Shown here: piece after piece, positions 1 to 64,000 of the stretch | Position numbering within the stretch: the stretch's first letter is position 1 | How the letters are laid out: each line of letters starts with the position of its first letter | Source: a virus | DNA: 64,000 bases | Strand: one strand, 5' to 3' | Virus record (IMG/VR): IMGVR_UViG_3300013372_004679 | Coordinates: 1 to 64,000 of that record | The notes under the pieces: model-generated | The model's database searches: none | Told to the model about the DNA's origin: nothing | What the model saw: only the letters and a program-made list of their open reading frames with translations | Position numbers and translations under genes: made by a program

Positions 1-534
1 ATGGATAAGATGCAAAGAGCAGACGGTGCTAAGTTACTCGCTAAATTTTGTCGTAAGGTTTCTAATGTTATTCCGGTTAATAAAAATATTGTTATTGGTA
101 TTACCCATTTAATGGGCAATCCAACCGGATATGGTGCAGAATTTAAAGAAAAGAGTGGTCAGGCTATTGCTTATCAAACAGATATCAAGTTGAGAGCAAA
201 AACATTCAAGCCTTGGACATTAAGTGCCGATAGTACACAAATAGGACAAGAGATTGAGTGGCAAGTGATATGCTCTTCGTTAGGACCACCGGGCGGAAAC
301 ATTACTAGTTATATTCGATATGGTCAGGGGGTTGACAAATACATGGAAGCTATTACACTAGCTTCTGATATGGGCATCATCCACAAAGGAGGCGCTTGGT
401 ACACTCTAACCGCTTTAGAAGATAAGCCTAAATTTCAAGGAGCAGAAAAAGTGAGGCAATATCTATTGCAAAATACTGATGCCTATAGCGGTCTTGTAAA
501 GTCGATCAAAGAAATAATGGGAGTTAAATGCTGA
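1..534 (+). CDS. RecA/UvsX-like recombinase, C-terminal part (5' truncated by window edge)
   Basis: This 177-residue fragment aligns by eye with the second half of RecA-family strand-exchange proteins. It has a strand-loop segment ending in NIVIGITHLMGNPTGYG, followed by a Gly/Lys-rich loop and a DIKLRA strand, as in the L2 region and the following strand of RecA. The C-terminal segment ASDMGIIHKGGAWYTL matches the ELGV..GII.KSGAWYSY block of the RecA C-terminal domain. The Walker A and B motifs are absent because about 150-170 residues lie upstream of the window, so the ATG at position 1 is probably an internal methionine. It would coat ssDNA and drive homologous pairing during phage replication. 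It overlaps the next gene by 7 nt, the start of a tightly coupled replication operon. Confidence 0.8.
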   Translation: MDKMQRADGAKLLAKFCRKVSNVIPVNKNIVIGITHLMGNPTGYGAEFKEKSGQAIAYQTDIKLRAKTFKPWTLSADSTQIGQEIEWQVICSSLGPPGGNITSYIRYGQGVDKYMEAITLASDMGIIHKGGAWYTLTALEDKPKFQGAEKVRQYLLQNTDAYSGLVKSIKEIMGVKC

Positions 535-935
535 TTAAAGACCTAGATGGTAATAGTCATAATTGGTTATTAACTGGTAATATGGCTAAAGGAAAAATTG
601 TTAATAGATCATCATATCATTTAACTGCTAGAGCTTCTATTATTAGTATATTCCCAACACTACAAGTATTAGAAGAAGTACCAATTCCATTACGTAAAAG
701 TGAAACGCTGTATCTAGACTTTTATTTGCCTCTGAAAAAGATATGCTTTGAAGTTCACGGTGAACAACATTATAAATTTATACCATTCTATCATACTACT
801 GTTTTAAACTTTCTTAAGGCTCAAAAACGAGATAAACAAAAACAAGAGTGGTGCGAATTGAATAGTATTCAATATATTCCATTGTCTTATAATGAGTCCA
901 AAGAAGTATGGAGAGAAAAGATAAACAATGCTTAA
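528..935 (+). CDS. PD-(D/E)XK-type small nuclease (VSR/DUF559-like)
   Basis: A 135-residue protein with the pattern of a small restriction-endonuclease-fold nuclease: an LDFYLP strand carrying an acidic residue, a FEVHGEQHY strand with Glu and His, then a DKQKQEW helix and an IQYIPLSYNES strand. That order (strand D, strand ExxGxxH, helix DxxK, strand) is typical of VSR-like and DUF559-like nucleases seen in phages. Its start overlaps the recombinase stop by 7 nt and its stop overlaps the next start, so it is part of the recombination-replication operon and may process DNA ends or branched intermediates. The fold assignment comes from motif reading only; specificity is unknown. Confidence 0.6.
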   Translation: MLIKDLDGNSHNWLLTGNMAKGKIVNRSSYHLTARASIISIFPTLQVLEEVPIPLRKSETLYLDFYLPLKKICFEVHGEQHYKFIPFYHTTVLNFLKAQKRDKQKQEWCELNSIQYIPLSYNESKEVWREKINNA

Positions 936-1416
936 AACATCAAAAGAAGAAATAAAATATTGGGATGATATTCTTGATGAATATGAGAAATCGGTAGGAT
1001 TGCCGTCTTACAAAGACGATAGTATGTCATCTGATGAGCTTAATCAATATTTGACCATGAATAGAGACTCAATAGAAAAACTAGGGCCAGAAGACTGCGC
1101 CCAAATAGCGTATCGACTAGCACAATATTCTTTTCATATTCAAAGAACCATTAATAGAGAAATTGCAAGATATAATTGGGCAGATGAGACTATTAAAGAA
1201 ACTATAGCAGACGAAATTAATAATTATAAAGGATATGGTTATGTAGAGAAGTCTGGACAGGCTATTAAACATAATGATAAGGCTCAGTCATTGAATAGTA
1301 TAAAGAAGTACGCTAAACAAAGATCCGACAGATTGTCTTATTTAGCTAATGGTATTAAAAATCTATCAGATATAATCCTATCTGTACAAAAAACAAAGGT
1401 GAAACATGGGTCTTGA
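928..1416 (+). CDS. helical protein in recombination operon (possible mediator)
   Basis: A 162-residue, mostly alpha-helical, charged protein with no motif I can name. The central part (IAYRLAQYSFHIQRTINRE) and the C-terminal part (KYAKQRSDRLSYLANGIKNL) look like long amphipathic helices. It sits between a RecA-like gene plus nuclease and a DnaB-like helicase. Small helical proteins there in other large phages include UvsY-type recombination mediators, so that role is a guess from position and composition only. It overlaps its neighbours on both sides (8 nt upstream, 11 nt downstream), which implies translational coupling. Confidence 0.5.
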   Translation: MLKTSKEEIKYWDDILDEYEKSVGLPSYKDDSMSSDELNQYLTMNRDSIEKLGPEDCAQIAYRLAQYSFHIQRTINREIARYNWADETIKETIADEINNYKGYGYVEKSGQAIKHNDKAQSLNSIKKYAKQRSDRLSYLANGIKNLSDIILSVQKTKVKHGS

Positions 1417-1768
1417 TAATGATGATATCAAAGCTCTAATAGCTATTCTACAAAAGGGACTTTCTGATGAAGATACATCAGAATCCGCTCCGGTTAAACG
1501 CACTACCAAGCCAAAGGCTGTGGTCGCCAAGCCTAAAGTTAGAAAAACAACTAATAAATTTGAAAAAATGGCTGAATTCAATATGTGCAAAGAAGATGTG
1601 GAAATAGACAGAAAGATTAGAAAACCACCGCCATCAGCTAGAACTAGAGCATTTGATCTTGTAAAAGTACAGTGTCGTGTTTGTGGAAAAAAAGAAAAAG
1701 TTGCACCATCACTAGTCGAGTCTAATGATAGATATAAGTGCAACAAGTGTTCAACAGGAGCGGGTTGA
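1406..1768 (+). CDS. small zinc-ribbon protein
   Basis: A 120-residue protein. The N-terminal 55 residues are Lys/Pro/Ala-rich and probably disordered (KRTTKPKAVVAKPKVRKTT). The C-terminal part carries CRVCGKKE and, about 24 residues later, CNKC, a four-cysteine zinc ribbon. This suggests a nucleic-acid or replisome-binding accessory protein. The stop TGA overlaps the helicase start (TGATG at 1766-1770), so it is probably translated together with the helicase; a loader or adaptor role is possible but not supported by any specific motif. Confidence 0.6.
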   Translation: MGLDNDDIKALIAILQKGLSDEDTSESAPVKRTTKPKAVVAKPKVRKTTNKFEKMAEFNMCKEDVEIDRKIRKPPPSARTRAFDLVKVQCRVCGKKEKVAPSLVESNDRYKCNKCSTGAG

Positions 1769-3222
1769 TGATTTTGTGTGATCCTGCCGCGGAAAGAGCG
1801 GTATTAGCTGGTATTTGTACATATGGTGAAAACGCTTATTTAGACGTTGCCGATATTGTACAAGAAAGTTCTTTCACTATTGATAGTAATAGTATTATTT
1901 TTAAGTGTGTCAAAACACTTTGTGAAAATAATCAGAATACTATTGATATAGCATCGATATATTCTGTTGCTCAAGAGTTGGGTGTTTCTAATATTCTATC
2001 AAAGAAAGAAGAGACACAACACCTAAAGGCTATTATGGATTTTCCAGTTAGCCTAGATAATGTTCGAAAGTTCGCTGCTAAAATTCGCAAGCTAGAAATA
2101 GCCAGATTATTACGCAAGCAGTTGGAAACAACTCAGGACAAAATTCTAGAGATTACTGGAAATGAGCCAATAGCATCAATCATTGGAATAGCAGAAGATA
2201 GTATTTTTAATTTTACATCTCTGTTAAACGATGCTGATGATAAGCCTGTATCTATAGGCTCTGATATAGAAGAATATGTCAAAAATCTTGAAGAAAATAA
2301 AACAGATCAAGTTGGTATTCCAACCGGCTTTCCTATCTATGATCAGGCTATAGGTGGTGGTTTACGTAAGGGAACAATCAATGTCATCGGAGCTAGACCC
2401 AAAACCGGTAAAACTTTGTTATCAGACAACATGGGTTTCCATATTGCGAATAAATTAGGTTTGCCAGTACTCAATATGGATACAGAAATGAACAAGGAAG
2501 ATCATATCAATAGAGTACTTGCTATGATGACAGAAATAGAAATTAATAGCATTGAAACTGGTAAATTCGCGGAATCACCAGATAAAAAGAATAAGATCAA
2601 TAATGCTGCTAAGTCTTTAAAGGATACAAAACTATTTTACAAAACTATCGCCGGCAAACCATTTGAAGATCAATTGGCAATCATGCGACGATGGTTAGTT
2701 AAAGAGGTTGGATTAAATGATGACGGAACAGCAAAAGACTGTGTTATATTTTATGATTATCTCAAATTAATGGATAGTGCTGGTATAAATCAAGATTTAA
2801 AAGAATATCAAGTTCTTGGATTCATGATGACTAGTTTGCATAATTTCGCGGTAAGATACAAGGTGCCTATTGTTGCGTTTATACAGTTAAATCGTGACGG
2901 TATCACAAAAGAAAGCACAGACTCAGCAAGCGGATCTGATAGAATTATTTGGCTATGTAGTAATTTTAGTATCTTCAAGCGTAAAAGCGATGAAGAAATT
3001 GCAGAAGATGGTCCAGATAATGGTAATAGAAAACTACTACCCCTAGTAAGCCGCCACGGCGGAGGTCTTGATGACAACGACTATATCAATTGCAATATGA
3101 AGGGATGGTGTGCTAAAATTACAGAAGGTAAAACACATCTTGAAATTAAAAACAATTCTAAATCTGAGAGCGAGGGCTTCGTAGTCGATGACGATGACAA
3201 TGACCAAATCCCATTTGAATGA
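1768..3222 (+). CDS. dnaB: replicative DNA helicase, DnaB family
   Basis: The protein is 484 residues from ATG 1768. I prefer this start over GTG 1738 because AGGAGC precedes it and TGATG overlaps the upstream stop. The N-terminal helical domain (DPAAERAVLAGICTYGE) is followed by a RecA-fold ATPase with Walker A GARPKTGKTLL near residue 208. The segment VPIVAFIQLNRDG matches the DnaB H3 motif (sensor Gln), and SGSDRIIWLCSN matches the usual GS..I.Q.AD region. The first catalytic Glu follows PVLNMDTEM. It would unwind the fork as a hexamer together with the downstream primase. Length and domain order are normal for a phage DnaB. Confidence 0.92.
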   Translation: MILCDPAAERAVLAGICTYGENAYLDVADIVQESSFTIDSNSIIFKCVKTLCENNQNTIDIASIYSVAQELGVSNILSKKEETQHLKAIMDFPVSLDNVRKFAAKIRKLEIARLLRKQLETTQDKILEITGNEPIASIIGIAEDSIFNFTSLLNDADDKPVSIGSDIEEYVKNLEENKTDQVGIPTGFPIYDQAIGGGLRKGTINVIGARPKTGKTLLSDNMGFHIANKLGLPVLNMDTEMNKEDHINRVLAMMTEIEINSIETGKFAESPDKKNKINNAAKSLKDTKLFYKTIAGKPFEDQLAIMRRWLVKEVGLNDDGTAKDCVIFYDYLKLMDSAGINQDLKEYQVLGFMMTSLHNFAVRYKVPIVAFIQLNRDGITKESTDSASGSDRIIWLCSNFSIFKRKSDEEIAEDGPDNGNRKLLPLVSRHGGGLDDNDYINCNMKGWCAKITEGKTHLEIKNNSKSESEGFVVDDDDNDQIPFE

Positions 3223-4342
3223 TCAGGCAAAACTAAAAATAGTATGTGATGAAGTTTGTGATAACATCGAAACACTGCTAGATTCTTTTGGTTTAGATTA
3301 TAAGTTCAATAATAAGATGATTACAATGCCATGTCCAATTCATGGTGGAGATAATGCATCCGCACTTAATCTATATCCAGAAGGAGATAGTTATAGAGGA
3401 AATTGGAAATGCAGAACACACAACTGCGAAAAGGTTTTTAAAGGCTCTGTTATAGGCTTTATTAGAGGAGTAATATCTAATCAGAAATATAATTGGAAAG
3501 AATCTGGTGATGAAACATGCTCTTTTAAAGAAGCTGTACAATATGCTACCTCCTTTATTAATAAAGATCTAAGTAGCATTAAAATTAGTCGAAAAGACAG
3601 AGAAAAGAAACAGTTTACTGCTGTAATAGGATATCTAAATAAAGAACAAACAAAATCACTATCCAAAGTCACCAGACAACAAATTGTTAAGTCTTTAAAT
3701 ATTCCAGCACAATATTATTTAGATCGTCAATATTCTAAAGATATTTTGATCAAGTACGATGTTGGTATGTGTGAAAAAGAAGGCAAAGAAATGTACAACA
3801 GGATAGTTGTGCCTATTTATGATAATGATCATCAATATATGGTTGGCTGTACTGGTCGTAGTACTTATGAAAAATGTCCTTTATGTAAAGGCTTTCATAA
3901 TCAATCCAATAGTTGTCCAGATAAGGATAATGTTTGGAAGTTTTCAAAATGGAAACACAACGCTGATTTTAAAAGTCAAAACCACCTTTACAACTTCTGG
4001 TTTGCTAAAGAACATATACTAAAATCAGGAATTGCTATCATAGTTGAAAGTCCCGGTAATGTATGGAGACTAGAAGAAAATGGTATACACAATAGTGTAG
4101 CAATGTTTGGATCTTCTCTTAGCGACAGACAGAAAATTTTATTAGATTCTTCTGGTGCTATGAGTCTTATTGTTCTAGCGGATAACGATGAGGCTGGACG
4201 TAAAGCAGCGGATCAAATTAAACATAAGTGTCAAAATACTTATCGTATATTTATACCACCAATTAGTGCGTCAGATGTTGGAGATATGACATCAGAACAA
4301 ATTAATAATGAAATTAAGACCTATTTAGAAAGAATATCATGA
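3188..4342 (+). CDS. dnaG: DNA primase (CHC2 zinc finger plus Toprim)
   Basis: The protein has 384 residues. A zinc-binding module is visible as C49-x2-H52 (MPCPIHGG) and C74-x4-C79 (WKCRTHNC), followed by KGSVIGFIRG as in CHC2 primases. A Toprim domain follows, with the catalytic Glu in IIVESPGN (about residue 286) and the DxD motif in ADNDEAGRKAA (about residue 332). An additional C..C...C pair (KCPLCKGFHNQSNSC) lies in the middle. It is shorter than bacterial DnaG (about 580 residues) and lacks an obvious C-terminal helicase-binding domain, as many phage primases do. The start lies 35 nt inside the helicase gene; three ATG codons at 3188, 3194 and 3200 are possible. Confidence 0.88.
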   Translation: MTMTMTKSHLNDQAKLKIVCDEVCDNIETLLDSFGLDYKFNNKMITMPCPIHGGDNASALNLYPEGDSYRGNWKCRTHNCEKVFKGSVIGFIRGVISNQKYNWKESGDETCSFKEAVQYATSFINKDLSSIKISRKDREKKQFTAVIGYLNKEQTKSLSKVTRQQIVKSLNIPAQYYLDRQYSKDILIKYDVGMCEKEGKEMYNRIVVPIYDNDHQYMVGCTGRSTYEKCPLCKGFHNQSNSCPDKDNVWKFSKWKHNADFKSQNHLYNFWFAKEHILKSGIAIIVESPGNVWRLEENGIHNSVAMFGSSLSDRQKILLDSSGAMSLIVLADNDEAGRKAADQIKHKCQNTYRIFIPPISASDVGDMTSEQINNEIKTYLERIS

Positions 4343-4920
4343 CTAGAATAGTAGCATTTGCTGGACGCAAACAGTCTGGTAAAACCACATGCTCAGAAGC
4401 GGTATTGAGAGTGTCTCCACCATTAAATGCTAAAATTTATAATTTTGCAGATCCTTTGAAAAAAGATGTCTGTATGAATATTTTTGGTTTGTCTTATCAA
4501 CAGTGTTACGGCGATGATATAGATAAGAATACTTCCACAGGATTGATGTGGGAAGGTAAAGACTTAACCGCAAGAGAGGTTATGCAATTTGTTGGCACTG
4601 ATATTTTTAGAAAAATGAAAAACGACGTTTGGGCATCGGCCACCATTAATAAAATATCTATAGAAAAACCAGACATAGCAATTATTGCTGATTGTCGTTT
4701 TCCTAATGAGGTTCAGGCAGTTAAGGATGCTGGTGGTACTGTTATAAAACTCACTCGCAATCCTTATAATTCAGACCATGCTAGTGAAACAGCGTTAGAC
4801 GTATCAAATTATGATCATTCCAACTTTGATCTGGTTTTAGATAATAATAATATTAATATTGAGGAACAGACTTCGTTTGTGATACATTTCCTGGCTCAGA
4901 AAGGATTATTCCAATTATAA
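4339..4920 (+). CDS. deoxynucleoside monophosphate kinase
   Basis: A 193-residue P-loop kinase with GRKQSGKTT near residues 9-17, an FADPLKK segment shortly after (nucleotide-binding, as in T4 gp1-type dNMP kinases), MWEGKDLTAREVMQFVGTD, and ADCRFPNE in the C-terminal half. These are characteristic of the phage dNMP kinase family, which phosphorylates dNMPs to dNDPs to feed replication. It overlaps the primase stop with ATGA (4339-4342). Length is normal for the family. Confidence 0.85.
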   Translation: MTRIVAFAGRKQSGKTTCSEAVLRVSPPLNAKIYNFADPLKKDVCMNIFGLSYQQCYGDDIDKNTSTGLMWEGKDLTAREVMQFVGTDIFRKMKNDVWASATINKISIEKPDIAIIADCRFPNEVQAVKDAGGTVIKLTRNPYNSDHASETALDVSNYDHSNFDLVLDNNNINIEEQTSFVIHFLAQKGLFQL

Positions 4921-5957
4921 TTACATATTTAAGAAGCAGTTCATATGGCACACACAGTATGTGCCCTATGCAATACTTTATAGAATATAATTTAGGTCTT
5001 AGATCACCATCAAATAAGAAAGCTGATAAAGGAACTATTTGTCATAAGGTACTAGAAATTTTAGCCCATATTAAATTATGCACTCAGAATAACCAAACTA
5101 TTTATGTTGACGATATTATCGGCGATGTTGATATTAATAAGTATAATTTGACTCATATTACTGAACAGGTTTATAAGTATTACACGAGCCAGTTTAAACA
5201 TCATGTATGGGAAAACAAAGACTATAAAGACTGCCTCCTATGGGTAAATAAAGCAATCACAGACCACAATGGTGACTTTGATCCTCGCAACAGAGACATA
5301 CTACAGCCAGAGCAGCATTTTGATATCGTGATAAATAAACCTTGGGCTTATTATAAGTATAAGACTAAAAACGAAGATTTAGAAGGTAATTTAGCCATAA
5401 AAGGAACAATTGATCTTATTACCAAAGTCAATGATGACACTATAGAAATCATAGACTGGAAAACTGGCCGTCGTTTGGACTGGGCGACTGGAGAAGAAAA
5501 AACTTTGGCAAAGTTGCAGAATGATCCACAACTCAGAATTTATCATTATGCTGTGAGTGCATTATATCCAAATATGTCTCATATTATCTTTACTATTAAT
5601 TTTATAAATGATGGTGGGGCTTTCAGTGTTTGTTACGATAAATCCGATCTGCCTAAAACAGAAGATATGATTAGACAAAAGTTTGAAACAATAAAAAACA
5701 CTAAAGTTCCTCAGTTAAATAAAAGTTGGAAGTGCAATAAACTATGTCACTTTGGAAAAACAACTTTTGAAAATGGTCATATTCTTCCAATATTAGAATA
5801 TAGAGATAATCAGCTGTGTAAAGTAGACACAACAATGACCAAATGTGAACAAGTTAAACACGATATTGAACTGAAGGGTATAGAAAATGTAATTGACACT
5901 TACACGATGCCCGGTTATACTGTTGGTAAGTACAAGGCACCCGGAAGCGCAGAATGA
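4914..5957 (+). CDS. Cas4/RecB-like PD-(D/E)XK nuclease with probable Fe-S cysteines, non-ATG start
   Basis: A RecB-family exonuclease: KADKGTICHKVLEILA (H motif), GTIDLI with the first Asp, EIIDWKTG with D-x-K, and QLRIYHYAV (the Q..Y motif). A Cys next to the N-terminus (SMCPMQYF) and C-terminal cysteines (WKCNKLCHFGK, MTKC) suggest an AddB/Cas4-type iron-sulfur cluster. The first ATG in frame is 4959, but the family-typical residues TYLRSSSYGTHS are encoded upstream of it, directly after the kinase stop. I therefore place the start at ATT 4914 (AAGGA at 4901-4905, 8 nt spacing); ATA 4917 or ATT 4920 are alternatives. The product would be about 347 residues. It overlaps the next gene by ATGA. 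Confidence 0.8.
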   Translation: MIITYLRSSSYGTHSMCPMQYFIEYNLGLRSPSNKKADKGTICHKVLEILAHIKLCTQNNQTIYVDDIIGDVDINKYNLTHITEQVYKYYTSQFKHHVWENKDYKDCLLWVNKAITDHNGDFDPRNRDILQPEQHFDIVINKPWAYYKYKTKNEDLEGNLAIKGTIDLITKVNDDTIEIIDWKTGRRLDWATGEEKTLAKLQNDPQLRIYHYAVSALYPNMSHIIFTINFINDGGAFSVCYDKSDLPKTEDMIRQKFETIKNTKVPQLNKSWKCNKLCHFGKTTFENGHILPILEYRDNQLCKVDTTMTKCEQVKHDIELKGIENVIDTYTMPGYTVGKYKAPGSAE

Positions 5958-7828
5958 ACTATATACCTTTACATTGTCATTCAATGTTTAGTCTGTTGGA
6001 TGGACTCTCTAAACCAGAACAAATGGCAGAACGATGTTTAGAAATTGGAGCATCTGCCTGTGCCTTAACTGATCACGGTAATATCGCCGGGTCTGTTAAA
6101 TTTTATACTGCTATGAAAAAGGCTGGTATCAAACCTATTCTTGGGTGTGAGCTTTATATTTGTGAACAAGATCCATCTATTAAAGAAAAAGATAATAGAA
6201 ATCTAAGTCATTTTATAGTATTAGCAAAAAATTATCAAGGATGGAAAGACTTAATTAAAATAGTCTCTTCTTCGAATAAACCAGACTTCTACTATCACAA
6301 AGCAAGACTAGACTTGAAAACATTAGGTAGTCTTAATAGTGGTAATTTAATAGCTATTACTGGTCACCTAGGATCAACATTAGCAGACAATATTCTTGAT
6401 AACTATAATCTCAAAGAAGATTGGCTAGCTTTAGGCATTAAGCATGTATCGTATATAAAAGAACTTTTTAACGACCATGTGTTTCTTGAGGCTCAGCTAA
6501 TGGATTGTAATAATCTACCAGTACAAAAAATATTAACGGATGCTATTCGTAAAATTGGACAAGCCACAAACACCAAGATTATCTGTACCCCAGATGCCCA
6601 TTACGCATCAAAAGAAGATGCTGTTGATCAAAGAATCCTGCTTTGCAACAATCTGAAAACTACATTTCCTGACATTAGCCGTAAGATAAGTAATGACGAA
6701 GATGTTCCCATGGGGTGTTTTTTTACATCTGATAATTATCATATATTATCTCAAGAAGAAATTAAAGAACTTCATACAGATGAGGAAATAACAAACACCA
6801 ATATTGTAGCAGATATGGTGGAAGATTATGATATATTAAGCAAGCCAAAACTGCCTCCATTTAATTGTCCAGAAGGATATAATCCTGATGAGTATTTAAG
6901 AGAGTTGTGTAGAACGGGGTGGAGAGAAAAGATTACTAATATCATACGACAAGAGGATCAAAAGCCATATTTAGATAGAATCAAATATGAACTGGAGGTT
7001 TTACAGGGTGCTGGGCTTAGCAGTTACTTTTTAATTGTACAAGATATTGTGAATTATGTTAGACAAAACCATTGGCTTCCTGGGCCTGGACGCGGAAGCG
7101 CTGCTGGGTGTTTGGTTTCTTATTTAATTGGTATTACTAGTATTGATCCTATTAAGTATAATTTATTCTTTGATAGATTTTATAATTCTGGACGTAATAC
7201 TAAAGATCGTATTAGTATGCCAGATATTGATGTGGATGTTCCTATTAATAAAAGAGAAATCATTATAGAATATATTAAACAAAAATACGGATACGATAAA
7301 GTATCTCAAATGGTAACATTTAATACTATTAAAGGCAGAGGCGCTCTTAAAGATGTATTAAGAGTCTACGGCAATGTGTCTTTTGAAGAAATGAATAAGA
7401 TTACTAAAAATATACCAGACGAAGCCAAAATTGCCGATGAACTTCAAGAAATGAAAGAAGAAACCGGAGAATCATCAATTATTCGTTGGGCATTAGAGAA
7501 CAATGCAGAAAAACTTAAAGAGTGGTGCTATATTGACGATAATAACGAATTACAGGGGCCGTTGGCAAAAAGATTCGAGCAGGCTATTAGACTTGAAGGA
7601 ACAAAGTCCAATCAATCAAAACACGCTGCTGGTATCGCCATTAGTGCTGAACCTTTAAGTGAGATTTGTCCTATGGTTTATGATAGTAAAAATCAACAAC
7701 TAATTGCCGGTATGGAAATGCAAGATCTAGAAAGTATCGGAATTATTAAATTCGATATTTTAGGTGTTGCTATGTTAGATAAAATTATGACAATTACTGA
7801 CCTATTACAAGAAGGAGTGGTATTATGA
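5954..7828 (+). CDS. dnaE: DNA polymerase III alpha subunit, N-terminal part (PHP plus palm)
   Basis: This 624-residue protein covers the PHP domain and most of the palm of a C-family polymerase. PHP metal-site motifs are present: LHCHSMFSLLDG (H7, H9), LTDHGNIAG and GCELYI. The palm shows GPGRGSAAGC, the catalytic pair in PDIDVDVP (D426 and D428) and the third acidic residue in IIKFDILGV (D601), equivalent to D401, D403 and D555 of E. coli DnaE. Translation stops 23 residues later; fingers, HhH and OB domains are encoded separately at 8688-10304. Together the halves total about 1162 residues, essentially the length of an intact DnaE. No intein motifs are present at the break. Confidence 0.93.
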   Translation: MNYIPLHCHSMFSLLDGLSKPEQMAERCLEIGASACALTDHGNIAGSVKFYTAMKKAGIKPILGCELYICEQDPSIKEKDNRNLSHFIVLAKNYQGWKDLIKIVSSSNKPDFYYHKARLDLKTLGSLNSGNLIAITGHLGSTLADNILDNYNLKEDWLALGIKHVSYIKELFNDHVFLEAQLMDCNNLPVQKILTDAIRKIGQATNTKIICTPDAHYASKEDAVDQRILLCNNLKTTFPDISRKISNDEDVPMGCFFTSDNYHILSQEEIKELHTDEEITNTNIVADMVEDYDILSKPKLPPFNCPEGYNPDEYLRELCRTGWREKITNIIRQEDQKPYLDRIKYELEVLQGAGLSSYFLIVQDIVNYVRQNHWLPGPGRGSAAGCLVSYLIGITSIDPIKYNLFFDRFYNSGRNTKDRISMPDIDVDVPINKREIIIEYIKQKYGYDKVSQMVTFNTIKGRGALKDVLRVYGNVSFEEMNKITKNIPDEAKIADELQEMKEETGESSIIRWALENNAEKLKEWCYIDDNNELQGPLAKRFEQAIRLEGTKSNQSKHAAGIAISAEPLSEICPMVYDSKNQQLIAGMEMQDLESIGIIKFDILGVAMLDKIMTITDLLQEGVVL

Positions 7829-8010
7829 CCAAACAGTTTCAAGATCTATCAGATGGACAGGTTTTTACTCTAAATGGTTTACAATTTAAGAAAACAGCCC
7901 TTCTAAAGATTAGCTGTTGTCGTTCGATTAATGCAGAAGAATCAACAAATGCCAATAATCGTATTTTTGTAAATCCTAATCAGGAAGTAGAAGTAGATGA
8001 TCAACTATAA
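7825..8010 (+). CDS. small conserved-type phage protein
   Basis: A 61-residue protein beginning MTKQFQDLSDGQVFTLNG and ending VNPNQEVEVDD. The pattern F..L..G..F...G..F.KT, then N.......V.P...VEV, is a small beta-rich module I have seen in many phage hypothetical proteins; no function is established. It overlaps the polymerase N-half by ATGA and the exonuclease start by 14 nt, so it belongs to the polymerase translational unit. It might be an accessory subunit of the split polymerase, but that is only inferred from position. Confidence 0.6.
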   Translation: MTKQFQDLSDGQVFTLNGLQFKKTALLKISCCRSINAEESTNANNRIFVNPNQEVEVDDQL

Positions 8011-8695
8011 TAAAATTTGTGTTTTTGACTTTGAGACAGACGGTTGTGATCCGACAGTGTGTAGTCCTGTACAGATTGCTGCTGTTATGATAGATCCTAT
8101 TCATTTAGAGATTATAGATGGTTCAGAGTTTAATATCAACTTTAAACCTGAAGTTTTAGAGAACAATGATAACTATAAATATGAAACAGATATTTTGGAT
8201 TTTCATTCAAAAGTAAAAGCATGTAGTCAGGATGAGATATTAAAATCTTGGTATCAATATCCTAAGCAAGATCATGCATGGAAATTATTTGTGAACTATC
8301 TTGATAAATATCATACAAGAAGTTCTAAAAAGAGTCAGTTTAGCGCCCCTATCGCCGCTGGATACAATATTTATAGATTCGATCTACCAATTGTTGATCG
8401 ACTTAGCAAGAAATATGGAAATGTTAATAAGGAAAACAGAACAGACATATTTTTTCCACGAGATGTTGTAGATGCGATGAATCTAGTTTTTTATTGGTTT
8501 GAACATAACAATGACTTAAAGAGTTATACTCTAGATACTCTTAGAGATTATTTTGGTATTGATAAAGACGGAGCGCATGATGCTATTAAGGACGTTAAAG
8601 ATACCGCCGAAATTATTATCAGATTTATGAAACTACATCGTAATTTAGGACAGAAAATCAAATTTAAGAACGCTTTTGCAACAACAAATGACTAA
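7997..8695 (+). CDS. dnaQ: DnaQ-like 3'-5' exonuclease (probable proofreading subunit)
   Basis: A 232-residue DEDDh exonuclease: motif I FDFETDG (D11, E13), motif II in GYNIYRFDLPI, motif III GAHDAIKDVKDT with the histidine and last aspartate. The middle part contains SYTLDTLRDYFGI, typical of DnaQ and PolC exonuclease domains. It lies between the two halves of the alpha subunit and overlaps both neighbours, so it is very likely the epsilon-type proofreading subunit of this phage polymerase. In PolC an exonuclease domain is inserted in the same polypeptide; here it is a separate gene, and its location between the halves is unusual. Confidence 0.88.
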   Translation: MINYNKICVFDFETDGCDPTVCSPVQIAAVMIDPIHLEIIDGSEFNINFKPEVLENNDNYKYETDILDFHSKVKACSQDEILKSWYQYPKQDHAWKLFVNYLDKYHTRSSKKSQFSAPIAAGYNIYRFDLPIVDRLSKKYGNVNKENRTDIFFPRDVVDAMNLVFYWFEHNNDLKSYTLDTLRDYFGIDKDGAHDAIKDVKDTAEIIIRFMKLHRNLGQKIKFKNAFATTND

Positions 8696-10304
8696 AAAAT
8701 TTCAGTATCCGTGTGGTTGCAGTTTTGATATTGATCAAAATAATGGTGTAACCAAAGTTAATTTTAATCCAAAGATTGAAGATATCAGTCTTGATTGTTC
8801 CAGAACATGGGAATTAATCTCAGATGGAAATACTAAAGGGTGTTTTCAGTTGGAGTCACGACTAGGACGGTCTATGGCTAAAAAATTAAAGCCAGAAAAT
8901 ATAGAGCAATTATCTGCTTTAATTAGCATTATGAGACCAGGATGTTTGGAGGCTGTTCGTGATGGTAAAACAGTTAGTAATCATTATATAGACAAAAAGA
9001 ATGGTCTAGAGTCTGTAGATTATTTCCATAAGTCATTAGAGCCTGTTTTAAAAAATACCTATGGCGAAATGGTATATCAAGAACAGGCGATGGAGATTAC
9101 CAAGGCTATTGCAGGATTTGATCTTCAAGAAGCAGATATGTTAAGAAAAGCTATTGGTAAAAAGAAACCAGAAGAAATGGCCAAGGTTAAATCAAGATTT
9201 TTAGAAGGCACAAAACATCTTGGTATAGTAACAAACGATGAGGCAGAACAGATATTCGGATGGATTGAAAAGAGTCAAAGATATTCATTTAATAAGTCCC
9301 ATAGTGTTAGTTATGCTATAAACGCATATCTATCCGCATATGCTAAGGCACACTTTCCAAAAATATTTTTTGCATCTTACTTGAGATTCGCAAAAGACAA
9401 AATAGATCCTCAAGCAGAAATTAAAGAATTAGTACAAAACGCAAATGAGATGGATGTGCTTGTCAAAACCCCCGATCTGCGTAATATGAATGAATTCTTT
9501 ATATTAAAAAATAATAGTATATACTTTGGTTTAACAGACATTAAGGGGGTTGGAAAGTCGGTTTTTGATAAGCTTACAAATATATCTAGTACCATAGATC
9601 TAAATAAAATAAGCTGGTTGGAATTATTATTTAAAATTCTAAACAATATCAACTCAACTGCGGCTAAAGCCTTAATTCAGAGTGGGGCGACCAACTTTAT
9701 TAACAAAACTAGAAATAGTATGCTTTTTGAATATAATCTAATTAGTGAATTAACAAAAAAAGAAGTAGAGCATATACTTAATAACTTAAATAGTTTTGAT
9801 ACTTTGCAACAGTCTCTAGAATATTTGCTAACGCTGCCAAAGATTAATAAAAATCGGAAAAAAAATATAGAGGATACAATATATTCATTATTAAGTCCTC
9901 CGTATTCGCTAGAAGATACGGCCGAATGGCTAGCAGATTCTGAGGATACATTATTAGGCTGTTCGATTACATGCTCTAAGCTTGATATGTATGATATCAG
10001 TATGACAAATATAACATGTAAAGAACTTAAAACCACATTATCCAAAGATAATCTAATTTTGGGTGGAGAAATTGATTTTATAAATATTACAAAAACCAAA
10101 ACCGGTAAAACTAAAGGGGCGGAAATGGCTTTTGTTACAATGACTGATAGCACTGGCACAATAGACTCTATTGTCTTTTTTCCCGAAAAGTATAAAGAAT
10201 ATAAAAATCTATTATTTCAAGGAAATATTATTATCGTAAAGGGCGGAAAGTCCAAAAATGGCGATGGACTGATTATAGAAAAAGCATATGTGGCTCGTAC
10301 TTGA
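8688..10304 (+). CDS. dnaE: DNA polymerase III alpha subunit, C-terminal part (fingers, HhH, OB)
   Basis: About 538 residues from ATG 8688; the TTG at 8676 is an alternative. It starts with a short Cys-containing leader (YPCGCSFDI, later SLDC), then TKGCFQLESR (equivalent to FQLES in DnaE), IMRPG, MVYQEQAM and YSFNKSHSVSYA. The last is the site that carries split inteins in cyanobacterial DnaE; here it is intact. An HhH-like segment FGLTDIKGVGK and a C-terminal OB fold (DSTGTIDSIVFFPEKYKEY) complete the alpha-subunit architecture. It lacks the three catalytic aspartates, which are all in the 5954-7828 product, so the two chains must associate to polymerise. Confidence 0.92.
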   Translation: MTKKFQYPCGCSFDIDQNNGVTKVNFNPKIEDISLDCSRTWELISDGNTKGCFQLESRLGRSMAKKLKPENIEQLSALISIMRPGCLEAVRDGKTVSNHYIDKKNGLESVDYFHKSLEPVLKNTYGEMVYQEQAMEITKAIAGFDLQEADMLRKAIGKKKPEEMAKVKSRFLEGTKHLGIVTNDEAEQIFGWIEKSQRYSFNKSHSVSYAINAYLSAYAKAHFPKIFFASYLRFAKDKIDPQAEIKELVQNANEMDVLVKTPDLRNMNEFFILKNNSIYFGLTDIKGVGKSVFDKLTNISSTIDLNKISWLELLFKILNNINSTAAKALIQSGATNFINKTRNSMLFEYNLISELTKKEVEHILNNLNSFDTLQQSLEYLLTLPKINKNRKKNIEDTIYSLLSPPYSLEDTAEWLADSEDTLLGCSITCSKLDMYDISMTNITCKELKTTLSKDNLILGGEIDFINITKTKTGKTKGAEMAFVTMTDSTGTIDSIVFFPEKYKEYKNLLFQGNIIIVKGGKSKNGDGLIIEKAYVART

Positions 10305-10328
10305 CACAGGACGGCCACATTTTATAAT
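10301..10328 (+). promoter_or_regulatory. sigma70-type promoter for ssb
   Basis: A perfect TTGACA (10301-10306) and a perfect TATAAT (10323-10328) are separated by 16 nt. The -35 box overlaps the stop codon of the polymerase C-half. Transcription would begin about 10335-10340 and reach the ssb ribosome-binding site (AAAGGAG) before ATG 10375. This suggests that host RNA polymerase transcribes ssb separately from the upstream replication operon. Confidence 0.75.
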
Positions 10329-10374
10329 ATGGTAGTTTGGTACATTTGGGTTTTTAACTTTTAAAGGAGCGATT

Positions 10375-10740
10375 ATGAATATTGTAATGCTAAGGGGTAA
10401 TCTAGCTAGGGATCCGGAACTACGTAAGGTTGGAGACAAGCAAACGTCTGTTGTTAATTTTACCGTAGCAACTTCTAGAGAGTTTACAAAGGCTGACGGA
10501 TCACAAGACAAGATTACATCTTTTATTCAGTGTGAGGCATGGGATAGCGGAGCCGACGCTATTGCTTCATCGTTCAAGAAGGGTGATCTTGTGATGGTTG
10601 AAGGTTCTTTAAGGAATGATAGCTGGGAAAAGGATGGCGTAAAGCATAGTACTCTTAAGGTAAGAGTTAATAACTTCGCCAAGATTCAAAAGACCAAGCG
10701 ATCTGAAAAGAGTCTAGAAGCAGAACCGGTAGCGTTCTAA
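10375..10740 (+). CDS. ssb: single-stranded DNA-binding protein
   Basis: A 121-residue OB-fold SSB. MLRGNLARDPELR, VVNFTVATSREF, IQCEAWDSGADAI and GDLVMVEGSLRNDSW are the usual SSB strand and aromatic positions. A strong ribosome-binding site AAAGGAG precedes the ATG. It is shorter than bacterial SSBs (about 170 residues), and the C-terminus is EAEPVAF instead of the classic acidic DDxPF tip: the terminal Phe is kept but the acidic run is reduced. It coats single strands at the phage fork. It has its own consensus promoter upstream and a long hairpin downstream. Confidence 0.93.
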   Translation: MNIVMLRGNLARDPELRKVGDKQTSVVNFTVATSREFTKADGSQDKITSFIQCEAWDSGADAIASSFKKGDLVMVEGSLRNDSWEKDGVKHSTLKVRVNNFAKIQKTKRSEKSLEAEPVAF

Positions 10741-10747
10741 AGGGAAG

Positions 10748-10795
10748 TCCATGGGAATCTCTAGTACTATAATGGTGCTAGAGATTTTCCTTGGA
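10748..10795 (+). terminator. long hairpin after ssb, probable terminator
   Basis: A near-perfect inverted repeat. The core is AATCTCTAGTAC (10756-10767), loop TATAATG, GTGCTAGAGATT (10775-10786), with one G-U pair. The arms extend outward as TCCATGGG and TTTTCCTTGGA. It lies 15 nt after the ssb stop and ends in a short T run (TTTT). It separates the replication block from the glycan block. Because the arms are long and symmetrical, an operator or RNA-processing function is also possible. Confidence 0.6.
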
Positions 10796-10808
10796 TAATA
10801 TTTATAAT

Positions 10809-12449
10809 ATGAAAAAAAGAATTTTAGTGGTTAATGATGCTAGCTTTTTAAATACTGGATATGGTATTTACGGCAAGGAGTTATTAACACGACTACATAA
10901 CAGCAATAAGTTTGAAGTAGCAGAACTAGGCTGCTATGCCGATACAACTAATCCTAAGATTAAAAATATTCCATGGAAATTCTATCCTAATGCTGTATCG
11001 TCAAACGATAATAGGCTACAACAATATAGAGCGAATGCTTTAAATCAGTTTGGACTATGGAGATTTAATAGGTGTGTGGCAGATTTTAAACCGCATATCG
11101 TATTTGATGTTCGTGATTATTGGATGTTTTCATATCAAGAAACTAGCCCATACAAGAAATATTTCAATTGGGTTATAATGCCCGCCACAGATTCTGCACC
11201 ACCAAAAACAGAATGGCTATATACTTTTTGTAATGCTGATATGGTTGTACCATATACAGAATGGGCAAAAAAAACACTAAAATTATCGTGTGGAAATCAG
11301 ATAAATCTATTTCCTAAAATTGCAAATGCTGGTATTAATCCTACAGAATTCTATCCTTTAGATAATAAATCAGAACATAAAAAGAAATATTTTGGTCAGG
11401 ATTTACATATCATAGGCACAGTTATGCGTAATCAAAGGCGCAAACTGCTTCCTGACCTAATGATAGCATTTAAAAAATATCTAGAAGTTCTAAAGCAGTC
11501 TAATAATAAGGAACTAGCTGATAAAACATATCTTTATTTGCACACATCATATCCAGAGGATAGTGGTTGGGATATACCTTCGTTGTTATTAGAGTACGGG
11601 ATCGCTGATAAAACATATTTTACATATCATTGTAGAAATTGTCATGGCTGGTTTCCGGCCAAGTTTCAGCAAAGCATAACAGTATGTAAACATTGTAATA
11701 GCAAAGCAGCGTGTATTGCTAGTCCAGTAAATGGTATTAGTACCGAACAACTCAATCAGGTATATAATCTTTTTGATATCTTTATGCAATATGCTATATG
11801 CGAAGGCTTTGGAATGCCGCAAATCGAAGCAGCAGCCTGTGGATTAACTCTTGCTTCTGTAGATTATAGTGCAATGACTGAGATTATAGATAATTTAGGT
11901 GGTTATAAAATTCCAGTATCTCGTACGTTTAGAGAGATGGAAACAAATGCTGATAGAGTTTATCCAGATATTGATAAAACTGTAGCTATTATGTATGATT
12001 TCTTTGTCAATCTATCTCATGAAGATCGTGTGGCCAATGGATTGTCAACAAGAGAAAAGTGCATATCACACTACACATGGGATAACGTGTACAAAGTATG
12101 GGAAGAATGCTTTGACAGTATTAATACCAACAACAAACTATCATGGAACTCTCCGGCTGTACAACAAACGAACCATACGTTAAAAGTACCTAAAGAATTA
12201 ACAGATAAAGAATTTATACAATTTATTTGTATGAATGTTATAAATGATACAACACTATTAAATACATCCCATATCCAATCATTAATCAAAGATTCTGTTA
12301 GTGGTATGGTTGCTAGACCAGGATCTATAGTTTCTATTGATCGTAATTATTTAGTAGAGAAGCTAGAATCATACTTAAATAATAAAATTATGTGTGAAAA
12401 AATGAGAATTGAACCTCAATCTATCATAAAAGAGGATTTTATTAAATAA
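10809..12449 (+). CDS. glycosyltransferase, GT4-like, with internal zinc-ribbon insert
   Basis: 546 residues from ATG 10809 (MKKRILVVNDASFLNTGYG); the TTG at 10791 lies in the preceding hairpin. The N-terminal half has a GT-B Gly-rich start. The C-terminal half has the E-x7-E motif in EGFGMPQIEAAACG (about residue 331) that binds the donor sugar nucleotide in GT4 enzymes. Between the two Rossmann domains, near residues 274-295, sit CRNC and CKHC, a four-cysteine zinc ribbon not found in typical bacterial GT4 enzymes. It opens the plus-strand glycan cluster and overlaps the next start by one base (TAATG). Confidence 0.82.
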   Translation: MKKRILVVNDASFLNTGYGIYGKELLTRLHNSNKFEVAELGCYADTTNPKIKNIPWKFYPNAVSSNDNRLQQYRANALNQFGLWRFNRCVADFKPHIVFDVRDYWMFSYQETSPYKKYFNWVIMPATDSAPPKTEWLYTFCNADMVVPYTEWAKKTLKLSCGNQINLFPKIANAGINPTEFYPLDNKSEHKKKYFGQDLHIIGTVMRNQRRKLLPDLMIAFKKYLEVLKQSNNKELADKTYLYLHTSYPEDSGWDIPSLLLEYGIADKTYFTYHCRNCHGWFPAKFQQSITVCKHCNSKAACIASPVNGISTEQLNQVYNLFDIFMQYAICEGFGMPQIEAAACGLTLASVDYSAMTEIIDNLGGYKIPVSRTFREMETNADRVYPDIDKTVAIMYDFFVNLSHEDRVANGLSTREKCISHYTWDNVYKVWEECFDSINTNNKLSWNSPAVQQTNHTLKVPKELTDKEFIQFICMNVINDTTLLNTSHIQSLIKDSVSGMVARPGSIVSIDRNYLVEKLESYLNNKIMCEKMRIEPQSIIKEDFIK

Positions 12450-13207
12450 TGATAAATGATCAAGTACATAGTATTCATACTCCATGCAAGCAGTGTGTTT
12501 TTGCTAAGTATGATAATATCACACAGACGGGTTGTCATCTCGACTATATTAACAAGTATCGTACATCTGGTATTCAAATACTAGAAGCTTATGATGATGA
12601 TAAAGAGTTTTATATTATCAACGATAAAAAGTGCATAGGATATAGAGAAAATAAATGGTTCGATCAATTTGATTTGGCCAATTCCCCCATAGAAGATAAA
12701 ATTAATCACTATAAACAAAATAATAAGTTACATTATTTAGTTATAGTTAATATGAAGAATTTCTCCGCTGATCAACTAGTAGATTTTTTTACAGAATTAA
12801 CACGAACTGATATTCGACCACAAAAGATTATTCTGATCAGATACAGAGACCCATCGGCTAATTTAAGCTATGAAACCATAGAATCTATTATTAACGACTC
12901 TAAAGTAGGTTGCTCTTGGCGTATTCAAACAATGCTTGATGATTCTATTTCTTATGAAGAGATATTACATAATACTACTACTGTTAATCAAAAATATAGA
13001 TTTATAATGTCTATTTCAGAACCAACGCCAAACTTTGCTTATTTGATAGATTATACCAATGATATAGTCTATGAAAAGCTTGAACAGTTTGGGGTGGTAT
13101 CGAATCCATCTAAAACAGCGATTATATATAGTGGTGGGGTTTATAGGTTTGGAATTGCTCATAATGAAAATATACTAAATCAATACGATAAATACGATAC
13201 ACTATGA
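12449..13207 (+). CDS. hypothetical protein with N-terminal cysteine cluster
   Basis: A 252-residue protein I do not recognise. It starts with C13-x2-C16 (CKQCVFAKY) and a third Cys at 29 (TGCHLDY), which could bind a metal. A middle segment (HYLVIVNMKN, then PQKIILIRYRDPS) resembles the first strands of a GT-A Rossmann fold, but no DxD is evident. Its position between a GT4 enzyme and a nucleotidyltransferase-like gene, with 1-nt and 4-nt overlaps, suggests a role in the same glycan pathway. Confidence 0.5.
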   Translation: MINDQVHSIHTPCKQCVFAKYDNITQTGCHLDYINKYRTSGIQILEAYDDDKEFYIINDKKCIGYRENKWFDQFDLANSPIEDKINHYKQNNKLHYLVIVNMKNFSADQLVDFFTELTRTDIRPQKIILIRYRDPSANLSYETIESIINDSKVGCSWRIQTMLDDSISYEEILHNTTTVNQKYRFIMSISEPTPNFAYLIDYTNDIVYEKLEQFGVVSNPSKTAIIYSGGVYRFGIAHNENILNQYDKYDTL

Positions 13208-13860
13208 ACTGTATTATACTTGGTGATAAATTTCAAAAACGCATGAAGTCTAAAGGATGCGTTGGTCTAATCAAAGTTAATAATAAAAGCATAATACAAA
13301 ATCAATATAAAATTATTAAACAGGTATTTCCCAAAGCAAATGTAGTTTATGTATATGGTTTTGAACATAAAAGATTTCAATCGTTTTTATCAAATAAGAC
13401 CAGTGGCTTAGATAATCTTACTAGTATATATAATCATAGTTTTGAAAAATACAATAATGCTTATAGTATATCTTTAGTCGATGATTTTTTAAACGATGAC
13501 TGTATGATATTTTTTGGCGATCTTATTTTATCTAGAAAAACTTTTGATAAATTTATGCCACAAAATGGCTCGCAAATATTTATTAATCAAAAAAATAAAA
13601 ATAGGCTTGGTTGTGTGATTAATAATTCTAAAATAGAAAATATAGCTTATGATTTAGATAACTATTTATCAGAAATTTATTTTCTTACTAAAAACCATTC
13701 GATCATGATAAAGGATTTGTTAAAAAATAAAATTAATCATAATTGTTTTATATTTGAGATTATAAATAAACTTATAGATATGGATCAAACTATTAGTCCA
13801 CTATTTTCTGAAAACATATCATCATTAACACTTTTATCAAATAGGATGCAGTATGAATAA
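13204..13860 (+). CDS. nucleotidyltransferase-like protein (GT-A fold)
   Basis: 218 residues. The N-terminus CIILGDKFQKRMKSKG, then GLIKVNNKSIIQNQYKIIK and VVYVYGFEHKRF, follows the layout of sugar-phosphate nucleotidyltransferases (nucleotide loop, base/phosphate Lys, first half of the Rossmann sheet). MIFFGDLILS near residue 98 would be the metal-binding Asp of the NTP-transferase fold. The canonical G-G-x-G-T-R-L loop is degenerate, so activity is uncertain. It probably activates a sugar or phospho-alcohol for the neighbouring transferases. ATGA overlap with the previous gene. Confidence 0.55.
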   Translation: MNCIILGDKFQKRMKSKGCVGLIKVNNKSIIQNQYKIIKQVFPKANVVYVYGFEHKRFQSFLSNKTSGLDNLTSIYNHSFEKYNNAYSISLVDDFLNDDCMIFFGDLILSRKTFDKFMPQNGSQIFINQKNKNRLGCVINNSKIENIAYDLDNYLSEIYFLTKNHSIMIKDLLKNKINHNCFIFEIINKLIDMDQTISPLFSENISSLTLLSNRMQYE

Positions 13861-14194
13861 TTCTTTTGGAATATTTGCAGAAAATCTAGAACAAAGCAAA
13901 GACCTAATTTGTGAACTAGCCAATCAATGTAAAAAAATAGGAGACACTGTATTATTTACAGATAGTATACAGAGCAACGAATTTACTGACTATGCTATTT
14001 TTCCATCTTTTTATATGAGATTTTTTCAGGGTGTTATTATCTTTTTAAATATAGAAGATCATACTCAACACAAAGATATTATTATCGGTAAACCTATGTT
14101 ATATCTAACTGAACAAATGCTTAAAGAAAATAAAATAGACGGATCAATGATTAATAAATCAGAAATATTTTCAGCATCTGGAGGATATTCATGA
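13853..14194 (+). CDS. hypothetical protein in glycan cluster
   Basis: A 113-residue protein with no motif I recognise. It begins FGIFAENLEQSKDLICELAN and looks like a small alpha/beta domain (VLFTDSI, YAIFPSFYM, GVIIFLNIED), reminiscent of the N-terminal half of a GT-B domain without a catalytic half. It overlaps the preceding gene by 8 nt and the next by ATGA, so it is probably translated; function unknown. Confidence 0.5.
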   Translation: MNNSFGIFAENLEQSKDLICELANQCKKIGDTVLFTDSIQSNEFTDYAIFPSFYMRFFQGVIIFLNIEDHTQHKDIIIGKPMLYLTEQMLKENKIDGSMINKSEIFSASGGYS

Positions 14195-14982
14195 ATTACA
14201 ACGAACTATCTGATAAACAAAAAAAAGAACTATTAATTAATGAATATGAGATTAATAATCATAGTTTCAGAGAAATAGCCATATCACATGGTACTTATGC
14301 TAATAAAATAAGAAGAGATGCTATAAAGTTTAATATTAATATCAAAGATAAAAGTCAAGCACAAAAAAACGCTATATCTAGTGGCAAAGTAGATCATCCA
14401 ACAAAGGGCAAAAGTAGATCAGAAGAAGTAAAAGAAAAAATTGGTTTATCAGTAATGAAGGCGTGGGATGAACTTGATGAACAAACATTAATCCAACGTA
14501 AAGAAAAAGCTCGTCAAAACTGGGAAAGCCTACCAGACGATATCAAAAATAATATCTTAAGAGAAGCTAATATAGCAGTAAGACAGGCTAGTAAAACCGG
14601 CTCGAAACTAGAAAAATTTATTTTCAAAGCGCTATTGAAAGATGGCTATCGTGTAGAATTTCATAAAGAACAAACTCTATCAAATACCAAGTTGCAAATA
14701 GACCTGTTTCTGCCTACTTTAAATACAGCAATCGAGATTGATGGATTGTCTCACTTTGAGCCGGTGTGGGGTCATGATACCCTAGCCAGAAATCAAGGAT
14801 ACGACAATAAGAAAACAGGACTCATGCTAGGTAAAGGTTTGGTTTTAATTAGAATCAAACAAGTAAAAGACTTCTCTCCAAGTAGAGCCAAAGTATTGTA
14901 TAATGATTTAAAGATAATATTACAAAATATACAAACAAAATTTCCTGATACAGACAATAGAAATATTATAATAGGAGACTGA
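14191..14982 (+). CDS. VSR-like (EDxHD-type) homing-type endonuclease
   Basis: 263 residues in three parts. The N-terminal helix-turn-helix-like segment (SFREIAISHGTYANKIRRDA) is followed by a middle region with KGKSRSEEVKEKIGLSV, a NUMOD-type DNA-contact helix common in homing endonucleases. The C-terminal nuclease domain has QIDLFLPTLNTAIEIDGLSH, where the E-x-D-xxx-H cluster near residue 181 fits the VSR-like PD-(D/E)XK homing nucleases, then NKKTGLMLGKG and VLIRIKQ. It has no obvious role in glycan synthesis, so it is probably a free-standing mobile endonuclease that inserted between the glycan genes and 14987. Separated from the next gene by 4 nt. Confidence 0.75.
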   Translation: MNYNELSDKQKKELLINEYEINNHSFREIAISHGTYANKIRRDAIKFNINIKDKSQAQKNAISSGKVDHPTKGKSRSEEVKEKIGLSVMKAWDELDEQTLIQRKEKARQNWESLPDDIKNNILREANIAVRQASKTGSKLEKFIFKALLKDGYRVEFHKEQTLSNTKLQIDLFLPTLNTAIEIDGLSHFEPVWGHDTLARNQGYDNKKTGLMLGKGLVLIRIKQVKDFSPSRAKVLYNDLKIILQNIQTKFPDTDNRNIIIGD

Positions 14983-14986
14983 TATA

Positions 14987-15718
14987 ATGGGAAGACCAAA
15001 GAAGGAAACAACAGAAACCGTGAACGAAACAACATCTGTGGAAATTGACACAAATAACAAACCTGTAACACCCAATGATTTGGAATGGACTGATCATGTT
15101 TTGAGCTTATTAAGCGACGATGAGAAAATTGCCGGTAATCCAACAACAGATGGTTTAAGGCGTATTTTTGAAATTGCTTTGAACTGTGTTGTAGTAAATG
15201 CAGAATCACAGGTTGTACAATCTCCGTCTGTGGATAATGAGAGAAGAGCTACTGTTGTTCATACTCTTACGTATTGTATTGATGACTGTGATAAGGTAAG
15301 CAGTATGAGAACTGTTAGTGGTGCTGCGGATGTTTACTGGGGTAATTGCGACAAGATATATAGAAACCATCCGGTTGCGGTAGCAGAGACTAGGGCCGAA
15401 GGCCGAGCTTTAAGACGAGCACTTAAGTTGCGTAAGGTAGTAGCGGCGGAAGAATTAGCTAAAGATATTGATACTAGTCATTTAGAAGAGAATAATATTG
15501 GTAAAATTAATAGTACTCAAATTAATTTCTTTGAAGTATTTGGTAAGCGGCTAAATATTAATATTCATAAACTATTAGAAAAACTTGCTGTGGACCATAA
15601 AAATATCTATAATATGTCGTATGACAATGCGGTAAAGACCATTACCACACTGTCTAGTTATCAACAAACTAATGATATACCTCAAGATATTATTGGGTAT
15701 GATCCAAACTGGAAATAG
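14987..15718 (+). CDS. putative ssDNA annealing/recombination protein
   Basis: 243 residues. After a charged, low-complexity N-terminus (GRPKKETTETVNETTSVEID), the core contains VVHTLTYCIDD and HPVAVAETRAEGRALRRALKL. The A-x-TRA-xx-RAL-R-AL helix resembles the conserved helix in Rad52/ERF-like single-strand annealing proteins (A.A.T.AlgRAL). The rest is not diagnostic. It has its own in-frame spacing (4 nt after the endonuclease) and is followed by a small zinc-ribbon gene. The recombination assignment rests on that one motif. Confidence 0.4.
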   Translation: MGRPKKETTETVNETTSVEIDTNNKPVTPNDLEWTDHVLSLLSDDEKIAGNPTTDGLRRIFEIALNCVVVNAESQVVQSPSVDNERRATVVHTLTYCIDDCDKVSSMRTVSGAADVYWGNCDKIYRNHPVAVAETRAEGRALRRALKLRKVVAAEELAKDIDTSHLEENNIGKINSTQINFFEVFGKRLNINIHKLLEKLAVDHKNIYNMSYDNAVKTITTLSSYQQTNDIPQDIIGYDPNWK

Positions 15719-15728
15719 GGAGTAAATT

Positions 15729-16055
15729 ATGAAAGTCAAATATAAGGTTGGAGATAGATTAGAGTTTGAATTAGAAGGTTCTGGTCAAAAAGAAATCTTT
15801 AAAGAACTAGCGCTTATACAAGAAATTTTTGCTGAAGAAAAGTGCGGATTATGTAGTAGCGCCAACCTTAGATTTGTTGTTCGTAATGTTGAAGGAAATG
15901 ATTATTACGAATTAAGATGTGCTGATTGTGGTGGTATACTAGCATTTGGTCAACACAAAAAGGGTGGCACATTATTTCCAAAGCGCAAGGATGACGATGG
16001 TAATTATCTACCAAATAAGGGTTGGCATAAGTGGAATAAAGACTCTAAAGGCTAA
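15729..16055 (+). CDS. small zinc-ribbon protein
   Basis: 108 residues; the start follows GGAGTAAATT. After a beta-strand-like N-terminus (KVKYKVGDRLEFELEG), two CxxC pairs, CGLC and CADCGG, form a treble-clef or ribbon, followed by GTLFPKRKDDDGNYLP and a Trp/Lys-rich tail. This family of small proteins occurs in many large phages next to recombination or ssDNA-binding genes; a nucleic-acid-binding role is plausible. Paired by location with the putative annealing protein. Confidence 0.65.
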   Translation: MKVKYKVGDRLEFELEGSGQKEIFKELALIQEIFAEEKCGLCSSANLRFVVRNVEGNDYYELRCADCGGILAFGQHKKGGTLFPKRKDDDGNYLPNKGWHKWNKDSKG

Positions 16056-16058
16056 AAG

Positions 16059-17165
16059 ATGAGTCCACTATATTTATATAATGGCCAACTATTAATTGAA
16101 AATGGTGCTTTAGCATCAAGTATTAATTGTTGTTGTAGTGGATGCTCTGGTCCGTGCCCGAATGGCAACGAGTGTGCGCCAGGTTGTGTATGCGTTAGCG
16201 GAGAGTGTGTTTCTAATCCGTGTAATTGTAACTGTTATGAAGTCTCTGTGAATGGGAAGTGGGGAATCGGCAATGACGCTTACTCCGATCCGAACAACGA
16301 AGAATGGAGCAGCGGTTTCGTGTACAACTGCGGCTCCGGTGGTGCTTCGTACCTGAAACTGGATTATCCCGTCAGGGTTGGAATCATCACTATCAACATC
16401 AATGGGTCGCAGGCGGTTGTTTATCAAGGCGGCGACACGGGCTGCGCTTTTATGAGTTACCAATGGCCTAACGCCACGTTGACTTTTAACTCATCCGGAT
16501 GTCCAAACGGAATCAATCTCGGTGAACCGACCTTTACATGTACCCCCATCCCCGATGACGTAGGTTGCAACCCGATTTACGGCGACTGGGGCGGCACTAA
16601 CGAGGAGATTTGCCAGAAGGCTCAGCAGTTCCTTGATGATCACGCGCCCACCATCAGCTTTCGCGGGTGCAGTGGCGCTTGCTGCACTTGCCCTGGCTCG
16701 ATTCATCCCTACGACCACGCCAGCAACGAGTATCTTGGGCCGTACTACTGGGAGACTGAGGCAGAGGCCAACTCAGCGGCCGATGATGTGGTTGGTTTCT
16801 GCGAGGAGCTGAAAAGCGCCTTAGATGACAACGGGTACTGCGGAGCGACCGTTAACATCGTATTTCCGAGGGTGTACGAGTGGACGGCCTTTTTCTACGA
16901 CCCGCCCCAAACAGTTTGGTCTCTGGTGACGGATTTTGCGTCCGTGACTGCGGTGTGCTGCGGAACTGAGGAAGGGGAGCTAATCGGACCCAAGTGGCCC
17001 GGCACGGACTTCTATATCTTCGGCAACATCCTGCCGTGCGTACCGGACGAAGTAACGAGAATTTGCGTTGATGGCGCGAGCGCAGCCAATTGCTCTGATT
17101 GCAGCACCTTCCTCGCTGATGAGACATGCGGTAACGGCGCTTGCGGGGAGAACCCGCTACCATGA
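16059..17165 (+). CDS. cysteine-rich protein with a GC-rich body (mosaic gene)
   Basis: 368 residues. The first 20 residues (SPLYLYNGQLLIENGALA) are encoded by AT-rich DNA like the rest of the phage. From about codon 30-60 onward, base composition and codon choice shift strongly to GC-rich (many C/G third positions) until the end. The protein is packed with cysteines: CCCSGCSGPC, CAPGCVC, NPCNCNC, CSGACCTC, NCSDCS. No signal peptide is apparent. Cys-rich proteins with a similar YLYNGxLLxxNGAL start are something I associate with Planctomycetes and their mobile elements, but I cannot verify this. Function unknown; perhaps a disulfide- or metal-stabilised surface protein. ATGA overlap with the next gene. 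Confidence 0.6.
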   Translation: MSPLYLYNGQLLIENGALASSINCCCSGCSGPCPNGNECAPGCVCVSGECVSNPCNCNCYEVSVNGKWGIGNDAYSDPNNEEWSSGFVYNCGSGGASYLKLDYPVRVGIITININGSQAVVYQGGDTGCAFMSYQWPNATLTFNSSGCPNGINLGEPTFTCTPIPDDVGCNPIYGDWGGTNEEICQKAQQFLDDHAPTISFRGCSGACCTCPGSIHPYDHASNEYLGPYYWETEAEANSAADDVVGFCEELKSALDDNGYCGATVNIVFPRVYEWTAFFYDPPQTVWSLVTDFASVTAVCCGTEEGELIGPKWPGTDFYIFGNILPCVPDEVTRICVDGASAANCSDCSTFLADETCGNGACGENPLP

Positions 17166-17587
17166 TCGCCTGCCAACTCAAACACCTTGTAGCCCGCTGC
17201 CATCAGCGTGGCTACACTCTAGAAGAAGTTAGACCATGTATTGTAAGTCAAGATGGAGACGAAATTATTGTTGATGAAAATCATCCATTATATCCAAAAG
17301 AATCTAAATTTAGTCCTATATCACAACAAATAATTAAAACGGGAGCAGGAACAGAGCTTAAAAAACTTTTGGGAAAGATTGGTATTAAAGCTTCACCAAG
17401 TTGTTCATGTAATAAAAGAGCAATAGTTATGGATAATAATGGAATAGAGTGGTGTGAAAATAATATTGATACTATCATAGGATGGCTAAAAGAAGAAGCA
17501 ACAAAAAGAAAACTACCATTTATTGATATGGCAGGAAGAATGTTAGTAAAAAAAGCTATTAGTAACGCTAAAAAAAATGCACAATAA
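17162..17587 (+). CDS. RGYTLEEV-type protein (planctomycete-like family, unknown function)
   Basis: 141 residues from ATG 17162, chosen because it overlaps the preceding stop as ATGA and starts the conserved part MIACQLKHLVARCHQRGYTL. The N-terminal motif RGYTLEEVRPCIV..DGD is followed by VDENHPLYP, GAGTELKKLLGKIGIK, SCSCN and GWLKEEATKRKLPF. I recall a similar family in Planctomycetes genomes, function unknown. The first about 20 codons are GC-rich and the remainder AT-rich, so the right edge of the GC-rich segment lies inside this gene. Two short Cys groups could bind a metal. Confidence 0.6.
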   Translation: MIACQLKHLVARCHQRGYTLEEVRPCIVSQDGDEIIVDENHPLYPKESKFSPISQQIIKTGAGTELKKLLGKIGIKASPSCSCNKRAIVMDNNGIEWCENNIDTIIGWLKEEATKRKLPFIDMAGRMLVKKAISNAKKNAQ

Positions 17588-19214
17588 TATATCTTTTGTA
17601 ACTGGTATATGGGATTTGGGACGGGATTCTGCCGCTAGTGGCTGGAATAGAACGTTTCAACATTATATAGATAATTTCATTAGACTATTAACCGAAATGA
17701 AAGATTATAATCTTATAGTCTTTATTGATCCATCTATAGAACATATAGTATGGGAACACAGAGATAGAAAAAATACTGTTGTTTATCATCATTCCAAAGA
17801 TAAGTTTAATGGTAATTTCTTTCCATTCTTTGATCAAGTCCAAAAAATTCGTAATGACCCACAGTGGTATGGTCAGGCGGGCTGGTTAAAAGACAGCACT
17901 CAAGGATCATTAGAGTATTATAATCCAATGGTTATGAGCAAAATGTTCTTGCTCAATAATGCTAGATTATTTAATCCATTCAATAGTGATCACTATTATT
18001 GGATTGATGGTGGTATTACCAACACTCTTAGTCTAGGTTATTTCAATAATTCTGTTGTAATAAATAATTTAATTAACTTATCTAAAAAGTTTCTATTTAT
18101 TTGTTTTCCATATGAAACCAATTCTGAGATTCATGGTTTTAATATAGAGGCAATGAAAAAATTTAGCAATAGCGACACCGTGAATAGGGTGGCTCGCGGA
18201 GGATTTTTCGGAGGACACAAAAACTATATTCATCAAGCAAACGGACTATACTATCAACTATTGCATAATTCTCTACATGAAGGTTTTATGGGGACCGAAG
18301 AGAGTATTTTTACAATAATGACATATTTACAACCAGAAACGTACCACCACGAAATGATAAATGGTGACGGATTAGTATACACGTTTTTTGAAAAATTACA
18401 GGAAAAAGCTTATATAGCAAATAATTCTAAAGGAGTTAATCTATATATAAATACTTTTCAGTCTCCATCTCAGTTGCAGATGTTATTAGACTCATTCGAA
18501 AAATATGAATCATCATTACTACAAAATACAAATAAAATTTTAATAAATAATACCCCCGACACCGATAAAAATACAGAACTATTTAAACACTATGACAATA
18601 TTTGTGCAAAATACCAATTCACGCAAATAAAAAATGGAAACATGGGTATTTGTGGATCTAGACAATGGTGTGCTGAACACTTTCAAGACTCAGATGCTGA
18701 ATATATGTTATTTTTTGAAGATGATATGTTATTAGATTTTAATGGTAATTGTCCGTTTGGTTTTAATAAGAATGTCGAAAATTTATTAGAAACCATTATT
18801 GAGATAATGAATAAAGAGAAATATGATTTTCTAAAATTAAGCTTTAGCGAATTCTATGGACACAATGGAGATCAGTGGAGTTGGCATAATGTTCCACAGA
18901 ATCAAAAGATACAATATTTTGGTGAATTAGTTAATAGGCCGCCTACAAAATTCAATAATATCAAATCTTTAAACAACACACCATATGCCGATGGTGAGAT
19001 TTACTATAGTAACTGGCCACATATTATAAGCAAAGAAGGCAACAAACGTTGCTTCTTGGATACAAAATGGGCTCATCCTTTTGAGCAAACTTGGATGAGT
19101 CATTTATATACTTTGGCACATAATAGTATTATTAGACCAGCAATACTTTTAGCTAGTCCTATAACACATAATCGTGAACATCACTACCTTGCATCAGAAA
19201 GAAAAGAAAACTAA
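17577..19214 (+). CDS. two-domain glycosyltransferase (HtrL/YibB-like plus GT2-like)
   Basis: 545 residues. The N-terminal about 280 residues (FVTGIWDLGRD, then YYNPMVMSKMFLL, YYWIDGGI) match the HtrL/YibB (WlaTC) family of putative glycosyltransferases. The C-terminal half begins a second domain (VNLYINTFQSPSQL), with FFEDDMLLD near residue 380 giving an E-D-D metal site, and CGSRQWCAEHF. A bifunctional transferase adding two sugars is the simplest reading. It starts inside the last codons of the preceding gene (11-nt overlap). Confidence 0.75.
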   Translation: MHNNISFVTGIWDLGRDSAASGWNRTFQHYIDNFIRLLTEMKDYNLIVFIDPSIEHIVWEHRDRKNTVVYHHSKDKFNGNFFPFFDQVQKIRNDPQWYGQAGWLKDSTQGSLEYYNPMVMSKMFLLNNARLFNPFNSDHYYWIDGGITNTLSLGYFNNSVVINNLINLSKKFLFICFPYETNSEIHGFNIEAMKKFSNSDTVNRVARGGFFGGHKNYIHQANGLYYQLLHNSLHEGFMGTEESIFTIMTYLQPETYHHEMINGDGLVYTFFEKLQEKAYIANNSKGVNLYINTFQSPSQLQMLLDSFEKYESSLLQNTNKILINNTPDTDKNTELFKHYDNICAKYQFTQIKNGNMGICGSRQWCAEHFQDSDAEYMLFFEDDMLLDFNGNCPFGFNKNVENLLETIIEIMNKEKYDFLKLSFSEFYGHNGDQWSWHNVPQNQKIQYFGELVNRPPTKFNNIKSLNNTPYADGEIYYSNWPHIISKEGNKRCFLDTKWAHPFEQTWMSHLYTLAHNSIIRPAILLASPITHNREHHYLASERKEN

Positions 19215-19223
19215 GGATAAATA

Positions 19224-20486
19224 ATGTCAGCAGAAAATACTATTTTTATTCAAATAGCCGCTTATAGAGATCCGCAACTTTTACCAACCTTACGAGACGC
19301 TATAGATAAAGCAAAATTTCCAGAAAACTTAAGATTTGGTATATCGTGGCAGCATTGTGAAAATGATAGTTGGGATAATTTGGATAATTATAAGAATGAT
19401 TCTAGATTTAAAATAATAGATATAGATTATCGAGATAGTAAAGGTGTCTGTTGGGCTAGAAATTTAGTACAAAATCTTTATCAGGGAGAAGCTTACACTT
19501 TACAATTAGATAGTCATCATAGGTTTGTGGAAAACTGGGATACTACATTAATAGAAACTCTAACTAATCTGCAAAAAGAAGGATATCCAAAACCACTAAT
19601 TACTGCTTATGTTCCTAGTTTTGATCCGGACAACGATCCAGAAAAACGAGTAATAGAACCATGGAAAATGACCTTTGATAGATTTATTCCCGAAGGTGCT
19701 GTGTTCACATTACCAGCATCATATAATCCACAAATTGATGATGTTAGCAAACCATTACCAGCAAGATTTTATAGTGCGCACTTTGCTTTTAGCGTAGGAG
19801 CATTTGCTAAAGAAGTACAACACGATCCAGAATACTATTTTCATGGAGAAGAAATTAATATTGCTGTTAGGGCTTTTACTCATGGATATGATTTATTTTA
19901 TCCGAATACCATAGTATGCTGGCATGAATATACGAGAAAAGGACGAACTAAACAATGGGACGATGATAAAACCTGGGGTCAAAAAAATACTCATTGTCAT
20001 TCTAGAAATAGAAAATTATTTGGTATGGACGGAGAAATTAACGATATTGATTTTGGTAAATATGGATTTGGTAATACGAGAACGCTAAAACAATACGAAA
20101 AATACTCCGGATTATGTTTTAGCAACAGATGCATTACTCAGGATGTTATTGATCATATACCTCCTAAACTTTCTAATATGGAAATATCAGATGAGGAATT
20201 TGAATCAAAACTAATACCAATTTTTAAACATTGTATAGATATTGGCTATAATCAAGTAGAAGAAAATGATTATGATTTTTGGTGTGTAGCATTCAAAGAC
20301 CAAAACGGTAATGATATTTATAGACAAGATGCTGATGAGAACGAAATTGGAATCATGAAAAATGATCCCGATGGATACTGCAAGATATGGCGAACATTTA
20401 GAACACAGATTCAACCACAAAGTTGGATAGTATGGCCCCATAGTAAATCAAAGGGCTGGGCTGATCCTATTACTGGAAATATATGA
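19224..20486 (+). CDS. GlcNAc-transferase-like protein (Skp1-type GT60 family)
   Basis: 420 residues. IFIQIAAYRDPQLLPTLRD at the N-terminus, GVCWARN, the metal motif LQLDSHHRF near residue 95, and YYFHGEEINIAVRAFTHGYD are the hallmarks of the GlcNAc family (PF11397) related to Skp1 hydroxyproline N-acetylglucosaminyltransferase. In eukaryotes these modify a hydroxylated proline; phage and bacterial homologues have unknown acceptors. The C-terminal about 100 residues form an extra domain ending in SWIVWPHSKSKGW. Located among other transferases and 5 kb upstream of genes for Thr/Pro-rich virion proteins. Confidence 0.78.
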   Translation: MSAENTIFIQIAAYRDPQLLPTLRDAIDKAKFPENLRFGISWQHCENDSWDNLDNYKNDSRFKIIDIDYRDSKGVCWARNLVQNLYQGEAYTLQLDSHHRFVENWDTTLIETLTNLQKEGYPKPLITAYVPSFDPDNDPEKRVIEPWKMTFDRFIPEGAVFTLPASYNPQIDDVSKPLPARFYSAHFAFSVGAFAKEVQHDPEYYFHGEEINIAVRAFTHGYDLFYPNTIVCWHEYTRKGRTKQWDDDKTWGQKNTHCHSRNRKLFGMDGEINDIDFGKYGFGNTRTLKQYEKYSGLCFSNRCITQDVIDHIPPKLSNMEISDEEFESKLIPIFKHCIDIGYNQVEENDYDFWCVAFKDQNGNDIYRQDADENEIGIMKNDPDGYCKIWRTFRTQIQPQSWIVWPHSKSKGWADPITGNI

Positions 20487-20487
20487 T

Positions 20488-21297
20488 ATGGCTATTATTA
20501 TAGAGTATGATCAGGCAACAGGACTAGGTGATCAATATGCGAGTATATATAGTCTATATGGAGTATATCAAAAACTCAAACATAACACTAATTCTTCAAT
20601 TATAGTATATTGTAATTCAAAAATAAGCCATTATTTTGGCAATAATATGCCAGGACTTGAATTTTATAGTAAAATTTTTGATTATTCTTTTTTAGATCAA
20701 ATTTATTTCAATCAAAGTATTCCATCGTGTTTTGTACATAAAAAATATTGGCATAATAACTATTTTAGTTTCTATAGTGACAATAATATAGATGATCAAT
20801 TGTTGAATAGTATTGATTTTGAATACATGGGACACACAACACTGTATAACAAAGATAATTCATATAATCCTCTAAATATTCAACCGTTAATAAATAAAGA
20901 TTTACTATATAATAATATTGTTGATCCATTTATAGTATTTCATTTGAGATTTCATGATTCATGGAATGAAAATACAGACCCGGCTGAATTTTATAGAGTA
21001 TATAAAAATATTCAATCTATAATAGAAACAAGATATTCTAAACATAGAATAGTAATAGGCGGTAGAAATGGACTGGATCCAATATTAAAAAAAGTTGCAT
21101 GTAAATATATCATTAAAACAGAGCAACACACCGATAATATCTATAACGATGTAATATCTTATGCTAAAGATATGGTTTTATACTCATATGCAGATAAAAT
21201 TTTTGCATATTGTTATTGGCAAAGTAATTTTATAACATATTCTATATTGCATAATCAAAAGCAAAAAACATATAAAAATTTAATAGAAAAAATATAA
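20488..21297 (+). CDS. GT-B-like protein, possibly fucosyltransferase-related
   Basis: 269 residues. The start IIIEYDQATGLGDQYASIYS contains a G-L-G-D-Q loop, and the second half has FIVFHLRFHDSW, reminiscent of the H-x-R motif of GT-B fucosyltransferases (families 11, 23, 65, 68), followed by RIVIGGRNG. No E-x7-E motif. Very AT-rich (many AAT/ATA codons). It lies 1 nt after the preceding gene and within the run of transferases, so a glycosyltransferase role is likely though the family is uncertain. Confidence 0.5.
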   Translation: MAIIIEYDQATGLGDQYASIYSLYGVYQKLKHNTNSSIIVYCNSKISHYFGNNMPGLEFYSKIFDYSFLDQIYFNQSIPSCFVHKKYWHNNYFSFYSDNNIDDQLLNSIDFEYMGHTTLYNKDNSYNPLNIQPLINKDLLYNNIVDPFIVFHLRFHDSWNENTDPAEFYRVYKNIQSIIETRYSKHRIVIGGRNGLDPILKKVACKYIIKTEQHTDNIYNDVISYAKDMVLYSYADKIFAYCYWQSNFITYSILHNQKQKTYKNLIEKI

Positions 21298-21306
21298 AAG
21301 TTTTCA

Positions 21307-22014
21307 ATGAGCTACATATACTGCACAATAGCTATTGGTAAAAAATATCTAGATATAGCTATTGAATTTGCTAAGGAATTAAATAATAAATCGAATACGC
21401 ACAAAGTATTGATAGTAACTGATGAAGAATCACTCGATATCCCAAATACTTATTTCATACCATTTGATAAAAATAATGTAACTTTTATACAAAATATATT
21501 TAACTATAATTTAAAATACATTCCGATGATGGAGTGTTCAAAATTATATTATAATTTTATTATCTTTATTGATGCTGATTGGCGATTACATGAACTATAT
21601 AAAGAAGAAAAAATATTAGAATTTTTAGATAAGTTTGATAAAAGCGAATATGATTTCATATTTGAAAGACCACATACTATTGGAGTCCATAAATATAATA
21701 AAGCCACCTGTTTTTGGAAACATAAAATAGAACCATACAAACTATTGCAAACAAGAAAATATGATGATGCCCATGTTGTTAATGAACAATTCATGGTCTT
21801 TAAAAATAATGATAAATTTAAAATATTTTGTGATAGATGGAAAGAAAGAAATGATTTTGGTATTCAAAATAATATTTGGGCATTTGCCGAAGGGATTGAA
21901 ATAGGTATGTCTGCTATTGATGCTAATATGACAATGAATTGGCAACTTATGAGATCTTTGAAACAATGTTTTAGATTTCAAAACAATACTGGAATATCTT
22001 TTGAAAGATTTTGA
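21307..22014 (+). CDS. GT-A glycosyltransferase
   Basis: 235 residues. YIYCTIAIGKKYLDIAIEFAKEL begins a GT-A Rossmann fold, and FIDADWRL (about residue 88) supplies the DxD metal/nucleotide motif, as in GT6/GT8-like enzymes. KYIPMMECSKLYYNFIIFIDAD is the usual lead-in to DxD. NEQFMVFKNND near the C-terminus resembles the acceptor region of GT6. It is followed immediately by the next transferase (stop overlaps the TTG/ATG start region). Confidence 0.7.
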   Translation: MSYIYCTIAIGKKYLDIAIEFAKELNNKSNTHKVLIVTDEESLDIPNTYFIPFDKNNVTFIQNIFNYNLKYIPMMECSKLYYNFIIFIDADWRLHELYKEEKILEFLDKFDKSEYDFIFERPHTIGVHKYNKATCFWKHKIEPYKLLQTRKYDDAHVVNEQFMVFKNNDKFKIFCDRWKERNDFGIQNNIWAFAEGIEIGMSAIDANMTMNWQLMRSLKQCFRFQNNTGISFERF

Positions 22015-22016
22015 TA

Positions 22017-22997
22017 ATGAAAATTTTAAATATACGTCATGCTTTTGCTGACCATGGAAAATACTATCCAACAAGTTTTTTTCAAAAACTATATGATAGG
22101 CTATTAATAGAATATCCAGATTATGAATTTATAATTGATAATAGTCCTGATTATGAAAATCATGGACAAGGATCTGTATATAGTTGTTTGAATTTTTCTA
22201 TTATTAATCCAGATAATAAATATATACTAGTATCTTTTTTTGATAATTGGCGCTATCATTTTATGAAACATATGGGATGGCGACCAGAACTAATGACACA
22301 ATTTCTATATCCAGGAGGTTTTAACTATGCTGAATATTTTTATTTCAAACATTTAGAAAGAGATAATACTGATATATTATGTCCGAGCAACATAAATAAA
22401 ATTTATCAATCTTTTTACTATCCAACATATAATGTATCGGACGAAGCATATGTATCAGAACTATACGAATCTAGGAATATAAGAACAGCCATACCAGAAC
22501 TATACTTTCATGGCTGCTTATGGGATTTTAGACAAACAATGATGGATGGATTAGATGATAGTTCTATTTATGTTTCAGATAAACATGGAAGAAATTTAGA
22601 TTATAACTTATACCTAAATTACATGAGCCACTATCGTTGCGCATTAAGTCTACCGGGCGGAACTGAAATTTGTAATAGAGATATAGAGTGTTTTAGTATA
22701 GGCGTACCAATCATAAGACCAACATTATCTATTAATTTTGAGGATCCATTAATTCCTAACTATCATTATATTAGTTGCTATGATAATTGTAAATATTGGG
22801 ACGGATACCCCTCCTACCTATCATATAAAGACTTTCAAGAATCTTTGAAAGACTGCTGGAGCAGAGTAAAGAACAACCTTGAGTATCTTGAATTTGTAGC
22901 TAATAATGCTAGGCAGTGGTATCTAAGAAATTGCACAATAGATAATAATATCAAATATATAATCTCTAAAATAGATCTGGAGACTTTAAATGGTTAG
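22017..22997 (+). CDS. GT-B glycosyltransferase-like protein (GT47/GT90-like C-terminus)
   Basis: 326 residues from ATG 22017 (TTG 22011 is the alternative). The second half contains HYRCALSLPGGTEICNRDIE followed by CFSIGVPIIRP, the arrangement found at the donor site of exostosin-like and CAP10-like transferases (S-x-G-G ... E-x2-x-G-x-P-I). The N-terminal half is tyrosine/aspartate-rich without known motifs. Overlaps the following methyltransferase gene by 8 nt. Confidence 0.55.
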   Translation: MKILNIRHAFADHGKYYPTSFFQKLYDRLLIEYPDYEFIIDNSPDYENHGQGSVYSCLNFSIINPDNKYILVSFFDNWRYHFMKHMGWRPELMTQFLYPGGFNYAEYFYFKHLERDNTDILCPSNINKIYQSFYYPTYNVSDEAYVSELYESRNIRTAIPELYFHGCLWDFRQTMMDGLDDSSIYVSDKHGRNLDYNLYLNYMSHYRCALSLPGGTEICNRDIECFSIGVPIIRPTLSINFEDPLIPNYHYISCYDNCKYWDGYPSYLSYKDFQESLKDCWSRVKNNLEYLEFVANNARQWYLRNCTIDNNIKYIISKIDLETLNG

Positions 22998-23601
22998 CGG
23001 TGGTTTTGCATATGGACACTTATTTATAAGTCAACATCCCGACGCTCAAAAAATTTTCACAGATTTATTTGATGTGGTAAGGCCATCCAGAATATTGGAA
23101 ATTGGTACGTTTCATGGTGGTCTAACATTGATGCTAAGAGACTGTTTAGACAATATGGGCTTATCCGGCTCGGTCATTAGAACGTACGATATTTTGGAGC
23201 AAGAATTTTTAAAACCATTAGTTAAAGGTAGGTTGGTGGAAGTCTATACAAAAAATCTATTTAATGATAGTTATACTGGTTTTATAAATGAAGAGGCTGA
23301 GAATGAAGTAAAATCTTTTATTCAGCAAGATGGGGTGACGGTGGTTCTATGTGATGGAGGATGTAAAAAGTGCGAATATGGCCTATTAGCACCGCTGCTC
23401 AAAAATCAAGATATTATTATGGCCCATGATTATTGTCCAAATAAGGACTACTTTAATGAATATATGAAAGATAAAATATGGGACTGGTGTGAAATTGAAG
23501 ATAAAGATATCGATATTATTAGTAAAGACTATAATCTAGTTTCTTTTCATCAAGATAAATTATTATCCATAGCCTGGAATTGCAGAATTAAAAATGATTA
23601 A
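22990..23601 (+). CDS. CmcI-like SAM-dependent methyltransferase
   Basis: 203 residues. ILEIGTFHGGLTLMLRD (about residues 35-51) is a SAM-binding motif I, VVLCDGGCKKCE near the middle matches the acidic post-II motif of the CmcI/cephalosporin-hydroxylase-like methyltransferases, and DIIMAHDY follows as the metal-site region. It could methylate a sugar made or moved by the neighbouring transferases. Overlaps the preceding and following genes by 8 nt each, so all three are probably translationally coupled. Confidence 0.7.
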   Translation: MVSGGFAYGHLFISQHPDAQKIFTDLFDVVRPSRILEIGTFHGGLTLMLRDCLDNMGLSGSVIRTYDILEQEFLKPLVKGRLVEVYTKNLFNDSYTGFINEEAENEVKSFIQQDGVTVVLCDGGCKKCEYGLLAPLLKNQDIIMAHDYCPNKDYFNEYMKDKIWDWCEIEDKDIDIISKDYNLVSFHQDKLLSIAWNCRIKND

Positions 23602-24616
23602 AGAACTATGTGTGGTTGGCCATCCATCTAAATTAGGTGGCGCAGACACAGAGCTGGAGCATCAGATAAGGCTTTGGAGAGAGATGGGTGTGGATGTATA
23701 TCTTTGTCACACCTCTGGATTTGATAATCGGGCCAATATAATGAAAGAACAAATGCTTTCTATTGGATGTAAATATATTCCATCAAAATCATGGAAAGAT
23801 CTAAAAGATTTTCATGTGATATCTTTTTGTAATGGTCAATTTTTAGCTAATATAGAAGAAATAAAAAAATATGCAAAATCAACCACATTTGTTAACTGCA
23901 TGACTTGGAATTTTGAAAAAGAACTTAAAGCACACGAAAAGGGGTTGATAGACTTTTTCTTATATCAAACACAACATCAGTTCGATAAAGGTAGTATTAA
24001 ATTAAAAACAATATCATCAACATATAATCCATTGTTTTTTAATCCATATTTTGATAATAGTGATTTTCCCTTTATAGAAAGAAAAAATAATGATTTCTTT
24101 AGATTTGGAAGAATATCTAGGGGAGATGCTGACAAATACAATAAACACCAGATATGGATTTGGGAAACAATGACAGCGCCAGTATTAAAAAGCGGTATTG
24201 TACTAGGATGGGATCATAGAGCAATGTGTAAGCTCGGAGGATTACCTTCTTATGTGAAAGGATATGAAGAAGGAGCGATTACTCAACAAGAATTCTATAA
24301 AGAGTGTGATGTTATTATTATGAGCACAGATACTTATGAAAATTTACCTAGAGTAGGTTTTGAAGCTATGAGTTCAGGATCGTTATTGGTTGTTGATGAT
24401 AAAGGCGGATGGAAAGTTTTAGTAGAAAATGGAAAAACAGGATGGCTATGTAAAGATAATAAGGAATTTATTTATAAAGCATCTAGATCAGCATTCGAGA
24501 TCGAAGAAACCCATAATATGAGAATATCTGCTAGAGAAAAATTATTAAATGAATGGGGTAAAGAAAACAGTATGAAATCATGGCAAAATATTTTTGATAA
24601 GTGGTCAAATATTTAA
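23594..24616 (+). CDS. glycosyltransferase, GT4-like
   Basis: 340 residues. VVGHPSKLGGADTELEHQI at the N-terminus is the Gly-rich acceptor loop of GT-B enzymes. YENLPRVGFEAMSSGSLLVV near residue 248 carries the E-x7-E-like donor motif, followed by GKTGWLC. It is the last plus-strand gene. Its stop codon lies only 7 nt from the stop of the convergent minus-strand gene encoding a Thr/Pro-rich protein, with no terminator hairpin visible between them. Confidence 0.8.
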   Translation: MIKELCVVGHPSKLGGADTELEHQIRLWREMGVDVYLCHTSGFDNRANIMKEQMLSIGCKYIPSKSWKDLKDFHVISFCNGQFLANIEEIKKYAKSTTFVNCMTWNFEKELKAHEKGLIDFFLYQTQHQFDKGSIKLKTISSTYNPLFFNPYFDNSDFPFIERKNNDFFRFGRISRGDADKYNKHQIWIWETMTAPVLKSGIVLGWDHRAMCKLGGLPSYVKGYEEGAITQQEFYKECDVIIMSTDTYENLPRVGFEAMSSGSLLVVDDKGGWKVLVENGKTGWLCKDNKEFIYKASRSAFEIEETHNMRISAREKLLNEWGKENSMKSWQNIFDKWSNI

Positions 24617-24623
24617 TACTAAA

Positions 24624-25313
24624 CTATGGACACTTAGAATTTGTTGGAGTAACAGTTGGTGTCACAGTTGGACTGATGGCTGGTGTGCCTGTTAAAGAAG
24701 GAGAGGGTGTTTTAGTTGGTGTTGGTAATGGTGTTTTAGTTGGGGTTGGTGTTATTGCTGCTGTAGCTGCTGGCGTTTTAGTTGGTGTTTGAGATACCCC
24801 GGGAGTTGATGCGGCCGTTTTAGTCGGTGTGCGTGTTGTAGTGTGTGTTGGAGTTCTTGTTGGAGTTTTGGTTGGGGTTTTAGTATATGTTGGTGTCGGG
24901 GTCAGGCTACTAGTTGCTGTTAAACTAACAGTTGCTCCTGGGGTTGCGGTTGGTGTTTTTGTTGGAGTTTTAGTTGGTGTTGCTGTTGGCGTTGGTGTAG
25001 GACTTGATCCAATGCTCTTACTAGGAGTAATACTAGGAGTAGGCGTAAGAGTTGATGATGCTGCTGGTGTTGATGTGTTAGATGGCGAAACGCCAGGAGT
25101 ATTCATCGGTGTTTCTGAAACAACATATGGCGTTGTCCAATTATTACAAGACGGACAAGACTGAGTAAGCGCTGGCGTAGTTGTGGGCGTTGGTGATGGA
25201 CCCGGAGAAGCTGTTAATGATGGCGTGACTGTTCTAGTAACGCTGACAGTGGGCGCTGGTGTTGTTGTTGCGGTTTTTGTTAGCGTTGGTGTTGGGGATG
25301 AACATATGGTCAT
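24624..25313 (-). CDS. Thr/Pro/Ser-rich mucin-like protein
   Basis: 229 residues, almost entirely low-complexity Thr-Pro-rich repeats of the type TPTPTKTPT and TPTRTPT, with one short ordered-looking island ([17 protein letters not shown]) containing a CxxC. There is no signal peptide. It is the last gene of the minus-strand virion operon and abuts the Thr/Pro-rich 909-residue gene (1 nt gap), so it is likely a virion or tail-tip-associated protein, perhaps arising from duplication of the repeat region of its neighbour. The density of Thr/Ser next to Pro makes it a plausible acceptor for O-glycosylation, and the glycosyltransferase cluster ends 7 nt away. No glycosylation is demonstrated. Confidence 0.6.
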
Positions 25314-25314
25314 A

Positions 25315-28044
25315 TTATTCTCCAGATACTAATTTTTCCATCTTAATAGCTATTGCTGGTGCGGAACAATCTGCTGGAAGATTAAGTTTATTTTTTACAG
25401 AAATCATAGAGCCTTTTCGAATACCTTCGTCACAATAGTCTATACCGGCAGCATAATCTACTATTATTATACCTTCAGTACTATCAATACGACTATAGGT
25501 ACCGTATACTGTTGGAGTAATTGGCTCCGGATGTCTTTGTAATACAATATATTTTTCTGTTGATGTATCAAAATATGCATATACTAATTCACCAATTTTA
25601 TGTATTTTTCCTAATCTATCAACGATATTAATCATCACAGGAGCTTCGCGTTCCGGTTCATCTCCACCAGATGACGAAGATGGGCTTGGTGATGGTGTTG
25701 GGGTTGGTGTTGCTGTGGGTGTTGGGGTTGTGGTCGATGTTGGAGTTGGTGTTAGTGTGGGCGTGCTGGTTTGTGTGGCGGTGGGGGTTGGAGTAGGAGT
25801 ACTAGTTTCTGTTGGTGTTGGAGTTGGTGCGCTGGATGAGCTACTATCACACGTAGTGGTACCTATGGTAATACTTCCGGTACTAACTACTCCTAAAATT
25901 TTAATAACAGCTGTAGTAAATACGAGACCACCACTTCCAAGGGTCACTCCTGTAATTACTGTTGTTGTTTGAGGCGCGCTGGGAGAAGGCGCTGGAGTAT
26001 TAGTTGGTGTGGGAGTTGGAGTAGGCGTTACTGGGCAAAGACACTCAGCCTCGGAATCATATGGTCCACTAACAGCATTCTCAGCACCACGAAATAATGG
26101 ATCATCAGATTTTTCACATATAAATTGCATATCGCCAAAGTCATCTGTTCCATTGGTAAAACAATACCATTTAATATTCTCTTCGGCATCACATGGTCCT
26201 ATATTAACTAATATCCATTCATATTCTTTTTTACTAATTCCATCACCACAAGCCTTATCATCTCCATATTGTGCATTAACTTTAGAGCCTTCTTTATCAA
26301 ATAGTTGTTTACCATATGGTATGATAACGCCTTTACCTTCACTATAGCACTTAACCGTATCTGTAATTTTAGCAACAACAATTTTATAGGATTGAGGACT
26401 TACCCATAAGCCTCTATCTCTATCAAAACGTAAATCAATAGGGGCTGCTGGCCAAGTTGATGGTTTCTTTAACCAGTCTTGTAAAAATTCATCTTTTAGG
26501 TATGTATTCTTAAAAGTTCCTTGTTTTGCAGCTTCTTCTGCATCTGAAGCATTTGGTACTGGTTTTCCATCTAAGTCATAACCCCAACTATGTAGTACTA
26601 TTGGTCCTCTCATTGCGATAAAACGATAGTCATCAGCATACTTATCGTTATCGTCTGGTCTATACATATTAATAATGATACCACTATTAGGAACCTGATC
26701 GCCTCTACCAAGAATATCTATTGCGTGACCAGCACCTGGACCCTTATGATGATGTTCATCAGAACTAAAATTATTAGTAAGTGGATTATTATATTCCTGA
26801 GTAATTTCTAAATTATATTGTTCATGTATTAAATCTTTAGCACTACAATCTCCACTGACAGAAAATGGAGGCTGTGGAGAAATCGGGGATGATTTGTGTC
26901 CCTGTGGATTAAAAGTAGCATATCTAGGTAGTCCACCATCCCCCTTTAAAGATACTGGGCCGATCAAACCATCCCAACTCATATAAGCTTTTTTATCATA
27001 CTCATATGTCATTTCATTAACACTTTTACTCAAAGTGTTCGTTCCAACAACTGTTCTTTGACTCTGGTTATCCTGTGACCCATCCCAATCGTACATTTCA
27101 GCCACTAAAACGCGTTGTAATGAAGCTTCTCTATTAGTGCCAGGTAATTTATTTTCTATTACGGATTGTCTTTTTGCATTTTGTATTTTACGACCAATCT
27201 TATTTTGAACAATTTGAGCAGATCGTAGGAATTTAAGTTGTTCTTGTCTGTTTTTGGCTATATCTTTAAATTTATCAATAAAATGTCTATTTAAACTACC
27301 AAACTTAGGAGTATATGTTTTGAATTCATAACTAGTTGTTACTCCGCCAGAACCAAAGGTAAAATTAATATTAGTAAGATTAGGACCACCAGCACCGGCT
27401 GTTGCTCCTAGACTAGCTAAATCGGGTAAGCCGGGTATTGTAACACTACCAGTTTCTGCTCTAGTTAAACCTATAGCAGATGATTCTACAATAGATGATC
27501 CAGCAGAGTTCATTGCTGCTGTGGATCCGAAAACCCAAGGACACAAGTCAGCATCTACTGCTACAGATGTACCTCCAGAACTATTTCCAAAATTTGATGA
27601 TGCGTATGGCCCATACATCTTAACATTACTACGCATTGGCACTATAGCGGCAGATGGCATGACCGCCGCAGGTTGATATCCCATTTGATTCATACTATGA
27701 GAATCAACAGCATTTTGAACCTTTTGTAACCACTCTACATCTGCTCCGCACACAGTTTGTGGCTGAAAATTTCTAGCATTATTTTCATCAATATTACTAC
27801 CATTAGGATCTTGAGGTTTTAATCCGGTAGTAGTAAATAGCAAAGATCTAATTAGATTGTTATATTCCTCACAAACCGTTTGAGAACACATATCACTAAA
27901 CTTAATAACTATATTTGGTTCATTACGCCATATATAAATTTTTTCATCTACTTCAGCTTTAATCCAAGTAAGATTCCCAGCGGCCACAATCTCTTCATCA
28001 GATAGTTTAGAGATATCTAATTTTCCACAGTTAATACCGGCCAT
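25315..28044 (-). CDS. tail-tip structural protein with Thr/Pro-rich region
   Basis: 909 residues. The N-terminal about 640 residues are ordered-looking ([47 protein letters not shown]) but match no enzyme motif I know. From about residue 675 to 790 two Thr/Pro-rich tracts ([33 protein letters not shown]) surround a Ser-rich linker, followed by a small C-terminal beta domain ([21 protein letters not shown]). Its position after the hub-like protein at the distal end of the tail operon suggests a tip or receptor-interaction component. Start ATG 28044 has GGA upstream. Confidence 0.6.
25680..26035 (-). repeat. Thr/Pro-rich tandem repeat tracts
   Basis: Two GT-rich (plus strand) stretches encode tandem TPTP-type peptides within the 909-residue tail protein. 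A similar stretch fills most of 24630-25310, and a third occurs at 45636-45775 in a neck-region gene. Because the DNA is simple-sequence (ggtgttggagttggtgt-like), these tracts could change length by slippage and produce spurious open frames on the opposite strand. Confidence 0.8.
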
Positions 28045-28053
28045 ATGGTGTCC

Positions 28054-29625
28054 TTATGCTGTTGGGTTACTAGGTGGATTAATATCGCCAGTAAAACCAT
28101 TAAAATCTTGTCCAATAGTATCTTCGCCTTCTGGTACACTACCGTTCACATTAAATAATGCAAAACAGGTTATTCTGCCATCGTCAGCTCTAAATAATCC
28201 TAATTCTGGATCTGTTAATCCTAAGACCGCAACACCATCATCTACCCAACCACCATCATTAGTAGGAACATCTGTAAAGATTTTTTCTCCAACGCTAGAA
28301 TTTGGGTCTTGATAATAACAAACTAACTGGTTCAGTGGGGTAATGAATTGTTTGCCATAAAAGGTGTCTCCAAGATTTTTGATAAATGTCCATATCTTTT
28401 CTAGGTCTTCTAATACTTCTGGCTTATTAGCTTCCATATTAGCTCTATTGGGTTGATTAACAGCATCATTAACACCACGAGCCTTCTGTATCTGACCTTC
28501 TAGTGCTTTGTTAGCTTGATCCTCTTGTAATGCTGGCCAATTAGCTTTTACGGCTTGATTGAAAGTCCCTGCTATATCAGGATTCATAACTCTTTTTTTC
28601 CAAACATCCTGAGAAGCCATAGCAGCACGAATATCTAATTCGTGAATAGTATATGGTCCATTATTTGCTAGTGGTTTTTTTAATGTTAAATTTAAAGCAT
28701 CTATTTTTTTACTAATCCAAAATCCACACTCATCATATTTATATGGAGTAACAGGAACATAAGCTCCATTTATAAAATCTTCACCAAAAAAATGATTAAA
28801 TCTAGTCACTTTACTAAGATAGTGTTGTTTTTCTCCAAATAATACGCTTTTTGTAATTTCATTTCTTAGTTCTTGTCCATATGAAATTTCAGTAGCTGTT
28901 CCATCATATGAAGCTATAATATTTCCGAAACTTGACGGTGGAGATCTGAGATTAATTAATCCGATTGTAATAACATTACCAGGAGATAATGAAACAAAAA
29001 AATCATATCCTAATACATCACAAACATCTTGTAATAATTGTAATAGGCTAACAGATGGACCAGCAACTCTGTAATATTCTGGTAGTCCTTGTGGGAAAGA
29101 TCCAAAGTTAATTGTATAGCTATATCCTGTTGGAGCATAAATGGCTGGATTCATACCATTTAAAGCTTCTACAATTTTTTGATAAGGCATACCCTTTTCA
29201 TTACCACGCGATGATCCAAAGACATTGCAATTTCCCTGTAATACTTGGCTCTCATAATATGCATAAGCATTAAAATAATTAATGGCTTGTACAGGATTAC
29301 CTAGGTATGAGTCTACTACAACTACGGTATTCTCTAGAAGTTGTCTTGGGTCGTTAATTTTTGCATTATAAGTACGTCCAGAACTGCCCTGACTATAAGA
29401 CCATCCAGTAAGCACACCTCCAAAACTAAAACTTCCTGCTCGTAAATAAACCGGTGCGCCAACTATAACACCACCATTTTTTGGTAAAAAAGAATCTTGA
29501 GCTTCACAATCTTCAACAAGATCAACATTGAGACTGCTTTCTGTTGCTCCTAACCCCAGAGAGGAATTAAAAGACACTACTGTTGCTCCTAAAAATTTTA
29601 TTGGTTGAGTAATTATGTCTGGCAT
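28054..29625 (-). CDS. baseplate/tail hub-like protein
   Basis: 523 residues. The N-terminus TVVSFNSSLGLGATESSLNV followed by LVEDCEAQD and GAPVYLRAGSFSFGGVLTGW is a beta-rich module I associate with hub-type (gp27/Dit-like) proteins of tailed phages, which sit between tail tube and fibres. The middle part (SVSLLQLLQDVCDVLGYDFF) looks like a conserved hub insertion domain. Located downstream of the tape measure and two paralogous tail proteins, the expected place for a tail-tip hub. No enzyme motif seen. Confidence 0.6.
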   Translation of the reverse strand: MPDIITQPIKFLGATVVSFNSSLGLGATESSLNVDLVEDCEAQDSFLPKNGGVIVGAPVYLRAGSFSFGGVLTGWSYSQGSSGRTYNAKINDPRQLLENTVVVVDSYLGNPVQAINYFNAYAYYESQVLQGNCNVFGSSRGNEKGMPYQKIVEALNGMNPAIYAPTGYSYTINFGSFPQGLPEYYRVAGPSVSLLQLLQDVCDVLGYDFFVSLSPGNVITIGLINLRSPPSSFGNIIASYDGTATEISYGQELRNEITKSVLFGEKQHYLSKVTRFNHFFGEDFINGAYVPVTPYKYDECGFWISKKIDALNLTLKKPLANNGPYTIHELDIRAAMASQDVWKKRVMNPDIAGTFNQAVKANWPALQEDQANKALEGQIQKARGVNDAVNQPNRANMEANKPEVLEDLEKIWTFIKNLGDTFYGKQFITPLNQLVCYYQDPNSSVGEKIFTDVPTNDGGWVDDGVAVLGLTDPELGLFRADDGRITCFALFNVNGSVPEGEDTIGQDFNGFTGDINPPSNPTA

Positions 29626-29634
29626 ATTAATTCC

Positions 29635-31461
29635 TTAAGAGCATCCTGATGTGCCACAAATGTATGTTAAGTTAATAGTAAAAGTTCCGTCTATTGGATT
29701 TTTAGTATACTGTTGTTGTGTTAAAATATGGTTGGCTCCGACGCTAGGTAATGGTATCGGCAAATATCCTGTTGCAAAACATCCTGGGTTCGCATTAGCG
29801 AATTCCGTAGCCAAAGATATGTTTGTTGGTTGTCCAGTTTCGCTTTCATCTCTTCCTGATATTGTAACAGATACTGTTTTAGCAGTAAAAGTTCCAAGTT
29901 CTTGAATAATCGGACAAGAACCACTATTTGGCCTATTAAATATTGCAATAACTTTTGTTGGATTAGTTGTTTGAATACTAATTTCATTATATTTTTTACC
30001 ACAAGATGCATTACTACTATATTCTATAGAATAATTAATAGTACCACCAATATAGTCGTGTGTCAAGTTAAAAGAAACCGGATGAGGAGGATCTGGTACT
30101 GGGTCATCGTCAGATGGTGGAGCATCTAATTCATCTGTTGTTAGGCCAATAGCGCTTTTAAATGAGGATTTTAGATCTCTCTTACCACCACTACCAATTC
30201 CATTATTATAATCAGTACTATTATAAATTTTATCTAATACGCTTTTAGCATTATCATATTTTGTTAATGCATTACTATTAGATATTAAAAAAGAGCCTTG
30301 TGATGGTAATTGTAGCGGAACATTACTTTGTATAATACCACCCTCTATCATTCCTTCTAGAGTACCATTTATACTAATATTAGTAATAGGAGTATCACCA
30401 TCATAAGACTTGTTAATGTTTTTATTTACTGTATGTTTAACTCCATCTCCTGTCCAAGAATTGTGTCCTTTTGTTGTCATAACAATAGCATTATATGTGG
30501 CAGAGAATGTTCCATCGGATTCTGATGCTTCACAGCTAATAATTTCATTATAAATTTTATAATTACTATCGCCAAGATTTGATAATAATCCACTAGAACT
30601 ACTACCAGGAATATTTATATTAGATAAATTATCGCTACTGGTACAACCGTTTGCGTATGTGTTTTTTAACACTTCGTTTAACAAATTTGTCACTTGCTCG
30701 TATAGTCGATATTGTACAAAATTTTTAGCCTGTTCCCATGCTGGTAATAAGTTTGAGACTCCTGTTGCTTCATCTGTATAATCAAAAAAATGTTTGCCAG
30801 TTGCTGAAATAGAGTATTGAATATTAAAACTGTGATTGTTAATATTCATATTAGTACCCAAATCATTATTTTTTAGTATATCGTATGGTGTTGTATCATC
30901 AAAAGAAATATTCCAACTATCTTCAAAAGTTTTTAATTTAAACTTATTAATATCCACAATACCAGCGGTGCCGGGTGTGTGTGTTGTAGGATCAAGAAAT
31001 AAAGATCCGCAATCTTCTGTGGAAGATCCAAAGTCTATCGAATTAAATTCAATTGTTGCAGTAAATGCTGCGTAGTCTCGCCAGTTATTAGGAGACTCAT
31101 CAAAACTTAATGATCTTAGTAGACCACCCTTAGCTTTAAGAATAATAGCATCTGTATCACCATGTACTACCTGTAGAATATTACCATTTTGAGTGAGTAT
31201 TTTACGTACTTTATGAATGTGATCAGAAACGGCACCCAAACCATATTGAGGCGATGCTGGAATAGTACCACCATATGCTAAATCTCTTAAATCTAATCCC
31301 GTTATACTTCCTGTTAATGTAACAATATATGAATAACCAATAATTGTGTCATTACTATATTGATATTCTAAACGAATAGACATGTCAGGGGCTGGTATTA
31401 GTCTATGATCAGCATCTATTGGACCATAATACATTTTTACATCTGGTGAATATGTAGTCAT
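29635..31461 (-). CDS. tail protein, paralogue A
   Basis: 608 residues. It is clearly related along its length to the adjacent 572-residue protein. Shared positions include the start (Y..Y......D.LIPAP), SISATGKHFFDY, NLLPAWEQAKNFVQYRLYEQ, ISCEASESDGTFSATY and NGTLEGMIEGG. Predominantly beta structure with low charge, consistent with a distal-tail or fibre-base protein. Downstream of the tape measure gene, which fits a distal tail role. Stop codon 9 nt from the next gene's start. Confidence 0.65.
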   Translation of the reverse strand: MTTYSPDVKMYYGPIDADHRLIPAPDMSIRLEYQYSNDTIIGYSYIVTLTGSITGLDLRDLAYGGTIPASPQYGLGAVSDHIHKVRKILTQNGNILQVVHGDTDAIILKAKGGLLRSLSFDESPNNWRDYAAFTATIEFNSIDFGSSTEDCGSLFLDPTTHTPGTAGIVDINKFKLKTFEDSWNISFDDTTPYDILKNNDLGTNMNINNHSFNIQYSISATGKHFFDYTDEATGVSNLLPAWEQAKNFVQYRLYEQVTNLLNEVLKNTYANGCTSSDNLSNINIPGSSSSGLLSNLGDSNYKIYNEIISCEASESDGTFSATYNAIVMTTKGHNSWTGDGVKHTVNKNINKSYDGDTPITNISINGTLEGMIEGGIIQSNVPLQLPSQGSFLISNSNALTKYDNAKSVLDKIYNSTDYNNGIGSGGKRDLKSSFKSAIGLTTDELDAPPSDDDPVPDPPHPVSFNLTHDYIGGTINYSIEYSSNASCGKKYNEISIQTTNPTKVIAIFNRPNSGSCPIIQELGTFTAKTVSVTISGRDESETGQPTNISLATEFANANPGCFATGYLPIPLPSVGANHILTQQQYTKNPIDGTFTINLTYICGTSGCS

Positions 31462-31463
31462 AA

Positions 31464-33182
31464 TTATCCTTTAGAAGTATATTCTAGTGAAATACTAAAT
31501 GATCCATCTATTTTATTAGAAGTATAATCTTCTCTTGTTTTAATATAAGCTTCGCTTTCTACTAATAAAGCATCAAACTGAGGAATATTAAATATAGGTA
31601 AAGCATTACAGATCGATGGTGGTACACAAGACTTGTTATCTTTTGATCGACCATCTATTGTAATAGTAATTATACGTGCTGTTTTCATATTTAATTTTTG
31701 AATAATTGGTCCATTTAGTCTTCCTGGTACAATAAATTCTTGAATTATTTCTACAGGATCATTTCTTACGATAGAAATATTTGTATATTTTAAATCTCTT
31801 GCTCTTGTATTTGAGGTTTCGTATGTGGCGGTATATGTGATACTTCCTTCATTATAATTGTGTTCTATAACATAAGATGATGGTAGTGGAAATCCTGATG
31901 CTCCTTTAATGAGCAACTCATCTTTTGACAAAGAAACTTGAGTTTTAAAAGTACCAAGTAAATCACTAGTACTTCCTATTGCAGTTGTAAAATGAGACAG
32001 AGCATTGCTGTATTTTGTTTCGCCGCCATCTGCTGTTGTGATAAACGATCCAGTAGCTGGTAATGTAAAGTTATTGCCTTTAAAGTATAAAAATCCACCC
32101 CTTATTAAACCTTGTACTGTGCCTTTTACTGTGATGGTTGCATTTGTTTTGGTATCGGTAGTAATATTGATATCTTTGGTATATGTGTGTGTAGCCGCGT
32201 TTGCTACTGGGGATAATGCTGGATTATTTTTTTTAACAATCGCAGTATAGGTTAAAGAAAAAGATCCTTCTGATTCTGATGTGGTGCATGATATCTGTTC
32301 ATTGTATACATTATATGCTTGACCGCATCCGGCGCTAAATCCTTCTAATAAACCACCAGTAGACGCTAAATCATGAATAGCTGATAGATCTTTGGTAGCA
32401 TCACACGCACTATCATTAGAGGTCTCTATTTGTAGGCATCCATTAATTAAACTTAAAACCTGATCGTGTAATCGTTTTTGTACAAATAATTTGGCTTGTT
32501 GCCATGCTGGTACTAAATTATTATTTACATAATAGTTTTTTCCGGTGGCTGATATTGTATATGAAACTTCAAATATATTATTATATGTTGTAGCATAATT
32601 ATCATATATTCTATTATCAATAGTAAAAGACCATTTATCACTAAATTCTTTTATTTTATGATCAGCAATATCTATCAAATTATCATTAATTATAACTTGA
32701 GATGCGCCCTGATGAAAAATGCTACTAGAGCATGAGATCATCGCATTATTATCACATCCTATAAAATCAACCTCATTAAATTCAATCTCCACAACAAACG
32801 GAGCATAGTTTACCCAATGATTGTCTGATACATTAAACTCTATATTCTTTATCGTAGCGCCTTTGGCCTTTATAATAGTAGTACCACCTTGTTTAATATA
32901 AAGATCGCCACCATTAAAATTAAAAATTTCTCGGATATCACCCATATGCTCAACGGTTGGTTCTAATCCATAGTCAACAGAGCCAACATTTACTTCTTTC
33001 CGCAGAGCATTAGCATATCCATTGAGAGTTATAGTATACGTATATCCAATTGGATTATCATTACTATAATAAATTTCTGGACTAATAGTAACAGTTGGAG
33101 CCGGAGCAATCCTGTCTGTTGATGTTGGTGAAGCATTACCTTTGCAGTAATAAACTTCGGTTGTTGCTGAATATCCTGGCAT
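31464..33182 (-). CDS. tail protein, paralogue B
   Basis: 572 residues, the tandem partner of the preceding entry (2-nt gap). It shares ISATGKNYYVNNNLVPAW, QAKLFVQKRLHDQ, ISCTTSESEGSFSLTY and GTVQGLIRGG with paralogue A, and the same N-terminal and C-terminal beta layout (NYNEGSITYTATY versus HDYIGGTINYSIEY). It lies directly after the tape measure gene. A tandem duplication followed by divergence is the simplest explanation; possibly the two form different rings of a tail tip. Confidence 0.65.
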   Translation of the reverse strand: MPGYSATTEVYYCKGNASPTSTDRIAPAPTVTISPEIYYSNDNPIGYTYTITLNGYANALRKEVNVGSVDYGLEPTVEHMGDIREIFNFNGGDLYIKQGGTTIIKAKGATIKNIEFNVSDNHWVNYAPFVVEIEFNEVDFIGCDNNAMISCSSSIFHQGASQVIINDNLIDIADHKIKEFSDKWSFTIDNRIYDNYATTYNNIFEVSYTISATGKNYYVNNNLVPAWQQAKLFVQKRLHDQVLSLINGCLQIETSNDSACDATKDLSAIHDLASTGGLLEGFSAGCGQAYNVYNEQISCTTSESEGSFSLTYTAIVKKNNPALSPVANAATHTYTKDINITTDTKTNATITVKGTVQGLIRGGFLYFKGNNFTLPATGSFITTADGGETKYSNALSHFTTAIGSTSDLLGTFKTQVSLSKDELLIKGASGFPLPSSYVIEHNYNEGSITYTATYETSNTRARDLKYTNISIVRNDPVEIIQEFIVPGRLNGPIIQKLNMKTARIITITIDGRSKDNKSCVPPSICNALPIFNIPQFDALLVESEAYIKTREDYTSNKIDGSFSISLEYTSKG

Positions 33183-33193
33183 AATATTTTTCC

Positions 33194-36100
33194 TTATTGT
33201 CCTTGTGAACTAGTTGCTCCACTAGAAGGCGAACCTATAGTAGCGCTAGACTTTACTTGACCACCAGTAGCGGTAGATACTTCGTCTCTTAGTGCTGCTA
33301 ATTTTGGCTCTACTAGTGAGACAGCCAATTCTTTCATGCGTTTTTCTAGAGCCTCAAATGCTGCGGCTCCACTAATTTGAACATCTAATACATAGTTTCC
33401 AGTAAGTTCAATCTTAGGAGGTATAGTAGCCGCTACTGCTGATAGTTTATCAATATAAGTATTAAATGTACTAAAGGTAGAGGATAGCGAATCTAAAAAT
33501 GCTTGAGCATTAGGATCAAGTTGAATTTGGAAACCGTTACCTCCAGCGGGACCGCCCGTTGTTGGCACTATATCATTATCTCTATTACGAGAACCAAATG
33601 TTACACTATATTGGTTACCAGTTTTTGGGTGTTCTAGTGTGGGTGAGAATAATGGGGCAACTTGCGGCGTTCCGGATGGTGTTTGTGTTGGTGCTGTTGC
33701 TGTAGCATTTTGTGTTTGATACAAATCCGGGAACATTCTACGAGCCACTTCTGGTCGATATCTTGATGCTGCGGCTTGACGGAGAGATAATTTTGATTGT
33801 TGATATTGGGTTAATGGCTTGCTCTCACCCTTTACTTGTGGAGCATCCCATCCAAACTCGGCTCCTATGTGTTCTTCTAATCCCCAGGGTTCTTTTTCTG
33901 CGGCAGTAAATAATCGTTTTCTCGTTAATGGATTTTGACTTAGTAAATAATCTTTGCGTTTTGGAGATTTGTCTGCTTCAGCAATATTCTTTAATTCGAA
34001 AGAGCTAGCACTAATAACACTATCGTCTGTTGGTAGTTTTTGTCCTAGTCTTTGTCGTTTTCTAGCTGCTATTAATTCTTGTTGAACAAAAGCTTTGCGT
34101 TCTGCTGTTGGAGCATAACCCTTTTCTGCTCTGGTTACTGCGTCTTCTCCTTCAACAAATGTTTGTTTAGCATTAAGCAACTGTAACTTAGAGGCTTGTG
34201 CATTGGCTTGTACTACAGCTTGAGGAGCAGCACCTTGAACAACTCTATTAGCGTTGTCTGGCTTTTGAGCCTCCGCCCCCTTCGTCATTTTCTCTTCAAT
34301 TTGCTTTTGTATAGCGACTCTTTGAGCTTCAAATTGTGCTTTTTGAGCATTTAATCTATCTAATACTCCACCAGCTCCGGGTGCTGGTGGTGCTGGTAAC
34401 ACACCAACTGGGGCAGCAGCAGCAGCAGCAGCGGCTGCCGGTGGCACAGCACCACCCGGAGGAACCGCTACTGGTAAATTCTTAGGATTAGCAGCACCGG
34501 CATCGGCCCTAGCGTCAGCTAATGCTTGAATTAATATATTTGGAAAGTCTTTTGCCAAAAAGATCTGTAAATCAAGCATCGACTCTTGAATAATTAATGC
34601 CTGTTGTTTATTTAGTAATCCTAATATTTCATTCGCTTTAATTTGTTCATTAACAGCTTCTCTATATGCTATAACATTAGGATCTTCTTCAGATACTCGA
34701 CCCCTTATTCTATTTAATGCTTCTTCAACTGTCATACCAAGCTTACCAACAAAATCTTGTCCTTGAAAACCCTGTGCTGATAAACTTTTCTCTAATAAGT
34801 CTGCTCTTAAATTAGCAAATTCTTGTGGTGAATATAATTCTTTTTGAGCATTTAATCCAGAAAAGGCTAATTGTCTATTCTCAGCATTCCTCATGAATTC
34901 TGGACCTTGAGCCTGAGCAGCAGCAAAAGCCGCAGACTCTCTATTCATCTGAAATAGTTCATCAAAACTTGATATGAAAACCTTTTCTAAGAAATTACCA
35001 AAACCTTCAACCTTTTGTTGTTCTTCTTGAATTTTTGCTAACGCATTAGCAGCTTTAGTACCGTCATTTGCTAATCTTTCTAATGCTTGGCGACCCTCGT
35101 CTAATGCTAGCTTATTTTTACCTAGCGCTGCCACATTGCTTAGATTAGCCGCTGCTATATCTGCTCTTTGTCTATTGCCAGCCGCATCAGAGCCCAATCC
35201 ACTAGCTTTTTCAAGATTAGCCGCGTTTTCAGCTTCTAATCTAGCATTTTCTTGGCTAGTTCTCATCATGGCTAATCCAATAGCAGCAGGATCCATAGCT
35301 TGATTTGCTCTTAATCCACCAACATCACGAAGTCCTTTGGTAAGATCTTTAATTTCAAATTCAAAAGGTTCATTAAGTTGTCGTAGTGTTGGACTATTGC
35401 CTAAAGCTTTGGCCAAGTCTAATTCGGCATTTAATCTGATAACTCCAGCTTTACGCATGTATTCATTGGATCTACCCATAGCTTCATTATATTTATTTTG
35501 AAGATTGATAGATTCTTGAAGAGTATCATTATATGTTTTAGTTAATTTTTGCAGGAGCTGAGAGCCTTCTTGGGCTGTTTTAGATAATTCACTAATAACG
35601 GTTCCTTCTAACTCCTTAGTCAATTTATCAACATCAGTATCACTAGAAGACTCTATTAATCTATTCCCAACATCGTTTAAAACCTTAGAGATTTCTGGAG
35701 TTTCAATATTAATACCCTGTGCTTGAAATAGTCCAGTTAAATTACCTTTGATCTGATTTCTATTTGTAATATCTGTACTCTTCACAAGAGCCGGTAATTG
35801 ATCAGCTAAAATTTTTGATGCTACCGCTTGATCTGCTAATGCTTTGGCTTCTGGACTACCACCAGCTAATCCAGCAACGCCACCAGCAGCAGCCCTGACC
35901 TCTTTAAAAGAAAACGCTGATAGATTTCCTAATACTTCTTCATTTTTTCTATCAACATCTTGAACTTTGGGAGCATTACTAAAATCATTAGTTCTAGCGT
36001 CTGTGGCTTTAATTAATCTTTCTAAGCTAGCAGCATACTTATCAGCATAAGCATTTGCTCTACGATAAATATCTAATGTTTTATCAATTTCTTTAACAAT

Positions 36101-39100
36101 CTTTGCCGCCTCGTCAGCCCTTCGTTTTTCTATAATTTCGTTTTCTTTAGCGGCTAGGGCTACGCGAGAGTATTTCATTCTAATATCATCTAATTGACCA
36201 TTAAGCTTCTTTTGTCTTTCTGGATTTGTTTCATTCACCAACTCTCGCCATTTAGCAATATATTCTGGACTAACTTGAGCTATTTGTTGTGTCAATATTC
36301 TGAATGTTTTAGGATCTATGCTAGCAGACACTTCATCAAGCGTTTTACCTGTTTTACCCATTGCTGCTTCTAAAATACGTGTAGCAGATTCTGACCCTGC
36401 TTTTTGAGTAGTCACAATCTCTGTGGCGGTCTTTGTTCTTAAGGATTCTTTTGAAAGATTTTTCTCCGCTTCTTGAGCGGCCAGAGATTTCAAATCTGCA
36501 AAAATATCAGCCATGCCAACATCAAGATTTTCTTTATTAGCATTAGGATTTTTAATGAACTGATCAAGTAATGTTGATATTGATTCACTAGATTTTTCGA
36601 TCTTCGCTTGTCTTGTTTTTTCAGCAAATTCTTCTGCTGCCTTCTGAGCCTTAAAAAATCCTGTCACTAAACCAACGCCACCACCAATTATTGCTCCCAT
36701 AGTGGTACCAAGAATAGGTACCATAGAACCTATTGTTGCACCAATAGCTCCATAGTTTAGAGCATCACCACCCATATTACTAATCATCCTACCGGATGTG
36801 GTAGATTCTCCACCACGCAATGAAGACAATCCTTCTATAGCCACTCCTCCAGCCGTTAATGCAACAAAACCACCCAATCCACCCATCCCGCCGCGACCAC
36901 CCATTCTATCTCTAAATGCTTGGCCGCTTAATCCTTCTGCTCTTGCTGCTCTCGCTTGTCTCATCAAATTACGGCCAGCAGATCCTGATGGAATTAATCC
37001 AGTTTGTTGAACATTTCTAGAAGCAGTGGTTAAATTTTTAGTAACTCCAGCAATATTGGTACCAAGTTTTGTTACTGTGCTACTTAAAGAAGTAAAAGCC
37101 CTGATCAATACTGGCCCAAGTCGTGTTAAACCAGCAACAACGCCACCAGCAAAAAACTTTTGAACTCCACCACCATTAGCAAAAGTTTGCAAACCACCAA
37201 CCATACCTCCCTTATTAAATCCACTTATTTTATCAGCCCTGTTGAGATTTTGTAGTTGTGATGATCCTATTTTTTTAGCAGCTTTTTTATTAATAACAAA
37301 TTCGCCCGGAGTTAACATTGCTGGAACAGTATCTACATTACCACCCTTTGCATATTTAACAAAATTAACACCATCAAATTTACCTTTATTAATATCATTA
37401 ATTATTTTAGTTGTTAGAGAATCAATAGCCTTACCTGTATTTGATCTTTTAGCATCTGCTTTTATTAATGTTGATAATCCTTCGCCAGAACTATCTGTAA
37501 ACATATTTTTTAATGATTCTCTAGCAGAAGCTATCGACCCAGCTGGAAAATCAAAATTTGATTGAGCACCAGCTAATTTAGCTCCAGTAATAGATTGAAT
37601 TAATCCTTCAAAAATAAAACCCTCTGTAGTTGCTTGAGCATTAGGGTCGTTCGCTATTCTTTTTGCTCCTTTGGTTGCTGCTTTTCTATCGACGCCTATA
37701 ACAGAATTGCCTAATGTAGATAATGCTGGTTCAATTGATTTCATAACAGTATTATATAGTCCTTTGCGAGCATTTGAAGCAACAGTAGAAGCTACACTAT
37801 TAGTTTCAAAATCATTTTTTCCAGGATAATAACCAGATATAGCACCAGAAATTGGAACAATCTTGCCTGCTACTGAAAGTTTACCCTTTTTAAGACCAGA
37901 TCTAAGTCTTTTCTGAACTGCTTTAGGATCAAAATATTGTGCTACTTCGGGAACAGTATAATCAGCCGCATATAGTGCTTCTCGTGCAGACTGGGTGTTG
38001 AGAACCTTGCCATTCTTAATTATTTTACTAACATCAATTTTTTTTCTTTTATTATCGCTTTGTAGTCCTAAAAGTTTTTGTTGAGTTTTAATTTCTGCAT
38101 TTGCAAGTGCTTGTGCTTTAGCATCATTAGCGGCGGGAGCAATACCTAACTGTTTAAGTGCTAAAGGATTTTTTATATTTCCCTGTCCTCTGATAGTAAT
38201 AGGACTTCTATCTGGTCCTTCTTCTGGTCGTAGAAAAAATGCACCAATCTTGCTTGGATCAACTACTACACCACCTTGAGCATATCTACCAATTCTACCC
38301 GCTCTTGGACCTTTGGATCTCATAGCATCAAGAGCTGGTTGTTTATTGCCTCCTTGAGTAAAAATCATATTTTGTACTGGTATGCCAAACAATTGACTTA
38401 AATATTCTGGCACACCTCTTGTTCTGCGAGATTTACTAATAATACTAAGTTTACTAGGACTCAATTTACCAGAACGAATTGCTTCTTGTAATGATTTACC
38501 AAAACCTGTTAATGGTGATGATTTTATATCTTGTAATCTAGCCGTCTCATCGTTGAAATATCTATTCAAGACACTCGTCTTTGCACCAGAAGATGCTGCT
38601 TTTGAATATGCTTTATCTCCTATGGTTCTTTTTAATGTACGATCTATATCAATAGCTCCTCCACCAGCTCTAATTAATGCTTCTATTGCTGATGGTTTTG
38701 GCAATATCGCTCCACTCGTCTGCAAAATATCATCAACCATAGGAGCGCCTGCAATGCCACCCCTTGCAAAGCTTTTAACTCTACCACCACCCGCATATTT
38801 ATTCATGCCGTGTAATTTATTTAATCCAATAGCACTAGCTGCTTTTTTCCTAATAACGAATTCTCCGGGTGTTAGCATTGCTGGTACTGTATCTCTACTA
38901 CCAGATCCTGGTACTAAACCACCACTAGCAAATCTTCTTCCTCCACCCAGTCTTTGACCTAATCCTCTGGCGCCGCCAGCATCACCAAACGCTCCAGCAA
39001 AACCAGCTCCAAACTGTGTTAATGCAGATAGCCCTCTGATAGTTGCAAGAGCAGTCAATGCTGGGAGAACAATCTTAGCAGCATCTGCTAATTTAATAAG

Positions 39101-40501
39101 ACCACTGGCCAATTGTAGAGATAAACTAATAAAACTTCTAAAACTATCGCTCTCACCTATACTACGTACTAGTGCTGTAAATTCTTCTCTAACTTTAGCT
39201 ATTTGATTAGCAATAGAAAGTTGTGCTGTGGCAGCATCTTTGCTCAGTGAGGCTTGTCCAGTCTGGGCTGTTTTTAGGGCTTGTTGAGCAACAGCAAACT
39301 GTTGAATAAGAGGAATAACCTTACCAATCTGGCGGAATCCACCAAGTTCTTCAACGATTTGGCTAAACTGCAAATCTCTTGGGTCCAATCTACTCAAACC
39401 CTCACTTAATCTCTTGACTGCTTCGAATGGACCAACGAACTTACCCTCTAAATCAGTTAATGTTACTCCGAATTTTTCTAAAGCCTGAATAGTTTCTGCT
39501 CTTTGAACGCGGGTAAAAATAGTTCTTAAACCAGTAGCAATAGTCTCAGCGCTTTCACGAGTTGTGGCACGAACACTTGTGAAGATGGCCAAGAACTCAT
39601 TGAGAGCATCTGTGCCTTCACTAACGCCCCTACTCGCTGTGGCAAACACACCACCGGTACGCTGAATAGCAACAATTAAGTCACTAGCTTCAACAGCAAA
39701 CTGAGCAGCTACAGCATTAACACTACCTAGAGCAGATTCTAGATCTCCAGCACCAATCCCGAACTGTCTCATCAACGCAATACTACCTTCGACAGTTTGA
39801 TTCATATCGTCGAATGATGGTGCTAAACTACTTTTTGCTAGAGCTTCAAGAGCTTTTCTAGTGTCTGCTGCACTAAGACCGGCCTGAGCAAGAGTAACAG
39901 CGACTGTTGTTAATTCTGATGAACTTACACCAAGAGATGTTGCAAGTTTTGTAATTTGATCAGCCAACCCTTGAAGCCCTTTAGCCGACTCACCTGTTAC
40001 CTGTTGCAATCTAACAAACTCTTTATCGAAAGTAATAAAATCAGAGATACCTTGACGTAAGGCTCCAGTGAAAGCATATATGCTGCTAGTAACCACGGTA
40101 AAAGCAGCGAATCGTCTTACTGCTAAAGCAGACTGTCTACCAAACTCTTGCATTTGTGTGGCTGCTCTACCAGCATTATTTCCAACATTATTAATATTTT
40201 GAGTAGCATTATTCAAGCCCTGCTGTGTATTGCGTCCAATAACATTATTAAAGGATTGTCCCAAATTACGCAAAGCATCGCTTACAGAATTGGCGTTGGT
40301 GCTAGTGATTGATAAAGTACCATTAAGTGCTCTTAATGCAGTATTCATAGTTGTGATATTACGAATACTAGCTGGATTAATTCGAGGATTAATATTAATA
40401 TCAACACTACCAAGCTGGCGACGAATATCAGCAACAACAGTTCTGATATTGGACGGTCCTCTTAAATTAATTTCTGCGGTAAGATTAAATGCTCTTGCCA
40501 T
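33194..40501 (-). CDS. tail tape measure protein with embedded enzyme-like segments
   Basis: 2435 residues. Residues about 100-430 form a classic PhageMin tape-measure core (RRFAAFTVVTSSIYAFTGAL, GLQGLADQITKLATSLGVS, IATGLRTIFTRVQRAE). DTVPAMLTPGEFVI occurs twice, near residues 537 and 1058. Between the copies are a segment with D618-x-D620-R-T, S689-K690 and K720 (HAD-like) and one with E965, D984 and D1016-x-K1018 (PD-(D/E)XK-like). A Gly-rich hydrophobic stretch (GATIGSMVPILGTTMG, about 1250-1285) could insert into membrane. A Pro/Ala-rich linker lies near 2008-2048. The rest is mostly helical. At about 1.5 angstrom per residue the tail would be about 365 nm. A terminator hairpin sits just upstream. 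Confidence 0.93.
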   Translation of the reverse strand: MARAFNLTAEINLRGPSNIRTVVADIRRQLGSVDININPRINPASIRNITTMNTALRALNGTLSITSTNANSVSDALRNLGQSFNNVIGRNTQQGLNNATQNINNVGNNAGRAATQMQEFGRQSALAVRRFAAFTVVTSSIYAFTGALRQGISDFITFDKEFVRLQQVTGESAKGLQGLADQITKLATSLGVSSSELTTVAVTLAQAGLSAADTRKALEALAKSSLAPSFDDMNQTVEGSIALMRQFGIGAGDLESALGSVNAVAAQFAVEASDLIVAIQRTGGVFATASRGVSEGTDALNEFLAIFTSVRATTRESAETIATGLRTIFTRVQRAETIQALEKFGVTLTDLEGKFVGPFEAVKRLSEGLSRLDPRDLQFSQIVEELGGFRQIGKVIPLIQQFAVAQQALKTAQTGQASLSKDAATAQLSIANQIAKVREEFTALVRSIGESDSFRSFISLSLQLASGLIKLADAAKIVLPALTALATIRGLSALTQFGAGFAGAFGDAGGARGLGQRLGGGRRFASGGLVPGSGSRDTVPAMLTPGEFVIRKKAASAIGLNKLHGMNKYAGGGRVKSFARGGIAGAPMVDDILQTSGAILPKPSAIEALIRAGGGAIDIDRTLKRTIGDKAYSKAASSGAKTSVLNRYFNDETARLQDIKSSPLTGFGKSLQEAIRSGKLSPSKLSIISKSRRTRGVPEYLSQLFGIPVQNMIFTQGGNKQPALDAMRSKGPRAGRIGRYAQGGVVVDPSKIGAFFLRPEEGPDRSPITIRGQGNIKNPLALKQLGIAPAANDAKAQALANAEIKTQQKLLGLQSDNKRKKIDVSKIIKNGKVLNTQSAREALYAADYTVPEVAQYFDPKAVQKRLRSGLKKGKLSVAGKIVPISGAISGYYPGKNDFETNSVASTVASNARKGLYNTVMKSIEPALSTLGNSVIGVDRKAATKGAKRIANDPNAQATTEGFIFEGLIQSITGAKLAGAQSNFDFPAGSIASARESLKNMFTDSSGEGLSTLIKADAKRSNTGKAIDSLTTKIINDINKGKFDGVNFVKYAKGGNVDTVPAMLTPGEFVINKKAAKKIGSSQLQNLNRADKISGFNKGGMVGGLQTFANGGGVQKFFAGGVVAGLTRLGPVLIRAFTSLSSTVTKLGTNIAGVTKNLTTASRNVQQTGLIPSGSAGRNLMRQARAARAEGLSGQAFRDRMGGRGGMGGLGGFVALTAGGVAIEGLSSLRGGESTTSGRMISNMGGDALNYGAIGATIGSMVPILGTTMGAIIGGGVGLVTGFFKAQKAAEEFAEKTRQAKIEKSSESISTLLDQFIKNPNANKENLDVGMADIFADLKSLAAQEAEKNLSKESLRTKTATEIVTTQKAGSESATRILEAAMGKTGKTLDEVSASIDPKTFRILTQQIAQVSPEYIAKWRELVNETNPERQKKLNGQLDDIRMKYSRVALAAKENEIIEKRRADEAAKIVKEIDKTLDIYRRANAYADKYAASLERLIKATDARTNDFSNAPKVQDVDRKNEEVLGNLSAFSFKEVRAAAGGVAGLAGGSPEAKALADQAVASKILADQLPALVKSTDITNRNQIKGNLTGLFQAQGINIETPEISKVLNDVGNRLIESSSDTDVDKLTKELEGTVISELSKTAQEGSQLLQKLTKTYNDTLQESINLQNKYNEAMGRSNEYMRKAGVIRLNAELDLAKALGNSPTLRQLNEPFEFEIKDLTKGLRDVGGLRANQAMDPAAIGLAMMRTSQENARLEAENAANLEKASGLGSDAAGNRQRADIAAANLSNVAALGKNKLALDEGRQALERLANDGTKAANALAKIQEEQQKVEGFGNFLEKVFISSFDELFQMNRESAAFAAAQAQGPEFMRNAENRQLAFSGLNAQKELYSPQEFANLRADLLEKSLSAQGFQGQDFVGKLGMTVEEALNRIRGRVSEEDPNVIAYREAVNEQIKANEILGLLNKQQALIIQESMLDLQIFLAKDFPNILIQALADARADAGAANPKNLPVAVPPGGAVPPAAAAAAAAAPVGVLPAPPAPGAGGVLDRLNAQKAQFEAQRVAIQKQIEEKMTKGAEAQKPDNANRVVQGAAPQAVVQANAQASKLQLLNAKQTFVEGEDAVTRAEKGYAPTAERKAFVQQELIAARKRQRLGQKLPTDDSVISASSFELKNIAEADKSPKRKDYLLSQNPLTRKRLFTAAEKEPWGLEEHIGAEFGWDAPQVKGESKPLTQYQQSKLSLRQAAASRYRPEVARRMFPDLYQTQNATATAPTQTPSGTPQVAPLFSPTLEHPKTGNQYSVTFGSRNRDNDIVPTTGGPAGGNGFQIQLDPNAQAFLDSLSSTFSTFNTYIDKLSAVAATIPPKIELTGNYVLDVQISGAAAFEALEKRMKELAVSLVEPKLAALRDEVSTATGGQVKSSATIGSPSSGATSSQGQ
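37367..37714 (-). other. PD-(D/E)XK-like segment inside the tape measure
   Basis: Residues about 930-1045 of the tape measure. ATTEGFIFEGLIQSITGAKL carries a Glu-bearing helix (E960, E965), then SNFDFP supplies an Asp at 984, and LIKADAKRS supplies D1016-x-K1018. The order helix-E, strand-D, strand-DxK is that of restriction-endonuclease-fold nucleases. The second DTVPAMLTPGEFVI copy follows directly. Function within the tail is unknown. Confidence 0.5.
38222..38704 (-). other. HAD-like segment inside the tape measure
   Basis: Residues about 600-760 of the tape measure. AIDIDRTL carries DxDxT (D618, D620, T622), the motif I of haloacid dehalogenase-like phosphatases. LSIISKSRRTRG has a Ser-Lys-Ser after a hydrophobic strand in the place of motif II (S689), and a Lys follows in TQGGNKQPALDAM (K720), as in motif III. 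A clear motif IV Asp pair is not visible, so the domain may be inactive or diverged. Confidence 0.5.
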
Positions 40502-40525
40502 AGTGATTAATTACTTTCTAAAAAA

Positions 40526-40560
40526 ATATCCCCAGAGCAGTTTGAGCCGCTTGGGGATAT
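40526..40560 (-). terminator. Rho-independent terminator before the tape measure gene
   Basis: Inverted repeat ATATCCCCA / TGGGGATAT (40526-40534 and 40552-40560), with further pairing inside, followed on the minus strand by a run of T (TTTTTT, 40526-40521). It lies 26 nt after the 285-residue gene and 25 nt before the tape measure ATG, so transcription of the pre-tape genes may be partly uncoupled from that of the tape measure. Confidence 0.8.
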
Positions 40561-40585
40561 ATTAGTATATAACGTAGAATAACAA

Positions 40586-41443
40586 TTAATTTGCTGATGA
40601 ACTGCTAGAAGATGTTTCCTTAGTGGTGTTATCATTCCTATTCTCAGTATCCAGTATGATTGGTTGACCGTTTTCATCTAAAAACGGCTGGAAATCTAAT
40701 AAATAATCACCCTGATTATCTACAGGATTACCGTCTTTATCAACGAACTCTCCCTTATCATTAACATATCTACCATTTTCATCTACTAATCGACCATCAT
40801 CATCTACCAAATGACTATTTTTATTAATTAGTCTTAGTTGATCATCAACGAACTTATACTGCTTCAAAAATCTATTTTCTGGTAATTTTGATTCATAGTC
40901 ATTTTCTAGACCATAAAGCATACCAGCCAAATTTTGAGCAGCCAATATCGCTACTGGATCGGATGACCTATTTAAATAATCTTCGTAATTCTTAAAATAC
41001 TGCTCTTTAGTATCAGTATACACCGTGCAAGCAGAAACTAAGTAGTTAAATCTAGCATTATCTGCTTGTCCTTCAGCAGTATGGGTATCAAGATTAGTCT
41101 TAACTGCTATTAAATCGCGCAAATCATCTCTACTCTTTTTCATATTTAATGCGACTTTTTTAGCTTCTAAAATAGAAATACCACCCTTGGCCAATTTACG
41201 TTCACCTTCAAGAATATCGTTTTGTACTTTGGTAAATTGAGCTTGTTTGTTAGCATCCCACAAACCCTGTTCCATGAGCACATCATCTAGTTTGGCTCTA
41301 ACAACAGCCTTAGCCTTTAATGCTTCACTAAAATTTTGATTATAAACTTTTGTAGCCTCTCTTTGATCTTGTAGAGATGGTGCTTTAACGAATAGTGAAA
41401 CTTCCTTATCGTTGATAGTTGCGGAGAATGATCTTGTTAACAT
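40586..41443 (-). CDS. pre-tape protein with heptapeptide VDxxG repeats
   Basis: 285 residues. The first about 200 residues are helical and charged (QREATKVYNQNFSEAL, KLAKGGISILEAKK). Residues about 208-249 contain five or six tandem 7-mers of the form [L/Y/F]V[D/N]xxG[x] (LVDDDGR, LVDENGR, YVNDKGE, FVDKDGN, PVDNQGD). The C-terminus is Ser-rich (SSSSSSAN). It occupies the slot directly 5' of the tape measure where tail assembly chaperones (G/GT) are encoded in many phages, so a chaperone role is plausible. AGAGGA overlaps the preceding stop and precedes its ATG. Confidence 0.6.
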   Translation of the reverse strand: MLTRSFSATINDKEVSLFVKAPSLQDQREATKVYNQNFSEALKAKAVVRAKLDDVLMEQGLWDANKQAQFTKVQNDILEGERKLAKGGISILEAKKVALNMKKSRDDLRDLIAVKTNLDTHTAEGQADNARFNYLVSACTVYTDTKEQYFKNYEDYLNRSSDPVAILAAQNLAGMLYGLENDYESKLPENRFLKQYKFVDDQLRLINKNSHLVDDDGRLVDENGRYVNDKGEFVDKDGNPVDNQGDYLLDFQPFLDENGQPIILDTENRNDNTTKETSSSSSSAN

Positions 41444-41445
41444 AT

Positions 41446-41733
41446 TTAGTCCTCTTTCTTATTATTATTAAAACGATAGTTATATTTTAAGATATTACCA
41501 GCTGCTATATCAAGATCTGATATTGCTTTACGTAATTGATTATTGCCATTATTGAGTATTTGATTTCTTACAAAATCCCACCGATCCAAAAAATCCAATT
41601 CATTATCTGTTAGATCTTCTTCGTTTTTATCTTGACCCCAAAGATAACCAAATGTTTTTTCAAATTCAAATAATGCACCGATCATGGTTGTTTGAAATCT
41701 TTTACCTAGTATAGCTTTTTGAGTGGGGTCCAT
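41446..41733 (-). CDS. small pre-tape protein
   Basis: 95 residues, no known motif: MDPTQKAILGKRFQTTMIGALFEFEKTFGYLW, then an acidic middle (NEEDLTDNELDFLDRW) and a basic C-terminus. It sits between two pre-tape genes with 2-3 nt gaps, so it is expressed with the tail module. Possibly one of the tail assembly chaperones; there is no ribosomal slippery site connecting it to the next gene. Confidence 0.55.
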   Translation of the reverse strand: MDPTQKAILGKRFQTTMIGALFEFEKTFGYLWGQDKNEEDLTDNELDFLDRWDFVRNQILNNGNNQLRKAISDLDIAAGNILKYNYRFNNNKKED

Positions 41734-41736
41734 ATT

Positions 41737-42783
41737 TTATTTCCTATTTTTAAATATTTCGTTACTTTGCTGCACAAGTGTTCTTTGTACATCTGGTAAC
41801 TTGGTATTATCAATCATATCCGGATTAGACTGAATAACAGTATTTCTTTCCCTTATAATATGTCGTGATGTATTATCATTCAAGTTGTAAATATTATGGG
41901 CCTCTTCTTGTGAATTAGCCATTATAAATACTTCTCCAGCTTTATCTAATTTTTTCCCCTCTAACATTTTTTCTGTGCGGTTTTTATTTTTATTTTTTTC
42001 ACTTTCTCTGCGTTGATGAATCATCCAGCCATCAAAAAGATCATCGTCTTCTATTACATTATCTGGTGGACATTCAGGATGTTCATAAGCACTATCATAC
42101 ATTTTTGTTAATACAACCAAAGTCTTTTGTTCATCTGTCCAATTAATTGTGGCTTTATCAAATAGATAATCTTTATTAGCCGACCAATAATTTCTCCACT
42201 GATCACTTCTAGCTATTATTCTATATGTTTTAATATCTATGGAGTCACCACCTATAAAATCAGATAGCCTTGTTAATAGATCATAGTCTACGTCGTTTTG
42301 GGATTTAAAGACTAAACTATTATTTTCATCATATAAACTATGAATTAATAGATATTGATTTTTTATAAGCTGACTATATCCGTATGCTGTGCATTGGTCT
42401 AAACTATGCCTAATAACAAACTGTCTATTATATGCAGCATTTATATTTGATAAAGTTTTACGTAGACTTTTAAGTTTAGCAGGATTTAAGAAATTCTTAT
42501 ATAGGTCTACTTTATTGTCTTCTATTTGTTTTTCAAGATTTTTAAGATTATCATCCCCATTGTATGTCCATAGACCCATCGTGACCAATGTATCAACGAT
42601 GGAATCGTCGGTGATCCAGTCGTTGAATCTATTGTACTCACACTCTTGTTGAGCATATAGATCCGCTTCGTATTTAATAGTAATATCCGGATAAATTAAT
42701 TTATATTTTTTACCACTGTATATAAAGAGGTAAAATCCAGATAGTATGCGCGATAGATATATTCCGACTGTTCTTGGATCCAT
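41737..42783 (-). CDS. tail-module protein of unknown function
   Basis: 348 residues from ATG 42783 (MDPRTVGIYLSRILSGFYLF); TTG 42795 is an alternative start 12 nt upstream. It is helical and charged in the C-terminal third (RRESEKNKNKNRTEKMLEGKK) with no recognisable enzyme motif. It follows the tail tube gene, separated by a hairpin and a GTATTATAAG promoter-like box, and precedes the two other pre-tape genes; a tail assembly or tape-measure-binding role is likely. Confidence 0.55.
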   Translation of the reverse strand: MDPRTVGIYLSRILSGFYLFIYSGKKYKLIYPDITIKYEADLYAQQECEYNRFNDWITDDSIVDTLVTMGLWTYNGDDNLKNLEKQIEDNKVDLYKNFLNPAKLKSLRKTLSNINAAYNRQFVIRHSLDQCTAYGYSQLIKNQYLLIHSLYDENNSLVFKSQNDVDYDLLTRLSDFIGGDSIDIKTYRIIARSDQWRNYWSANKDYLFDKATINWTDEQKTLVVLTKMYDSAYEHPECPPDNVIEDDDLFDGWMIHQRRESEKNKNKNRTEKMLEGKKLDKAGEVFIMANSQEEAHNIYNLNDNTSRHIIRERNTVIQSNPDMIDNTKLPDVQRTLVQQSNEIFKNRK

Positions 42784-42802
42784 AGTCCTGTGCAATTATT
42801 CC

Positions 42803-42820
42803 GTTGTCTTATAATACAAA
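42803..42820 (-). promoter_or_regulatory. candidate phage promoter (TGTATTATAA box)
   Basis: On the minus strand this reads TTTGTATTATAAGACAAC. It lies right after the tail-tube terminator hairpin and about 20 nt before the next gene. It shares TGTAT plus TATAA with similar boxes before other virion genes (44002-44020, 52725-52741, 55897-55912). No -35 element is evident. Confidence 0.4.
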
Positions 42821-42841
42821 CCAGCCTAGGAACTAAGCTGG
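42821..42841 (-). terminator. hairpin at the end of the tail tube gene
   Basis: On the minus strand CCAGCTTAG-TTC-CTAGGCTGG forms a 9-bp stem with one G-U pair, and its first arm overlaps the tail tube stop codon. The following T run is short (TTTGTATT), so termination may be partial. Confidence 0.55.
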
Positions 42842-43945
42842 GGTATATGTGCTATTAGCAAGTTGACTGTAGAAGTTGCCACCGCTGTGTGCAACAACGA
42901 AGTCGTTAAATGTCTGATAGCTATATGTTACACTTACGTTACCGCCACCAGTATCACCACCTGTGTAGTTAACACTAGTAAGTTTACTCTTGGTGCCAAG
43001 ATAAATTCTTGTGCCTTCGCAGGTTTCCAAGAAGATAGTTTGGTCAAGAAGATTATGGCGACCACTGCATTGTGGAGTATTAGCGTCTGCTACTGTTGTA
43101 CCAGTAAGGCCAACATAATAACCACTTTCTGTAGCGTTGATCATATCTCCTGTCACAGCAACAACCTCAAATTCTGATGTTACTTCAACTGGGAATGTTA
43201 CGTAACGATGATAAGGAGCGAATGTACCAAGTTCTTGGATTGCTTCACGACCAAAGTCACAACTTACTGTGATGTTTTGGAAGTGTACAGCAAATCCGCT
43301 ACCGCCACCAAGAGCGTTATTTGTTCCGCTAGCACTAATGCCTGGAATTTGTGTTGGGAAACGGCAATTTGCCATGTTTAGGAACTGTCTACGAGCAACA
43401 CCCTGAGCGGCGATTGGAGCATCTGTATTATTAAATGCTCCTGTGAGAGTACCACCCCATACCTTATTGTTACCAACTAATGTCACATCCTCTGTGAAAT
43501 TACCATCTACTGGGAATGTATAGCTTACACTACTAACATACATACCAGAGCATGTTAATGCTGAAATAGATGTGCCGCTTGAACTAACGTTTGAATCATT
43601 AAAAACTGCGAGTTGCATATCGCAACGAGCGTTTTGGCGACCCGGAATTGTGGGATTAACAGAGGTTAAACCAGCACCAATACTAGATCCTTCTTCTGTA
43701 GCGATTACATAAACAATTGGATAACCATCTAGAACCTTGTTAAGAGTAACTTCAACATCAGGAACATTTTCAACGTTCTGATAAATGGCCAACTGTCCCA
43801 TCTCGAACACTTGTTCTAGATTAAAATTTGTTGTGATACCAACAGTTTGAAGGCCGTGAACTGGTAACTTATCTGTGTTAAGTGTTCCAGCGGCTTGACC
43901 TAGTACAACCTGTTGAATTGCATAATAAATACGATTATTGGCCAT
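42833..43945 (-). CDS. major tail tube protein
   Basis: 370 residues. The start NNRIYYAIQQVVLGQAAG, then LPVHGLQTVGITTNFNLEQV and FEMGQLAIYQNVENVPDVEV, is the typical opening of phage tail tube subunits. The rest is beta-rich, with FPVDGNFTEDVTLVGNNKVW and a C-terminal strand pair. Codon use is less AT-biased than in neighbours, consistent with a highly expressed virion protein. No sheath gene is adjacent. Preceded by a promoter-like box (44002-44020) and followed by a hairpin. Confidence 0.82.
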   Translation of the reverse strand: MANNRIYYAIQQVVLGQAAGTLNTDKLPVHGLQTVGITTNFNLEQVFEMGQLAIYQNVENVPDVEVTLNKVLDGYPIVYVIATEEGSSIGAGLTSVNPTIPGRQNARCDMQLAVFNDSNVSSSGTSISALTCSGMYVSSVSYTFPVDGNFTEDVTLVGNNKVWGGTLTGAFNNTDAPIAAQGVARRQFLNMANCRFPTQIPGISASGTNNALGGGSGFAVHFQNITVSCDFGREAIQELGTFAPYHRYVTFPVEVTSEFEVVAVTGDMINATESGYYVGLTGTTVADANTPQCSGRHNLLDQTIFLETCEGTRIYLGTKSKLTSVNYTGGDTGGGNVSVTYSYQTFNDFVVAHSGGNFYSQLANSTYTPA

Positions 43946-44001
43946 AATTAATCTCCACTGTAATTTTAGATTTAAGTTAAATATGCCTATGGTGGTATAT
44001 T

Positions 44002-44020
44002 GGTATTATTTAAGATACAC
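44002..44020 (-). promoter_or_regulatory. candidate phage promoter before tail tube
   Basis: Minus-strand GTGTATCTTAAATAATACC, about 55 nt before the tail tube start, in an 88-nt gap. It shares GTGTAT plus an AT-rich TAAATA element with other intergenic boxes in the virion operon. Confidence 0.35.
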
Positions 44021-44033
44021 TAAAGAAATAAAA

Positions 44034-44990
44034 TCAACTTGAAATTATCTCAACCGTAGCTCGTGCCATCCCTTGATGAAAATTAGCATGAGGACTATCT
44101 ATTTCAAAAAGGCTAATATTTTTAATAAAACATTTTCGCCAAGGATAAGTTTGTACTAAATTTGGATACATTAATGCTCCAGCTTTAATATCTCCATTAT
44201 AATCTAGTGGATATGCTTCATTTTGAGCTAAAGCATTAGTATCATATAGTTGTAGTGTTGAATCTTGTTGAAGTCTAAGAATATCTAGTAATTTATTTCT
44301 ATCATTTTTATTTTCTGCATATATATAAAAGCCTATGTCTTGTTCTAGCCATAATAAAGAATTGCCAATTTCATATGGTCGTGAACGAGATCTTGGAATT
44401 GACTCGATAACTATTGCTGGCAATTGAATTCTATGATTAGCACCAATAGACCATTCTCCATCTTCTGTTCTTTGTATATCAGCATTAGCAGTATTAAATG
44501 AGCTATATTGCAGAATACTGAACCACGGACTTTCTGAGGCTCTGTGGGTTTGAACAAATCTGTAACTATGCTCCACATCCACTGTTGATGATACTGATAG
44601 TGGAGTATTAAATACTACTCTTCCTAATGGATAATTAATAGTAAAATTACCAGACTTATTAACTGTTGTTGTTTCATTAATTAATGCGGATGTTATCTGT
44701 ATTGGTGACGTTCCGCTATACGATGCTGATGATTCCCATACCCAATCTTTTCTTATTCCTTGCCACACACGACCATCTGTATATGCCGGATCATTTACAG
44801 AAATTAATCTATATGGATTATTTGTTCCATAAAGTGTAGCATTAGTTGTTTCAGCATCAAACCAAGAGCCAATATTTAGAAAAGACCAGTCAAAATACAT
44901 TTTAAAATTAGCTTCTACTATATTTAGAAGAAGATCTTGTGATATATTTTCTATACCTTTAAAACATGTATTATAATTGCAATTACTCAT
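44034..44990 (-). CDS. neck/tail completion protein candidate
   Basis: 318 residues, predominantly beta. FKMYFDWSFLNIGSWFDAET at the N-terminus, VEHSYRFVQTHRASESPWF in the middle and a C-terminal domain LLDILRLQQDSTLQLYD. I recognise the general type from large phages (neck or tail-terminator region) but not a named family. Overlaps the preceding gene by 4 nt (ATGA) and lies upstream of the tail tube, the usual position of neck and tail-completion genes. Confidence 0.5.
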   Translation of the reverse strand: MSNCNYNTCFKGIENISQDLLLNIVEANFKMYFDWSFLNIGSWFDAETTNATLYGTNNPYRLISVNDPAYTDGRVWQGIRKDWVWESSASYSGTSPIQITSALINETTTVNKSGNFTINYPLGRVVFNTPLSVSSTVDVEHSYRFVQTHRASESPWFSILQYSSFNTANADIQRTEDGEWSIGANHRIQLPAIVIESIPRSRSRPYEIGNSLLWLEQDIGFYIYAENKNDRNKLLDILRLQQDSTLQLYDTNALAQNEAYPLDYNGDIKAGALMYPNLVQTYPWRKCFIKNISLFEIDSPHANFHQGMARATVEIISS

Positions 44991-45625
44991 GATTGAAATG
45001 CCTTATTAAGTAGGTTCTCTATATCATCGGTTACACTATCTATAGCTCTAGTGATCCAATTATCAGAAGCTGTTCCAGCGTATGTTGATGGTACTTTCCA
45101 TGGTTTGTTGCTGGGTTTCATTAAAGCGTTGCCTGTTCTAGAATATTGATTTGGACCTATTACAACTTCATACTTATCAATAATAGTTTTATTTCCTTCT
45201 AATAATAACCATTCTAGCCAAGGTAAACTATATCCACGAGTAGAGTCTATTACCAAAGCATAGTCCGTATAAAGAACATCAGCATAATCAATTCTAATAG
45301 TATTAGCAGTAAATATAGCTTTAATTTTGTTACTAACTATTGTTGGTTTCATAGAAGAATATTGTATATTATCACACCATATATCTAATAAACCAGCTAA
45401 CTTAACTCCAGGATCCGGAATACCAAATTCATATCTTAATTCTCCATTTAATAGCGATGAATATTCTGGACTATTAGTTAGCGAAGTTCTGATAATTTGA
45501 GGTAGTTGATTTTTAATTATACTAATACCATTATCCATATATTTTGTGACATCAGATAATAGCGCTTGTAATATTCTATTACTTATCTCTTCAGTATTTT
45601 CTATTAATTTTAAAGAGAATCTCAT
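44987..45625 (-). CDS. head-tail joining/tail completion protein candidate
   Basis: 212 residues. Helical N-terminus (EEISNRILQALLSDVTKY) followed by a beta domain (DYADVLYTDYALVIDSTRG, LPWLEWLLLEGN). Size, composition and position between connector and tail tube genes suggest an HK97 gp10-like joining protein, but no diagnostic motif is present. Coupled by ATGA to the next gene. Confidence 0.5.
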   Translation of the reverse strand: MRFSLKLIENTEEISNRILQALLSDVTKYMDNGISIIKNQLPQIIRTSLTNSPEYSSLLNGELRYEFGIPDPGVKLAGLLDIWCDNIQYSSMKPTIVSNKIKAIFTANTIRIDYADVLYTDYALVIDSTRGYSLPWLEWLLLEGNKTIIDKYEVVIGPNQYSRTGNALMKPSNKPWKVPSTYAGTASDNWITRAIDSVTDDIENLLNKAFQS

Positions 45626-45631
45626 TTAATT

Positions 45632-46297
45632 TTAGGTTTGGCTTGGCGTTGGTGTGGGAGTTCTTGTTGGAGTAAAACTAATAGATGGTGTTAGTGATAC
45701 TGTTCTGGTTAGTGTTGGGGTTCTCGTTAGGGTTGGAGTTATGCTTGGAGTCACACTAATAGTAGGAGTTGGTGGAGGACTATACAAACCAGTTTTTTTC
45801 CACATAGCAATTAAATATTTATTATCACCCAAACCTACTGGATTGGGTTCTGCGTATAGTTGAAACACAGGATTAGCATTACTAGTATGATAAATAACTG
45901 TCATATCTTTGCATCGTCGTATCTGCGATAGATAATCTTTACTACATATGGTTTGAATATATCCATCTGGATTGTCTAACTGTGGCGGTGGATTAATCCA
46001 TTTTTTATAATCCCAGATAATTGCTAAATATCCGTTGTCTGTTTGAGATCTGCCAGTTGATCCAGACCCATTGCAATATGGACAAATTTTACCTAAAGTA
46101 AATGCGACAGGACCACCACTTTTATATTTACCAGAAGATTTTTTCAGATTAACATCATATATACAATTAGGACATAATTCAATATTAGTAATTCCATAGT
46201 TAAAAACACATTCTGTTGTTAGTCCGGTGGAAGCTAACAATAAATTTATTTGATTATTAAATATACTTTGTAAATTAGAAAAATCCGGATAGGCCAT
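45632..46297 (-). CDS. neck-region protein with zinc-knuckle pairs and Thr/Pro tail
   Basis: 221 residues. CPNCIYD and CPYCNGSG form two CxxC pairs separated by about 27 residues, resembling a DnaJ-type zinc site. The remainder is a small alpha/beta domain. The last about 45 residues are Ser/Thr/Pro-rich (TPTISVTPSITPTLTRTPT), the same type of mucin-like extension found in the two proteins at 24624-28044. Similar zinc-bearing neck proteins occur in other large phages. It would be a minor virion protein of the connector. Confidence 0.55.
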   Translation of the reverse strand: MAYPDFSNLQSIFNNQINLLLASTGLTTECVFNYGITNIELCPNCIYDVNLKKSSGKYKSGGPVAFTLGKICPYCNGSGSTGRSQTDNGYLAIIWDYKKWINPPPQLDNPDGYIQTICSKDYLSQIRRCKDMTVIYHTSNANPVFQLYAEPNPVGLGDNKYLIAMWKKTGLYSPPPTPTISVTPSITPTLTRTPTLTRTVSLTPSISFTPTRTPTPTPSQT

Positions 46298-46305
46298 AAT
46301 TTATC

Positions 46306-46830
46306 TCATGAATAGAAGTCATTGTTTCCAACATTTCGGAATGGTCCAGCATTAAGGTATCTTGGATCAAATTTATTATTAACGAATGGAGATAGAACAG
46401 CAGCCCATGCTGTGGCATTTTTAACATCCCAATGGCTGGTAAGTTCTTCATACATTGCACAAGCCCCATGATCTATAATAGCTTGCCATCCAGATAGCGA
46501 TCCTCCAAAGCTGAGACTAGCAGGACCAAGAGCGGTACGAATACCCTCAAAAGCAGCTTTTGTTCGAAATGTTCCCTGATCAAAAATACAAGCGGCTTTA
46601 AGACCAATTAGACTTAAAAATATATCATCTCCATTGGTGGTTGGATCAGGACTAATATTAGGATTAATAATATCTATTTGATAAGGATAGTCTAAATTAA
46701 CATCGAATTGCACATATTTTGAAGCAACTACTATAACCTGTTGCATACGCTCATCTGAGTACTCGTATGGCCAAGTAAGATCATTAATTAAAACACGAAC
46801 AATGGTAGTAAGATGTTCTTGCCAGCTCAT
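46306..46830 (-). CDS. head-tail connector/adaptor-like protein
   Basis: 174 residues. WQEHLTTIVRVLINDLTWPYEYSDERMQQ is a helical N-terminus typical of head completion/adaptor proteins (gp6/gp15-like), then a beta segment, then a long C-terminal helix containing EGIRTALGPASLSFGG. It is the first gene of the neck block on the minus strand, preceded by a palindrome and a GTGTAT box. Confidence 0.6.
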   Translation of the reverse strand: MSWQEHLTTIVRVLINDLTWPYEYSDERMQQVIVVASKYVQFDVNLDYPYQIDIINPNISPDPTTNGDDIFLSLIGLKAACIFDQGTFRTKAAFEGIRTALGPASLSFGGSLSGWQAIIDHGACAMYEELTSHWDVKNATAWAAVLSPFVNNKFDPRYLNAGPFRNVGNNDFYS

Positions 46831-46860
46831 AGTTTGGCCTTTTTAAAGATGTTTATAGAA

Positions 46861-46879
46861 TATTCCTAATATAGGAATA
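46861..46879. repeat. 8-bp perfect palindrome with 3-nt centre
   Basis: TATTCCTA-ATA-TAGGAATA lies in the 67-nt gap between the FkbM-like gene and the connector gene, next to a GTGTAT element (46877-46882). No T run follows on either strand, so it resembles a protein-binding operator more than a terminator. Confidence 0.45.
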
Positions 46880-46897
46880 CACCATAATATGATTGGT

Positions 46898-48142
46898 CTA
46901 ATTATTTAGAAAGTATGCTTCTACCTGATTAATAGAGTTAATATCTGTGCATTTAAGCCTATTAATCGTCTCAACAGACACGGCATCCTCGTGTATCCAC
47001 CAGTCTTCAAATGGACTATTTAAGTCTGGTGAGACATTAGGCACTACTAGAGTATATCCAAGTTGTTTGAGATAATCGCGTGATTTATCTCTATATGATC
47101 TTGTAATATCAACATAATAATCATGTTCATAGGTTATAACATTAAATTTATATTTATGAAAAGGTATAGATAGTAATGCTTCGTATGTGTTTCTAGGAGG
47201 CTCAATATCTAATTGTAAGTAATCAATAGTTGTTGTATCAGGAAAATATTTCCCTAATAGTTTTTCATAATTGATAATCAGAGCATCTATCGATAAAACA
47301 GGATTGTGTCTGTGTTCTCTATATTGCTTAATCCAGTTTTCATTATATTCTATGCCTATACCAGTCCACCCAAATTTTTGTTCAAGAAGCGCTGTGTTAT
47401 TATTTTTGAATGGTTCTGACGATCCAATTTCTACATATGTGCCATTTGTTTTACCATTCAGAGCTGTTAATATAAACATATCTTGATATACTTGAGAATA
47501 GTTTTTGTCAATAGTATCTATACCATTAAAAGTAAATTTAAGTTTATTTTTAAAACTGTGATGATATGATCTTATAGCTTGAGACTCTGGACCGCTACCA
47601 AGTCTAGATAGATTATGTTCTAGTAAGTTTTTATAATAATCTGATAATTGATCCACATAATTATTTAATATATTACGATACAGCTGTCTGCATTCTTTTG
47701 GTTTGCCTATCCACCAACTGGCTGCGGCCTTTTGAAATAATAAACAATATATATCAGAAAAATCTATTTGTGAAATAAATAAGGATTTTTGCGTACAGTG
47801 TTCTAAAGCTATAGAAGAGTATGTATAAACATTTATCCAGTCTGATTTAGATTCATAGTGTTGAGTTAAGAAAAAATAAGCTTCCGGTTTTTGTGGACAT
47901 AAACATATAGCTTGTTTTAATAAGCTTTCACAAGTAATACCCCTTCCGCCCAAATAATTATAGCATAAATATAAGCGAATTAAACACTCATATCTCAGAT
48001 CAATATTTACTGTTTTTTCAGCGCATCTTAAATAGTATCCTGCTGCTGGACTATAGTGTTTCATATTTTCATAGAATGCTGCCATATTAAAATTAGCAGA
48101 ATCATTTTCTGGATCATTAATATAGTCGTAAAGTTGTTTCAT
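46898..48142 (-). CDS. TPR-like domain plus FkbM-type methyltransferase
   Basis: 414 residues. The N-terminal about 170 residues are repeated helix pairs (NFNMAAFYENMKHYSPAAGYY, KPEAYFFLTQHYESKSDW), TPR-like. The C-terminal half contains YVEIGSSEPFKNNNTALLEQ (about residue 236), GWTGIGIEYNENW and LQLDIEPP, the arrangement of FkbM methyltransferases. Such enzymes O-methylate sugars or modified residues. It lies among virion genes next to a GH130-like gene, unlike the main glycan cluster on the other strand. ATGA overlap with the GH130-like gene. Confidence 0.75.
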   Translation of the reverse strand: MKQLYDYINDPENDSANFNMAAFYENMKHYSPAAGYYLRCAEKTVNIDLRYECLIRLYLCYNYLGGRGITCESLLKQAICLCPQKPEAYFFLTQHYESKSDWINVYTYSSIALEHCTQKSLFISQIDFSDIYCLLFQKAAASWWIGKPKECRQLYRNILNNYVDQLSDYYKNLLEHNLSRLGSGPESQAIRSYHHSFKNKLKFTFNGIDTIDKNYSQVYQDMFILTALNGKTNGTYVEIGSSEPFKNNNTALLEQKFGWTGIGIEYNENWIKQYREHRHNPVLSIDALIINYEKLLGKYFPDTTTIDYLQLDIEPPRNTYEALLSIPFHKYKFNVITYEHDYYVDITRSYRDKSRDYLKQLGYTLVVPNVSPDLNSPFEDWWIHEDAVSVETINRLKCTDINSINQVEAYFLNN

Positions 48143-49128
48143 AGTTTTAATAATCTATTTATAGTAGATTTATTACACGCCAGTAGATAAGAAGCATTAT
48201 CTTGAAAACCAAAGGTTATAAGGATTTGGTTATTATATTCTGTAATACCACAAGCAAATTCAATTTTACCGCCCATAAAATCAAACCTAGGAGAAACTTT
48301 CAATAGATTAAAATGTTTGTCCCACAGAGCAAATCTGTGTCTATAAGTCGCATTTTTACGACCAGCCTCACTCTGATATAGATCAACCTCGTGCAGCAAA
48401 GCTAGATAGTGATCTTCGTAAGGAATTACTTGGGAACCACCCCTAAGATCCCTTGTATTTAGTTGTTGATACTCTGTTAACACTATGGTTTCTGTTGTTT
48501 CACTGATCGGGTGATATTTGACAACCTCTGTCGGGTTGGTCCATTTAATATAAGTATAAGGCTGATCCATTACTGGCATCCAGTTTTTTTCACAATATGA
48601 CTTGTCTGGTGCTGGTGCTGGTAATCTTTGTCGTGAAATTTCTTTCCAGTTATGATTATCACATACTATTTCTGATAATTCCATACGACCTTGACCATTA
48701 GTAGTAGTATCTCGTCGCACTCCGCTCAAAAATAATCTATCTTCCCAACAAATTAATCTAGCGTCTTCTAATCCTATAAATTCCCACAGTGGCTTTTGAT
48801 CTAGTTGTGTTGTGTCAACTATAGAATTTATTATAATATTAAAAGTATTATCTAATTTACAAAGTATATTATGTGTTGCTAACACACTATGTTGTTCTGT
48901 ATGAAGATAGCATAACGGCCCCCAAACATGCTCATTTACTCCATGCTCAGCATGATAAAGTGCATAATTAACATTACGGAGATTGACTAATAATTTTCCA
49001 TTTAGATTTAAAATAGATGGATTAGTTAATGATGGACCAATGATCTTTTCAGAAGGAATTAACAGCGGAAAAATTTGTCCGCCGTCTAAAATAGCCTTTT
49101 GTGCAAAATTATCTATATCACTAATCAT
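48139..49128 (-). CDS. five-bladed propeller glycosidase/phosphorylase-like protein (GH130-like)
   Basis: 329 residues. GLEDARLICWEDRLFLSG, RGGSQVIPYEDHYLALLHEV and EFACGITEYNNQILITFG are the blade signatures of GH130/GH43-like five-bladed beta-propellers, and ALYHAEHG with SLTNPSILNLNGKLL is the N-terminal blade. GH130 members are mannoside phosphorylases; some phage relatives act as polysaccharide depolymerases or are catalytically unproven. GGAG lies just before the start. Its location between fibre genes and neck genes is unusual for a metabolic enzyme and suggests a virion-associated or glycan-decorating role. Confidence 0.65.
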   Translation of the reverse strand: MISDIDNFAQKAILDGGQIFPLLIPSEKIIGPSLTNPSILNLNGKLLVNLRNVNYALYHAEHGVNEHVWGPLCYLHTEQHSVLATHNILCKLDNTFNIIINSIVDTTQLDQKPLWEFIGLEDARLICWEDRLFLSGVRRDTTTNGQGRMELSEIVCDNHNWKEISRQRLPAPAPDKSYCEKNWMPVMDQPYTYIKWTNPTEVVKYHPISETTETIVLTEYQQLNTRDLRGGSQVIPYEDHYLALLHEVDLYQSEAGRKNATYRHRFALWDKHFNLLKVSPRFDFMGGKIEFACGITEYNNQILITFGFQDNASYLLACNKSTINRLLKL

Positions 49129-49171
49129 AAACTCTCCTTTTTTATAGTAGCAATTATAGGAGAATTGACAA

Positions 49172-49376
49172 TTAAATATTTTCTTCCAGAATAACTGGTG
49201 TTTCTATAGTAGTATTATCTATCAAAGAATTTAAATAATTAACTACAATAAGATTTACTTCTTCCTGTGTTGGATAATGATTAAATTTAAAAAAACTGAG
49301 TAGTGTTGTAATCAATAACTACTCTTACTCTGTATTTCTCAGAAGGGTCTAAAAAACTTAAACTATTTTGTAATTG
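49172..49376 (-). pseudogene. remnant of a small gene (frameshifted at a T7 run)
   Basis: There is no uninterrupted frame here, but two frames read as one protein if a shift is made at the homopolymer 49289-49295. Frame one gives LSFLDPSEKYRVRVVIDYN and TTQFF; frame two continues KFNHYPTQEEVNLIVVNYLN then ends EENI at 49172. It directly follows the stop TAG of the small upstream gene in the same frame. It could be a decayed gene, a sequencing or assembly indel, or a frameshift/readthrough product. Confidence 0.5.
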
Positions 49377-49532
49377 CTATAATTTAACCTCGTTTATTGT
49401 TGTGGCTGATAATAAAATTTCTTTAATTATCTCTATAGCTTCTAATTGTCTTTGTTTTGGAATGCCTTCGTGTTCACTAGTTTTAGATTCTGCTAGTTGT
49501 AAAACTATTTCACAAGCTTCATATAATAACAT
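49377..49532 (-). CDS. small helical protein
   Basis: 51 residues: MLLYEACEIVLQLAESKTSE, then HEGIPKQRQLEAIEIIKEI and INEVKL. ATG 49532 is preceded by AGGA with normal spacing and lies 12 nt after the preceding gene. Composition is helical and charged. It ends in TAG, and the same frame stays open afterwards into the remnant at 49172-49376, so the two could originally have been one gene. Confidence 0.5.
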   Translation of the reverse strand: MLLYEACEIVLQLAESKTSEHEGIPKQRQLEAIEIIKEILLSATTINEVKL

Positions 49533-49544
49533 ATAAAGTTCCTA

Positions 49545-52358
49545 TTAATAGAATAATAAACATCTAAAGCATTCTAAATTAGAATGTCTATTTAGCCATA
49601 AATACTTAAGACCATCTGGAGTTTCGAAAATTTCCATTCTATTGCCAATGATAGCCGTACCAGCAATATAGGGGTATATTCCAGCGCCATGAATACTATT
49701 AGTTAATATATCTATATAATAACATCTTGTGGTTACTTCTTTAGTGAAATATACTCTGTCTCCACCGTCGTAAGCATACATACTTCCCGTAGTTAATGTT
49801 TCTGTTGTTGGTGTTGGGACCACAATGTCCCAGCTATCTTTAGCTATATTATACTCATCAAAACCCACTGCGGCGCCACCTCTAGCTGTAATTAAAAATA
49901 ACCCCCTCTTATTTATATCAGAAGATCCATATATCCAATTTAAATTAATTCCAGCGCCTTTAATGGGAGTAGTAAGAATTGAATACACCGTGCTTGCGCT
50001 AGTCGGTGCTGTTGTAACAGCTGTGAACGTTAAAGTTGTGGTAGTATTTGAACTTATAGCAGTTTCCTGCGTGACGCCAGCACCCCCAACAAATTTTAAT
50101 CTCTTACCAGCAAAATAATTTACAACCCAACCATTCATACTCATGGTGGTTGATGATACGCTTGTGGAGCTTGGCGTATTGACTTGATATGTTCCAGTAT
50201 CTCCAGAGCCGGTAATGTAATCAAGAATAATAGTACCAGACGGTACATTAGTGCCGCTTATGGTTTGGCCGGGACCAAGAGAACCGCCGCTAGACTTAGC
50301 CGTAACGGTTAATACATTGCCAGATATTGAAGCAGTAAATGACGATGCTGCTACTTTAGTAGTATCTTGCAGTGTGGTGGTAGAATGTGTGCCAGTAGCT
50401 ATACCACTGTCTGATGCTCCAAGTGCGGCTGGTTTAGATATAATATATTTAGTAGTTCCATTAGTTGGGGCGGTTGCCGTTGCGGTAAATGTCAAAGTGT
50501 TACTAGTATTTGATGCTATTCTAAAAGTTTGACCAGTTGGAGCATTGCTTAATGTTGTTGTCATATAACAAACATGTCCTGCCCACTCGTTGGTTGTCCA
50601 GCTTTTAGTAGAGTCTGTTAACGTTGTTGCGGACTGAGCGGTAAATGTTGCATTTGCCGTTGGAGTTCCAACCATAGTATAAGTATAGGTTGTTCCACTT
50701 GTGACAGTAATTGCGGCGGCAATATTATATAACGACGCATCACCACCCGTGGCTCCAGTGTGTGTAACTGAATATCCGGTCTTAAAATTATGATTAAGTG
50801 TGGTTGTTACTGTTGCAGTTGTGCCACTTCTTGTGGTAGTTGAAATTGAAATTGGCTTATCTTCCCCATATTGCGCCGCTCCAGACCTTGATACTCCACC
50901 GTCTAGTTTTTTATTGCCAGACCAAGTATCTTCTTCTGCGCAACTTGTATATAAGCAAGCCTGTGCGCCATATGTTGCGTAGAGTAAATCATTATCTCCT
51001 TGAATTTTATAAGTAGATGTATTGTCTGGGTTAATTTTAAATGACTGAGAAATAGATAATGTATTACTGGTATTACTTTTAATAATACGACTTTGACCAA
51101 TACCAGTACCTCCAGTAATTACCACCCTATAGTTAGCCCATCTATTAGTTGACCAAGATTTTGAGCTATCTACTAAAGTTGTTGATGTGGCACTCGAAGC
51201 TGTCCCAGCATCAAAGCCTTCTATAATGTATCTTGATGTGCTGTTGGGTGCGGTTCCAGAGCTGGACCAAGTTAATGTGTCAGATGTGTTAGATACTATT
51301 TGTCTTAATTGTCCTTCGCCAGTGCCACTAAAAATTCTAACATAATAATTAGCAAATTCATTTGTATTCCAACTTTTTGTATTATCTACTAACGTGGTTA
51401 TGGTTCCAGATGACGCGACTCCCTTTTCCCAAACGCTAGCATTTTCTGTTGTTCTTTCTAGCGAAAGGTCGGTTATAGTGACGTTAGAAATAACGTTAGT
51501 GGGCAATGTTCTATTATACCATATGTCTGCGGCAATATCATAATAAACTAGCCCGCCAGCAACGTTAGTTAATAAATAGATTCCACCAGACTGCACCACA
51601 AATCTTGATGTTTCGTCTGGATTAACAGCCCAATTAGAATCAACCGTTAAAGTTCCAGACTCAATTGAATAAAAGGCTTGGAATCCGGGGGATGCTGACA
51701 CTGCCGCAACCAGCGGGGCCATAGCATCAACATTATTCTGTGTTAATTGATTAATATCTCCGAATGTGATACTAGTAGCGTCACTGTAAAGAATTTTACG
51801 AACCTGACCAATACCAGTACCGCCCGTAATTCTAACTTGATAGCCAACCCATTGATTAATTGCCCAGCTTTTTGTACTATCAGTAATACGCAGTAAGCTT
51901 GTGTTACTAGTTACGCCCGTAGCAACTCCAGCATCAGCGGTTACTGGGTCAGACACGGCTGTGATTGTTCTTTGTTGTCCAGCCCCTGTGCCGCTAATAA
52001 TTTTAATATCAAATCCTTTTAATATTTCACCGCTTATAGTATCGGTGGTGATAGTACTTGATGTTGCTGAAATAGCTCTACCATAATGGCCTATAGCTCC
52101 GCCAAATTTCATAGATGTGGCAGTTGTTGTTGTTACTGGAGAACTTGCTAGCTGTAAATATGTATCCGTCCATGTGTCATATCTCCAAAAATTAGCTGTA
52201 GCAATAATATAATAAATATATCTACCATGATTTGGATGATATAAGCTATTATCAGAAGAACAAGCCGCAGAAACAGCACCAGATACTACTGGAGCAAATC
52301 GTAGCCATTCCCAAACTGGAAGATCAACTTGTGTTTTTAGAGTATTAACTAGTGTCAT
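49545..52358 (-). CDS. repeat-rich virion/fibre protein
   Basis: 937 residues with at least six diverged copies of a 60-80 residue beta module. Its signature is a D-x-[ST]-K-S-W start, then W..Y.V.I..GTG.GQ.R.I.SNT...LT: SSKSWSTNRWANYRVVITGG, NTKSWNTNEFANYYVRIFSG and STKSWAINQWVGYQVRITGG. The last copy is interrupted by a different module (FTASISGNVLTVTA and TISGTNVPSGTIILDYI), which is common in phage fibres. N- and C-terminal parts differ (WEWLRFAPVVSGAV; FETPDGLKYLWLNRHSN). It is presumably a capsid or neck fibre made of stacked beta modules. Confidence 0.75.
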   Translation of the reverse strand: MTLVNTLKTQVDLPVWEWLRFAPVVSGAVSAACSSDNSLYHPNHGRYIYYIIATANFWRYDTWTDTYLQLASSPVTTTTATSMKFGGAIGHYGRAISATSSTITTDTISGEILKGFDIKIISGTGAGQQRTITAVSDPVTADAGVATGVTSNTSLLRITDSTKSWAINQWVGYQVRITGGTGIGQVRKILYSDATSITFGDINQLTQNNVDAMAPLVAAVSASPGFQAFYSIESGTLTVDSNWAVNPDETSRFVVQSGGIYLLTNVAGGLVYYDIAADIWYNRTLPTNVISNVTITDLSLERTTENASVWEKGVASSGTITTLVDNTKSWNTNEFANYYVRIFSGTGEGQLRQIVSNTSDTLTWSSSGTAPNSTSRYIIEGFDAGTASSATSTTLVDSSKSWSTNRWANYRVVITGGTGIGQSRIIKSNTSNTLSISQSFKINPDNTSTYKIQGDNDLLYATYGAQACLYTSCAEEDTWSGNKKLDGGVSRSGAAQYGEDKPISISTTTRSGTTATVTTTLNHNFKTGYSVTHTGATGGDASLYNIAAAITVTSGTTYTYTMVGTPTANATFTAQSATTLTDSTKSWTTNEWAGHVCYMTTTLSNAPTGQTFRIASNTSNTLTFTATATAPTNGTTKYIISKPAALGASDSGIATGTHSTTTLQDTTKVAASSFTASISGNVLTVTAKSSGGSLGPGQTISGTNVPSGTIILDYITGSGDTGTYQVNTPSSTSVSSTTMSMNGWVVNYFAGKRLKFVGGAGVTQETAISSNTTTTLTFTAVTTAPTSASTVYSILTTPIKGAGINLNWIYGSSDINKRGLFLITARGGAAVGFDEYNIAKDSWDIVVPTPTTETLTTGSMYAYDGGDRVYFTKEVTTRCYYIDILTNSIHGAGIYPYIAGTAIIGNRMEIFETPDGLKYLWLNRHSNLECFRCLLFY

Positions 52359-52371
52359 AATAAATTCCTAT

Positions 52372-52710
52372 TTATGAAAAATTAAGTTTGCTGCGAATAC
52401 AGTTTGCGTATGTATTGCGGGATATGTCTATGAATTGTCTTTGATCCATGCTTGCCGTAGCGGCTACGTTGAGTACGCTAGTTACTGAATTTAGATTACA
52501 ACTACTGCTTGAGTTATCTATAATAACTCTTTGGCGATTAGCACCATCAACAACAGCATTGCTTTCTAATAATTTAACTATTCGTCTCAAAAGAATGTTA
52601 GCTTCTTCTGAGGCTAATTGATTTTGGCCTATTTGATCACTAGAAATAACTACCGGAGAGCTATTATTATTGTTAGCTTGGCCGTTCTGATTTTGTGGGA
52701 AATATGTCAT
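52372..52710 (-). CDS. small structural protein
   Basis: 112 residues. Asn/Gln-rich N-terminus (PQNQNGQANNNNSS), a helix SEEANILLRRIVKLLES, then AVVDGANRQRVIIDNSSSS. This pattern (Gln/Asn-rich start, one coiled helix, short beta end) is common in small proteins encoded next to collagen-like and repeat fibres; it may trimerise or anchor them. Start preceded by TAGGAGC. A promoter-like GTGTAT/TATAAT box lies immediately upstream. Confidence 0.55.
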   Translation of the reverse strand: MTYFPQNQNGQANNNNSSPVVISSDQIGQNQLASEEANILLRRIVKLLESNAVVDGANRQRVIIDNSSSSCNLNSVTSVLNVAATASMDQRQFIDISRNTYANCIRSKLNFS

Positions 52711-52724
52711 TGAAGCTCCTACGT

Positions 52725-52741
52725 GTTATTATAATATACAC
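52725..52741 (-). promoter_or_regulatory. candidate phage promoter
   Basis: Minus-strand GTGTATATTATAATAAC, 15 nt before the ATG of the 112-residue gene, in the 33-nt gap after the collagen-like gene. Contains TATAAT preceded by GTGTAT. Confidence 0.4.
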
Positions 52742-52743
52742 TT

Positions 52744-55467
52744 TTATACAATAATCCAGTTTGACCCATCGCTAATTACACTAATACTTATATACTGTCT
52801 ATTAAGACCAATATCAGAATATCCATCGATTGTTTGGCCAACAGAGGTTTGTAAATACACTGTGCCAGTTGTATTGTTTTTAAGCGTAAATATGCCTTTG
52901 TTGTTAACTGCGGTTGGTAGAATTAGAGCATAATTAGTGGCCAAATCACTAAAAATATAAACGTATTCTCTAGCAGATGATCCTGTGGCAGAAATATTGC
53001 TATTATTAACATGGACAATGACTGATTTTTCCAAACTTACAGGAATATTATTAACTTCTAAATTAGTAAAATTACCACTAGCGGCACTTAGCAATAGACC
53101 ACTAACAGAGCTATTAAAATCTGTAATATTAGAGGCTGTGTGGGTATGACCACTCACACTAACTTGTGTGCTATTATATAGCAAGCCGCTGCTAACTATG
53201 TTTACGGGTTGACTACCACTACCAGCGACTATTACTAAAAGAGAATCTGAGTTTATTCTATTTTCATCATCTTCATCGTCTCTAATAATGATAAATTTGT
53301 CAGCACCAGTGGAATCCTTAAAAATAATTTTAGCGCTTTCGTCAACAGCAGAATACAATTGTATACTAGGAAGAGCCGTTCCCGCAAGCAATAGTCCAGT
53401 TGTTCCAACCTGAATAATTGCTCCGCTAGCAGCTATAAGACTTTCTGCATTAATCCCACTAGACGTTCCATCGCTTGTTAAAATTCTATTATCTGTATAG
53501 TTTGCTATTGAGGGATAAGAACCGGTTAAACCCTGAACTCCTTGACTACCAGTGTTTCCTTGACTTCCATTAGAGCCAGCATTACCTTGTATGCCTTGTG
53601 TCCCTTGAGTTCCCTGACTACCATTTGTTCCGGTGTTTCCTTGAATACCTTGGATTCCCTGAGCGCCTTGATCGGCAAGCAATGTCCAAAAAATTCCTTC
53701 CGTTGGAGTATCACCAGTATTACCACCATTGGAATTAATACGATACCATGTCTTACCATCGTATGTAGCAACGTCTCCAACAGCGTAAGAAGCTCCTATA
53801 TTATAGGCTCCGGTAAAATTCCAAAGGGCGGCAGTACCTTGTACTCCTTGAGTGCCTTGAGATCCAGTGATGCCTTGGATACCTTGTGTTCCTTGTACGC
53901 CAGTCGGTGCTGCAGTAAGAATAAACAACATTTGATGATTATTAGGAAAAGAGAATGTTGATGTAACTAAACTAATTCCATAAGTCCAATATGTAGTATT
54001 ATCAGTCTTACTAGTAATTGTCCATTCTTGATAATTTGTATGTACATCTTTATCTTGTAAAGTTATAACACTTCCAACATTAACATTTGATAAAAATCGG
54101 TCTAAGTTATCTCCATTTTGATCTAATTCACTTACACTAATAGATGTTGCAGATGCTTGTGTTGCATTGTTCCATATAATATGACCTGATTCTGGATTTC
54201 CATTTGTTATACTAGTTTTTGCTTGATAGTTAAAAAATGCATTAGAAGTTCCTGCAGTCCCTTGAGTTCCTATTGCTCCTTGTACCCCAGTAATGCCTTG
54301 TACTCCTTGAGCACCTTGTGACCCAGTGATGCCCTGTACTCCTTGTGTACCTTGAGATCCAGTAATTCCTTGAATACCTTGTGAACCTTCAGTTCCTTGT
54401 ACGCCTTGAGATCCTTGTGTGCCTTGTGTTCCTTGAATACCTTGGATGCCTTGTGTACCTTGTGCTCCAGTGATGCCTTGTTGCCCTTGAGTACCTTGTG
54501 ATCCAGTAACTCCCTGTTGTCCTTGAGTGCCTTGAGATCCAACACTTCCCTGACTTCCCACAGATCCCTGAGAACCAGTAGCACCTTGGATTCCCTGAGT
54601 ACCCTGATTGCCTACACTACCTTGAGTTCCTTGACTTCCTTGACTTCCAATTGTTCCTTGAGTACCTTGACTACCAACCAATCCCTGTGATCCTATAGAA
54701 CCCTGACTACCAGTGCTTCCTTGAGATCCTATTGTACCCTGTGAACCTTGAGAACCAACACTTCCCTGACTACCAGCATTTCCTTGAGAACCAGTTAAGC
54801 CTTGACTTCCAACTATACCTTGTGTACCATTGCTTCCTTGACTTCCTGTGGCACCTTGTGTTCCTTGACTTCCTTGGTTACCTACTGATCCCTGTGATCC
54901 GATAGTTCCTTGTGTTCCCTGATTTCCGCTAGTACCCTGTGAGCCAGTCGCTCCTTGACTACCAATAAAACCTTGTGTTCCTTGGTTTCCAATCATACCT
55001 TGTGTGCCGCTACTGCCTTGACTTCCTATGGCTCCTTGACTACCATTGTTTCCGGTATTGCCTTGAGTTCCTTGTAATCCTATCAACCCTTGACTACCCG
55101 TATTACCTTGTGAGCCAGTCAATCCTTGACTTCCGATACCGCCTTGAATACCCTGATTGCCAAGATTACCTTGAACACCCTGAATTCCATTTATTCCTTG
55201 AGATCCAATATTTCCTTGAATACCCTGCATACCAAGTGGACCTTGAATACCAGTAGTTCCTTGAATACTATCAGTAATAGTAATATCGGTAGCGCCTATT
55301 TGTTCAACAACTATAGCTATTGTACTATCTGCGGTGTTTGTTTGTATATCAAGAGATGTGGTTTGATCTGTAGATAAATTAGGAGTATTATCTGTTAAAA
55401 TAAAGCCATTAGTAGAAATTTCAATATTATTTTCTGGAATAATATCGACAGCAACATTAAAGTCCAT
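52744..55467 (-). CDS. collagen-like fibre protein (Gly-X-Gln repeats)
   Basis: 907 residues. After a 70-residue beta N-terminus there is a block of about 110 Gly-X-X triplets (GIQGTQGSQGTIGSQGS type) with Gln rather than Pro/Hyp in the third position. A globular domain follows (TNGNPESGHIIWNNATQAS), then shorter collagen blocks (near 53830-53910 and 53520-53670), then a C-terminal beta domain with ILPTAVNNKGIFTLKNN. Proline is almost absent from the triplets, so stability would come from Thr, Gln and Ser. Collagen-like proteins form trimeric virion fibres in several phages. Immediately downstream of the structural gene at 55471 (gap 3 nt). Confidence 0.85.
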   Translation of the reverse strand: MDFNVAVDIIPENNIEISTNGFILTDNTPNLSTDQTTSLDIQTNTADSTIAIVVEQIGATDITITDSIQGTTGIQGPLGMQGIQGNIGSQGINGIQGVQGNLGNQGIQGGIGSQGLTGSQGNTGSQGLIGLQGTQGNTGNNGSQGAIGSQGSSGTQGMIGNQGTQGFIGSQGATGSQGTSGNQGTQGTIGSQGSVGNQGSQGTQGATGSQGSNGTQGIVGSQGLTGSQGNAGSQGSVGSQGSQGTIGSQGSTGSQGSIGSQGLVGSQGTQGTIGSQGSQGTQGSVGNQGTQGIQGATGSQGSVGSQGSVGSQGTQGQQGVTGSQGTQGQQGITGAQGTQGIQGIQGTQGTQGSQGVQGTEGSQGIQGITGSQGTQGVQGITGSQGAQGVQGITGVQGAIGTQGTAGTSNAFFNYQAKTSITNGNPESGHIIWNNATQASATSISVSELDQNGDNLDRFLSNVNVGSVITLQDKDVHTNYQEWTITSKTDNTTYWTYGISLVTSTFSFPNNHQMLFILTAAPTGVQGTQGIQGITGSQGTQGVQGTAALWNFTGAYNIGASYAVGDVATYDGKTWYRINSNGGNTGDTPTEGIFWTLLADQGAQGIQGIQGNTGTNGSQGTQGTQGIQGNAGSNGSQGNTGSQGVQGLTGSYPSIANYTDNRILTSDGTSSGINAESLIAASGAIIQVGTTGLLLAGTALPSIQLYSAVDESAKIIFKDSTGADKFIIIRDDEDDENRINSDSLLVIVAGSGSQPVNIVSSGLLYNSTQVSVSGHTHTASNITDFNSSVSGLLLSAASGNFTNLEVNNIPVSLEKSVIVHVNNSNISATGSSAREYVYIFSDLATNYALILPTAVNNKGIFTLKNNTTGTVYLQTSVGQTIDGYSDIGLNRQYISISVISDGSNWIIV
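54249..55260 (-). repeat. collagen-like triplet repeat (main block)
   Basis: Tandem DNA repeat encoding about 110 Gly-X-Gln-type triplets, part of the 907-residue fibre. The underlying DNA is near-repetitive (plus strand: ccttgtgttccttga-like units), so length variation by recombination or slippage is likely. Confidence 0.85.
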
Positions 55468-55470
55468 ATA

Positions 55471-55869
55471 TTAGCATTCTAATAATGTGTTAGAATTACT
55501 GTATCTACTGTTTATACTAACAATACCATATAGAATTCTAATTGTTTCTTTACCTCCACCAACATATAAATCATCGTCCGATTGTAGTTCTAGATCATAC
55601 CTAGCACTTTTAAATATAAAGTCATTAGTTATACTGGCTGGTAATAATAGGGTAAGTTTACCATTTGCTCCATCAATAGTAAAACTATATAAATCAGGGT
55701 CAATATTATCTGTGGTAAAAGTTTCTGTAGTTCCAGTATTAGTGACCCATGTTAATCTAGCACACCAATTAGTAATATCAATAACATTATGATTTTGATC
55801 TTTATAAACTAAACTAAGCCTAAATGAAGTACCTTGTTCTATAGTAAAATCATATTTGCTAGCTGGCAT
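55471..55869 (-). CDS. structural protein, BppU-N-like domain
   Basis: 132 residues, all-beta: YDFTIEQGTSFRLSLVYKDQ, then VIDITNWCARLTWVTNTGTT, then YDLELQSDDDLYVGGGKETI. This is a compact immunoglobulin/baseplate-upper-protein-like sandwich of the type found at the N-terminus of phage fibre and baseplate proteins, here as a separate gene. It precedes the collagen-like fibre gene and may link the fibre to the capsid or neck. GAGGGA precedes the ATG. Confidence 0.6.
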   Translation of the reverse strand: MPASKYDFTIEQGTSFRLSLVYKDQNHNVIDITNWCARLTWVTNTGTTETFTTDNIDPDLYSFTIDGANGKLTLLLPASITNDFIFKSARYDLELQSDDDLYVGGGKETIRILYGIVSINSRYSNSNTLLEC

Positions 55870-55896
55870 AATATATCCCTCTTCAGATGTAATAAA

Positions 55897-55912
55897 CTAT
55901 ATTATAATACAC
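55897..55912 (-). promoter_or_regulatory. candidate phage promoter after mcp terminator
   Basis: Minus-strand GTGTATTATAATATAG, directly after the U tract of the capsid-gene terminator and about 28 nt before the next ATG. It shares GTGTAT and TATAAT with three other intergenic boxes in the virion operon. Confidence 0.45.
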
Positions 55913-55914
55913 CT

Positions 55915-55943
55915 AAAAAAAAAGGCCAGCCTTGCGGCTGACC
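55915..55943 (-). terminator. Rho-independent terminator after the capsid gene
   Basis: On the minus strand GGTCAGCC-GCAA-GGCTGGCC forms an 8-bp GC-rich stem (one G-U) with a GNRA-type tetraloop, followed by nine T residues. This is the strongest terminator in the window and would limit readthrough from the capsid genes into the fibre genes. Confidence 0.9.
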
Positions 55944-55971
55944 TTCTTTTATTGGCGTTAAAGTCCGAGGA

Positions 55972-57000
55972 TCAAAGAGCGCCAAGTAGTACTCTGCGGT
56001 TATCAAGAACAGCAAAGCCTTGCTCAGCCCAGCCATAGAAACCAGCTCTCTTTTGACGATGAAGAGTATCATCTTCGAAGATTTGAACTTCTTGACGAAC
56101 TGGCATTATGAAACTATCTCTCTTGCGTAGATCAAGACCAACAACAATCTCAACCTTATCATTAGCGCTATCACCACCGGCGTTCTGTGGTAGTGTGCCA
56201 CCAAGGACGTTGCTGTAGAATAGTTGATATTGTTGACCTTCACCTAGCTCATCACGATCATGGAGATTGATACCGAAGACACGGTTTAGAGTGCCATCAG
56301 CAGCAGTGTAAATCTCACGACGAGTTACTTCGTCGATTTGATCAAGACCCCAATTGCGGATGTCTTCCATAGCCTCTGGACTAACATAGAGGTCGGTTAA
56401 CATGCCACGGTTATTACTGGCGGAGTTACCACCACCGTTTCTGCGCATTACTGTCTTCATGAGACTGACTAATCTCTTGCTGAATAAGCCAGGATTAGCA
56501 TCAGTATCATAAACTACGATGTTGCGATCAACACCAGCAGCAAGAAGTGTATGCCAGCCGTCATCGTTCATCTTCTTAACAAATTGGGCTTCGAGAACTT
56601 CCATAGCACGACCAACAACGTCCCAACGGGCGTCACGGGCATACTTTAGAAGATAATCGATACTAGCGCCAATGTCATAGGTTGGAACCATGACATAATC
56701 GCCTTCAACATGCTTCTGTGGAATATAACCATGATTTGGGATGGTATAAGCCACAAAGTCTTTTTCAGTACCTGGAGCAAGGAAGTCTAGTGGAAACTCT
56801 GGAGTGGCACTTTGGGCCAATGCGATTGGCTCGAAAATGTCATCTAGAATATTGCCACTAAGGACGCCTTGACGAAGTGGAAGTTCAAGAGCCTTAGCAA
56901 ATTCATGATTTGCGGCTAATGCTTCCTCTTTGTGTAACGAACCAGATTTAACGAGAAGGTCTGTTAGTTCTGGTGTGGGTTCAAATTTTCTATTGGACAT
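55972..57000 (-). CDS. major capsid protein (HK97 fold)
   Basis: 342 residues from ATG 57000 (MSNRKFEPTPEL), preceded by AAGGGAG; the TTG at 57018 would lie in the ribosome-binding site. The N-arm (LLVKSGSLHKEEALAANHEF), LRQGVLSGNILDDIFEPI, AQFVKKMNDDGWHTLLAAG, LYVSPEAMEDIRNW and the C-terminal WAEQGFAVLDNRRVLLG follow the order of HK97-like capsid proteins. Codon use is less AT-rich and more selective than in most neighbours, as expected for the most abundant virion protein. A decoration-type gene and a scaffold gene lie immediately upstream. Confidence 0.92.
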   Translation of the reverse strand: MSNRKFEPTPELTDLLVKSGSLHKEEALAANHEFAKALELPLRQGVLSGNILDDIFEPIALAQSATPEFPLDFLAPGTEKDFVAYTIPNHGYIPQKHVEGDYVMVPTYDIGASIDYLLKYARDARWDVVGRAMEVLEAQFVKKMNDDGWHTLLAAGVDRNIVVYDTDANPGLFSKRLVSLMKTVMRRNGGGNSASNNRGMLTDLYVSPEAMEDIRNWGLDQIDEVTRREIYTAADGTLNRVFGINLHDRDELGEGQQYQLFYSNVLGGTLPQNAGGDSANDKVEIVVGLDLRKRDSFIMPVRQEVQIFEDDTLHRQKRAGFYGWAEQGFAVLDNRRVLLGAL

Positions 57001-57014
57001 GTTTTTCTCCCTTA

Positions 57015-57473
57015 TCAAGTTATATTAATGTCTACTTTGATGTAACCATCAGCATCTTTAACGCTCAAGAAACGACCTACTTTAACACTATTTGTGCTAA
57101 CGTTGGTTAGTTTACCGTTTGCACCGTAGTAAGTATCTTCACCGATGGCTGGATTGACTCCAGAAACAACCATATTAGTTGTTACTTGACCCTGACGAAG
57201 AAGTGTTACCTTACTGCCAGTCTGAACTTCGTCTTTGTGCCAATTGATGTGCTGTCTTGTAAGATCAAGACTTACAACATCATTTAGCAATAAGCCAGCT
57301 GGTTTTGTACCAGACTGTGAGGCAGAAACTGTTACTAGGGCGAGTGAATCGTCCATAGCAACGCCGCTACCGCCAGTACTGTGTACAACAACAACACCAC
57401 GCTCTGCTGATGCGTCATTGCAGAAGAACGAAATATCTGTGTATGCTTCAACGCGATCTGATTTTAAAGCCAT
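57015..57473 (-). CDS. capsid decoration/stabilisation protein candidate
   Basis: 152 residues, beta-rich: SDRVEAYTDISFFCNDASAE, DSLALVTVSASQSGTKPAGL and a conserved-looking VGRFLSVKDADGYIKVDI end. Size, beta content and location between scaffold/protease and major capsid genes fit a head decoration protein (gpD/Soc-like function). The promoter or termination signals between it and the capsid gene are absent (14-nt gap), so both are made from one transcript. Start preceded by AAGGGAG. Confidence 0.65.
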   Translation of the reverse strand: MALKSDRVEAYTDISFFCNDASAERGVVVVHSTGGSGVAMDDSLALVTVSASQSGTKPAGLLLNDVVSLDLTRQHINWHKDEVQTGSKVTLLRQGQVTTNMVVSGVNPAIGEDTYYGANGKLTNVSTNSVKVGRFLSVKDADGYIKVDINIT

Positions 57474-57475
57474 TT

Positions 57476-58111
57476 TTACTCTCCCTTATTAAGTTTTTTA
57501 CCTAGTCTAATACAAACAAAGTCAACTAAGGCAGCTCTTGTATTCTGCATTTCTGATTCTGTTTCGCTACCAACGCTTAGATCAATCTCTTGATCGTTAG
57601 TCTCAACGTTTTCTAAAGCGAGCGAAACATCTTCGGTTTTTGCCTCAGTTTCTTCTGCTTTAGTATCTTCAACACTTGCTGCTGGTTGAACGGTCTTTAC
57701 AGAAGCTAAAAGTGATGTCATACTTGCGAATGTGTCATCATCTAGTGTTTCGAATTTTTCAACTGTGGCACTAGCTATTTCTTCTGTTACGCCATTCTCA
57801 AGAAGAGTGGCCATTCTTTTCATCTTCTTTTCTTTCTTGGCCATTTCTTCTTCTTTCATCTTATAACCAGCTAAAGCTTCATTAGCAACTTGTAGTTCGT
57901 TAATTGCAGCACTAAGGGCAGCTTTCATTTTTTCCATTTCTTCTTCCTTCTTCTTCATCATCATCATATCTTCTGCCATCTTCTTTGCTGCTTCTGTCTG
58001 CTCATCAGTTACTGGAGTCACTTCTTCTACCACTACTGTTTCGGCAACTTGAGCCTCAACAACCGTTGTGACTTCGTTTTCTGGCTGAGCGACTTCGGAT
58101 TCAATACTCAT
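57476..58111 (-). CDS. scaffold protein from internal start (Nu3-like)
   Basis: ATG 58111 is in frame with the 493-residue protease-scaffold gene (residue 283) and is preceded by AAAGGAG with 6-nt spacing, a better ribosome-binding site than that of the full-length start. The product, about 211 residues beginning MSIESEVAQPENEV, would be the acidic coiled-coil scaffold alone. This mirrors the lambda C/Nu3 arrangement, where scaffold is made in excess from an internal start of the protease gene. Confidence 0.7.
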   Translation of the reverse strand: MSIESEVAQPENEVTTVVEAQVAETVVVEEVTPVTDEQTEAAKKMAEDMMMMKKKEEEMEKMKAALSAAINELQVANEALAGYKMKEEEMAKKEKKMKRMATLLENGVTEEIASATVEKFETLDDDTFASMTSLLASVKTVQPAASVEDTKAEETEAKTEDVSLALENVETNDQEIDLSVGSETESEMQNTRAALVDFVCIRLGKKLNKGE

Positions 58112-58957
58112 ATTTGTCTCCTTTAAATTGGCTTGATTTGAAAATACACCTTCTTTTATAAAATCGTCATTTTTTTCTTCTATATTTTTAGTAAAAGCAA
58201 TCTCTTTATCGAAATGCAAACTGTCTTTTGTAAAAATAATACTTTCTGGATTAGCGGGTCTATTAACAAAACCCTTACCAGAAAACGTAATTTGTCTTAG
58301 TACTCTACCAATCTTATAGTCTTGATGTTCACCTTGTCCACCATAGGCCCTTAAGTGTCTTGTTAAGAAAGCCGTTTCTTCATTTCTTGGTAAAACATGA
58401 AATTTACCAGTACTCTTATTAATTAATCCATAGTCAAATCCCTTAAAAAAGCACTCCATGCTAACATACTTATTACCTGATTCAATTTCTTCTATTAATG
58501 TTGAGGCTCTATCTTTGAGTTCCGGTTCTGTATAACCTGTATAAATTACTGATCCAGTAAGGATGTGAAATTTTTCTGGTAATTGATCTAGGTTAATATT
58601 TTCATTAATTAATTCACCATCATCATTGATTGGCCAATTAGATGTGATGTGGCCAACTATCGCGGCTTCATCGTGTTCCAGATTGGTTGGTTTGTGTGTT
58701 GGTGTGGATCTGGCTAGCCAAACTTCTTTAGCATCAAAAATATCATCATTTTTGTTCCAAGAAGTAGTTACTAAAATAGATTGAGTATAGTATAGGTCGG
58801 TATCCTCAATACCGGCCAAAGCTTTCACATTTTGTTTTAGTTGGGAATTATGTACTTCGTGATCAGATTTTTCTAATAGCGAAGCATAAACAATAGAGGA
58901 TTTTGCAGAAAGAGCTTCTGATAATCCGGCATCAACTTCTGCTTTATATATTTGCAT
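57476..58957 (-). CDS. prohead protease fused to scaffold
   Basis: 493 residues in two parts. The N-terminal about 260 residues form a protease-like domain (TDLYYTQSILVTTSWNKNDD, HILTGSVIYTGYTEPELKD, YVSMECFFKGFDYG, GKGFVNRPANPESI). The catalytic Ser/His are not assignable with certainty from sequence alone; S and H near SMECFF and ILTGSV are candidates. Residues about 283-493 are acidic and coiled-coil (MMMMKKKEEEMEKMKAALSA, EEMAKKEKKMKRMATLLENG), the composition of internal scaffold. The N-terminal part would cut the scaffold and capsid N-arms during head maturation. A strong internal start for the scaffold half lies at 58111. Confidence 0.75.
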   Translation of the reverse strand: MQIYKAEVDAGLSEALSAKSSIVYASLLEKSDHEVHNSQLKQNVKALAGIEDTDLYYTQSILVTTSWNKNDDIFDAKEVWLARSTPTHKPTNLEHDEAAIVGHITSNWPINDDGELINENINLDQLPEKFHILTGSVIYTGYTEPELKDRASTLIEEIESGNKYVSMECFFKGFDYGLINKSTGKFHVLPRNEETAFLTRHLRAYGGQGEHQDYKIGRVLRQITFSGKGFVNRPANPESIIFTKDSLHFDKEIAFTKNIEEKNDDFIKEGVFSNQANLKETNMSIESEVAQPENEVTTVVEAQVAETVVVEEVTPVTDEQTEAAKKMAEDMMMMKKKEEEMEKMKAALSAAINELQVANEALAGYKMKEEEMAKKEKKMKRMATLLENGVTEEIASATVEKFETLDDDTFASMTSLLASVKTVQPAASVEDTKAEETEAKTEDVSLALENVETNDQEIDLSVGSETESEMQNTRAALVDFVCIRLGKKLNKGE

Positions 58958-58979
58958 GTTTAACTCTCAAAAGTTAAGT

Positions 58980-61175
58980 TTACTTCGAAGAATACACCGT
59001 TTGATAAAAATAGGCTTTAGTATACTTTAATTCTTCTGTGTTGGGTGTTCGATCCATTTCTCTGGCCACATTTTTAATTAGCTCATTATATTGGTGGCTT
59101 TTTAAGTTAATGTCAATACTATTGATAGTATTGAGTTTTGATAAAACTAGATCTTCGCTAATTGTGATTAGTGGTTCTAATGAAAAAAAGATTTTAGTTT
59201 TGGTAGCTTCTGCTTCGTCATATTCAGCGTTAGATAGACTACGCATATTTTTCTTGCCATAAAATTCTAGTAGATGTGGATTCAATACTTCTGAGATTTT
59301 ATCTTGTGCTTCAATGGCCCAAAGTTGTAAAGATGCTCCGGTTTGAGGACTAAATGTTTTAGTTTTTCTCTTTTCTGTATCTTTGCTATTTTTTGGACGG
59401 CCCTGCTGGGGTTGTCCCGGAGTTTTAGTGGATATTGGTTGACCACCACCAAATGGAGAACCACCAGTTGGTGTTTTCATTTCTAGTGCGCTTTTTTCGT
59501 TTGGTTTTTTACGATCCAAGTCTAAACCAACTTGACTAGGAGCAACAATACCAGTTTGTAAAGCAATCTTTTTAAGATTATCTTCAAGTTGTGGACTAAA
59601 GTAAGGACCAGCTTTTGGAACCATTCTTTCACTATCTCTTTGCTTGTTTTCTCTGTTGAGTCTGGTTTTCTCCATATCTGGATCAAAACCAAATACTCTT
59701 TGTAGTAATTCATCACTAACAATATTTCTATCTGCTAGTTGGATGAGCAGTGCCTTCTCTGCGTCTTCATTACTAAGATCCATTCTATCAAATTCAATTT
59801 TAGCTGGAAATCTAAATCCCATAGCTTTTTGTACTATAGCAATTTCTTGTTTCCAAAATGCCATTAGTACTTTACGACCATATTGTAGTCTTTGTGTTAG
59901 TGTTTTTAGACTGATAAAATTATTGGTAGTACCAGCAGCGCCATATGTGCCAGTTAGTGTTGGTGGAATACCAAGACCAGCATAAATACTATTTAAGTGA
60001 GGAGTATATTTGCCTTCACCTAGGAATTGATGGACTGATGTTTTACTTTCTATTAACTCAAGATCTGGACCCCAAACAAGATCCATTGTGCCACCACCAA
60101 CGTTACCTTGTAGAATACTGCTAAGTTTACTAGCAGCAGCTTGTGTTGGAGCAATCTTGTGCTCAAGACTACCTAATTTAAAAATACGAATATTGCTAAT
60201 AGCACCATCAAGAGCAGCCAAGTCTGCTAGTTTAAGTTTTTCAACAATAGCAATATCATCCATGATACTATAGATCATTGGAAAGGCCCAGGTCTTCCAG
60301 TCGTCTTTTTTATAATGGAATACCAATGTCTTTTCTGTATCAAGCAAATATGGTTTCTTGCTTTTGGCTGCTTCAATGATAGCGGATGGTAATTGATCTA
60401 TGATTTTTTGCTCTGCTTCATTTTTTGGAGCATTAATAATTCTTCTAAGAGTTGCTGGTATTGTAATTGTATATGTTTTATCACCAACAAAAGAGGATAA
60501 AGAAGCACCAACCACATCCACAACCCTTGGATCAATAAAAGTATATTTCCAAGGAATTTCTCTTTTTTCTACTCTGATTTCATCAGTGTTAATAACAAGA
60601 TCTGGACTAGCAACACTCTTGTAAAGATTATCAGCAACCTTAACACTTATCTTAGCTGTTTGTCTATTCACAACAACATTACCAACCCTATATAGATTAT
60701 TTAGAAAACGCTCGCTGCGTTCCTCACCCCTCACTTTTTCAAACCAATTTCTATAAAATCTTTCGATACGCTTATTTGGGTGAACTAGTCTAATGCCCTG
60801 AGAACCAAAGTCGCCCATAAGATCAACAACATTTTTTACCAAACCAACTCTGTTATAGACTTGATCAGCCATAGCAAAAATGGCTTTTATTTCTGTGGGT
60901 ATTGCTTCGTCTGGACGAAAATAGTCATAATCGCTTCTGGTGAGTCCTGGTCTACCAGAGGTCAGTCCATCAAGATTCATGAAATTACGGAAACGGCTAG
61001 TCGCAGCAGTGGCCTTATTGGTCACTATTCCAAATTCTTCTAATCCTTTACTAGCTTCATTTAATGCTTCTTTTTTACTCTCTAGAGTATCATCCCATGT
61101 AACATACGCATTTTCAGGAATAATATTAGAAGCTGTTGGTATAGAATCGCTTTTTGGATATTTTTTTCTTGGCAT
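58980..61175 (-). CDS. portal protein
   Basis: 731 residues from ATG 61175 (MPRKKYPKSDS); GTG 61223, 3 nt after the terminase stop, is an alternative adding 16 residues. TEIKAIFAMADQVYNRVGLV, NYLYRVG-type helix NNLYRVGNVVVNRQT, DAIS-like LAALDGAISNIRIFKLGSLE and PTLTGTYGAAGTTNNFISLK followed by RQLYGRKVLMAFWK-type RLQYGRKVLMAFWKQEIAI are portal features. The C-terminal about 200 residues (from GLDLDRKKPNEK) form an extra Pro/Lys-rich linker and helical tail. The dodecameric portal forms the DNA entry vertex and docks the large terminase encoded just upstream. Confidence 0.85.
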   Translation of the reverse strand: MPRKKYPKSDSIPTASNIIPENAYVTWDDTLESKKEALNEASKGLEEFGIVTNKATAATSRFRNFMNLDGLTSGRPGLTRSDYDYFRPDEAIPTEIKAIFAMADQVYNRVGLVKNVVDLMGDFGSQGIRLVHPNKRIERFYRNWFEKVRGEERSERFLNNLYRVGNVVVNRQTAKISVKVADNLYKSVASPDLVINTDEIRVEKREIPWKYTFIDPRVVDVVGASLSSFVGDKTYTITIPATLRRIINAPKNEAEQKIIDQLPSAIIEAAKSKKPYLLDTEKTLVFHYKKDDWKTWAFPMIYSIMDDIAIVEKLKLADLAALDGAISNIRIFKLGSLEHKIAPTQAAASKLSSILQGNVGGGTMDLVWGPDLELIESKTSVHQFLGEGKYTPHLNSIYAGLGIPPTLTGTYGAAGTTNNFISLKTLTQRLQYGRKVLMAFWKQEIAIVQKAMGFRFPAKIEFDRMDLSNEDAEKALLIQLADRNIVSDELLQRVFGFDPDMEKTRLNRENKQRDSERMVPKAGPYFSPQLEDNLKKIALQTGIVAPSQVGLDLDRKKPNEKSALEMKTPTGGSPFGGGQPISTKTPGQPQQGRPKNSKDTEKRKTKTFSPQTGASLQLWAIEAQDKISEVLNPHLLEFYGKKNMRSLSNAEYDEAEATKTKIFFSLEPLITISEDLVLSKLNTINSIDINLKSHQYNELIKNVAREMDRTPNTEELKYTKAYFYQTVYSSK

Positions 61176-61226
61176 AATAGGTATTGTAATAGGTATTGTA
61201 ATGGGTTTACTAAGTAAGTACACTAT

Positions 61227-63251
61227 TTATCGATAAATCCCACCATATATATTAGTGTTTGCGGCTTCTGTAAACCAGTTTGGTCCTTTATACATTTGAC
61301 CGTTTGTTTTTCCAACATCAGCCAAATTATTACCAATAACATCAAATGTTGTTGGTTGTAAGTTTCTGCTCATTTGACGTGCTAACATATTTGCTATTAT
61401 TAAAGCACTATATCGGTCTTTTCTTAGTTTACCCCTTTTACCATTAGGAAGTTTAACCTCTGGAGTGTCCCATCTATCTCTAGCATTTGGACCAGTACTA
61501 GTTTGACTCATAACAATAGTGGTTAATTCGTTCTTAAGTTCTTCTATTTCTAATATGCATTCGCTTTCACAATCATATAAATTAGTAAGTTCTGTTGTCA
61601 TAATATCTTTATTTTCTTTGTCTAAAGCAAGAGCGAGCGTTATCTGATCGAATCTTGGAAATAATAATATTTTATCTTCTAGATCTTTTCTTAATCCATG
61701 ATTAGCTTGTGCTGTCCAATCTGCTCTCGCAAACTGTACTAACTCTAGGATATGTAATCCAGACTGATCATCAGTATCCTTGGACTTATTTATATCTATA
61801 ATGGGCCAGATTAAAGATTCGCCTTCTTCTATTTTGCCTGGATCGTGAAGCGCTTCTTCTATAGCCACACCACCACCCTGAGCATCCATCCCTATTCTTG
61901 CACAAGGAAAGGTTCGCATTAGATTACGAATCTTGCGAGCACAAAATCCATAAAAGTCATGCTCGTTTACTAATCCGGTTTTTTGACGATCTTTAAAGTT
62001 TGATCTATTGGTTGTCCATCCGTATACAACCCTATTATGATCGGGATGAACCTCTAGTATAATTATACTAAAGTTATCTTTTTCACTCGCTGGATCAATT
62101 CCATAGACGTATTGAAGGTTAGCATTTCCCTTGGTACTAACATCAAACAACACAGGATTACCAGACATAACAATTGGTTTATTCTCATTTACCACACAAC
62201 TTTCTATTAATGATCGACGGAAGAATCCATCACTATCTTCTGTGAAACATGCCGCATATTCCATATTATAGATACCAGTATGAATCGTGGCTTTTGCTCG
62301 ACTAACTTGTTTATCATCCATAAAACCCTTGGGAATAAGTTCGTATGGAACGCGAACGATACTATAATCTTGCCAATTAAAGCTATCTGGAACTTCACCT
62401 TTAAAAATTTCCTCTAATTTATGTTTGTCTCCACGACTATTAATAATAGATTTGTATCTTTTCCAATACTGAGAAAAATGTTTAAAGCTATAATCTGCGG
62501 TGCCAGCAATAATAGCTTGATTACCCTTTTTAATTTGTACTGCTTCTAATTCATCTGTCCATAATCCGGCTTGTCTCATAGCTGCTTTTTTCGCTTCTTC
62601 TTTAACGTTTTGGATTGGACTAGCACTCACAGCAGCGAAGCCTGATACTACTGTTTCATAAATGTCGGGAGATATTGATGCGAACTCGTCTGCGATGATA
62701 ATGTGTGCTCTTAAACCTCTGATCTTACTACCGTCGCCCATAGGAACCGCGATTGTCCAACTCTCGCCCAGTCTCATTGTGCATCTATCAACATCTCGAC
62801 GCGGACCATCATCGTTTCCATTAAAGATGCTGCGCAATATGGGACTATTACGCCACAAAGTTTCCATATATTCGAATATGATTTTACTCTGTCTGAAAGC
62901 GGCACCAACCACAACTATTTTGGTTCCGGGAACGAGCATGCAACGTAACGTAGAATATAGTGCCATTAAAAAGCTTTTACCAAAACCACGACTCGCCACG
63001 AACATGGGAAACGGACGAATCCAAAACTCTTGTAGTATAGCTATCTGAATAGGATGAAGTTCTATATCAAATAATAGTTTCGCTGTAGTACCAAAATATT
63101 TAGGATCTTTTAATAGTCGTAATAAATGAAGATCAGGATTTTCTATATCTTCTTTGGATCTACCAAGCATATGATTGATAGGTATTTGTATTTTGCTAAG
63201 ATCTCCAAGTCCTAGCCAAGCATCATCAAATGTTAGTATTTTTTGATCCAT
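61227..63251 (-). CDS. terL: large terminase subunit
   Basis: 674 residues. Walker A ASRGFGKSF (K92, S93), Walker B IIIADEFAS (D188, E189), then a RNase H-fold nuclease domain with YGIDPASEKDN (D386), RIGMDAQGGG (D456) and DRYSALIIANMLA near the C-terminus. The ATPase powers packaging and the nuclease cuts concatemeric DNA. Length and motif order are normal. It overlaps the ERCC4-type nuclease by 26 nt. No separate small terminase gene is evident in the window; it may be upstream of the right edge. Confidence 0.93.
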   Translation of the reverse strand: MDQKILTFDDAWLGLGDLSKIQIPINHMLGRSKEDIENPDLHLLRLLKDPKYFGTTAKLLFDIELHPIQIAILQEFWIRPFPMFVASRGFGKSFLMALYSTLRCMLVPGTKIVVVGAAFRQSKIIFEYMETLWRNSPILRSIFNGNDDGPRRDVDRCTMRLGESWTIAVPMGDGSKIRGLRAHIIIADEFASISPDIYETVVSGFAAVSASPIQNVKEEAKKAAMRQAGLWTDELEAVQIKKGNQAIIAGTADYSFKHFSQYWKRYKSIINSRGDKHKLEEIFKGEVPDSFNWQDYSIVRVPYELIPKGFMDDKQVSRAKATIHTGIYNMEYAACFTEDSDGFFRRSLIESCVVNENKPIVMSGNPVLFDVSTKGNANLQYVYGIDPASEKDNFSIIILEVHPDHNRVVYGWTTNRSNFKDRQKTGLVNEHDFYGFCARKIRNLMRTFPCARIGMDAQGGGVAIEEALHDPGKIEEGESLIWPIIDINKSKDTDDQSGLHILELVQFARADWTAQANHGLRKDLEDKILLFPRFDQITLALALDKENKDIMTTELTNLYDCESECILEIEELKNELTTIVMSQTSTGPNARDRWDTPEVKLPNGKRGKLRKDRYSALIIANMLARQMSRNLQPTTFDVIGNNLADVGKTNGQMYKGPNWFTEAANTNIYGGIYR

Positions 63252-63702
63252 ATTTTTCGTATATTCTTTTCATGATACTTACTGCGGTACGTTCAGCATT
63301 TTCAGCATCGCCACAGAATAGTATGTGAATGTTATGGTTTAATTGAGCTTCTACAAGATACTTCATTATATAATTGCCACTAATTCTTAATTTATCCCAC
63401 ATCTTTTTTGGAATATCGCTGCCCACGGGAAACTGATAAATTTCTTCTAATTCAAATTCCATAAGCATAAAACTGTGTGGTATTTGGCCCATTCTTTGCA
63501 ACACATCTTTGAATCGACTTTCGCTTATATTATTAGCAATTTCACCAACGCTTCGTTTTCGCTCTATTGTGAAAATATTTTCGAATCCCACCATACTATA
63601 ATCGCCCGTGTCTAGCTTTTGTTTGCTAGTGGTGTGAAAACCAAATTCCCACGGTATTTGTTCTCGTGTATCCACGATAATAGTAAAAGGATCTCGTGTC
63701 AT
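63226..63702 (-). CDS. ERCC4-type nuclease
   Basis: 158 residues. TIIVDTREQIPWEFG (D11-T-R-E14), KLDTGDYSMVG and FTIERKRSVGEI give the D...TGDYS...ERKxS layout of the XPF/ERCC4 nuclease domain. A helical C-terminal part follows, ending KNTNI. Such small nucleases in phages may resolve branched DNA at packaging or recombination. It overlaps the HNH gene by ATGA and the terminase gene by 26 nt, so it is cotranslated with the packaging genes. Confidence 0.82.
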   Translation of the reverse strand: MTRDPFTIIVDTREQIPWEFGFHTTSKQKLDTGDYSMVGFENIFTIERKRSVGEIANNISESRFKDVLQRMGQIPHSFMLMEFELEEIYQFPVGSDIPKKMWDKLRISGNYIMKYLVEAQLNHNIHILFCGDAENAERTAVSIMKRIYEKYGSKNTNI

Positions 63703-63971
63703 TGATTCTTAAGTTTCTGTAATACTAAAGATAAGAAAAATCCTTCATAGTTTTCTTCGTTATCTTTAATTAGGTCATGATGAATTTTGCAGAGAGAAAT
63801 TCCGTTGTTTGTATTGTATCGTAAGCCGGGAAAATCGGCCCACTTTTTAATATGATGGGCGTGTATTTTCTTTTTGCTATTACAGTGTGGCCACTGACAG
63901 GTGTTTTTATCTCTTGTGCGAATATCCTGTCTCCATTTTTTATATTGAGGATCATTATAGTTCCTGGTCAT
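63699..63971 (-). CDS. HNH endonuclease
   Basis: 90 residues. C25-x4-C30 and C61-x2-H64 form the structural zinc site, HAHHIKKWADFPGLR carries the catalytic His, and YNTNNGISLCKIHHD is the typical HNH end. HNH proteins adjacent to terminase genes are common in cos-type and other packaging modules and often assist DNA cleavage. First gene of the minus-strand virion block visible here. The ATGA overlap with the ERCC4 gene shows coupling. Confidence 0.88.
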   Translation of the reverse strand: MTRNYNDPQYKKWRQDIRTRDKNTCQWPHCNSKKKIHAHHIKKWADFPGLRYNTNNGISLCKIHHDLIKDNEENYEGFFLSLVLQKLKNQ

Positions 63972-64000
63972 TAACTTCTAAAGCCTCTGGACTAAGTATG
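63955..64000 (-). CDS. 3' end of an upstream gene (partial)
   Basis: The minus-strand frame entering at the window edge reads ILSPEALEVNDQEL and stops at TAA 63957-63955, overlapping the start of the HNH gene by 17 nt. The length is too small to identify. Overlaps of this size are common between genes here, so it is probably the end of a real gene that lies outside the window. Confidence 0.35.
   Translation of the reverse strand, partial: ILSPEALEVNDQEL

What the first reader, a model, noticed from the sequence alone, without database searches (positions are those of the whole stretch)
5954..10304. Replicative polymerase split into two genes around a small gene and its proofreading exonuclease
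The PHP and palm half (624 residues, all three catalytic aspartates) and the fingers/HhH/OB half (about 538 residues) are separate genes. Their sum equals an intact DnaE. The break lies 23 residues after the third catalytic Asp (D601), before the Cys-containing segment YPCGCSFDI, not at the cyanobacterial split-intein site, where YSFNKSHS is intact. No intein motifs are visible, so the two chains must assemble non-covalently. The inserted genes include a DEDDh exonuclease that overlaps both halves, so stoichiometric coupling of polymerase and proofreader is built into gene order.
Basis: partly seen in the sequence, partly recalled or inferred. Interest (0 to 1): 0.75.

Follow-up and report, generated by a model that had tools for sequence, protein, structure and literature searches.

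The report
Phage replicase made from two genes
A large family of uncultured, mostly aquatic phages builds its only detected DNA-copying enzyme from two separately made protein chains, with the genes for its proofreader and a small companion protein lying between them, so the broken gene is a long-fixed design and not a sequencing error.

Summary
The window (part of a 66.5-kb IMG/VR virus record) encodes a C-family polymerase as two genes: A (PHP+palm, 624 aa) and D (fingers/HhH/OB, 538 aa). Between them lie a 61-aa protein (B) and a DEDDh exonuclease (C). Neighbours overlap by 4, 14 and 8 nt. The split is fixed: all 114 distinct relatives with both halves complete are split there, with the exonuclease between. 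Catalytic Asp are invariant, dN/dS is 0.01-0.09, and A and D fold alone as DnaE halves. No intein or intron is present. In 12 records (66-233 kb) these are the only palm and fingers found; PolA and PolB were not detected. The break falls in the palm-fingers linker, which was broken independently in Mycobacterium phage Fowlmouth and perhaps in Rossellomorea phage phiT1; most phage DnaE are intact. I read it as a two-chain DnaE core, assembled non-covalently and translated with its proofreader; assembly is inferred. It is a new variant of a known kind. In relatives the same genes carry split inteins at two other sites and, at the PHP motif, a hairpin-stop-gap insertion, often beside an HNH gene, that resembles T4 gene-60 translational bypass. 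That may be the larger discovery.

The parts
5954..7828 (+). Gene A: PHP + palm half of a DnaE-type DNA polymerase, 624 aa; catalytic D424, D426, D601; PHP metal ligands H7, H9, D16, H41, E66, H86, H138, D214, H216 (ligand list from memory of M. tuberculosis DnaE1)
   Evidence: Pfam PHP and DNA_pol3_alpha; phrog_405 E 1.5e-164; D424/D426/D601 invariant in 64 sequences; AF2 pLDDT 88.6, closest to Taq DnaE 2hpi, E 5e-48
7754..7756 (+). Codon of third catalytic Asp (A D601), 23 residues before the break
   Evidence: aligned to Taq DnaE
7825..8010 (+). Gene B: 61-aa protein, single copy in the window, overlaps A by 4 nt and C by 14 nt; function unknown
   Evidence: weak phrog_2183 match; profile found in 16 of the 18 loci tested where tblastn missed it, plus a weak repeated match in L078, and in no other window ORF
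7997..8695 (+). Gene C: DEDDh exonuclease, 232 aa, presumed proofreader; D11, E13, D129, H194, D199
   Evidence: Pfam RNase_T E 2e-9; phrog_192 'DNA polymerase exonuclease subunit' E 5e-21; five catalytic residues invariant in 26 sequences
8688..10304 (+). Gene D: fingers, HhH and OB half, 538 aa (ATG 8688, overlaps C by 8 nt; alternative TTG start 8676)
   Evidence: Pfam DNA_pol3_finger E 5e-46; AF2 pLDDT 89.0, Foldseek to Taq DnaE 4iqj E 2e-23 and Mtb DnaE1 7pu7 TMq 0.70
8712..8720 (+). CGC motif in the new N-terminal beta-stranded extension of D
   Evidence: C9 97%, G10 94%, C11 97% of 64 sequences; strands 4-6, 12-18, 21-25 in the model; absent in L149-L151
9282..9305 (+). YSFNKSHS, uninterrupted here; relatives carry a split intein between FNK and SHS
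   Evidence: relatives
4959..5957 (+). Upstream gene: Cas4/RecB-like exonuclease, overlaps the start of A (ATGA)
   Evidence: phrog_69 exonuclease E 5e-18; sequence
1738..3222 (+). DnaB-like replicative helicase of the same replication cluster
   Evidence: phrog_19 E 3e-53
3188..4342 (+). DNA primase of the same cluster
   Evidence: phrog_47 E 2e-29
10375..10740 (+). Probable single-stranded DNA-binding protein just downstream
   Evidence: sequence inspection only

Best explanation
The phage replicase is a two-subunit DnaE-type polymerase. An ancestral single-chain phage DnaE was broken at the flexible linker between the last palm helix and the fingers. Genes for a small protein and the proofreading exonuclease came to lie in the gap, and the state became fixed before the clade diversified. 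The chains A (PHP + palm) and D (fingers, HhH, OB) fold on their own and join non-covalently through the palm-fingers interface. Exonuclease C probably acts as the epsilon-like proofreader, and overlapping cistrons make the chains together. Shown: the split, its conservation, conserved active sites in both enzymes, purifying selection, absence of intein or intron, and no other polymerase of families A, B or C found. Inferred: physical assembly, C acting on this polymerase, translational coupling, and the role of B.
For: All 114 distinct complete relatives are split with C between. Intergenic medians are A-B +1, B-C -8, C-D -4 nt, with 82 of 87 B-C and 83 of 114 C-D junctions overlapping. D424/D426/D601 are invariant in 64 sequences and DEDDh residues in 26. 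dN/dS is 0.01-0.09 for A, C and D in 14 close pairs. The A model ends in a helix (606-619) with the last residues disordered, and both chains match DnaE structures. In 12 records up to 233 kb there is one palm, one fingers (interrupted by an intein in G010), and no PolA or PolB match. The same linker was broken independently in Fowlmouth (AU test rejects common origin, p 1e-4), so the site tolerates a break. Intact relatives show the ancestral state.
Against: No interaction data and no complex model could be made here. A few loci carry 0.45-3.6 kb of other genes between C and D (L035, L124, L132, L269), so tight coupling is not obligatory. Contact of C with the polymerase rests on family membership and position only. 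The 12 records are 'linear' and may be incomplete.
Confidence: 0.82

Rival explanations
1. The halves are joined covalently after all, by trans-splicing of protein or RNA or by ribosome bypass across B and C.
For: Relatives use split inteins in the same genes at A G381|S382 and D K203|S204, and appear to use short ribosome bypass in A.
Against: A ends in a short variable tail and D starts with its own ATG and a beta-stranded extension; no intein blocks at these ends in any relative inspected. No Rfam intron in the locus. About 870 nt holding two conserved genes lie between.
Confidence: 0.05
2. The split is a by-product of homing endonuclease invasion, as in T4 topoisomerase genes 39/60: an endonuclease gene broke dnaE at the linker, was lost, and B and C filled the gap.
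For: The locus is a hot spot of homing elements in relatives: split inteins with endonuclease ORFs, an in-frame intein, a LAGLIDADG ORF at A427, and an HNH-like ORF between A and B in L013. T4 precedent in PMC5009743. This concerns origin and is compatible with the best explanation.
Against: No member has an endonuclease in place of B-C at the break, and no early intermediate was found. Simple insertion or rearrangement fits as well.
Confidence: 0.35
3. The split polymerase is an auxiliary or repair enzyme and the host replicase copies the phage genome.
For: Minimal split Pol III alpha of group 2.2 jumbo phages coexists with a family B replicase (PMC7824862). No beta-clamp match in 12 records. 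Hosts have DnaE of their own.
Against: It lies among helicase, primase and a probable SSB; PHP, palm, fingers and proofreader are all conserved; PolA and PolB were not detected.
Confidence: 0.12
4. Sequencing or assembly error.
For: None found.
Against: Same structure in 114 distinct loci from independent metagenomes.
Confidence: 0.005

Closest known systems
Intact phage DnaE-type polymerases (phrog_405; e.g. Bacillus phage 056SW001B, Moorella MTATph1, gut phage MT837297)
   Same: Same domains and order, same active sites; A and D match consecutive parts of phrog_405
   Different: One chain (open frames of 1053-1176 aa); no gene inside
Two-gene DnaE of Mycobacterium phage Fowlmouth (gp85/gp86) and Rossellomorea phage phiT1 (gp20/gp18)
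   Same: Broken at the same palm-fingers linker; phiT1 also has a small gene (49 aa) in the gap
   Different: No exonuclease between; phiT1 gp19 shows no evident resemblance to B (by eye); Fowlmouth halves overlap directly; at most ~35% identity; no CGC extension
Split minimal Pol III alpha of group 2.2 jumbo phages (PMC7824862)
   Same: A phage C-family polymerase in two proteins thought to reconstitute the enzyme
   Different: Reported without other Pol III domains, genes far apart, alongside a family B replicase; here PHP is present, genes are adjacent, no PolB found
Cyanobacterial split dnaE with Npu/Ssp DnaE intein
   Same: DnaE in two genes
   Different: Break in the fingers half at the YCFN site and healed by trans-splicing (from memory); here a different site and no intein
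T4 topoisomerase genes 39/60
   Same: An essential phage enzyme subunit fixed as two genes
   Different: Endonuclease origin is accepted there (PMC5009743), only possible here

Membership tests
C-family (DnaE-type) DNA polymerase | PHP, palm, fingers, HhH and OB domains in order | tested here: met
C-family (DnaE-type) DNA polymerase | Three catalytic Asp of the palm | tested here: met
   D424, D426, D601 invariant in 64 sequences
C-family (DnaE-type) DNA polymerase | Single polypeptide (usual, not strictly defining) | tested here: not met
   Two genes in all 114 distinct relatives
C-family (DnaE-type) DNA polymerase | C-terminal tau-binding domain (bacterial DnaE1 only) | tested here: not met
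   D ends after the OB fold; phrog_405 matched to 1066 of 1190
Intein-split DnaE | N- and C-intein halves at the break | tested here: not met
   No intein family in A or D; gene ends of relatives
DEDDh proofreading exonuclease (epsilon-like) | D, E, D, H, D catalytic set | tested here: met
   D11, E13, D129, H194, D199 invariant in 26
DEDDh proofreading exonuclease (epsilon-like) | Binds the polymerase | not testable with these tools
   no complex prediction or assay available
Split minimal Pol III alpha of group 2.2 jumbo phages | No PHP, genes far apart, PolB present | tested here: not met
   PHP present, genes adjacent, no PolB in 12 records
Translational bypass as in T4 gene 60 (relatives only) | Take-off codon followed at once by a stop; upstream stem-loop | tested here: met
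   20 of 20 variants
Translational bypass as in T4 gene 60 (relatives only) | Linked homing endonuclease gene | tested here: met
   next to 8 of 25 insert-bearing loci against 1 of 139 others; not present in all
[quoted passage not shown]
   Landing is TCN in 10 of 25, otherwise GCN or ACN
Translational bypass as in T4 gene 60 (relatives only) | Ribosomes actually skip the gap | not testable with these tools
   needs reporter assay or peptide sequencing

The most novel reading that the evidence does not exclude
In this phage clade the replicative polymerase gene has been broken repeatedly, at least partly by homing elements, and is restored in three different ways: non-covalent assembly at the palm-fingers linker (fixed, in the window), protein trans-splicing by split inteins at two other sites, and programmed ribosome bypass of 3-8 nt (hairpin, UCN, stop, gap) at the PHP active site, the last two in relatives. 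The bypass would be a natural, multiply sampled counterpart of T4 gene 60, and L042 (TCT TAA TCT) a natural in-frame 'stop hop'.
Probability: 0.55. Interest if true: 0.88.

Novelty: new variant of a known kind. Interest (0 to 1): 0.66.

Why it matters
It shows that a DnaE replicase can live as two chains over long evolutionary time, and that the palm-fingers linker has been cut independently more than once, which marks it as a natural module boundary for split-polymerase design. A proofreader and a small conserved protein locked between the halves make a compact replicase operon to test. The same genes in relatives offer natural split inteins inside DnaE and candidate ribosome-bypass elements linked to homing endonucleases, which would make the scarce and debated phenomenon of programmed bypass testable with many natural variants.

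Tried and rejected
Sequencing error: rejected. Intron in the window: none in Rfam. Rfam also found nothing in L313, L117 or L013, so the A427 interruption in L313 is unassigned. B as one of many paralogues: rejected, single copy in the window. Common origin of the Fowlmouth split: rejected; of the phiT1 split: not rejected, p 0.39. Searching IMG/VR for closer intact relatives with MT837297 gave one locus, and with phiT1 none; an intact sister clade was not found. A single +1 frameshift for the relatives' insertions: rejected as a general explanation, because inserts of 6, 7, 8, 10 and 11 nt fall in all three phases. Restart inside A at ATG or TTG is not excluded for those, but the in-frame YxPLHVHS peptide is conserved upstream of the stop. 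The MAG titles Chitinophagia, Flavobacteriales and Alphaproteobacteria disagree on host and may be binned phage contigs. Literature searches gave one direct precedent (PMC7824862); subscription papers are mostly not held. One paper (PMC3201878) could not be read.

Full report
WHAT IS THERE. The window is bases 1-64000 of a 66,497-bp virus record. At 5954-10304 four overlapping genes follow a Cas4/RecB-like exonuclease gene. A (624 aa) holds PHP and palm, B has 61 aa, C (232 aa) is a DEDDh exonuclease, and D (538 aa) holds fingers, HhH and OB. A and B overlap by 4 nt, B and C by 14, C and D by 8 (from ATG 8688). A helicase and primase lie upstream and a probable SSB downstream (by inspection). 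A and D match consecutive parts of one phage DNA polymerase family (phrog_405, 42-616 and 622-1066 of 1190), so together they make one DnaE without the C-terminal tau-binding region.

THE BREAK. In A the third catalytic Asp (D601) is followed by one helix (606-619) and a disordered tail; D begins with a short beta-stranded extension containing CGC and joins DnaE homology at about residue 28-30. In intact DnaE this is the linker between palm and fingers. Modelled alone, both chains are confident (mean pLDDT 88.6 and 89.0) and match DnaE crystal structures.

NOT AN ERROR, NOT RECENT. IMG/VR holds a very large clade of relatives. Of 114 distinct loci (the window included) in which both halves are complete, all are split here and all have the exonuclease between. 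B is recognised by tblastn in most and by profile in 16 of 18 tested others, with a weak repeated match in L078, and occurs once in the window. L073 leaves no room for it. Catalytic residues are invariant and dN/dS is 0.01-0.09 for A, C and D. In 12 records of 66-233 kb there is one palm and one fingers, and no match to PolA, PolB or a beta clamp; the records are linear and may be incomplete.

OUTSIDE THE CLADE. Most isolate phages tested have an intact gene at this place. Two do not: Rossellomorea phage phiT1 (gp20, a 49-aa gene, gp18) and Mycobacterium phage Fowlmouth (gp85/gp86 overlapping). Both breaks lie in the same linker. In a tree of 58 polymerases the clade is one group (several long branches, so deep order is unsure). 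Holding Fowlmouth with the clade is rejected (p 1e-4); holding phiT1 with it is not (p 0.39). The linker was thus broken at least twice. Other phages are broken elsewhere: Bacillus Jayan in the palm; Gordonia Terapin, Microbacterium Poultress and Bacillus vB_BpsS-140 between PHP and palm.

MECHANISM. With no intein, intron or joining signal, the two chains must associate to give a palm with its fingers. Overlapping starts and stops favour translation together. C carries a full DEDDh set and belongs to the phage 'DNA polymerase exonuclease subunit' family, so it is the likely proofreader. A also keeps what appears to be a full set of PHP metal ligands (list from memory; most invariant), so a second, PHP-based exonuclease is possible. 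Assembly, coupling and the role of B are inferences.

THE SAME GENES IN RELATIVES: INTEINS. At A G381|S382 (L082, L093, L098, L136, L183, L232) A ends in an N-intein half with a stop. A separate ORF follows in most, with an endonuclease-like match in L082, and then a C-intein half leads into the rest of A. At D K203|S204, four residues beyond the cyanobacterial DnaE intein site as I remember it, L050, L066, L077 and L232 show the same plan with LAGLIDADG or DUF559-type ORFs between. At D G85|C86 (L017, L021, L136) there is an in-frame intein, whose sequence looks HNH-like. Thus other breaks in these genes are healed covalently while palm|fingers is not.

THE SAME GENES IN RELATIVES: A RECODING CANDIDATE. 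In 25 of 164 distinct loci the start of A reads YxPLHVHS and then a stop (TAA/TAG), and the conserved protein resumes after an insert of 6, 7, 8, 10 or 11 nt, in any frame. Directly before the last Ser codon lies a hairpin (9-bp outer stem, -13 to -22 kcal/mol in 20 variants, against -3.2 +/- 1.9 in 125 loci without insert; the window has none). It is paired in 98.3% of cells, with two pairs changed on both sides. An HNH-type gene or its remnant sits directly upstream in 8 of 25 against 1 of 139 (Fisher p 8e-7; loci are related, so the p value is optimistic). The trait changes at least 13 times on a tree of 156 loci. These are features of T4 gene 60 bypass: upstream stem-loop, stop right after the take-off codon, linked homing endonuclease (PMC5009743). 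The landing codon is TCN in 10 of 25 and GCN or ACN otherwise, so codon matching is incomplete. Restart at an internal codon is not excluded. Nothing was tested in cells.

VERDICT. The split is real, conserved and functional-looking; it is a new variant of the C-family replicase. Part of the interest lies in what the same genes do in relatives.

Noticed in passing
L005, L031 (stop 7008), L042 (3799), L054 (6700), L059 (6997), L062, L066 (7008), L067, L069, L122, L146, L164, L169, L170, L175 (4981), L221, L222, L224, L270, L301: 5' end of gene A: Candidate ribosome-bypass element: covarying hairpin, then TCN, stop, 3-8 nt gap, landing NCN, at the PHP HxH motif; insert lengths cover all three frames. 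L042 (TCT TAA TCT) would be an in-frame stop hop.
   Followed up: partly
L175:4187-4948, L031:6223-6975, L066:6236-6976, L170, fragments in L017 and L082: HNH-type endonuclease gene directly upstream of insert-bearing A genes (8 of 25 against 1 of 139), like the T4 mobA/gene 60 cassette.
   Followed up: partly
L082:3065-6154, L093, L098, L136, L183, L232 (gene A after GPGRG): Split intein with an ORF between its halves (endonuclease-like in L082); L232 has lost most of that ORF.
   Followed up: partly
L066:9732-12691, L077, L232, L050 (gene D, FNK|SHS): Split intein four residues past the cyanobacterial DnaE intein site (site from memory), N-half starting with Ser in three cases and resembling (from memory) the Npu DnaE intein; LAGLIDADG or DUF559 ORF between halves.
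   Followed up: partly
L017:9708-12104, L021, L136 (gene D, MRPG|CLEA): In-frame intein (Pfam Intein_splicing in L017) with an HNH-like insert by sequence.
   Followed up: partly
L050:9728-12080; L035:10166-11236; also L036, L038: DUF1559 (with prepilin N-terminal motif) and, in L050, DUF1501 genes follow C, ahead of D where D is present; both are, from memory, typical of Planctomycetota and may point to the host.
   Followed up: no
L313:3217-4317: Gene A broken at residue 427 by a LAGLIDADG ORF; no Rfam intron found.
   Followed up: partly
L013:2130-2810: HNH-like ORF (by sequence) between A and B, the only endonuclease-like gene seen at the palm|fingers break.
   Followed up: partly
L158:3050-3730: The exonuclease match contains an in-frame stop codon.
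   Followed up: no
window 10791-14194 and 17577-24616: Many long ORFs that look like glycosyltransferases or sugar-related enzymes by eye.
   Followed up: no
window 528-935 and 14191-14982: ORFs with Vsr/DUF559-like nuclease sequence by eye, possible free-standing homing endonucleases.
   Followed up: no
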